This document shows positions 1 to 32,525 of a stretch of 32,525 bases of DNA, one piece after another (positions within the stretch are counted from its first letter, which is position 1; each line of letters opens with the position of its first letter). A program made the translations under genes and the position numbers. The DNA lies in assembly GCA_029226935.1 (NCBI GenBank), contig JAQXYZ010000121.1, positions 1 to 32,525 on the forward strand. The letters run 5' to 3'. This DNA is from Bacillota bacterium (GTDB taxonomy: Bacteria > Bacillota > Clostridia > Lachnospirales > Lachnospiraceae). Under the pieces are notes generated by a model that saw only the letters and a program-made list of their open reading frames with translations, did no database searches and was not told where the DNA came from.

Positions 1-319
1 CACTTAAAAGCTTTCCTTCATCCCATTTTTCGGTCAGTGCCGTATAATATTGATCCAGCACCTCCCCATACTGCTCATTGTAAGAGGAAGCCGCATCTCC
101 CTCGTATTCGAAATCCTCTTCTATAGCTTCCTCTTCTACATCTTCCTCTTCTACAGCTTCCTCTTCTACAGCTTCCTCTTTTACAGCTTCCTCTTCTATC
201 TCACCAATCTGTTCAACATTCACTGTTTCTGACTGCACATCCTCATCCGAACCACAGGCAGAAATTGAAAATGCCATTACGCAGGCTGCACATAACCATA
301 ATAATTTTTTTCTTTTCAT
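1..319 (-). CDS. Acidic lipoprotein, 3' end outside window (partial)
   Basis: The frame opens at ATG 319 behind a GGAG ribosome binding site and stays open to the window edge, so only about 106 N-terminal residues are seen. It starts with a basic n-region (MKRKK), a hydrophobic stretch and a lipobox ending SISAC, so a diacylated extracytoplasmic lipoprotein is expected. The mature part begins very acidic, with five to six near-identical EEEAV-type pentads coded by a 15-bp tandem repeat, followed by a more ordinary sequence (SYNEQYGEVLDQYYTAL). I do not recognise the family, and the functional domain lies beyond the window. It is transcribed in the same direction as the giant C11 protease upstream, but 265 bp and a hairpin separate them, so it is probably its own unit. 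Confidence 0.8.
   Translation of the reverse strand, partial: MKRKKLLWLCAACVMAFSISACGSDEDVQSETVNVEQIGEIEEEAVKEEAVEEEAVEEEDVEEEAIEEDFEYEGDAASSYNEQYGEVLDQYYTALTEKWDEGKLLS
114..200 (-). repeat. 15-bp tandem repeat inside lipoprotein gene
   Basis: About six copies of a 15-bp unit (plus strand GCTTCCTCTTCTACA with 1-3 changes per copy) lie in tandem. Each codes a pentad of the type V/A-E-E-E-A just after the lipid-anchor cysteine. The unit length is a multiple of three, so gain or loss of copies would keep the frame. Confidence 0.75.
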
Positions 320-528
320 ATTTTGTTCTCCTTGCACTACATACAATCAATCATGTTTCTTTCTGCTTCCTTCAAAATAGCAGAAACGTCTGCACCCTCT
401 ATATCCAGATTTTCCGCCCTGCAATCTGTCAAGCAGCTGCCTTGCAAGAAATAATGTTCTTGATTCCTTTCGCACACAGGCGTTCACAAATAATATTTTT
501 TCCATCAAATCTGCACCTTTCTATGCAG

Positions 529-553
529 AACAGAGGCTGTATAAGCCTCTGTT
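529..553 (-). terminator. Hairpin downstream of giant C11 protease gene
   Basis: A perfect 10-bp inverted repeat (AACAGAGGCT / AGCCTCTGTT) with a 5-nt loop lies about 31 nt past the stop codon at 585. There is no good U-tract on the minus-strand side, so it may be a weak terminator or an mRNA 3'-end stabilising hairpin. The rest of the 320-584 gap holds no convincing gene or promoter. Confidence 0.45.
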
Positions 554-584
554 CCTGCTGACATTTCTATTTTTTATATCCTTG

Positions 585-3500
585 TCAAGCCGCATTCGGA
601 GTTGCCGCTGCATCCGGGAGCGGTGTCGACTCAGGATTTGATACCGGTGTAGGTGCCACTGTTGGAGTCGGTTCCACTGTTGGAGTCGGTTCCGCTGTCG
701 GTATGGATGTTGGCACTGCCGATGATGCAGGTGTCGGGCTTGGTGTTACTTCTGTATCCGGTGCTCCTGTGGGCAATGCCGATGGAACTACAGTTGCCAT
801 AGGTGTCGGCGATACTGTTGCTTCGGGAGTCCCCATAGGCGTCGCGGTCGGTGTCGGCGATACTGTAGGTGTTGCGGTGGGTACCAACGCTGTCGCAGAT
901 AAACGTCTCATGGAAAACATTGTGGGGGCTTCCGAACTGAATTCAGGCAGTTGGTCTGTCTTAAAACAGCTTAGCTTACCTTCACTATTTCCACACTCAA
1001 TCAGAAGTCGCCTTCCATCCCGCACATTCGAATACTCTACTTCCTCAAGCACTATGTCTGAACTCAGTTCATATGTTTCCTTCGAATACCATGTGCTTAC
1101 ATCTCCACCCGGCTTCTGGAGGCTCTGTATAATGTACTGATAAGTAGTAGTATCATCATTTATTAATTGGTTCCAATCAGAATCAGCCTCATTAACTGCT
1201 ATGTCTCCGCTCTCTTTCTTTATCATAATGAGCTTCCATTTAATTGTCTCTTCTTCATTGGACTCTTCTTCACTTGCCGCTTGCTTTTCAAAAATAAGCT
1301 GCGCGTTCTCACTTTCGGAATCACTGTTCAGTCTTACGTTCACGCTCATGAAAGTGCCCTCGGTTGTTGTTTCAATTGGAATTTTTTCACTACGATCTTC
1401 AATGCCAATCTGATACTCCGTTGCACCTCGATAACCTGTTACATCAAATTCCTTCTTATTATTATAGGTATCGGAAAAATCAGAAAAATCCAAAAAGCCT
1501 GTCAGGTAGTCTCTGGTTTCTATTCCGCCTTCACTGTTTACTGCCTCCATGGAAGCGGCATAGAGATAGAACGTCACATTCGTAACCTCTTCTTCAGTAT
1601 CCTCATCCTTATATGTTATGTTCAAAGATGTATTATCCACCAGTTCCACACTGCTAATCACATCAGTCCAATTCTCTTCTGTGGAACCTCCCAGGAGTTC
1701 CTTGAGAGAGCCACCCTCAAAGTAATCTGTATTATCATCTGAATCTTTAACTACTACCATCAGGTCTCTGTCTTCCCACACATCAGAATAGCTCTTTGAG
1801 GTCAAAGTAATCGTATCCGATAAGGAATAGATTGCATTTGAATAACATACGCCTTCTTTGCCTTCAACTTTATATCTGTAATACCCATAAGAATAATCTT
1901 TGTCCAGCGTATAACTATGGAATTGTCTGAGCTCCTTATCATAACTATAATACGCACCACCAATAACATCAATTCCATCCAGTTCCCAGGTATCATTCTC
2001 CACATCTAAAACAAAATTAATCTTTGCATCATCCCTTGCAATGTACTTGCCATCAGCCTCCTGAGAATAGGTCTTTACATCCACCATTCTGAATGTCTTA
2101 AGCTCACTATCAATTTCATCCATATCTTCAGTCGTTGGAACAGGGATACCGTCACTGCCATTTACCCGAATCCAGTATTCATATTCATCAATGGCTTCCG
2201 TCTTATCTATATCCTCCCATATCTGCATAAGCGGTTCCGAAATTCCGGTGGCAAAGTCATAGAGAAGCTGCGAGGTAAGATATTGTCCTCCATAGATTAC
2301 TTCACCCGTCTCCTTCTTCATATCCATTTTACTGCTAAGATAAAACTCTGTGCTATACAGTGTTTCCCTAATGTATTGCTTTTTATCAGGATTGAAATAT
2401 ACCCGAAGCGTATTATTCTCTCCGGCTTCAATTTTTTGAATGATATCTTCCCACTCACCTTGAACCGCCGGAACATTCTGATATACATATTTATTCAAAA
2501 AGTTCTTGTATGTAGGAAATATTTTCATATCCCCATAATATGCCTCATATTTCGTCTTATGAAGCGATTTGAAATTTTCAAAATAAATGGTAACACCATG
2601 GATTCTCTCAGTTTCCTGTGTTGACTTCTGATAAACGATTGCCCCCGTTCCATCCACTGACAGCAGATTTCTTAAGTTTGTCATATGCTCCGAAGAAATC
2701 CCCTTCTGCTTCAACAAATCCAGAAAATGGATCAAATCAATCTGACAAAAAGTGCTCAGATCCTCATTCCATCCAAACTCCATTACCTCATCTCTTGCTG
2801 CAACAAATTTGGAATACCAGTCAGGATCTGTATCGGCATATGTCATCATGTCTCTTGCCCATGCCTCAAATTCATCCCCCAATTCCAAAATCTTGTTCAG
2901 ATTAACCAACGACATGGTCTGAACCTGATTCAGATTGTAAGAAGACTTGTTCTTACAAAAATCATCTACAATCTTTTTTCCTATTGTTTCTATATCATTG
3001 CCCTGCAAGAGTTTGGGGAATTCACTGTACTCCCAGCCGCCGCGCTCTATCTCTTCCGAAGAAATATAGTAATTTCCATACTGCGCCAGCACTGCCATCA
3101 CCTCAATAGAGGACATCAGACAGGCATCCATACCGATAAAACTCCACTTCTTACCGTCCTTTCTCAGCTTACTGCTGTTAAAGGCAGAGCCAAGTTCAGG
3201 AAGCTCCAATAAATCTTTTTCATCACTATCCGTTTTTACATTCGCATCAATACATACACCTGCCACACCGGAGCCATGATTCCAGAGGATAATGCTGTAT
3301 TCCTCTGCCTTGTAATGGTCGTATGCAAAATCCATAAACCCTGCCAGTAATGCAGGATTTCCCATATTCTTCCCATCGACCCCCAAGGGCAGGTCTCTAA
3401 GGTCTGCCACCTTCTTTAAGGTATCTTCATTCAACAGATCACTTGCCTCTCGGGAGCTAAAGGTAGTTGCCTGAGGATGTACTTCATAAATCACTGCATT

Positions 3501-4346
3501 TTTATTTCCACAGCTATTCATTAAATATTGCTGGCTGGTATTGCTATTACTCCAATCTACATTCCCACCCAAAAGGACAAGCACATTTACCTCATCAGAA
3601 TCAAAATTTGAACTGATAAGCCCACTCAAATCCGTCGGTATCTGCGAAATAAGGTCAGAACCACAAAGGTAGATGAGCATGGTATGCTTTTTCTTTGCTG
3701 TATCTCCATCCGTAGGAAGTGTCATTTCCTTTCCTGTCTCATCCGTACAAATATACTGAGAAAGGTCAATCGGTGTAATTTCACTGTAAACCGGAAATGA
3801 GTAACCATTGGGACCCTTTTCTTCCCCGCGGGTTACCGTGATTTCCTGTTCTCCTCCCGAACCTGAATCTCCGGATGTTTCCGGCACCGCAGTGGGCTTA
3901 GGAGTAGGTTTGGGAGTCGCTGTAGGAGAAGCCGTTGGTGTTGGTGTAGAAGTTGGCGAAGTTGCACTCCCTTTTTGTTTTTTATTACTGCCTGACGCTG
4001 TATTTTCTGAATCGGATGCATCTGCTTCTTCGTTCTTTCCATTCTGCTCCGACTCCTGAACTTCCGTCATACCCGATTCATTCACAGAAGGCTCTTTGAA
4101 TGGGATCTGCGCTTCCTCTTGCTGCATATTCTGCAATGTTCCAATTGCTCCGCTTGAATCCCCCGCCGCATTTTTTCCGGCATTTTTCTGATAAAGACTT
4201 ACAGCTCCATAGGCGCCGATTCCTGACAGCAATACCAGCGCCAGAACGATTCCTGCGGTTGCAAGCTTATGTTCCTTCAGCCATCCCATCATGAGAAGGC
4301 TCTTTTTGCTTTTTTCTCCCTGCTGTTCATCTTCCCACTTTTTCAT
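585..4346 (-). CDS. Giant membrane-anchored clostripain-like (C11) cysteine protease
   Basis: This 1253-residue protein has a cytoplasmic N-terminus and one membrane segment at about residues 28-50. A Ser/Thr/Pro-rich linker (about 125-160) leads to an exported C11 peptidase domain from about 220. The catalytic His is seen in ILWNHGSG (His357) and the catalytic Cys in GMDACLMS (Cys409). C11 enzymes cleave after basic residues, usually after self-activation. The middle (about 650-1150) is an unrecognised, probably beta-rich region. The last about 95 residues are Pro/Thr-rich TPTATP-like repeats without an LPXTG motif, so anchoring is by the N-terminal helix. It is much longer than typical clostripains (about 500 residues). 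It follows the redox trio, from which it is separated by a terminator and its own TTGTGAC-repeat promoter. The start ATG has only a weak GAG-type ribosome binding site, so the start is moderately certain. Confidence 0.88.
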   Translation of the reverse strand: MKKWEDEQQGEKSKKSLLMMGWLKEHKLATAGIVLALVLLSGIGAYGAVSLYQKNAGKNAAGDSSGAIGTLQNMQQEEAQIPFKEPSVNESGMTEVQESEQNGKNEEADASDSENTASGSNKKQKGSATSPTSTPTPTASPTATPKPTPKPTAVPETSGDSGSGGEQEITVTRGEEKGPNGYSFPVYSEITPIDLSQYICTDETGKEMTLPTDGDTAKKKHTMLIYLCGSDLISQIPTDLSGLISSNFDSDEVNVLVLLGGNVDWSNSNTSQQYLMNSCGNKNAVIYEVHPQATTFSSREASDLLNEDTLKKVADLRDLPLGVDGKNMGNPALLAGFMDFAYDHYKAEEYSIILWNHGSGVAGVCIDANVKTDSDEKDLLELPELGSAFNSSKLRKDGKKWSFIGMDACLMSSIEVMAVLAQYGNYYISSEEIERGGWEYSEFPKLLQGNDIETIGKKIVDDFCKNKSSYNLNQVQTMSLVNLNKILELGDEFEAWARDMMTYADTDPDWYSKFVAARDEVMEFGWNEDLSTFCQIDLIHFLDLLKQKGISSEHMTNLRNLLSVDGTGAIVYQKSTQETERIHGVTIYFENFKSLHKTKYEAYYGDMKIFPTYKNFLNKYVYQNVPAVQGEWEDIIQKIEAGENNTLRVYFNPDKKQYIRETLYSTEFYLSSKMDMKKETGEVIYGGQYLTSQLLYDFATGISEPLMQIWEDIDKTEAIDEYEYWIRVNGSDGIPVPTTEDMDEIDSELKTFRMVDVKTYSQEADGKYIARDDAKINFVLDVENDTWELDGIDVIGGAYYSYDKELRQFHSYTLDKDYSYGYYRYKVEGKEGVCYSNAIYSLSDTITLTSKSYSDVWEDRDLMVVVKDSDDNTDYFEGGSLKELLGGSTEENWTDVISSVELVDNTSLNITYKDEDTEEEVTNVTFYLYAASMEAVNSEGGIETRDYLTGFLDFSDFSDTYNNKKEFDVTGYRGATEYQIGIEDRSEKIPIETTTEGTFMSVNVRLNSDSESENAQLIFEKQAASEEESNEEETIKWKLIMIKKESGDIAVNEADSDWNQLINDDTTTYQYIIQSLQKPGGDVSTWYSKETYELSSDIVLEEVEYSNVRDGRRLLIECGNSEGKLSCFKTDQLPEFSSEAPTMFSMRRLSATALVPTATPTVSPTPTATPMGTPEATVSPTPMATVVPSALPTGAPDTEVTPSPTPASSAVPTSIPTAEPTPTVEPTPTVAPTPVSNPESTPLPDAAATPNAA

Positions 4347-4435
4347 TTCACTGTTCTCGCTTTCTACCTTTCGAATACTTTCAGTTTATGTTCCAAATCG
4401 TAACTAAAAAAAATCATTAATATGTATATTGTTTC

Positions 4436-4469
4436 ATTATAACATAACAGGGTCACAAAAGGGACACAA
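4436..4469 (-). promoter_or_regulatory. Motif-A promoter before giant C11 protease
   Basis: On the minus strand, TTGTGTC (4469-4463), 4 nt, TTGTGAC (4458-4452), a 10-nt spacer and TATAAT (4441-4436) follow each other. The two heptads are 11 bp apart start to start and sit where a -35 box would be. Predicted transcription starts near 4428, giving an about 80-nt leader. The same arrangement occurs at 6766-6810 and 12734-12768. Confidence 0.75.
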
Positions 4470-4506
4470 AAACTCCCCATTCAACCGTTTCCGGCAGAAT
4501 GGGAAG
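4468..4506 (-). terminator. Rho-independent terminator of the redox-trio operon
   Basis: On the minus strand a stem CTTCCCATTC / GAATGGGGAG (one G-U pair) is extended by an inner GCCG-GAAA-CGGT stem with a GAAA tetraloop and followed directly by TTTTT (4472-4468). The stem lies 15 nt past the TlpA stop codon. Its U-tract overlaps the first heptad of the motif-A promoter for the next gene. Confidence 0.85.
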
Positions 4507-4521
4507 CCTTACTTGCTCATA

Positions 4522-5667
4522 TTATTTCAGTAATGCATTAATGTTGTCCATATAATATTCTGTCAAATCAACTCCCGAACGGGCACCGATCAGAACTTCT
4601 CCAATCAAATTTCCCTGGCTGTCCACGAAAATTGTGGTAGGCGTATAGATCGTATACTGTCCAACCAATTCCAACAGCTGTTCATTCATTACAAGCTGTG
4701 TAAATTTGACGCCGGCCTTTTCGGCAATTGCAGCTGCCAATTCCCCATTTTCTTCCCCATCTACACACAAGCCAATGATATTGGCATTCTCAGGGAGCTG
4801 TTCAAATGCTGCCTGAAGCTCAGGCATTTCTTCACGGCAGGGTCCACAGCCTGTTCCCCATATATTAATCATTGTCACCTCATAATCCTTGAAGATATCC
4901 TGTGTCACATTATTTCCGTTCAGATCCACTGTCTGGAAGGAGGACAGATTAATTGCAGATGCTTTATCTGCCGCTGCCTGCTCCTGTGCCTCATAGTCAA
5001 CCGCATGTGCCGGGAAGATAACCAGATTTTCTTTAAGTTCATCCATAGAATCAATTACATATTGAAATAGCATAAGATCTGTCTCGCTGTATCCCTCTGT
5101 GGGAAGTGCTTCATTATAACAGAAATAGTAGTCCTTTCCTCCAAAGGTTCCTACTTTTTCTACATAGGAAAAGCGATTTCCATAATCACGGTCTGCAAAG
5201 AACGCTTCTGTGCTTCCTGCATCTCTGGTAATGATTGCAACGAATGGAAAGCCGGTTTCAAATATCTTGTAGTATGCTTTCTGTTTCTTCTCTTTTGAAA
5301 CATTCAAATCCTCATTGATTTTTTTAAATTCCTGAACTGTCTCTGATTTACCAATGCAAAATACCAGAGCATTTCCACAGTAATCCAAATATAAGTGATC
5401 GCCCAGTTCATCAACGTGTTCCCAATCATTCCATCTGTCAGGAATACCAAGCCCAAACCCATACTCTTCCATGTTTAACGTTGCCTCAGGTGCCTCATTC
5501 CCCTTGACAGTTTTCATGCCCTCTTCGGTATACTCTTCATTAAAATAGACATCTTTCCATTCACCATCTTTAATGGTAATGGTCTCTTTTTTCTTTCCAC
5601 AACCTACCAGTGCTCCCACTGCCAAAGCAAGTACCAATAAAGCTGCTGTCAACTGTTTCTTTTTCAT
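4522..5667 (-). CDS. TlpA-type thioredoxin-fold lipoprotein
   Basis: The start is ATG 5667, which overlaps the upstream stop as ATGA and has GGAGG four bases before it. A longer frame to 5742 exists but lacks the signal sequence at its end. The 381-residue product has a lipoprotein signal (lipobox ALVGC, Cys23) and an unrecognised N-terminal region of about 215 residues (motif GFGLGIPDRWNDW). A C-terminal TlpA/ResA-like thioredoxin domain carries the CGPC active site (Cys274, Cys277) in NIWGTGCGPC and the cis-Pro region YTPTTIF. It should reduce or oxidise disulfides outside the membrane, with electrons probably passed from the polytopic 4Fe-4S protein encoded just upstream. The long extra N-terminal domain is unusual for TlpA proteins and may bind a client. 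Confidence 0.9.
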   Translation of the reverse strand: MKKKQLTAALLVLALAVGALVGCGKKKETITIKDGEWKDVYFNEEYTEEGMKTVKGNEAPEATLNMEEYGFGLGIPDRWNDWEHVDELGDHLYLDYCGNALVFCIGKSETVQEFKKINEDLNVSKEKKQKAYYKIFETGFPFVAIITRDAGSTEAFFADRDYGNRFSYVEKVGTFGGKDYYFCYNEALPTEGYSETDLMLFQYVIDSMDELKENLVIFPAHAVDYEAQEQAAADKASAINLSSFQTVDLNGNNVTQDIFKDYEVTMINIWGTGCGPCREEMPELQAAFEQLPENANIIGLCVDGEENGELAAAIAEKAGVKFTQLVMNEQLLELVGQYTIYTPTTIFVDSQGNLIGEVLIGARSGVDLTEYYMDNINALLK

Positions 5668-6521
5668 ATTTTCCTCCATTCTTCTGCCCTGTGGATACAA
5701 CCCTTCGGACAGGCATCCATACAGTTTCCACACCGAATACATTCCGGTGAGTTAATATCTTTGGTAACTTCAACTCCCATTTTACAGGTTCGCTCACACG
5801 TCTTACAGTTGACACATTTGCTCTTGTCAACTGTAAGACGGTACAGACTGAATTTATTAAAGAAGGAATAAAACGCTCCCAAAGGACATAGATATTTACA
5901 GAATGGTCTGTATATAATCATGGAAAGCACGATAATCAAAATTAATATGGATAACTTCCATCCGAATAATCCACCTATAGAGTTTCTTAACGGCGCATTT
6001 AGAGTAATTAGCGGCAATCCTGCTCCAAAGGTTCCTGCGGGGCACACATATTTACAGAACCATGTCTTTCCAAACCCAAACTCATCTCTCACAAATATGG
6101 GGAGAATGAGCACAAATAAAAATAACATCACATATTTCAGATAGCGAAGATACCTGTCCAATTTAACAGGAAGTTTTACCTTTTTAACCGGAATCTTATG
6201 AAGAAGATCCTGAAGCCATCCAAAGGGACATAAGAATCCACATATTACCCTTCCCAGCAGAACGCCGAACAGCATCAACGTTCCAAGTACATAGAAGGGA
6301 AATCTGTATTTATATCCGCTAAGCAATGACTGCAAAGCACCAATTGGGCATGCTCCCAGCGCTCCGGGGCAGGAATAGCAGTTTAATACAGGCACGCAGA
6401 ACTGCTTTGATTTTCCGGTAAAGATACTGCCCTTCTGATAACCAATGGCATAACCGTTAAACAATACCGTTGCCAGTAGCTGTATGATATTTCTTTTTGT
6501 TTCCTGTTTTACCTTTTTCAT
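5664..6521 (-). CDS. Polytopic 4Fe-4S membrane protein (NapH/CcoG-like)
   Basis: This 285-residue protein has about five membrane segments and three CxxxCP motifs typical of the NapH/RnfB-associated family (CGFLCPFG, CKYVCPAG, CKYLCPLG), plus an N-terminal CYSCPGALGAC stretch. The C-terminus has two ferredoxin-type clusters: Cys236/239/242/246 (CVNCKTCERTC) and Cys261/264/267/271 (CIRCGNCMDAC). It likely moves electrons across or to the outer face of the membrane to feed the TlpA lipoprotein. The start ATG 6521 has a GAGGGA ribosome binding site. The gene begins 13 nt after the CXXC micro-protein and overlaps the TlpA gene by 4 nt, so translation is probably coupled. Confidence 0.9.
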   Translation of the reverse strand: MKKVKQETKRNIIQLLATVLFNGYAIGYQKGSIFTGKSKQFCVPVLNCYSCPGALGACPIGALQSLLSGYKYRFPFYVLGTLMLFGVLLGRVICGFLCPFGWLQDLLHKIPVKKVKLPVKLDRYLRYLKYVMLFLFVLILPIFVRDEFGFGKTWFCKYVCPAGTFGAGLPLITLNAPLRNSIGGLFGWKLSILILIIVLSMIIYRPFCKYLCPLGAFYSFFNKFSLYRLTVDKSKCVNCKTCERTCKMGVEVTKDINSPECIRCGNCMDACPKGCIHRAEEWRKI

Positions 6522-6534
6522 TTGTTTCTATCCC

Positions 6535-6693
6535 TCATCCTATTCCAATGCACTGAAGGCAGACACTTACTGCCTTTTTCAGCACCTCTAACTGTTCTCC
6601 TCTGATAACTCCAAAGGTAATACTGGCAGCAGCCAGTACCAGAAGGGAAATTCTCAGTGTCCAGAGCTTCTTTTGTTCCATTCCTGTAATCAT
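6535..6693 (-). CDS. CD1871A-family CXXC micro-protein (52 aa)
   Basis: This small gene is easily missed because a longer shadow frame overlaps it. It encodes a 52-residue protein with one membrane helix (LRISLLVLAAASITFGVIRG) and a C-terminal CLQCIGIG tail, which is the hallmark of the CD1871A-type CXXC family known from clostridia. Start choice is open: ATG 6693 has AGAAAGGA almost touching it, and ATG 6681 (MEQKKLW) is the alternative. It is first in the operon with the 4Fe-4S protein and the TlpA lipoprotein, directly after the motif-A promoter at 6766-6810. The C-terminal CXXC may be a redox partner of one of those two proteins; this is inference. Confidence 0.82.
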   Translation of the reverse strand: MITGMEQKKLWTLRISLLVLAAASITFGVIRGEQLEVLKKAVSVCLQCIGIG

Positions 6694-6765
6694 TCCTTTC
6701 TCTGATATTCTTTTCTGACCTCTTAAATGACAAATTTTCTGTTGAATTTTCCAAAGTCCTTATTC

Positions 6766-6810
6766 ATTATAACATCCAAAGGTCACAAAAGAGACGCAAA
6801 AGGGACACAT
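6766..6810 (-). promoter_or_regulatory. Motif-A promoter before redox trio (three repeats)
   Basis: On the minus strand three heptads ATGTGTC (6810-6804), TTGCGTC (6799-6793) and TTGTGAC (6788-6782) are spaced exactly 11 bp. They are followed by a 10-nt spacer and TATAAT (6771-6766). Predicted start is near 6759, about 65 nt before ATG 6693. The upstream two repeats overlap the terminator hairpin of the preceding operon. Confidence 0.78.
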
Positions 6811-6833
6811 TCACTCTTTTGTGCCCCTTTTGC
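6796..6833 (-). terminator. Hairpin terminator of the partner-switch operon
   Basis: A 13-bp stem with one mismatch (GCAAAAGGGACAC with GTGCCCCTTTTGC on the plus strand) and a 12-nt loop starts 1 nt past the stop codon at 6835. On the minus strand it is followed by GTCTCTTTT, a modest T-rich tail. The stem contains the two upstream motif-A repeats, so terminator and operator share bases. Confidence 0.65.
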
Positions 6834-6834
6834 A

Positions 6835-7242
6835 TCATATTTTTTTCCACATAGTCAGAATATTTTCATGGTTTTCATAAGTGTAACTGTATCCATCCAT
6901 ATTTTTCTTCATGAGATAAATTCCCAGACCGCCCACTTCTCTCTCCTCTGCCGGAAGAGTCACATCGGGTTCCGGCTTATCCAGCGGATTAAATGGGATG
7001 CCCTGATCTCTAAACCGAAAAGTAAAGGTCTTCTCACAATCGTCATAGTCAATACCCAGCAACATTTCCCCCGTCTTTTCGGGGTAAGCATAGTGAGCAA
7101 TATTGACAAAGATTTCTTCGATGGAAACTGTGATCTGCATTAAAGTCCTCATTGGACACTCTGCCTTTTCAAGTTCTTCCTCTGCAAATGCTATCACCTT
7201 ATTTAAAGCAGCATCTTCTGCCGGGAAACTCTGCTCTGTCAC
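6835..7242 (-). CDS. RsbW/SpoIIAB-like anti-sigma serine kinase
   Basis: This 135-residue protein has a Bergerat-fold (HATPase_c) domain. The N-box is SIEEIFVNIAHYAYP (about residues 40-54), the G1 region DQGIPFNPL and the G2 region VGGLGIYLMKKNMD. Family members bind a partner and phosphorylate a STAS antagonist on Ser. It starts with GTG 7242, overlapping the phosphatase stop codon (GTGA), so the two are translationally coupled. No sigma factor gene is adjacent, so the protein it restrains is unknown and may be coded elsewhere or may not be a sigma factor. Confidence 0.88.
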   Translation of the reverse strand: MTEQSFPAEDAALNKVIAFAEEELEKAECPMRTLMQITVSIEEIFVNIAHYAYPEKTGEMLLGIDYDDCEKTFTFRFRDQGIPFNPLDKPEPDVTLPAEEREVGGLGIYLMKKNMDGYSYTYENHENILTMWKKI

Positions 7243-9014
7243 AAAACCGCCTCCTCCTGTGCATGCTTTCGAAAATCCAACATCAACATAGTAATATCAT
7301 CAAACTGCGGTGCTTCTCCTACGAACTGATCTAGCTCCGTTTTCAGCTTCCGAAGCACTTCTTCTGTTCCATCAGAACTATGCTTGTTCATGAACTCCAG
7401 CAGCCGTTCTTTGCCATAGAGCTGCTTATCTGTATCAGTAGCCTCGGTAACCCCATCTGTATAGAGGAACAACCGATCGCCGGGCTGCAAGTATAATTCG
7501 TTTTTCTGATATCCTGCAAAATCAGTTAACGCCAGCACAAAACCGGGCTTTGATTCTAAATAGACAAACTTCCCACCCTTAAGTTTAAGAAGAGGCGCTT
7601 CATGGCCGGCATTCGCATAAGTAAGTTTTCCGCTTGTCAGCTCCAGAATGCCCATCCACGCTGTCACAAACAGCCCCATGTCATTCCCCTCACTGAGCAG
7701 GCGGTTGACATTTGCAAACACTTCATTTACTTCCTGCCCTGTCTGCGCCTGATTTTTAATCAGTGTTTTGGCAATGACCATAAACAGTGCAGCAGGAACC
7801 CCCTTGCCTGAAACGTCTGCAATTACAATCGCAAGATGATTTTCATCCAGCATAAAAAAGTCATAAAAATCTCCTCCAACCTCTTTTGCCGGTGTCATAG
7901 TCGCATACAGTTCAAACTCCTCATGCTCCGGAAAGGGAGGGAAAATACAGGGGAGCATATGTGCCTGAATATCCGATGCCAGAGAAAGCTCCGTATTAAT
8001 CCGTTCCTTTTCTGCGGTTGCACTCTTTAAGTCTTCCATATAAAGCTCCATATCCCGAATCATGGTAATATATGATCTTGCCAGATTGCCCACTTCTGTA
8101 GAATCCCCTGCGTATTTCTCACATTCCTCCATCATCTCCCTGCGCTTTACATCATCGGAATGTGCCACATAATAGCGTTTTGCAATCTTTGAAAGATTTT
8201 CAATGGGAAGGGCAATTCTTTTTTCTGTAAACCACATAAATCCCATGGAAAGAGCAAAATAAAAATTAAATGCCACCATCTCAAACAAGTACATCTGCCC
8301 CCAGAGACTTAAGGTGCTTTCGCTCGTATTCAACCTGTCAGTCACATAAACCGATGCTCCAATCAAGAAACAGATACCGATACCTGTAATGATCGTATTA
8401 ATAATCATTCTCTCATTTAAGGAAAAGGTAAACACCTTTTTCCTTTCATCACTGCGCAGATTCTCAAGATACCTCTGCAGGAAATGTCCCCCAATTAAAA
8501 TAGGACAGCCATACAACAATCCCGCATCAAAGCTCTTAAAGAAAAGATAAAGATTCTGAATGGAAATAAAATCTGTTACGGAATAGGCCTGATTAAGAAT
8601 ACCGGTACAAAGGACAATCAAAAGCGAATCAATCAGCATTACCAGACAGAACCGCAGCATCCTTGCGATGCTGTCAAGGCAGAATTCACTTCCATCCCGC
8701 TCCGTATTCAATCTCCTCCACAGAAAATAGGGCACCATCCCATACAAAATCTGCTGCAGACTTCCTATCATGGCATAAGAAATTTCATACCCTGACAACA
8801 AATCAGCCGCAAGATTTCCTGCCGCGCAGCCCAAAGCTGCCGGCAGACCGAAAATCAATCCCAGTACAGGCGTCAATGCCGTATCCGGGCGCATCTCGGT
8901 TATATTGGCTATAGACATCCACATTTGAAATGGAATTGTTAAAATCAGAAACAGGAAACCACTGAGCAGGAATATAATCCCTGCATTCTCATACCGGTTG
9001 GTTTTTATTTTCAT
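7239..9014 (-). CDS. Membrane SpoIIE/PP2C-family phosphatase
   Basis: The 591-residue protein has about six membrane segments in its first 260 residues, a HAMP-like linker and coiled-coil (about 265-345), and a C-terminal SpoIIE/RsbU phosphatase domain. Metal-binding motifs are present: GGDFYDFF (380-387), DVSGKG (400-405), DGVTE (520-524) and DDIT (572-575). It should dephosphorylate the STAS protein encoded just upstream, releasing the kinase to bind it. The first membrane part (GLPAALGCAAGNLAADLL) resembles small-molecule S-component-like membrane domains rather than a periplasmic sensor; this is a weak similarity. AAGGGA precedes ATG 9014. It lies 20 nt after the STAS gene and overlaps the kinase gene by 4 nt. 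Confidence 0.92.
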   Translation of the reverse strand: MKIKTNRYENAGIIFLLSGFLFLILTIPFQMWMSIANITEMRPDTALTPVLGLIFGLPAALGCAAGNLAADLLSGYEISYAMIGSLQQILYGMVPYFLWRRLNTERDGSEFCLDSIARMLRFCLVMLIDSLLIVLCTGILNQAYSVTDFISIQNLYLFFKSFDAGLLYGCPILIGGHFLQRYLENLRSDERKKVFTFSLNERMIINTIITGIGICFLIGASVYVTDRLNTSESTLSLWGQMYLFEMVAFNFYFALSMGFMWFTEKRIALPIENLSKIAKRYYVAHSDDVKRREMMEECEKYAGDSTEVGNLARSYITMIRDMELYMEDLKSATAEKERINTELSLASDIQAHMLPCIFPPFPEHEEFELYATMTPAKEVGGDFYDFFMLDENHLAIVIADVSGKGVPAALFMVIAKTLIKNQAQTGQEVNEVFANVNRLLSEGNDMGLFVTAWMGILELTSGKLTYANAGHEAPLLKLKGGKFVYLESKPGFVLALTDFAGYQKNELYLQPGDRLFLYTDGVTEATDTDKQLYGKERLLEFMNKHSSDGTEEVLRKLKTELDQFVGEAPQFDDITMLMLDFRKHAQEEAVL

Positions 9015-9034
9015 AAGGATTCCCTTCTTAAGGA

Positions 9035-9325
9035 CTATTCAAACTGAAAAACATCTGCAAATCCGGTCACATTAAATACTTCCATCACAATGTCACCTGC
9101 ATTACGGATTACCATATTCTGTTTTGCCAGCTTGAACAGGGAAAACAGTACCCGCAGCCCTGCTGAAGAAATATATTCCAAATCCTTAAGGTCAAAAACC
9201 AGTTCCGTTGCATTTGCCATTGCTTCCTTTACTTCCTTCTCAAGCTCCGGCGCTGTCATGGTATCCAGTCTGCCTTCCACCTTTACTGTTAATTTGTTTG
9301 CAACCAGTTCTTTTTCTATTTTCAT
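9035..9325 (-). CDS. STAS-domain anti-sigma factor antagonist
   Basis: The protein is 96 residues from ATG 9325, which has GGAGG eight bases upstream. A longer GTG start at 9340 would overlap that ribosome binding site and the preceding stop codon, so it is rejected. It is a complete STAS domain with the conserved phospho-acceptor loop LEYISSAGLRVL; by analogy with SpoIIAA the second Ser (Ser54) is the phosphorylated residue. When dephosphorylated by the SpoIIE-type enzyme it should bind the RsbW-like kinase, both encoded downstream in the same operon. Confidence 0.92.
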   Translation of the reverse strand: MKIEKELVANKLTVKVEGRLDTMTAPELEKEVKEAMANATELVFDLKDLEYISSAGLRVLFSLFKLAKQNMVIRNAGDIVMEVFNVTGFADVFQFE

Positions 9326-9339
9326 TTTTCTTTCCTCCA

Positions 9340-9924
9340 CTAAAATTTCTTCACTATTATAATATCAACATAATTTGTCCTTGCACCTACAATAACCTCA
9401 TCCGCAATGTTTGCGACAATAGACTTTTCTAATTCATCCCAGACTTCCATATTCTGTTTTTCTTGCTCTCTGTACTGGGTCAGCGTCCAAATCTGTTCAT
9501 ATGCGATTGCCGGGCTGGTAAGAACCATGGAATTTCCCATATCATAGTTTGAAAAGCATATTCCATTTACCGGATCATTCATCATATTGTCTGCAATTTC
9601 CCTGACCTTCCCCATAAATCCGCTGTATGCCTTGTTTTGATTATCTGTGGAAAGCTGGACAAATTTTTCCTTCGTCCACTCTTCTACCCTTATATCGGAA
9701 TGAAGACGCAGGTTATAGGTTTTGCCTCTGTTTTCCACATAAAATGTCCCCTTCACAAACCCAAGAATACCTTTCTGCATACCCAGCAATTCTTCGGCAA
9801 GCAAACGCAGTTGAAGCGTCTCTTTTTTGGTCATCTGATTGTACTGTGCAACCTTCTCCACTTCCTGCAATGCATGTGCAATGTCAGGATCTCTTCCTTC
9901 CAGGATACATTCGTCCGATTTCAT
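9340..9924 (-). CDS. Degenerate ATPase-like protein, first gene of partner-switch operon
   Basis: The start is ATG 9924 with GGGAG at a good distance, giving 194 residues; the longer frame to 9963 lacks a ribosome binding site. The stretch LQLRLLAEELLGMQKGI (about residues 37-53) looks like a GHKL/HATPase N-box, and NYVDIIIVKKF at the end resembles the last strand of that fold. I see no convincing G-box, so it may not bind ATP. It leads the STAS-phosphatase-kinase operon and starts behind the motif-B promoter. A role as second kinase-like binding partner or scaffold in the switch is plausible but is inference. Confidence 0.78.
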   Translation of the reverse strand: MKSDECILEGRDPDIAHALQEVEKVAQYNQMTKKETLQLRLLAEELLGMQKGILGFVKGTFYVENRGKTYNLRLHSDIRVEEWTKEKFVQLSTDNQNKAYSGFMGKVREIADNMMNDPVNGICFSNYDMGNSMVLTSPAIAYEQIWTLTQYREQEKQNMEVWDELEKSIVANIADEVIVGARTNYVDIIIVKKF

Positions 9925-10001
9925 ATTTTTCTCCCTTCTTGTATGTAAAATGGTATGAACCAAATCTGGTGTAACCCCAGTATCTTGTATATAACATATT
10001 T

Positions 10002-10036
10002 TTTATAGCATATCAAGTGTAACTAAACCGTAACCG
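10002..10036 (-). promoter_or_regulatory. Motif-B promoter before partner-switch operon
   Basis: On the minus strand CGGTTAC (10036-10030) and TAGTTAC (10025-10019) lie 11 bp apart start to start, followed by an 11-nt spacer and TATAAA (10007-10002). Predicted start is near 9995, leaving an about 70-nt leader. The layout matches the M13-operon promoter at 22577-22610. The remaining 10037-10183 stretch is AT-rich, with no gene and no clear terminator for the protease upstream. Confidence 0.68.
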
Positions 10037-10183
10037 ATAAAAAGCAGTCTACACTTTTATGGAGGAGCAAATTTATAAAAATAGATGTTACCGTTAATTT
10101 GGGAGTAATCTTTTCTGCCGGAATATACGACCTGAATTTTTCTTTTTCGTTTATTTTCATTCTCCCATTCATACAGAAATTTT

Positions 10184-12703
10184 TTAATCCGCGGTTGTAA
10201 TCACCTGAATGTCCTCTGCCACATTCATATCCGTGATCCTTCCGCCACGAACCGTAAATCTGACTGCCGGAGTGTAATATTCATCTCCTCTGGTATCCTT
10301 AAAGGTTATGAACTCAACATAATCTCCATCATCAAGGAACCGATCCTCCAGTTTCGTGTTACCTTTGTACCTGAATGCTTTCCCATACTCAATGGTATAG
10401 CTATCCTCATCCATACCATTGGTATAGTAAATAGGACGAATCTTAGCTCCCGGCTCCACATTTCGGGTAATACGGTTTACAGTGTCTGCTTCAACATCCG
10501 AATTTGGGTACATGTCTACGACTCCTGCAATACTCATCTCTTCCGTTTCAAAATCATAACCAAGAAGCAGGTAAGAATCTACACCGTTGTAGGAAACTGC
10601 TGCCCTGTATCTGATAGAAGACTCTGTTTCGTCCACCTTCTCTACCATCAGGAAATGTCCATCAATGGAAACCCATTCCCCATCAAATGAGGTTTGAATA
10701 TTTCCCTCACCATCAAAGGACAGGAAGTTATCGCCACCATAATAAACTGCCTTTCCATCATCCTCATCCATTCTGAAAAGATCCAGCGTCATACTCTGAA
10801 TCAGAGTCTCCTGTTCCTCATCCACGGGCACGCTGAAGTTTCCGTTTCCATCCAGCTTAGGAACTGCATTTGCCATGTTCTTAAGTGGTGTAGTGTCAAG
10901 AACTCTTGCTTTTCCATATCCCTTTTCATCTGCATAAGCCTGTAATTCGTCATTCAGGCAGCCTGCAAATTTATAGTAATAAAGTGCATTAATATCCTGA
11001 TTGTCACATACTTCATCCATATATTCCAAATACTTGTGCAAACCATAAACATCGTCAATGTCTGTAGGAAAGTAAACAGAAAGCCCCTTTGATTCTTTTC
11101 CATAGGAGGTCGCTCTGCGATAAAGAACCGCATCCTCCAATGTCATCTGAACCTTCTGCGTTTCTGAAGGATACTCCTCTGCAAGATTTTCCATGAATAC
11201 CCCTAAATCCACTGTATTATAATAATTATAGACATTGCATCCGTACCTTACGGAGCCATTGGCAGCACGACCTAGCTGTGTAAGGACTCCCGGATCATTC
11301 ATTGCATCTTTAAGCGCTGCTGCTGCAAATTCTCCATAAGCCTCATAGACTTCATGCGCTTTGGGAATATCAACCACAGAGAAGGTACACATATTTTCTA
11401 TATTCATCCATGACAGCACTGCGGACTGATTTGCATAATATTCAATATAGGAATCTGCAATTGCTTTTCCCACCTGGGCAGCGTTCATTCCCGGATTCTG
11501 TACCAATTTATCGGCCCAAGTTGTATAATCCCAGCCATCTCCAGGTTCCAGTTCCTCACTTCCCACCAGATATTGTCCGTATCCATTTAAGCTTTCTGCC
11601 ACCTCAAGGGATGCCATCAGGCAGGCATCAAATCCAATAATTTCATAAGGTGGTTTGGAAGGGTTGCTGCCATGGGCACTTGCCAGCGCCTCCCGTATTT
11701 CTTTCAAAGTCAGACCATCGTGTCCATAGAGTTCATCAGCGCCAAATCCAAAAGCGCCGCCGCCGTGATCCCAGAAAATCAGCATCTCATGATCTGCCGA
11801 ATAGTTCTTCTTACAGAATTTCAGGAAATCTGACAGTGTTTTTGCATCCCCTGTATTCTGTGGAACGTTGTTCTCCACTTCCCTGAAACCTTTGCTGTCA
11901 TAGACAAAACGCTGGGAACGGTTGGGATTAATGCCGGTCTTTCCCCAACTGGTAGCCCCGCCAGTCTGATAGACTACCTTGATATTATCGGGAAGTGCAA
12001 CCGCAAGCATCTCTTCTATATCGTTGGTTGCACAGGGAGTATATTCACTTGCTCCTTCTTCCTCCTGTTCTTCCACCTGCTTTACCGGAAGGTACATAAA
12101 TGCCGGGAAATCCAGTCCCTGGCTGCTGATTTCTGATGCAAAAGTTGCAAGTCTTGCACGTCTGACAGTCTTTGCCTCTTCTTTATACGCTTCTGCCTCC
12201 CCTGCAACCAGAGCCCTGGTCAGGTCAGAAAGTTCAACAATTTCGTTGCTTTCCAGATTGCTTCCGCAGACATAGACGTAAATTGCCCATGTATCATCCT
12301 CATCATAGGACTTTGTCCGGGCAATCAATGCATCCCCTCTCTCATCGAGTGGTGCTATCTTAAGGATTTCCTCCAAAGATGCCTTCTGCTCTAAACAAGC
12401 GTCCCTAAACTCAAGCAGTGCCGCAATGAAAATCTTTTGTCCGTAAAAGAGCAGAAAAGCTCCTGTAACTGCAGCCGCCACCAATACAACGCTAACACGT
12501 TTTACCCAGTGCAGAATCTTTCCCTTCCGGTCAAGATTCCTGTATTTTTCCTTTTTCTTTGCTTTCTTTTCGGAACGAACGGCTTTCTTCTTTGCTTTTT
12601 TTTCAGCACGAGCCGCCTTTTTTTCGGCTTTCTTTTCTGCCTGGGATGCCTTTTTTTCTAATTCTTCCTCAAGCTGTAAAGTTTTTTGTTCTTTATTGTT
12701 CAT
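10184..12703 (-). CDS. Membrane-anchored clostripain-like (C11) cysteine protease
   Basis: The start is ATG 12703 with GAGGA eight bases before it; the longer frame to 12748 runs through the promoter and is rejected. The 839-residue product begins with a highly charged cytoplasmic AEKKA/KKK repeat segment (about residues 18-52) that may form a helix. One membrane segment follows at about 66-87, then an exported C11 domain. The catalytic His is in IFWDHGGG (His313) and the Cys in GFDACLMA (Cys361). After the protease (about 130-600) there is a beta-rich C-terminal part of unknown role. It is a distant paralogue of the giant C11 protease at 585-4346 and shares its promoter type. The insertion EEQEEEGASEYTPC near 210-225 could be an activation or exposed loop; this is a guess. 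Confidence 0.9.
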   Translation of the reverse strand: MNNKEQKTLQLEEELEKKASQAEKKAEKKAARAEKKAKKKAVRSEKKAKKKEKYRNLDRKGKILHWVKRVSVVLVAAAVTGAFLLFYGQKIFIAALLEFRDACLEQKASLEEILKIAPLDERGDALIARTKSYDEDDTWAIYVYVCGSNLESNEIVELSDLTRALVAGEAEAYKEEAKTVRRARLATFASEISSQGLDFPAFMYLPVKQVEEQEEEGASEYTPCATNDIEEMLAVALPDNIKVVYQTGGATSWGKTGINPNRSQRFVYDSKGFREVENNVPQNTGDAKTLSDFLKFCKKNYSADHEMLIFWDHGGGAFGFGADELYGHDGLTLKEIREALASAHGSNPSKPPYEIIGFDACLMASLEVAESLNGYGQYLVGSEELEPGDGWDYTTWADKLVQNPGMNAAQVGKAIADSYIEYYANQSAVLSWMNIENMCTFSVVDIPKAHEVYEAYGEFAAAALKDAMNDPGVLTQLGRAANGSVRYGCNVYNYYNTVDLGVFMENLAEEYPSETQKVQMTLEDAVLYRRATSYGKESKGLSVYFPTDIDDVYGLHKYLEYMDEVCDNQDINALYYYKFAGCLNDELQAYADEKGYGKARVLDTTPLKNMANAVPKLDGNGNFSVPVDEEQETLIQSMTLDLFRMDEDDGKAVYYGGDNFLSFDGEGNIQTSFDGEWVSIDGHFLMVEKVDETESSIRYRAAVSYNGVDSYLLLGYDFETEEMSIAGVVDMYPNSDVEADTVNRITRNVEPGAKIRPIYYTNGMDEDSYTIEYGKAFRYKGNTKLEDRFLDDGDYVEFITFKDTRGDEYYTPAVRFTVRGGRITDMNVAEDIQVITTAD

Positions 12704-12733
12704 CCCATATTCCTCACTTTCATGATTTCCTCT

Positions 12734-12768
12734 ATTATATAACAACAACAGTCACAAAAGAGACACAA
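12734..12768 (-). promoter_or_regulatory. Motif-A promoter before second C11 protease
   Basis: On the minus strand TTGTGTC (12768-12762), 4 nt, TTGTGAC (12757-12751), an 11-nt spacer and TATAAT (12739-12734) are seen. A degenerate third copy may lie at about 12772-12779. Predicted start is near 12727, only about 24 nt before ATG 12703. The heptad pair, the 4-nt gap TCTT and the -10 box closely match those at 4436-4469 and 6766-6810. Confidence 0.76.
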
Positions 12769-12787
12769 TCAGAGACATCTTTTGAAT

Positions 12788-14089
12788 TTATTGTTTTGGT
12801 AAATGAATGCAGGCAGTTGTCCCGCTTCCCGGCTTGGATACGATCTCCAGTGTACCATTACACATGATGCGGACCCTTGTCCTGACATTTTCTATTCCGG
12901 TATGGCTTCGTCCGTCATCCGGCACATTTCCAACCTCAAAGCCGATGCCATCATCCACTATGCAGACTTCAAAGCTGTTCTCCTCCTCTCTCGTTGTAAT
13001 CGTTATCGTCCCTCCTCCATTTTTTTTGCTTAAGCCATGCTTGACCGCATTTTCTACAAGAAGCTGAACCGAAAGTGCCGGCAGCATAAACCCATCTGCC
13101 TGAAGGTCATATTGAATATTCAACTCCTCCTCAAAACGCATCTTTTCCAATACCAGATAATTGGCAACATGCTCCAGCTCCTTTGCAATCGGAACCGGTA
13201 CATTACTTTTCACAGAATCAAGATTAACTCTCAGATAATCCGAAAAATGACTTACTGCCTTCTGTGCTTTTCCGGGTGAAGTCCCGCACAGATAGTAGAT
13301 TGTATTAAGCACATTATAAAGAAAGTGTGGTTGAATCTGCGAAAGCACAAGCCGCATCTGCATTTCACCGGTTTTCTTTTCCTGCTCCACCAGTTCATTG
13401 GTTCTCTTAACCAGTTCCCGCATATATTCCACCTGGGCATTCATAAAAATCCAAAGTACCGAAATGGTAATAGCAAGATTCAATAATGCAATCCCATAAT
13501 AAAAGAGCTGAATAGAAACTGCAGCCGCCGGAAGAAATATATAGGAAAGAAGTGCAACGATCCTGTTTCTGCTTATCCGTTTCCGATAATATATAATCAT
13601 CACTCCACATACAAGCATCCCTAAAAGTCCCATTGCCTGCAAAACAAAAAACCAGTCTTTCCGGTAATAAAAATTCCGGACATCAAAATCATAAAATATG
13701 GGAAAGAATTGGTTAAGCAGACACCCAAAAATTCCGGCACCGCCAAGACCGTATACCAGAATGTACCAAATCCTTCCAACGCCCCGTTTTTCATCAATCA
13801 GTCCGACAACATAATGAAAAAAGGCCAGCAATAGCAGATTACAGCTGGCAAATACCATTCCATTACTAAGCCGCACCATAATATACCCCAGCGTTCCTTC
13901 GTCCCCCCTGAATGCCCATGCCATCACATCCATGCACAAAAGCAGGGCATTTAAAAGAAGCATCTTAAGCAGACGGATGTTTGTTCTGTAATTGACCATC
14001 CTTCCCATATAAACACATGATGCACACAAAATACAAAAAACAATTCCCCATATTTCCAGTGCGATATGTACAACAGCCATCAGACTCAT
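12788..14089 (-). CDS. LytS-type sensor histidine kinase 2
   Basis: The preferred start is ATG 14089 (AGGGG seven bases upstream), giving 433 residues; an in-frame TTG at 14110 is less likely. About six to seven membrane helices fill residues 1-220 with no large external domain, followed by a short coiled coil. The His_kinase (LytS/YehU-type) domain has the phospho-acceptor His255 in LSQIQPHFLYNVLN. A HATPase domain follows, with N-box LLVENAVKHGL and G-box DDGIGFE. It is the last gene of the long operon, 31 nt after its presumed partner regulator 2. The kinase-after-regulator order is the reverse of pair 1. The signal is unknown; a membrane-embedded or small hydrophobic cue fits the domain plan. 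Confidence 0.9.
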   Translation of the reverse strand: MSLMAVVHIALEIWGIVFCILCASCVYMGRMVNYRTNIRLLKMLLLNALLLCMDVMAWAFRGDEGTLGYIMVRLSNGMVFASCNLLLLAFFHYVVGLIDEKRGVGRIWYILVYGLGGAGIFGCLLNQFFPIFYDFDVRNFYYRKDWFFVLQAMGLLGMLVCGVMIIYYRKRISRNRIVALLSYIFLPAAAVSIQLFYYGIALLNLAITISVLWIFMNAQVEYMRELVKRTNELVEQEKKTGEMQMRLVLSQIQPHFLYNVLNTIYYLCGTSPGKAQKAVSHFSDYLRVNLDSVKSNVPVPIAKELEHVANYLVLEKMRFEEELNIQYDLQADGFMLPALSVQLLVENAVKHGLSKKNGGGTITITTREEENSFEVCIVDDGIGFEVGNVPDDGRSHTGIENVRTRVRIMCNGTLEIVSKPGSGTTACIHLPKQ

Positions 14090-14120
14090 TCCGAATCCCC
14101 TGCCTTTCAAAATCCCCTTA

Positions 14121-14945
14121 TTATGTTAATCTTCCCCACGTTTCCAACAGCCCGTGGGTATATTCACTCCAGCTATACTGCACCATGTATTCTCCCCGAT
14201 AGGCATTCACTGCCTCAGGCTTTCCTGCTATGAAATCAAAATAATCACACTCAATCTTATCGGGAAGGATTGCCGTCATCCCTCTCTGTCTTACAAAGAC
14301 ATCCCCGCAGCCTGCCCGGGTCAATGTGGCAAACAGGTCTGCCCGGAGATTTTTCATGTAAGAGCTATGATTTCCCTGCTTCACATCATCTTCCCATAAA
14401 ATCTCCATAATATCCTGGTTGCTGCAAAGCGCACCGTTTCGGTCAATCAGATAAGCAAGCAGCTCTTTGGTTCTGTTATACTGGAACTTCAGCGGTTTAC
14501 CATCCACAAACACCTCAAAATTTCCGAAAGTTACCACTTTCATGCGCTTTTTTTCATCCGTCAAAAGAGGATAACGCAGATTTTTCATCTCATTTTTTAT
14601 TTTCTCAGCCGTTACAGGTTTGAGACAGTATCCGCTGGCATGTATTCGAAATGCATTTTCCGCGAACTCTGCATATCCAGTGGTAAAAATGATATTTATT
14701 TGGGGATTGGTTTCCTTTAGCTTTTCTGCCAGCGTAAGTCCATTCATTTCCCGCATTTCCATGTCAAGAAAAGCAATATCAAATTGTTTTTCTTTGGCAC
14801 ATACAAGTGCCTCTGATGCCCTTCTGAATCCTCTGATTTCTGCCTTCATTCCTTCCACTGCACTATGGATTTCCTTCATAGCGCTCTCCAGAGCCATTCT
14901 TTCATCATCAACCACAAGTATCTTCACTACTTCTACTTCCTCCAT
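14121..14945 (-). CDS. Response regulator 2, receiver plus SARP-like winged helix
   Basis: The start is ATG 14945 with AAGGA seven bases upstream, preferred over the in-frame GTG at 14969; the product has 274 residues. The receiver domain carries the acidic pair in VVDDE, phospho-acceptor Asp61 (AFLDMEM) and Lys in LKPV. The output is an OmpR-type winged helix (VTFGNFEVFVDGKPLKF ... LLAYLIDRNG). It is followed by a short tail YRGEYMVQYSWSEYTHGLLE that matches the first helices of a bacterial transcriptional activation (BTAD) domain. LytS-type kinases usually pair with LytTR regulators, so this output domain is notable. It is a paralogue of regulator 1 (16128-16925) and a candidate for binding one of the 11-bp repeat motifs. 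Confidence 0.9.
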   Translation of the reverse strand: MEEVEVVKILVVDDERMALESAMKEIHSAVEGMKAEIRGFRRASEALVCAKEKQFDIAFLDMEMREMNGLTLAEKLKETNPQINIIFTTGYAEFAENAFRIHASGYCLKPVTAEKIKNEMKNLRYPLLTDEKKRMKVVTFGNFEVFVDGKPLKFQYNRTKELLAYLIDRNGALCSNQDIMEILWEDDVKQGNHSSYMKNLRADLFATLTRAGCGDVFVRQRGMTAILPDKIECDYFDFIAGKPEAVNAYRGEYMVQYSWSEYTHGLLETWGRLT

Positions 14946-14987
14946 TGTATGTTCCTTTTCCAGCCGCACTCTGCTTAGTTCTTTCTA

Positions 14988-16079
14988 CTATGAGCAAAAC
15001 ACATAACAGTCTCTCCCCTCTTTTTTGGCTGTGTAAAGTGCATCATCCGCATGCATAAAAAGCTTATGATAATCTTCTCCATATTCCGGACAGATTGCTA
15101 CTCCCATGCTTGCCGTGACAAATCCGCTTCCATCGGGATGCTTAATCAAATGAAGCTGAGAGACTACTTTATTCAGAGTAAATTCTATTTCACTCCTGTT
15201 TTTCCTTCCCCCAAGCCAGATCTGAAATTCATCTCCTCCAAATCTTCCGCAGATGCTTTCTTCCCCAAAACACTGACAAAGGATCTTTCCCATATTGTGC
15301 AGAACCATGTCCCCATACACATGACCATAGTTATCATTCACTGATTTAAAATGATCAATATCCATAATAATGAATGCACCATAATGTTCTCCGATGCACA
15401 TGGTTTCCTTCACTCTCTGTTCAAATGCTGCCTTGGTAAGACATCCTGTCAGGTGATCTGTGTCACGCTGCTTCTCTATGTAACGTCTCTGCATCATTTC
15501 CCGCAGCTTTGTCCTCATGATGCTCATATGAATCACGCTGCCTACAAAAACGCTGCACAGCGCATTTACCGTGTCGGTAAATGCAAGGTAATAGGATTTT
15601 TGATGTAAATCAATGGGAATAAATACTGCTATAATCACACAAAAGTAAACAAACACCCTCCACGGTCTGTCGATAATCAGCATTGGCGCCGCAAGCAGGA
15701 TCAGGCAGAAGGTTGTGCCCGAAATATCATTTCGAATAACAGTATTAAGTACAATTGCATAGCCAAACATCACACTCATGGCAGCATACCATAGCGGAAT
15801 GATAAATCTTCTTCCTTTTTGTTTCAGCAAACCACACACCAGCCATATGACCAGAAAACACAATCCGGTAAGTGAATATGCCGGTCGGTTTGGCGCCATG
15901 GTTTCCGAAATAAAAGTAGCTGCCATAAGACCGGTAAACATCAATACCAGACACAGCGAGACCATTCGTAAGGATTTGCGGTTTTTTTCATAAATTTCAT
16001 TTTCAATTTCCATGTATTCCCGCTTAGTGATACCACCACAGGTCAGATTACAAACTATCTTTTCATAAAAACTCCTCAT
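14988..16079 (-). CDS. Membrane diguanylate cyclase (GGDEF)
   Basis: The 363-residue protein has about six membrane segments (residues 38-185), then a GGDEF domain with intact active-site motif GRFGGDEF (281-285) and the upstream substrate motif DIDHFKSVNDNYGH. It should make cyclic di-GMP from GTP. No RxxD inhibitory site is present five residues before GGDEF, so classic product inhibition is not expected. GGGAGGAAG precedes ATG 16079. It sits between the two two-component systems with gaps of 48 and 42 nt, so it is very likely co-transcribed with them. Its membrane part has no recognisable ligand domain. Confidence 0.92.
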   Translation of the reverse strand: MRSFYEKIVCNLTCGGITKREYMEIENEIYEKNRKSLRMVSLCLVLMFTGLMAATFISETMAPNRPAYSLTGLCFLVIWLVCGLLKQKGRRFIIPLWYAAMSVMFGYAIVLNTVIRNDISGTTFCLILLAAPMLIIDRPWRVFVYFCVIIAVFIPIDLHQKSYYLAFTDTVNALCSVFVGSVIHMSIMRTKLREMMQRRYIEKQRDTDHLTGCLTKAAFEQRVKETMCIGEHYGAFIIMDIDHFKSVNDNYGHVYGDMVLHNMGKILCQCFGEESICGRFGGDEFQIWLGGRKNRSEIEFTLNKVVSQLHLIKHPDGSGFVTASMGVAICPEYGEDYHKLFMHADDALYTAKKEGRDCYVFCS

Positions 16080-16127
16080 CGCTTCCTCCCCTTAAATCAT
16101 TCCGCCATTCCCGGCAAATCAGGACTT

Positions 16128-16925
16128 TTACTTGATAGATTTAATATTGCTAAGCTGGGCGTTTCTTGTCTCTGCCCAGGAGTATTGTCTCATATATTCT
16201 CCTCCATAGTTCTTGATTGCCTCCCGGTCTCCCTCAAGAATACGGTACAAATCACATTCCACCTGTTGGGTTAAAAGATATCTTTTTCGCCCATCAGAAG
16301 AAATTATATCCTCAATTCCCTTTTCTTTCAAGCTATCCAGCATACGTTTGTAGGTCATCCGATATAAAGACTGGGTATTTCCATCAGCAGTCCGCTCCGG
16401 CCAGAGACAGGAAATTGCTTCTCCCGTAGTCACTCCCTCACCTCCCCTGTCTACAAAAAAAGCAAACAGCTCCTCCACCTTAGACCTCCCCCAAATCATT
16501 CTTACCCCATCTACAAAAACTGTAAATCCCGGTATCGTCTGTATTTTGATTCTCTTTACCGGCAATGGGCAGAACTTAGCCACCTTAGTCAACTCTTTTC
16601 TGATCTCCTGCCGCGTATAAGGCTTAAGAACATATCCTATCGCCTCCACTCCAAATGCCTGCAACGCATATTGTGCAAATGCGGTAACAAAAATAATGCA
16701 AAGATCCGGCACAATCTTTTTCAGTTCCCTTGCAAGCAAAAGCCCATGCATCTCCTGCATTTCCAAATCAAGAAATGCCGCATCTACATGGTGTTCTTTG
16801 CTCCATGCAATCGCATCATTTCCTCGCTGGAACAGCTGCAAATCTTCTATTTCAGGGAAGTCCATAACCGTAAACCGGAAATTATCCAATGCAGGTTTTT
16901 CGTCATCTACGCAAATTATATTCAT
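16128..16925 (-). CDS. Response regulator 1, receiver plus SARP-like winged helix
   Basis: The start is ATG 16925, seven bases after AAGGAG; an ATG at 16931 is closer than ideal. The product has 265 residues. The receiver domain has CVDDE, phospho-acceptor Asp53 (AAFLDLEM) and LKPY. The winged-helix output (PGFTVFVDGVRMIWGRSKVEELFAFFVDRGG) is followed by a short BTAD-like tail (YGGEYMRQYSWAETRNAQL). It overlaps the 3' end of kinase 1 by 23 nt, so it is the clear partner of that kinase. It may autoregulate the operon through the motif-B promoter at 22577-22610; this is inference. Confidence 0.92.
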   Translation of the reverse strand: MNIICVDDEKPALDNFRFTVMDFPEIEDLQLFQRGNDAIAWSKEHHVDAAFLDLEMQEMHGLLLARELKKIVPDLCIIFVTAFAQYALQAFGVEAIGYVLKPYTRQEIRKELTKVAKFCPLPVKRIKIQTIPGFTVFVDGVRMIWGRSKVEELFAFFVDRGGEGVTTGEAISCLWPERTADGNTQSLYRMTYKRMLDSLKEKGIEDIISSDGRKRYLLTQQVECDLYRILEGDREAIKNYGGEYMRQYSWAETRNAQLSNIKSIK

Positions 16926-18723
16926 TTTCATTCTCCTTAAAGATTATTTTCTGCGGAAAAGGAATCTTGATGATAACGGTTGTTCCCTGTCCTTCCCTGC
17001 TACGGATCTCCAGCTTTCCATCTACCATATATTCCAGACGGAATCGCACGTTGCTAAGCCCAACAGAATCCTCCCCAATCTCACTTTCCTTTGAAAAACC
17101 TATTCCATCATCTTCTATCGTAATCACAATATTCGCCCCATCATTTTTTGTGCTAAGATAGATTGTACCATCCACCCCTTTGGGTAAAATACCATGCTTA
17201 ATAGAATTTTCAACGATAGGCTGCAATACAAGCGGAGGAATTTGAAAATCCGTTACCTCAAGCTCTGTCCGGAAGGAAATCCGGTCTCCAAACCGCACCT
17301 GCTCCAATACCACATAATCCCCAAGATGTTCAAGCTCCTTAAAAAATGGAATTGGTTCATCCTCCTGCATAATGTCTATATTGCTGCGAAGATAGTTGGC
17401 AAAACGTACCACGGTCTCATCTGCCTTTTGGGCATCATACTTGCACATTCCACTGATTGCATTTAACACATTAAAAATGAAATGGGTTCTAATCTGGCTC
17501 ATTGCCAGTACAATCCGGCTGTTGCGCAGTTTTTCTTCCAGCTTTTCAGCCTCTATGGAGGTTCTGTGATGAAATGCCACTACCCTGACAGCTCTCACAA
17601 GCAGATACATAAGCAGGAACATAAAAACTATCTTAATCAGAAGTCCACCCGGCAGGAAATTCATTCGTCCGTTGATCAGTTCTATCAAAGCCGCACCAAG
17701 GAAAACCACATATACCCCCAAAAGAAGTCGCTTATCCCTCTTACCATGAAGCATTGCGCGAATACAAATTCCCATGAAGACCACTGCTGCCAGACCGCTT
17801 ATAACTGCCCAATAAGCTTCACCGTCAAAGACCTCAATAACACCCAGCAGTGAGAGGGTAAGCAATACGCCATCTGATACCCCCAGCATCAGGGTCAGGA
17901 CATTGGCAGCTTTTCTTTTTTTTCCGGTAAGTGTCTTGCGAATACAGTTTGCAAACTCAAGCCCTGCAAACATCATGCAGTATTGACGCATGCAGATATT
18001 GAACAGGTAGTTTTTACTTCTAAAGCAGGTATCCATCGTGTCCATCAGAATATAACCACCCATGGAAAGTGTCATCATTCCCATACTGAATAGCAGTCCT
18101 GCCATAGGAAGTCTCTGTGTCAGATACCCCAGAGCAATTCCAAGCAAGACAATCGAGATAACCAGCAAGAAGGTTCCGATCCAGAAATAAAAATCACTTC
18201 CCTGTCTTGCATAATTCTCCAATGCAAATTCCCCTCCCCTCACCAAAGAATGCAGGAATTGATTAAATGCATTGGCATTCCCATAGTGATGAGGGTTATG
18301 AAGCCTGATTTCTAAGGTATCCTTCTCATCAATCTCTCCATTCGACCAGCCGCTCCAATAGCTTCCACAGATGATTTCAGGAATTGTATCCTCCCACCTG
18401 CCTGATTCAAAAACGTTCTCTCCATTTACAGCGATAGAAACCCCTATATGATTTAGGTAGAAGCTTACTTCTCCCGGATACTGTTCCTCAAACTTTCCTC
18501 TTAGCAGCACATCACCATCAAATGCAGGAAGTTTGGTATTCTCATCCAGCGGTTTCCACTCTCCTCCGTCAATACTATATTCTCCCAAAAATTTTGCAGG
18601 AATTATCGAAGACCATATTGCCTGCTTATTACTTTGATTCAGTTGGTACATGACCATTCCTGCCAACAGAAACAGTATGACATATCCAATTAAATAGAGC
18701 GCTGATTTTTTCCACTTCCGCAT
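16903..18723 (-). CDS. LytS-type sensor histidine kinase 1 with external sensor domain
   Basis: The 606-residue protein has an N-terminal membrane helix (8-27), an external beta-sandwich-like sensor (about 30-175, with the LRGKF, VSFYLNHIGVSIAVNGENVFE and LEIRLHNP strands of a 7TMR-DISM/galactose-binding-like fold), and about seven membrane helices (177-380). The His_kinase domain has phospho-acceptor His414 in MSQIRTHFIFNVLN. The HATPase domain has N-box PIVENSIKHGI and DDGIGF. The architecture suggests sensing of an extracellular ligand, possibly carbohydrate or peptide. It starts 26 nt after the ABC permease gene and overlaps its regulator, so the transporter and kinase probably work on the same cue. 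Confidence 0.92.
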   Translation of the reverse strand: MRKWKKSALYLIGYVILFLLAGMVMYQLNQSNKQAIWSSIIPAKFLGEYSIDGGEWKPLDENTKLPAFDGDVLLRGKFEEQYPGEVSFYLNHIGVSIAVNGENVFESGRWEDTIPEIICGSYWSGWSNGEIDEKDTLEIRLHNPHHYGNANAFNQFLHSLVRGGEFALENYARQGSDFYFWIGTFLLVISIVLLGIALGYLTQRLPMAGLLFSMGMMTLSMGGYILMDTMDTCFRSKNYLFNICMRQYCMMFAGLEFANCIRKTLTGKKRKAANVLTLMLGVSDGVLLTLSLLGVIEVFDGEAYWAVISGLAAVVFMGICIRAMLHGKRDKRLLLGVYVVFLGAALIELINGRMNFLPGGLLIKIVFMFLLMYLLVRAVRVVAFHHRTSIEAEKLEEKLRNSRIVLAMSQIRTHFIFNVLNAISGMCKYDAQKADETVVRFANYLRSNIDIMQEDEPIPFFKELEHLGDYVVLEQVRFGDRISFRTELEVTDFQIPPLVLQPIVENSIKHGILPKGVDGTIYLSTKNDGANIVITIEDDGIGFSKESEIGEDSVGLSNVRFRLEYMVDGKLEIRSREGQGTTVIIKIPFPQKIIFKENENEYNLRR

Positions 18724-18749
18724 CCCTTTACCCCTCTCTGCCCTCTATC

Positions 18750-19490
18750 CTAAAACTCCAGTTCCCTCTTTTTAAACAATAAAAATGCAATCGCTGCTGC
18801 TCCGATAATATAAATAATCATTCCAATAATGCCTCCCACATCAATGGTGCCAAGAAGCATTCTGGTAAATACCGTTTCTACAAGAGAAGAAAAGAAAAAC
18901 CGCTTCAAATTCAATACCTGAATATATTTAATGTCAGTAAAAATTTCCAAAATACCTTCTACAATGTGTGCAGAAAGTCCAATATAAAACAATGTAGCAA
19001 AGCCTGTGGTCTGTGTGAAGAACATCAAAATCATAGTGATACTGCAGTATCCTATTATCGCACTTCCTGCTTTTAACAGAATCTGAATGATTTCAATATT
19101 CTGTCTGGCAATAGTTTCTGCATGCAGGATTCCACCCATTCCAAAAGCAACAACGCCTATCGTAAAAATGCTAAACGCTGTAAGCACACACACTTCAATC
19201 AGCTTGGAGAAGACCACTGCTCCCCGGGACAGCCCTGTTCCGATTGCGACCTGCATGGTTTTTGCCTTAAAATCATCCAAAAAGACAGCAGATAAGACAA
19301 TCAGGCCCAGAATAATCGGGAGCACTTTGGAAAAATTCTGCACACAAATCACAAAATACACGGAATTCCAGTTACTTCCATGAGCAAACAAAAGCACTCC
19401 GGCGAGTGCCAGATTGATAAGCAGCATGCTAATTAAGAAGGGAATTCTCTTTATAATTCTTTTTAAATCCGCAAATATGTAATTACTCAT
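18750..19490 (-). CDS. ABC-2-type permease
   Basis: This 246-residue protein has six predicted membrane segments, typical of small ABC-2 export or self-protection permeases, ending in a basic FKKREL tail. It overlaps the 3' end of the ATPase gene by 8 nt, so they form one transporter. The substrate cannot be read from the sequence. Small ABC-2 pairs next to a two-component system in Firmicutes often handle antimicrobial peptides or lantibiotics, and here they could also export a peptide or factor linked to the M13 protease. Both are inference. Confidence 0.85.
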   Translation of the reverse strand: MSNYIFADLKRIIKRIPFLISMLLINLALAGVLLFAHGSNWNSVYFVICVQNFSKVLPIILGLIVLSAVFLDDFKAKTMQVAIGTGLSRGAVVFSKLIEVCVLTAFSIFTIGVVAFGMGGILHAETIARQNIEIIQILLKAGSAIIGYCSITMILMFFTQTTGFATLFYIGLSAHIVEGILEIFTDIKYIQVLNLKRFFFSSLVETVFTRMLLGTIDVGGIIGMIIYIIGAAAIAFLLFKKRELEF

Positions 19491-20298
19491 TTTCTTTTCC
19501 TCCTACCAAATTAAAGTAATATTCCTCTAAACTTCTGGTCTCCTGTGCTTTGCCAAGAACCTTTACGCCAGCAGCCATAAGTGCTTCTTCTGCCCTTTCT
19601 AAATCATCCACGCTGATCCGCACGGTTTTTTCATCTGTCTGTAAATCTTCTGTCGAAATTTCTCTCACAATCCTTCCGTCATTTACAATTCCGAAGCGGT
19701 GTGCCGTATTCTGTAGTTCCCCGAGAATATGAGAGGATACAATAATTGTCATGCCATACTCCTGATTCAGCTTCTGAAGCAGGGCACGCACGTCTGCAAT
19801 TCCCTGAGGATCAAGTCCATTGGTAGGCTCGTCCAGAATTAGAATTTCCGGGTTTCCCAGCAGTGCATTGGCAATGCCAAGCCGCTGACGCATTCCCATG
19901 GAATAATTTTTGACAGGTGCCTTCACCTGATTTAGCTCCACAATTTCAAGAACTCTTTCAATCTCCTTCTTATCCTTGATTCCTTTCAGTGCCTGATAGT
20001 ACTCTAGATTCTGTCTGCCTGTAAGATAACCGAAAAAGTTAGAGCCTACGAAAAATCCGATCTTCTTTCTTCCCTTCTTAATCTCCTGCTGGCTGCTGCC
20101 GCTCCCAATCATAAGCTCTCCCGCCTGATATTCGGAAAGCCCCAGAATAATCTTGAAAATGGTAGTCTTTCCCGCACCGTTTCGTCCAACCAGTCCGTAA
20201 ATATCTCCTTTATTTACCTGTAAGTCAACGCCTCGCAATACCTGATGCTTTCCATAACTTTTCTGTACCCCCTTCAGGGTAATTACTGCTTCACTCAT
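19483..20298 (-). CDS. ABC transporter ATPase
   Basis: The start is ATG 20298 with GGAG seven bases upstream; the longer frame to 20328 overlaps the M13 stop. The 271-residue ATP-binding subunit has Walker A GRNGAGKTT (38-46), the signature YSMGMRQRLG in place of LSGGQ, Walker B ILILDEPTNGLD and the switch His in SSHIL. The MGMRQ signature and single domain place it with ABC-2-type drug/bacteriocin exporters. It lies 23 nt after the M13 peptidase gene and pairs with the permease downstream. Confidence 0.94.
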   Translation of the reverse strand: MSEAVITLKGVQKSYGKHQVLRGVDLQVNKGDIYGLVGRNGAGKTTIFKIILGLSEYQAGELMIGSGSSQQEIKKGRKKIGFFVGSNFFGYLTGRQNLEYYQALKGIKDKKEIERVLEIVELNQVKAPVKNYSMGMRQRLGIANALLGNPEILILDEPTNGLDPQGIADVRALLQKLNQEYGMTIIVSSHILGELQNTAHRFGIVNDGRIVREISTEDLQTDEKTVRISVDDLERAEEALMAAGVKVLGKAQETRSLEEYYFNLVGGKENE

Positions 20299-20321
20299 AA
20301 CATTTCTCCATTCTTTTATAC

Positions 20322-22547
20322 TTACCACACTATTGTTCTCTTTTCCGGTTCCAGATACATTCCATCTCCCGGCTGAATATCAAATGTTTCCATAAATTCG
20401 TCAAACTGCTGCAAGGTCACATTCGTCCGCAGGAAATTCAGCGGATGGACATCTGTTGCATATGCCTGCTCATACTCAAATACCCGTTTACAACGCCAAA
20501 GGGATGCATAGGATTTAAAAAAGAGTTCATAATCAAAATTCTCTTTTTGTTTGGCCACTCCCAACATACACTTGACACCACCCATATCTGCAATTGCCTC
20601 CGACGAAATCAGATTTCCATTATAAAATGTTGCTCCGGGATATGGAATAATGTTGGTATAATACTTTACAAGCTCATTAACTCGCAGCTGGAACTTTACT
20701 ACATCCTTCGGTGAATACCAGAATTCTCCTCTTCCATCCTTATCAAAGAGGCATCCTGTTCTGTCAAATGCATGGGTAATCTCATGTCCGATAATCACGC
20801 CAATCCTTCCCATGTTCTCTTCTTCACTGGCACTGGCATCATAAAAATCACTGATGCACAAAAATCCCGGCAAAATATTGATTGAATTTTCTGTAGGAAT
20901 ATAAACTGCATTTACTACTGTTGCAGAAAGTACATCCAAATCCCACCAGTCCCTGTCATAAGGCTGCCCAAGCTGCTCCATACTCCTATCAGCCTGAAAG
21001 TCGTTAATTGCTGCAACTGCATCCACCAACGTTGCACCGGTAGCAATTCCATTTTCCTCATAAGCTTCAAACTCCAGACCTCTGTAATCCTTAAACTGAT
21101 TGGGATAAACTGCACGAACACTGATATTTTCAAGCTTCTCTACCGCTGCGTCCCTTGCCTCCTCACTGAGCCATTCCTCCTCAAGGAGCATCTGACGATA
21201 ATAATCCACTGCCTGATTTATAATTTCAAGAATTTCTTCCTTCTGCTCCCTGGTACTGTACTTGGAAATATAAATCTGGTCAAAGGGGCCTGACAGATAT
21301 TGTCCAAAGTAATACGTAAGCAAAATTTCATCTTCCTCTGTCAGCTGTTCTTCTTTCATCTCCGCTGTAGGAGGTGGAAGCTTATTATTGTTATTTGAAT
21401 TTCTGCTGCTTAACTGCTTTTCAATCTCTACAGCTTTGTCATAGCTTTCCCTGTCAAGAAGGGGAAGGAGCTGTTTGACTGTCTGTACCACATAATAAGA
21501 TTTAATCTCCTTAAGATATTTAGACTGGTATAATTTCTGAACACCTTTTACATAATCCGGTTCCCATACAGTATAATCTTCAAGGTCTGAAATCTGATAC
21601 CGCTCCAGCAATTCCTTCATTGGGAATACCGGGCTTAGCTCCAAAAGCTGTTCATAATCATAATGGTTATCAGCAGTTTCTACATAATTAATATAGTCAT
21701 TCTGCTGTGAGCTGCTCTTCATCAGTTCCGCAAGCCTTCCCTCAAAGCGATAGCAAAGCTTCAAAATTCTGCTGATTTCCTTTTCACTATATCCCAGCCT
21801 TCCAAGCAGATACCGTACCTGCACATCTGTTGTCTGCTTATAGACCTCTCCATTATCGGAAAAGGAAGCATACTCGTCCTGATTAGCCAGACAAAGCTCC
21901 TCTGCAGGGTATACCGGTGTAATCATAACCTCGTATTTCGCCTCTCCGCTTAAGGATTTCTGCACTCCGATTTCTACCGGTGAGATTCCTGTATAATTCA
22001 TTCCACCGCGATTCAGCAGATAGTCTGTCATATCATCCATATTTTGGATTTCTTCAATTGCCTCAATATAGGGGCGTGCCGGTTCCACCCCCAGTTCATT
22101 TCTCTTTTCCCAATTACCTGCAAGCTCAGAGAACTTCTTAACCAGCTCACAGTCATGCCTAAGAAGTCCCGGATCAATTTCCACGGTACTCTCAAAAGAT
22201 GCTTCTTTTGTTGTCCGAAGCTCCTTGACTATGGCCAGTTTGCGATTACGCAGAATCTTTCCTGCTTTGGTAGAATTAGAGATTTCCATATTCTCAGAAT
22301 CCAGTTCCGTTTCTAACAGCCATTCCTTATTTACCGCCGTATGGAAATCATCCTTTAAGCTGACAAGCGTGTCTTTGTCAACAGCCCCATCAATATCCGA
22401 GTTAATCCACTTGGAATCACTGGAAATCGTCTGCCCCGCTTTGATTGGCTGTGACGCACTCTCAAACACCTGACTGCAACCTGTTAGACATATAAAAACA
22501 AGCAATAGGGCAGCCAGTTGTCGAACAACCTTGGTTTTCTTTTTCAT
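20322..22547 (-). CDS. M13-family zinc metallopeptidase lipoprotein
   Basis: The 741-residue protein has a lipoprotein signal (LTGC, Cys24) and the full neprilysin/PepO plan. The zinc motif is HEITH (588-592) in IGVIIGHEITHAFD, the third ligand is in SSEAIADMGG (Glu650, Asp654), the substrate-binding strand is NAVYIPTENSINILPGF, and the C-terminal motif is HPLNFLRTNVTLQQFDEF. M13 enzymes cut small peptides, so an outer-face oligopeptidase is expected. It is the first gene of an operon with an ABC transporter and two-component systems, directly behind the motif-B promoter. It might degrade or mature a peptide signal sensed by kinase 1; this is inference. ATG 22547 has a GGAGC ribosome binding site. 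A low-complexity NSNNNNKLPPP segment lies at about residues 384-393. Confidence 0.94.
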   Translation of the reverse strand: MKKKTKVVRQLAALLLVFICLTGCSQVFESASQPIKAGQTISSDSKWINSDIDGAVDKDTLVSLKDDFHTAVNKEWLLETELDSENMEISNSTKAGKILRNRKLAIVKELRTTKEASFESTVEIDPGLLRHDCELVKKFSELAGNWEKRNELGVEPARPYIEAIEEIQNMDDMTDYLLNRGGMNYTGISPVEIGVQKSLSGEAKYEVMITPVYPAEELCLANQDEYASFSDNGEVYKQTTDVQVRYLLGRLGYSEKEISRILKLCYRFEGRLAELMKSSSQQNDYINYVETADNHYDYEQLLELSPVFPMKELLERYQISDLEDYTVWEPDYVKGVQKLYQSKYLKEIKSYYVVQTVKQLLPLLDRESYDKAVEIEKQLSSRNSNNNNKLPPPTAEMKEEQLTEEDEILLTYYFGQYLSGPFDQIYISKYSTREQKEEILEIINQAVDYYRQMLLEEEWLSEEARDAAVEKLENISVRAVYPNQFKDYRGLEFEAYEENGIATGATLVDAVAAINDFQADRSMEQLGQPYDRDWWDLDVLSATVVNAVYIPTENSINILPGFLCISDFYDASASEEENMGRIGVIIGHEITHAFDRTGCLFDKDGRGEFWYSPKDVVKFQLRVNELVKYYTNIIPYPGATFYNGNLISSEAIADMGGVKCMLGVAKQKENFDYELFFKSYASLWRCKRVFEYEQAYATDVHPLNFLRTNVTLQQFDEFMETFDIQPGDGMYLEPEKRTIVW

Positions 22548-22576
22548 ATAGTTGCTCCTTTTCTATGTTTTTTCTT

Positions 22577-22610
22577 ATTATATCATATAACCGTAACCTA
22601 AACGTAACCG
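22577..22610 (-). promoter_or_regulatory. Motif-B promoter before M13-ABC-two-component operon
   Basis: On the minus strand CGGTTAC (22610-22604), 4 nt, AGGTTAC (22599-22593), a 10-nt spacer and TATAAT (22582-22577) follow each other. Predicted start is near 22570, about 23 nt before ATG 22547. The spacing is identical to the motif-A promoters although the heptad sequence differs. Confidence 0.75.
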
Positions 22611-22661
22611 ATATATGACAGAATAATTGCCAATTTTTACATATTGTTCCCATAATTTATA

Positions 22662-22690
22662 TTGATTTTAATAAAAAACTGGTGTATGAT
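22662..22690 (+). promoter_or_regulatory. Promoter of secreted repeat protein gene
   Basis: A -35 box TTGATT (22662-22667), a 17-nt spacer and a -10 box TATGAT (22685-22690) match a housekeeping-sigma promoter. It faces right toward ATG 22760 and is back to back with the motif-B promoter of the M13 operon. Confidence 0.65.
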
Positions 22691-22759
22691 AAGTTTACAT
22701 AATTTTGGTTATTATTGAAACCTGTTTTTATATCTTTCTAATTTTATGGAGGCATACTT

Positions 22760-23824
22760 ATGAAAAAATGTTTGATTGCAAGAATTTGCATGACTCTCTG
22801 CCTTGTGCTTGGAATATTTTTTATTCCCTACAATCAGCTTCATGTTCAGGCAGCAGAAGTAATCGCAACGGTCAGCGGAACCATTTTATCAGGAACAACA
22901 TCCGAAATATTACTTCTTTCCACTAACGAAGGAAAAATGGAAATCAAGCTGGACAGCAGCACCGATGCCAGTTCCTGCAAGATTCTGCTCCCCGGCAAAA
23001 AGATCAGCGTTTCAGTCTCTCACGGCTCTGACGGCTATCTTCATGCAGTAAGAATCAACAGTAATAGCCCGGGAAGCACCACTAATGCAGATTCTTCTAA
23101 CGTAGCCACTGTTACCGGAACCATTGGAGACAAGACAACAGATAGTATTATCTTTTTTAATACTCCTCAGGGAGAAATGGAGATTAAGCTGGATGCCACT
23201 ACCAATATCAGCGGCTGTTCCGTTCTTGTAGCCGGCAAATCCTATGTAATTACCTGTACACGAGGCTCCGATGCTTACATGCATGCACTCAGTATTTCTG
23301 ATCCATCATCAGCATCCTCCGGCAGTTCTTCCCTTACACCTGCACCCGCTTCTGATGTGAACAGCTCCATTTCCACTACCACAGTGACAGGAACCGTTTT
23401 AAGTAATACCAAGGAAAATCTCCTCTACCTGTCTACCAGTGGCGGTACGATGGAGATCGTGATTGACAATAACACCGATTCACGAAACGGTATGATTCTT
23501 GTTCCTGACCGCAAACTGACTGTTTCCGTTTACCGGGGTTCTGATGCTTATATGCATGCAGCTACCATTGCAGGTATCAAGGACAGTTACACAAGTGCAA
23601 ATGTGGATACCTCCAATACTTCAACCGTTACCGGAACCGTTGGCAGTAAATCCACTGAAAATATTCTCTTCTTAAGTACTCCGCAGGGAGATATGGAACT
23701 GAAGCTTGATACAGTAAGATCTGTCAACAATTGCAAGGTTCTTGTCAGCGGTAAAAAGATTACCGTAACCTGTGCCCGCGGTTCAGACGCTTATATGCAT
23801 GCAGTTGATATTACCGGAGCATAA
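22760..23824 (+). CDS. Secreted protein of four tandem beta-rich repeats
   Basis: ATG 22760 is preceded by GGAGG at a good spacing. The 354-residue product has a signal peptide ending near residue 31 (HVQAA), then four copies of an about 66-residue unit at about 34-100, 115-180, 206-272 and 288-353, joined by Ser/Thr/Ala-rich linkers. The unit consensus is TVTGTV ... LFLSTPQGDMEIKLD ... CKVLV-GKKITVT-RGSDAYMHA. Repeats 1, 2 and 4 have a Cys before the VLV strand; repeat 3 has Gly/Met there. Alternation of hydrophobic residues suggests a small beta-barrel per unit, loosely like DUF5666-type repeats, but I do not recognise the family. No anchor or enzyme motif is seen, so it is probably released or bound to the wall non-covalently. 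Confidence 0.85.
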   Translation: MKKCLIARICMTLCLVLGIFFIPYNQLHVQAAEVIATVSGTILSGTTSEILLLSTNEGKMEIKLDSSTDASSCKILLPGKKISVSVSHGSDGYLHAVRINSNSPGSTTNADSSNVATVTGTIGDKTTDSIIFFNTPQGEMEIKLDATTNISGCSVLVAGKSYVITCTRGSDAYMHALSISDPSSASSGSSSLTPAPASDVNSSISTTTVTGTVLSNTKENLLYLSTSGGTMEIVIDNNTDSRNGMILVPDRKLTVSVYRGSDAYMHAATIAGIKDSYTSANVDTSNTSTVTGTVGSKSTENILFLSTPQGDMELKLDTVRSVNNCKVLVSGKKITVTCARGSDAYMHAVDITGA

Positions 23825-23844
23825 TTATTCTATTAATCAAAAAT

Positions 23845-23881
23845 TGGGCAGCCCATGGGCTGCCCATCTTATTGTCTTTTT
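23845..23881. terminator. Bidirectional terminator between convergent genes
   Basis: A perfect 22-bp palindrome (centre CCATGG, 23845-23866) forms a GC-rich hairpin. On the plus strand it is followed by a T-rich run ending in TTTTT, and on the minus strand directly by AATTTTTG. It serves the repeat protein (stop 23824) and the MCP (stop 23889). Confidence 0.88.
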
Positions 23882-23888
23882 ATTCGAT

Positions 23889-25415
23889 TTATCCCTGTAC
23901 CACCTGATTAAGCTCTTCTGCCAAATCCTTAATCCGCTCAACCATCTTCTCTATTTCTGCCACACCTGCACTGTTTTCCTGCGTTGCTGCCGTCACATGT
24001 TCAATCGCACTATAGTTCTTCTGTGTGTTCTGATTTACCTGATCCATGCTAAATGCAACTTCACTGCTTTCCTTTCGAATACACTCTGTAGTCTTCTCCA
24101 TTTCATTAATCTGACTCGCCATCTCAATGTTAGATGAAGTAATCAGCGCCGTGGAGCTTCCTACTTCCTGAATGCTCTCCATTCCGGTCTGGGTCAGTTC
24201 TGTGCTGAGTTCCATGGCTCTAACCGCTTTTTCTGTATTGCTTACAACCTCACTTACAATTTTCCCTATGCTCTCCACTGCAGAACGTGTCTGCTCAGAA
24301 AGCTTTTGAATTTGCCCTGCTACTACTGCAAATCCTTTTCCGTTTTCTCCTGCTCTCGCTGCTTCTATGGTAGCATTCAGGGCAAGAATATTTGTCTGGT
24401 TGGAAATGCCCGTAATAACCTGAATAATTCCAAGTATTTGTTTGGATTCCTCTCCCAAATGCTGAATCACATTTTTACATTCATTTGCGCTTTCATAAAT
24501 CTGCCGCATACTTCCTGTCGCAGAATCCATTTTTTCCTGATTTTCCTTGGATTTCTTATTTACCTGCTCTGCCAGCTGTGCAATCTGGTCATTCATATTG
24601 TCAAGGGCAATCAGCTGTGTGCTCATAGCCTTGGTGCGCTCATTGGCACCTGTAATTTCTGTACTGTTCTCACTGAAACTCTGCATTACACTTCCGATTT
24701 CTTCTGAAATCTGTCCGTTTGCAGTCATGGATGCCTCTGTAATGACAGACAGTTCCTTAACCATTGAAAGTAACGCTTCTGATGTCTGATTTGACTTTTC
24801 CTGCATCAGCTTCATATGCGCCATGATTTTTTCCTGTTCTTCTGCTCCCATCAGATTTGAAAGCATTCCTGCTGTGCGCTCACACAACATGGTAAAAATC
24901 GCTGCTATTGCAATTAATACCAATGCCCTTGGAGCAATCCCAAACACGAACAGTTTGTACAACTCCGTGAAATTCTTATCCGGTAAGGTATTTAACGTAA
25001 AGCACAGAACTTGTCCTATTGAAACACCAATAACGGATAATATTGTAATCACAATATTCAGCCTTTTAGAAAAGTAAAGGCTTGCAATTGCAATCGCATA
25101 AACATAAAGGAGCACCACATGATAGCTTAATGTAACGGTTGCAATCGTTACAAAAACCACCGCACAAATTGACAGAAAATATTTAACCCACCATGCCTGT
25201 AATTTTGCCACATTTACAATCAGAGTCGGTACCCACAACAACACCGCACCGGCAATATAGGCAATCGTCATAATCTTCATATCAACAATAAAGATACCAA
25301 CTACATTTAACAGATAGACCAGCGTAAAAATCAAAAAAGTTATTCTCATAACCTTCGCCACTGCTTTGTTTGCCTGCTTCTCATTTTTTGCGAGTACACT
25401 GTTTCGTTCTTCCAT
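23889..25415 (-). CDS. Methyl-accepting chemotaxis-like receptor without sensor domain
   Basis: The 508-residue protein has about six membrane helices in residues 22-180 and then a long cytoplasmic MCP signalling coiled coil. The conserved hairpin tip is [28 protein letters not shown] (about 339-366). There is no external ligand domain and no obvious HAMP domain, so the membrane bundle itself may sense the cue. It should act on a CheA/CheW array coded elsewhere; no che or flagellar genes are in the window. ATG 25415 has GAGGGAC upstream. The gene is divergent from the GGDEF-EAL gene. Confidence 0.9.
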
Positions 25416-25459
25416 CTTTTGTCCCTCTCTTCGTTTTGTAAATACATCTTACTATTATT

Positions 25460-25488
25460 AACATACCATTTTTCTCAATCTGACGCAA
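25460..25488 (-). promoter_or_regulatory. Possible promoter of MCP gene
   Basis: On the minus strand TTGCGT (25488-25483), a 17-nt spacer and TATGTT (25465-25460) form a weak housekeeping-type promoter about 45 nt before ATG 25415. No 11-bp repeat motif is present here. Confidence 0.35.
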
Positions 25489-25520
25489 TCAAAAGTATGG
25501 CAAAACACGCCTATTTGTTA

Positions 25521-25526
25521 TATAAT
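25521..25526 (+). promoter_or_regulatory. Likely -10 box of GGDEF-EAL gene
   Basis: A consensus TATAAT faces right, about 73 nt before ATG 25599. The -35 region (TGGCAA at 17 nt) is poor, so a regulator or another start may be used. Confidence 0.35.
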
Positions 25527-25598
25527 ATATTTGTTGCATCATGTAGTGTTAAAAACTTTCAAATATAAAAAGTTCAACTGTAAGGGAGAAGCAATGCT

Positions 25599-27143
25599 AT
25601 GGGTTACATATTAGGTATTATTATTTTGGTGCTAATTGGTGTCATTGTGTTTCTATGTCGTCAGATGCGTACGAAAGATTACCATTATCAGTACAAGGCA
25701 AACAAAATGGAAACCATGGAAGCTGACTATGAAAATAAAATTCAATCTCTTCAGACCACAATCAAGGAACTGAATGAAACCGCCTATACACATACCGTTA
25801 CGAAAATCGGAAACATTGACTACTTTATTGACCGCTGTTCTTCCCTGTTCGACCGCTATCCTCTCGCCTCCTTTGTAATGGTAGGATTCAGTATCTCAAA
25901 TATGGGAAAAATCAATCAGATCTTTGGTCCTTCTGAAGGTGATAAAGTAATGATTTATACAGCGGACAGCTTAAGGAACAGTGTACCGAACAGTGCCACT
26001 TACGCTCATGTGAATTCCAACCTGTTTGGCATTCTTTTCAGGGATGTATCTGAAGAAGATATTCTTAAGGCCATCGGCACTATTACAGAAAAGCTGGCAA
26101 ACTATTCTCCTACCTTTGCAGTAACTGCTTCCTTCGGAATTTATGAGATTAATCCGGAACACACCTCTGACAGCCTCATGGACATTATGAACTGTACTTT
26201 GCTGGCACAGAAGGCAATTAAAGATCCTAAACATGAAAATTATGCTTATTTTACCGAGGCCTTGAACCGCACATACAACGAAAATCGACAGATGAGTCAG
26301 GAGATGGAGGAAGCATTAGATCAGCACAAATTCATCGTTTATCTGCAGCCTATGGTAGATTTACACTCTTATCAGATCGTATCGGCTGAGGCTTTGGTGC
26401 GTTGGGATTATCCCGGAAAGGGAATTCTTTCTCCATATGCTTTCCTGCCGTTATTTGAAAGTTCTTCCCTGATTCAAAAACTTGACTACTATATGTGGGA
26501 AGAATGCTGTAAAGTAATCAGAAGATGGATTGACAATAAAATGACTCCTCTTCCCATCTCCATGAATATTTCTCCCATCCACTTACAGAGCCTTGCTTTT
26601 ATTGACAAGCTGGAACAGCTCCTTAAAGCATATCTGATTCCAAAGGAGCTCCTCATCTTAGAGCTTCCTGAACGTGGAGTGGCGAATGCTTCTAAGGAAG
26701 TGGCAGAAATTATCGGACAACTGAAACAACATGGCTTCACATTATGTATTGACAACTTCGGAAGCGTGCACTCTCCTTTAAATCTTTTGAAGGATTTTCC
26801 TATTGAGCGAATTAAGCTGGATCGCAGCTTCCTTAACCGAAATTCCAATTCAGATGAAGGTCTTACTATTTTGCGTTACCTGATTGCCATGGCAAAGGAA
26901 CTAAACCTTACCGTCATTACAGAGGGTGTTGAGTCCATGGAACAGGCAAACTTCCTGACAGACATTGGCTGTGACATTGCACAGGGTTACTTCTTTGCAA
27001 AACCTCTCACTGTAAGACTGTTTGACCAACTGAATAAATCCATGCTTCGTACATTGTATCGTCCGTCAGAATACTATCCTACCTTTGATGATTTTGAAAA
27101 GGATGTGGACATACTGACACAAATGATGCAGAGAGTTGGGTAA
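25599..27143 (+). CDS. Membrane-anchored degenerate GGDEF plus EAL protein
   Basis: The 514-residue protein has one N-terminal membrane helix (3-21), a coiled coil (30-60), a degenerate GGDEF domain (about 65-220, the GGDEF motif replaced by NSNLF at 139-143) and an EAL domain (about 230-480). Most phosphodiesterase residues are kept: EALVRW (264), the N of MNIS, the E of LELPE, Lys406 in IKLDRSF, Glu442 in TEGVE and Gln462 in AQGYF. The usual DDFGTGYSS loop reads DNFGSVHSP, with the second metal-associated Asp changed to Asn386. It may therefore be a weak phosphodiesterase or a cyclic di-GMP receptor. GGGAG lies about 10 nt before the start. It could oppose or read out the diguanylate cyclase at 14988-16079. 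Confidence 0.9.
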   Translation: MGYILGIIILVLIGVIVFLCRQMRTKDYHYQYKANKMETMEADYENKIQSLQTTIKELNETAYTHTVTKIGNIDYFIDRCSSLFDRYPLASFVMVGFSISNMGKINQIFGPSEGDKVMIYTADSLRNSVPNSATYAHVNSNLFGILFRDVSEEDILKAIGTITEKLANYSPTFAVTASFGIYEINPEHTSDSLMDIMNCTLLAQKAIKDPKHENYAYFTEALNRTYNENRQMSQEMEEALDQHKFIVYLQPMVDLHSYQIVSAEALVRWDYPGKGILSPYAFLPLFESSSLIQKLDYYMWEECCKVIRRWIDNKMTPLPISMNISPIHLQSLAFIDKLEQLLKAYLIPKELLILELPERGVANASKEVAEIIGQLKQHGFTLCIDNFGSVHSPLNLLKDFPIERIKLDRSFLNRNSNSDEGLTILRYLIAMAKELNLTVITEGVESMEQANFLTDIGCDIAQGYFFAKPLTVRLFDQLNKSMLRTLYRPSEYYPTFDDFEKDVDILTQMMQRVG

Positions 27144-27149
27144 TCACGT

Positions 27150-27181
27150 TGAGGGATGCACAAGCATCCCTCATTGTTTTT
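27150..27181 (+). terminator. Rho-independent terminator after GGDEF-EAL gene
   Basis: A 10-bp perfect stem TGAGGGATGC / GCATCCCTCA with an ACAA loop (27150-27173) is followed by TTGTTTTTT, 6 nt past the stop codon. It also lies 33 nt beyond the stop of the convergent surface protein and may end that transcript as well, though its minus-strand tail is not T-rich. Confidence 0.88.
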
Positions 27182-27206
27182 TACAATTTCTCCATATGAT
27201 TAAGTT

Positions 27207-30200
27207 TTAATAATCAAGATCTGTTTTTAGCTTAGCAACAGTAAATACGAAGAAATCCTTCAATGTTGTGATTGAGTCAAGGTCTATATCTGTAGGGATT
27301 AACTCCGCATCACTGACATACACGATTGCTTCTACTTTGTAATTGGACAAGTCCATTGCAGCAGCATCCTTTACCGTTAATTTCAGATTTCTGATCAACA
27401 ATCCCTTATTCCGCTTCTCTTTCTCCTGGCCATCCTCAATAATCTTATACTTCGTTCCACTCTTAATTTCGCTCCAGAATGCATCCTTCGCATAGCTAAG
27501 ATCTACATACCAGAATTTCAGATTATTTGAAACTGCTGTGCGAAGACTCTTTCCTGCCGGGTCATTCAACAGTTCAAGCGACAGTTCATCTCCCTGATAC
27601 GGCACATATTCTGTTGTTCCGTCAGCCTTCAGTTTCTTTTCCAGAATGCGGTAAGCTACCGTATAATGCTTTTCAGCCATCTTTTTATCAGTCTCATCAA
27701 CATCCGTCATGATTCCTGAGAAATCAAGCTTAAAATCAAAGTCGATTGTATGCGGCATAGTAGTCTGATTCTGATAAGTGTTTATTCCCAGCTGCATCAG
27801 ATCTTTTGTCTCCACTGCACAGGCAAGATCCACTTTTCTGGCTGCCAGACAATCTCTTTCATAGATGTCGAGAATTTCTCCTCCTACAGGATAATTCTTA
27901 TCCTCCATACGCAATAGTCTCAAATGCACTGTATACTTATCCTGATCAAAAGGTGCCATATCTGCATTTTTAAAATCCAATGTCAGCTTATCTACCCATC
28001 TGATTTTTCCGGCTGTTGTATGCTTTTCCTGCTCTTCTTTTTGAATAATCTTATTCAAATCATTGAGTTTGAATTCCAGCGTTCCATCCTTCGTTCTTCC
28101 ATTCAAATAGAAATAAATATTGGAAGTATCGTAGACCGGATCAAGTTTTGTTGAAGCAATACTGTCAGGAATACCATCTACCATAATGCCTTCCGGCTTT
28201 GTCCTCTTACCTTCTATGGTAACATTTGTTCCTGCCGGGAGCTGAATTTCCTGATCGCTTCCCTTTGGCGTCAGATAAATCTGTAATTCCAGATATTTAT
28301 TATTGTTTGCACTGTCAATCGTCGTATTTCTTCCGGACTGTGACACGGCTCTCCAGTATTCTGTCTCTGCACTGATGTCAATGGTTGCCCATATATTAAC
28401 GAACCCTTCTGTCTCGCTTGCCTTAATGTTGCCCTCAATCCATGTCTTATCTTCATTCTGCGATTGATTCTTCTCACCAAGTTCAATTTTCATACCCGGC
28501 TGAATTGCAGCCTGAAGATTTGTATGATTTGTGAGAGTCGTTTTCTTAGCTACTGTCTCACTAAGCACAGGACTTATATCAAATTTTCTAAGTTCTTGTC
28601 CAATTCTTTTATTTTCTTCCACTCCTGAAATATCAACATTGATCAGGAAGCGTTCCACTGCAACATTGGAATAAGTGAACTCCCGCTCTACATTGGTTGC
28701 TCCTACCTGCTCCATATCAGTCGTTTTAAAAGGATTGGTTTCGCCATACAGTTCGAATCCACTATCCTGATTGATCAGCCTATTTACATAAGTTGTTCCC
28801 GAAGGCGTTCCATCCGTTGTAAACTTCGTATAGGGAATGAACTGATCCGAGTCGGCTTCCGTTACCGTGTAGTAGTAGACCTTGTTATTGTCACATATGT
28901 CAATCAACGTCAATTTCGTTCCGGATGCAAAGCCTTTAACTGTCAACCCATCAGGAGTAGTCATTCCTACACGTTTATCAATTCCTATCGCATATTTCTC
29001 ACGGGCATCGCCATAGATATATTCTGAATACAATGTAAAGGAACTGTCATTAGCCACTACTACATCTGAAAATAAGCCCTCCTCCTTTATCCTATCCGCA
29101 TTGTACACAAGATCTTCAACAATCTTAACATGGGTATCCACAATCAGACGCTCCATTACAAACACCGGAATTCTGATCTCTTCTCTTCTTTCTACTGCTG
29201 TTCCATCAATTGGTGTGTAAGTCCACTTATACTTAACCGTGAGAAGCGTAAAGGTCTGGGGCTGTCCATCCTCCCCATCGTTATCGTAATCCCTGTATTC
29301 AACCGTCCACTTCGATCCTGTCTTTGTTGCCTTCAGACTGGAATTGCCGGTTGCCGAAACAACCTTTCCATTTACTATTGACATTTTTTCTGTGGTTATG
29401 TCGGTAATGGCTCCCATTCCGTTGGTGTAAGTTTCATTATCATAATTATATACCCCGCCAACTCCTGTCAATGCAGCCACAACGCCTTTTATCAGCTGGT
29501 CTGCCGTACCATACTGGGTATCAACAACCACCGCAGGCAAATAAGTTGTATCATTCAGTTTTAAAGGTGACCTAAGCACCTCCGAGCCATGTTCATCCAT
29601 ACCTCTGTAAAGCTTCTCATATACACTTTGAACATTTTCAGTGGCTTCCTTATCTGCTGTTACATTCAGGCGGTATGCATTTAAATAGCTGGAGATATCG
29701 GAAACACTGGATGTATTTTTATAGTTTTCAATCAACTTTTTGTAACTGATACCCTCAAACAGATATTTCCAGTTATTTCCTGTATCTGCCACACCCTTTA
29801 CCTCTGCTCCTGCCCATACCGAAGCATCTGTATCCGCCGCATTTTCCGGCTCATGATAAATAACATGAATGTTCGTCCTGTATTCATAAGGAGCATCCGT
29901 AAGCTTAGCATTCGCAGCATCTGTCACTTCTATGCTTCTGCCTACGTCAATGACCGGACGTGTAGCAATTGCTGAATCATAGGAAATCTCCGGTGCAAGG
30001 AAATAGGTGTGTGCATTTGTCCCATAGGTTCCAATTAAATTTCCTATCCTTGCTGCATACTTGCCCACAGTATCTGTTCGAAGCGTGGCCACATTAGGCA
30101 TGGCAACGGCTGACAAGTTGCTGTTCTCGTTGGTTCCCTGTATCAACTTCACTTCTCTGGTTCCTTTAGCAATTTCACCATCTGCTGAATGAAACAAAGT

Positions 30201-32525
30201 ATGGAGAAGTGTTATTTCCATTGCAGAAGACCCTGCTGTCAGCAATGCTGCTCCATTCGTCGTCTCACTGTAGCCAATCAGATTATTGGTGAGTTTGGCA
30301 TGATAAATATAGCAGTTCTGCCAATTGGAATAACCGAAAAATCCGCCCGCACTTATCTTCTTATTGCTACTCGTATTTGCACCAAGAATATGATTGCCCA
30401 GTATGGAAATATAGTCCAGTCTATAATTTGGACTGGTTCCGCCTGTTGTATATCCGCAGAAGCCACCAACAGCCACATCAGCTGAACCTCTGTAAGCCTG
30501 CAAACGGTTATTTTCAATCTTCATGCCAATGTAATTGACTGCTGAGGAACCGCTATAGCCCAGCGCACCGCCTACATAATAGCCATACATCTTATTATTT
30601 GATATCGTAACACCGTCAGCAGTATCAGAACCTGTCTGGTTAGAACAAAGCTGTACATAATTCTCACTTCGTCCTACAACACCCCCTACACTCACGCCGT
30701 AAATCCAGCAGCCGCTTATCTTTGCATTTTCCAGACGATGCTTATTAGATGCATTATTTGTATAAGGCAATTTCCCCCAAATTCCACCTGCTCCTGCATC
30801 TGTCTTATTAAAGCAGGCGGTATTATTATAACCGATAATGCTGTCTTTCACTTCCACATTTCTCATATCTGTGGAACGGAAACTACTGCCATTGTAGCCG
30901 ACCATTGCCCCCACAATACCGCCAACATTATTTTCGGATGCGGTAAGCATACAGTCGTATACATAAGCTCCACTTTCAAGTGCTGTAGAAATTCCAGCAA
31001 TGGTGATTGTCATTTGGTTCGTACCCACAATTCCTCCGACACGCCCCGAAACAGCATTCCCTGATGAGAATACTGTTTTATTTTCACTGTTTTTACCCCA
31101 GTCACCGGCAGTAACATGCATGCCGCTTACTGTCATCCCCTTCATCGTAAGTGCGCCTGTCCCCACTGCCCTTCCGATGATTCCGCCGACGTCTGCTTTT
31201 CCTGATTTGATCTGATATTTCTGCCCGCCAAGCTCAAGTGCTGCCCTTGCCGTGCCATCCAGCGCTCCGGTTACAGAAATCTTTGTAAGGGCAGCCGTAG
31301 TTGTCTTAAGGCAGCCAACCACTCCACCTGCATACATTCCGTTTCTGAGAGATGCTGCATCTGAACCATTAAACGAAGCAGCCGATGAAATAATGTTGGT
31401 ATTTGATACCGTTACATTGGTTGTCGTTTCCCCAATCGTAAGTGAATATCCACGCATCTGGCCAATCAGACCGCCAACGCCATAATCAAAATAGACGTCA
31501 TTGGTTCCCACATTGCCTCTGGTTGCCTCAATCTGACATGTACCTACCGAGGATCCTGTAATGGTTACACCTGTCACATTCGTTGAGGATCCTACCCCGT
31601 CATATTCTCCCACCAGTCCACCGGTTGAATAGGCACCTATAATAGAAGCATTTGAAACCTGTGCATTTGCAACATTCATTGTAACATATGGTTTGGCATT
31701 GCTGGTCGTCCGGTTATGTCTGGGTCCCACATATCCAACCAAGCCTCCGCTTCGTCCGGCTGCTCTCTGGATATCATTGTAGTTACCATTGGAAGAATCA
31801 TTCTTATCCTCTGTTCTTCTTTTTACCTCTATTTGTACAGGCTGAGTTGTTGTACCTGATACCTTACACCCATCCAGCTTCAGTGTTACACCACTGAAAT
31901 TCGTTGTTACATCTGCCTGCTGTGTCATAACACCCACGATACCGCCGGAACTTCCACCATAGGAGGATATCGCCGTGTTTTTACCAATCTCGCAATTGCT
32001 GATTTCAAAGGTCTTATTCTTATTATTTTCCGGTTCAATCCAGGCTACGATACCGCCAGCCTGTCCCTTGGCATCTATGGTCATATCTTCAACCGTAATA
32101 TTACTCAACTTCCAAGGCTTCCGCATCAGACCAATCACCGCTGCCGTACGGTTTGGATAATCACTGTTTCCGTCAGTCGTTTCAATAGCGCCATTAAAAG
32201 TCTTAACCACGCTTGTAACGCTACCTGTCATCTTAAGATTCTTAATTTCGTATGTAGCAGTTGCTGTTCTGTCTAAGAGATCATTGAACAGTGCCGCTGT
32301 GTGGATACTACTGTCGTAGCATCTGTCAATTGCAAGCTTAACGGTCTTATTATTTCCATCAAAGTTTGCCCTGAAATCAGAGTAAAATGTAGCATTTAAT
32401 TTGTCTCCATTTACCTCATTATACGTTGTTTCTGTCAGCATCCCGTAGGTCGCACCTAAACCTCTGAACCCTCTGCCATATACGGACATATCATAAACAT
32501 AATCTGAAGTTGTGTTACTCAGCGT
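27207..32525 (-). CDS. Very large GLUG-like repeat surface protein, N-terminus outside window (partial)
   Basis: The frame is open from the right window edge (12 further codons before the first internal Met at 32489) to TAA 27207, so at least 1772 residues are present and the signal peptide is missing. The first about 800 residues hold about 14 spaced GG(I/V/L)(V/I)G motifs (for example GGIVGVM, GGLVGYV, GGVVGRS, GGFFGYS) alternating with short beta strands and Asn-rich turns, as in GLUG-type right-handed beta-helix adhesins. The remaining about 950 residues look like serial beta-sandwich domains. No LPXTG motif or C-terminal membrane helix is seen; the protein ends VFTVAKLKTDLDY. A role in adhesion to host or glycan is inferred from the family type only. 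Confidence 0.85.
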   Translation of the reverse strand, partial: TLSNTTSDYVYDMSVYGRGFRGLGATYGMLTETTYNEVNGDKLNATFYSDFRANFDGNNKTVKLAIDRCYDSSIHTAALFNDLLDRTATATYEIKNLKMTGSVTSVVKTFNGAIETTDGNSDYPNRTAAVIGLMRKPWKLSNITVEDMTIDAKGQAGGIVAWIEPENNKNKTFEISNCEIGKNTAISSYGGSSGGIVGVMTQQADVTTNFSGVTLKLDGCKVSGTTTQPVQIEVKRRTEDKNDSSNGNYNDIQRAAGRSGGLVGYVGPRHNRTTSNAKPYVTMNVANAQVSNASIIGAYSTGGLVGEYDGVGSSTNVTGVTITGSSVGTCQIEATRGNVGTNDVYFDYGVGGLIGQMRGYSLTIGETTTNVTVSNTNIISSAASFNGSDAASLRNGMYAGGVVGCLKTTTAALTKISVTGALDGTARAALELGGQKYQIKSGKADVGGIIGRAVGTGALTMKGMTVSGMHVTAGDWGKNSENKTVFSSGNAVSGRVGGIVGTNQMTITIAGISTALESGAYVYDCMLTASENNVGGIVGAMVGYNGSSFRSTDMRNVEVKDSIIGYNNTACFNKTDAGAGGIWGKLPYTNNASNKHRLENAKISGCWIYGVSVGGVVGRSENYVQLCSNQTGSDTADGVTISNNKMYGYYVGGALGYSGSSAVNYIGMKIENNRLQAYRGSADVAVGGFCGYTTGGTSPNYRLDYISILGNHILGANTSSNKKISAGGFFGYSNWQNCYIYHAKLTNNLIGYSETTNGAALLTAGSSAMEITLLHTLFHSADGEIAKGTREVKLIQGTNENSNLSAVAMPNVATLRTDTVGKYAARIGNLIGTYGTNAHTYFLAPEISYDSAIATRPVIDVGRSIEVTDAANAKLTDAPYEYRTNIHVIYHEPENAADTDASVWAGAEVKGVADTGNNWKYLFEGISYKKLIENYKNTSSVSDISSYLNAYRLNVTADKEATENVQSVYEKLYRGMDEHGSEVLRSPLKLNDTTYLPAVVVDTQYGTADQLIKGVVAALTGVGGVYNYDNETYTNGMGAITDITTEKMSIVNGKVVSATGNSSLKATKTGSKWTVEYRDYDNDGEDGQPQTFTLLTVKYKWTYTPIDGTAVERREEIRIPVFVMERLIVDTHVKIVEDLVYNADRIKEEGLFSDVVVANDSSFTLYSEYIYGDAREKYAIGIDKRVGMTTPDGLTVKGFASGTKLTLIDICDNNKVYYYTVTEADSDQFIPYTKFTTDGTPSGTTYVNRLINQDSGFELYGETNPFKTTDMEQVGATNVEREFTYSNVAVERFLINVDISGVEENKRIGQELRKFDISPVLSETVAKKTTLTNHTNLQAAIQPGMKIELGEKNQSQNEDKTWIEGNIKASETEGFVNIWATIDISAETEYWRAVSQSGRNTTIDSANNNKYLELQIYLTPKGSDQEIQLPAGTNVTIEGKRTKPEGIMVDGIPDSIASTKLDPVYDTSNIYFYLNGRTKDGTLEFKLNDLNKIIQKEEQEKHTTAGKIRWVDKLTLDFKNADMAPFDQDKYTVHLRLLRMEDKNYPVGGEILDIYERDCLAARKVDLACAVETKDLMQLGINTYQNQTTMPHTIDFDFKLDFSGIMTDVDETDKKMAEKHYTVAYRILEKKLKADGTTEYVPYQGDELSLELLNDPAGKSLRTAVSNNLKFWYVDLSYAKDAFWSEIKSGTKYKIIEDGQEKEKRNKGLLIRNLKLTVKDAAAMDLSNYKVEAIVYVSDAELIPTDIDLDSITTLKDFFVFTVAKLKTDLDY

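Follow-up and report, generated by a model that had tools for sequence, protein, structure and literature searches.

Motif A, a direct repeat of the form TTGTGWC-N4-TTGTGAC found ahead of three minus-strand promoters in the window (the whole 32,525-nucleotide stretch of Bacillota DNA analysed here), is probably the operator of RR1, a response regulator encoded in the same stretch. Judging from the sequence, we put the probability of this reading at roughly 0.8. The histidine kinase HK1 would phosphorylate RR1, and a dimer of phosphorylated RR1 would bind head to tail to a pair of heptads spaced by one helical turn, where a -35 element would otherwise lie. In the manner of PhoB and SARP proteins, it would recruit RNA polymerase with sigma-A to a promoter that has TATAAT but no proper -35. 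Its targets in this genome, which it would activate, would be two C11 proteases, probably anchored in the membrane, and a redox set (CXXC/4Fe-4S/TlpA). HK2-RR2, the sister pair, would read GGTTACG in the same geometry and control the cluster to which its genes belong as well as further envelope genes. The two regulators appear to have traded targets through gain and loss of boxes.

Site 1 (4436..4469, minus strand; TTGTGTC CCTT TTGTGAC, 10 nt, TATAAT) precedes C11 protease 1, of the clostripain family (585..4346, minus). Site 2 (6766..6810, minus; ATGTGTC CCTT TTGCGTC TCTT TTGTGAC, 10 nt, TATAAT) has three in-phase heptads, two of them imperfect, and precedes minus-strand genes for a 52-aa CXXC protein (6535..6693), a 4Fe-4S protein (5664..6521; matched best by NapH/MauN in NCBIfam, though under the cut-off) and a TlpA/ResA-like protein with an AhpC-TSA/Redoxin domain (4522..5742). 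Site 3 (12734..12768, minus; TTGTGTC TCTT TTGTGAC, 11 nt, TATAAT) lies between the HK1 gene and C11 protease 2 (10184..12703, minus; likely start ATG at 12703). Both proteases have, by eye, a hydrophobic stretch near the N terminus. The positions, strand, 11-bp phase, distance of 10–11 bp to TATAAT and downstream genes were all as the first-pass annotation had claimed, as was a third in-phase copy at one site, imperfect copies included. The small protease-redox regulon that it predicted is supported in this genome by the boxes before the C11 proteases and redox genes.

Within the window, TTGTGWC-N4-TTGTGAC matched three times with at most one mismatch (200 dinucleotide shuffles: mean 0.025, maximum 1), while at three mismatches the count was that of chance (5 found, 5.24 expected). 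We also scanned the window without specifying the heptad, for any 7-mer repeated at 11 bp with at least 6/7 identity and lying 9–11 bp ahead of a perfect TATAAT. This identified three promoters, namely site 1, site 3 and one at 22609 (100 shuffles: mean 0.14, maximum 2); site 2 was missed, the agreement between its second and third heptads being just 5/7. In the whole genome (2.59 Mb), for which a scan had been proposed, the pattern TTGTGWCNCTTTTGTGAC gave four matches with at most one mismatch, three of them inside the window, against none for the reversed control. With up to three mismatches there were 20 matches against 22 for the control. No evident gene follows the fourth box (site 4, C67:27016-27033), which points towards the end of a PilZ gene.

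At each of the four RR1-box sites the best -35 hexamer agreed with TTGACA at 2/6 bases, and 69% of random window positions did better. Such poor -35 elements are the expectation for activator-dependent promoters. At all six promoters examined the box stood in place of a poor -35 (agreement at most 2/6), the arrangement of OmpR/PhoB activator promoters. The foremost alternative, that Motif A binds a repressor of the same family, draws on the fact that polymerase would be obstructed by a protein bound here and that activator and repressor boxes are indistinguishable by sequence; nevertheless, the uniformly poor -35 elements, together with a geometry shared with PHO and SARP boxes, make repression improbable.

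The PHO box of PhoB/PhoP, which is read head to tail, is made of two 7-nt direct repeats separated by 4 nt (11-nt units), and its consensus varies among species with the regulator contacts (excerpts of PMC4415409 and PMC4832192). Motif A likewise has 7-nt direct repeats, a 4-nt gap and 11-nt units, but its heptads are different, the winged helix of RR1 falls below the Pfam threshold and comes with an extra conserved tail, the kinase is of the His_kinase PF06580 type, and the targets comprise protease, redox and envelope genes. SARP activators such as AfsR have an OmpR-type DNA-binding domain, and their 11-bp direct repeats overlap the -35 of poor promoters (excerpts of PMC10936776). Motif A resembles theirs in the 11-bp direct repeats at a poor -35, and RR1 has a putative OmpR-like DNA-binding domain. 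Unlike SARPs, in which a BTA domain follows the OmpR-type domain, RR1 has a receiver domain and no detected BTA domain, and the 3' repeat of Motif A lies 10–11 bp from the -10 rather than 8 bp, a difference that depends on where the repeat ends. By analogy, the proposed mechanism is PhoB/SARP-like.

RR1 (14121..14969, minus) combines a receiver with a probable, divergent OmpR-like winged helix, and its proposed partner HK1 (12788..14110, minus) is a LytS-type kinase with His_kinase PF06580 and HATPase_c domains. RR2 (16128..16931, minus), the second regulator of the family and proposed reader of the GGTTACG box, is a paralogue with 34% identity to RR1; its proposed partner kinase is HK2 (16903..18723, minus). 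The LytS-LytTR and YesM-YesN systems have kinases of the His_kinase (PF06580) type and regulators that carry LytTR or AraC domains. The kinase type is shared here, but Pfam showed neither LytTR nor AraC in RR1 or RR2. The receiver domain PF00072 was recognised in both (RR1, 4.2e-19; RR2, 3.6e-18), and D69 was invariant across the four aligned regulators, as expected for the phosphorylatable aspartate of an OmpR/PhoB receiver. The Pfam winged helix (Trans_reg_C) scored 19.5 bits in RR1, below the 26.2 cut-off, and had no match in RR2. In the AlphaFold2 model of RR1 the receiver is followed by strands, three helices and a hairpin, a predicted fold that fits an OmpR-like winged helix. Foldseek with this model placed PhoP, DrrB and PrrA on top, though with TM-scores of just about 0.3–0.5, and the VIA-align rows mainly cover the receiver, thus giving little information on the winged helix. 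The DNA-binding domain modelled alone had a pLDDT of 44, and searching PDB sequences with its profile returned just 1p2f, a response regulator (E 0.054), and SaeR (E 0.23). BTAD (PF03704) matched neither RR1 nor RR2 up to E=10; a remnant of the BTA domain may survive in the short conserved tail CDYF...GEYMxQYSWSE.

The first-pass annotation had ascribed the repeats to OmpR/SARP-type winged-helix regulators acting at the -35, two of them encoded nearby. Nearness held, and the type probably does too, but only RR1 fits the motif; RR2 has a box of its own, GGTTACG-N4-GGTTACG. The RR2 box (22577..22609, minus; GGTTACG TTTA GGTTACG, 9 nt, TATAAT) precedes the genes for an M13 peptidase, an ABC ATPase and, by a weak match, an ABC permease (18750..22547, minus), which lie on the same strand between the box and HK2-RR2. 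A weaker copy (10002..10035, minus; GGTTACG GTTT AGTTACA, 10 nt, TATAAA), identical in the close relative G025, precedes the partner-switching genes (6835..9963, minus), comprising an unknown gene (9340-9963), STAS, a SpoIIE phosphatase and HATPase_c_2. Allowing two mismatches, the RR2 pattern was not above control in the own genome (11 v 19), and an RR2-type copy at C10:15562 was discarded as it had no -10 at the right distance. Genomes G018, G023 and G026 contain one family member apiece, of RR2 type, with a GGTTACG box directly before the RR2 gene in each. Two other RR2 matches with at most one mismatch were rejected, one inside an open frame (L224, G018) and one without a -10 (L238, G023).

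These genomes bear on whether RR2, or RR1 and RR2 together, might read Motif A. RR2 is a paralogue encoded nearby, and in G025 it is the only one of the two found in the assembly, which is 91% complete and in which a contig ends within C11 protease 2. Site 2 there is nonetheless exact in its two downstream heptads, TTGTGTC and TTGTGAC, which is the main point against RR1 as the reader. However, the Motif A matches with at most one mismatch in RR2-only genomes (three in G018, one in G026) had no -10 at 9–12 nt and were dropped, as were those in G030 and G025:C98, and G023 had no match by the stricter pattern. The RR2-only genomes carry GGTTACG before RR2 itself, while the RR1-only genome G432 shows the opposite, and the presumed recognition helices of RR1 and RR2 are unlike (HSSYMKNLRADL v TQSLYRMTYKRM). 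We rate a role for RR2 at Motif A as improbable, slightly below repression, and favour RR1 as its reader.

In G432, RR1 is the sole family member at E<=1e-10 (277.5 bits), with 72% identity to the RR1 of the window and 81% in the DNA-binding domain. Motif A matched five times there with at most one mismatch, four times with TATAAT, TATACT or TATGAT at 10–11 nt. A perfect box lies 39 nt past the kinase gene that follows RR1; of the other three, one precedes another His_kinase gene and two lie elsewhere. RR2-box matches in G432, all with two mismatches, equalled the control (7 v 7). We then scanned 397 genomes of this bacterial family for the motif irrespective of regulators. With the -10 ignored, the 22 matches outside the own genome were near the reversed control (18). 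Just two had TATAAT at 9–12 nt: one, in G430, is 24 nt past the last codon of an RR1 homologue, and the other, in G277, heads a same-strand gene run whose fourth and fifth genes are a His_kinase and an RR1 homologue. The remaining 20 included L094 and L103, with TATACT at 10–11 nt, and L092 (G312), with just TATTGT; all three were left out of the score matrix. At the next 20 loci by regulator score, the box plus -10 scored above 16 in seven, against none of 20 control regions from the same genomes (largest 10.2; p=0.0009), and a window-like box was absent from the other 13. Regulator homologues at L082 and L071 showed no box above shuffles, and the box score at L074 (8.7) was under its shuffle maximum (11.4). 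What recurs across genomes, as far as sequence can tell, is the pairing of an RR1-type regulator with the motif rather than a target list.

An alternative sigma factor under the SpoIIE/STAS/HATPase switch could be suspected, as this module sits between Motif A sites and, in G432, a gene that by eye resembles its HATPase is close to a box. This is very unlikely, however, given that the -10 is the sigma-A consensus and that the signal is an 11-bp direct repeat beside regulator genes whose heptad changes with the regulator. Least credible is that the three sites are duplicated copies of one promoter without a common regulator: sites 2 and 4 do have a few bases after the -10 in common, but in other genera the same box stands, next to RR1 homologues, ahead of different genes.

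We examined the geometry in 60 loci chosen by regulator score, counting same-strand repeats within 500 bp of the regulator gene at periods 7–24. The 11-bp spacing gave 19 matches in 18 loci, against 0–4 for each of the other 17 periods, and the -10 distance peaked at 10–11; the putative operator thus has the 11-bp period of an OmpR/PhoB tandem direct repeat by this sequence test. An adjacent same-strand 11-bp pair was absent from 42 of the 60 loci under these criteria. Heptads varied from regulator to regulator, and box similarity was weakly associated with regulator similarity (Mantel rho 0.19, p 0.037, n=24). DNA-binding domains of the RR1/RR2 kind (E<=1e-15) occurred in 138 of the 397 sampled genomes. 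None of the titles and abstract starts consulted in the open-access literature dealt with regulators of this kind from this bacterial group, or with how these C11 genes are controlled. On balance we lean towards a large undescribed response-regulator family whose members each have their own heptad, in an 11-bp repeat at a poor -35. As the repeat would often sit next to the gene for its regulator, inspecting that neighbourhood would suffice to read off the operator, and paralogues such as RR1 and RR2 would swap targets by box turnover. This would make testable operators available, straight from the genome, for many two-component systems that are still uncharacterised, and different heptads in one fixed geometry would be raw material for a recognition code. 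It also names a likely owner for two small regulons of the envelope, which cover proteases, redox and partner switching and whose operon limits and physiological role we infer.

Two close relatives offer a natural case of such swapping, seemingly caught half-way at the C11 protease 1 promoter. In the own genome the RR1 box is intact and the RR2 box ruined (4388..4405, minus; AGTTACG ATTT GGAACAT). The reverse applies in G025, where a decayed RR1 box (TAGAGTC/TTGTGAA/TACAAT) is followed by an intact RR2 box (GGTTACGGTTTGGTTACG, with TATAGT) at the place matching 4388..4405. Conservation of the motif before orthologous proteases, whose absence the first-pass annotation had named as a refutation, is not broad, and in G018 the redox genes, together with SpoIIE, lie behind an RR2 box.

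Three minus-strand promoters in the window carry 11-bp-phased heptads before TATAAT, nearly identical and where the first-pass annotation had placed them: site 1 (4469-4436; TTGTGTC-CCTT-TTGTGAC-N10-TATAAT), site 2 (6810-6766; ATGTGTC-CCTT-TTGCGTC-TCTT-TTGTGAC-N10-TATAAT) and site 3 (12768-12734; TTGTGTC-TCTT-TTGTGAC-N11-TATAAT). At ≤1 mismatch, this RR1 box occurred three times in the window versus a mean of 0.025 in shuffles, and the proposed whole-genome scan (TTGTGWCNCTTTTGTGAC, ≤1 mismatch) gave four matches in 2.59 Mb versus none for the reversed pattern. At ≤3 mismatches the own-genome count was no higher than control (20 v 22). Each of the four own-genome boxes has a −35 match of ≤2/6. 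The fourth (C67:27016-27033 in locus L005; L025:7034-7001, minus), with TATAAT 10 nt on, faces the end of a PilZ gene that runs towards it; the only ORF behind the box has 8 codons (MTCVAVWC), so that the site may be a relic or the promoter of an antisense RNA.

A C11 protease gene (585-4346) stands behind site 1, a CXXC/4Fe-4S/TlpA-like set behind site 2, and a second C11 protease gene behind site 3, which is directly preceded by the genes for the response regulator RR1 (14121-14969, minus) and its proposed partner kinase HK1. By eye, each protease has a hydrophobic segment close to its N terminus and therefore probably acts outside the membrane. The window also encodes HK2 and RR2 (16128-16931, minus; a paralogue of RR1) with ABC transporter genes and an M13 peptidase, a STAS/SpoIIE/HATPase module, and a minus-strand frame of 1760-1772 aa (27207-32525) with no Pfam match up to E=10. 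In the close relative G025, a locus (L057, contig C179) is 97.7% identical to the window over 1.25 kb in C11 protease 2 and 85.4% over the adjoining 3.4 kb, a step that suggests recombination or mixed assembly.

It had been proposed that nearby OmpR/SARP-type regulators read these repeats; the kind of regulator stands, but the probable owner is corrected from both regulators to RR1. At E≤1e-10, the own genome holds no members of their DNA-binding family besides RR1 and RR2. Two loci with RR1 relatives were found in the genome collection, the closest being L081 in G432 (72%) and the other L082 (45%). In G432, a perfect RR1 box lies 39 nt past the kinase gene immediately downstream of RR1, and another His_kinase gene is preceded by a box with one mismatch. 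RR1 is the sole family member in G432, where five RR1-box matches occur at ≤1 mismatch. Four are followed 10-11 nt on by a hexamer resembling a −10 (TATAAT in two cases, TATACT, TATGAT) and the fifth (C183) by none; all seven RR2-pattern matches there have two mismatches. Across 397 genomes of the bacterial family, 22 matches lay outside the own genome versus 18 for the reversed pattern. Two of the 22 had TATAAT at 9-12 nt, both at RR1 homologues: one lies 24 nt past the last codon of the homologue (G430), and the other heads a series of same-strand genes in which a His_kinase gene comes fourth and an RR1 homologue fifth (G277). The top ranks of these two genomes by regulator score are not independent evidence, because domain model A1 was built from regulators including theirs. 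G025 is the main contradiction to RR1 ownership: its site 2 is exact, and RR1 was not found in its fragmented assembly.

RR2 has a predicted sister box. GGTTACG-N4-RGTTACG with TATAAT lies just before RR2 itself in G018 (L073), G026 (L072) and G023 (L232), where the RR2 type is the only family member. In the window, the M13-ABC-HK2-RR2 genes have an exact copy upstream (22609-22592), with TATAAT 9 nt on, and the STAS/SpoIIE genes are preceded by a copy with two mismatches (10035-10018), unchanged in G025. Two further own-genome copies lie before genes whose products look like lipoproteins: C87:9280, with TATAAT at 9 nt, and C10:15562, which has no suitably spaced −10 and is kept in G025. At ≤2 mismatches the pattern was not above control in the own genome (11 v 19, the control pooled over mismatch levels); the claim rests on copies with ≤1 mismatch, which have promoters and are conserved. 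At two G023 loci (L232, C8; L076, C84) the system looks as if it were decaying: the frame for RR2 keeps the DNA-binding domain without the receiver part, the SpoIIE and 4Fe-4S matches are in pieces, and there is no TlpA match.

A protease-redox regulon had also been predicted; the regulator-box pairing recurs, but the set of targets is not conserved. At the promoter of C11 protease 1 in the own genome, an intact RR1 box is followed ~50 nt on by AGTTACG-ATTT-GGAACAT; the same promoter in G025 reads TAGAGTC-CCTT-TTGTGAA with TACAAT, then an intact GGTTACG-GTTT-GGTTACG-N10-TATAGT. In G018, an exact RR2 box, whose −10 (TAATAT) is weak, precedes a one-strand run of genes (SpoIIE-HATPase gene, TlpA-like gene, two other genes, CXXC and 4Fe-4S genes). 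The redox genes therefore seem, from this arrangement, to be RR2 targets in G018 and RR1 targets here.

RR1 has a predicted receiver plus winged-helix fold (mean pLDDT 70.8), with PhoP, DrrB and PrrA as nearest Foldseek neighbours. The proposed partner kinase, HK1, is a PF06580-type protein; kinases of this type usually have LytTR or AraC regulators as partners. By analogy, RR1 would work like PhoB or a SARP. The box shares two 7-nt repeats and a 4-nt gap with the PHO box as defined in PMC4415409, and its 11-bp repetition across a poor −35 is that of the SARP promoter described in PMC10936776. We did not file RR1 as a SARP because it has no detectable BTA domain, which SARPs possess, and its box is 10-11 bp from the −10, against 8 bp for SARPs.

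Similar boxes occur beside some related regulators. The next 20 loci by regulator score were scanned with a matrix derived from 11 known sites, to which a −10 term was added: 7 exceeded 16 (30.5, 25.8, 25.6, 25.5, 20.5, 17.0 and 16.6), while 20 regions taken elsewhere in these genomes scored at most 10.2. A heptad-free count on both strands gave 10 matches in 19.3 kb beside these regulator genes, 15 in the remaining 289 kb and 10 in control regions totalling 306 kb. For the next 40 loci, the 39.8 kb adjoining the regulator genes contained 14 matches and the remaining 158 kb likewise 14. Over all 60 loci, period 11 gave 19 same-strand matches beside the regulator, spread over 18 loci, against 0-4 for each other period from 7 to 24, and the box-to-−10 distance peaked at 10-11; 42 of the 60 had no same-strand 11-bp match beside the gene. 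Every period was tested on the same flanks, which controls for promoter-rich flanks. Period 11 was not special away from regulator genes (35 matches; other periods 12-53) or in control regions (15; 5-37).

At several others of the 20 loci, different heptads form 11-bp pairs: TTGTCCC (L183, two promoters), TTGCAAC (L187, L192), CTGCAAC (L195) and KTGTAAC (L196). The regulator-adjacent TTGCAAC box at L187:2005- (G393) precedes a gene whose start reads like that of a flagellin. The protein at L081:5826-7737 has no Pfam match above threshold; there and from L191:9515 onward, in two lineages, a regulator-adjacent box heads the same kind of gene (MNNN.L.PFERNRYYAGKMLTSADF...). In G107, a box-like site (L146:4659-; TTGTGACGCTTGTGTGAC) with TATACT at 10 nt lies ~130 nt behind a SARP-like Trans_reg_C + BTAD gene with no receiver matched, and a 1302-aa open frame comes next.
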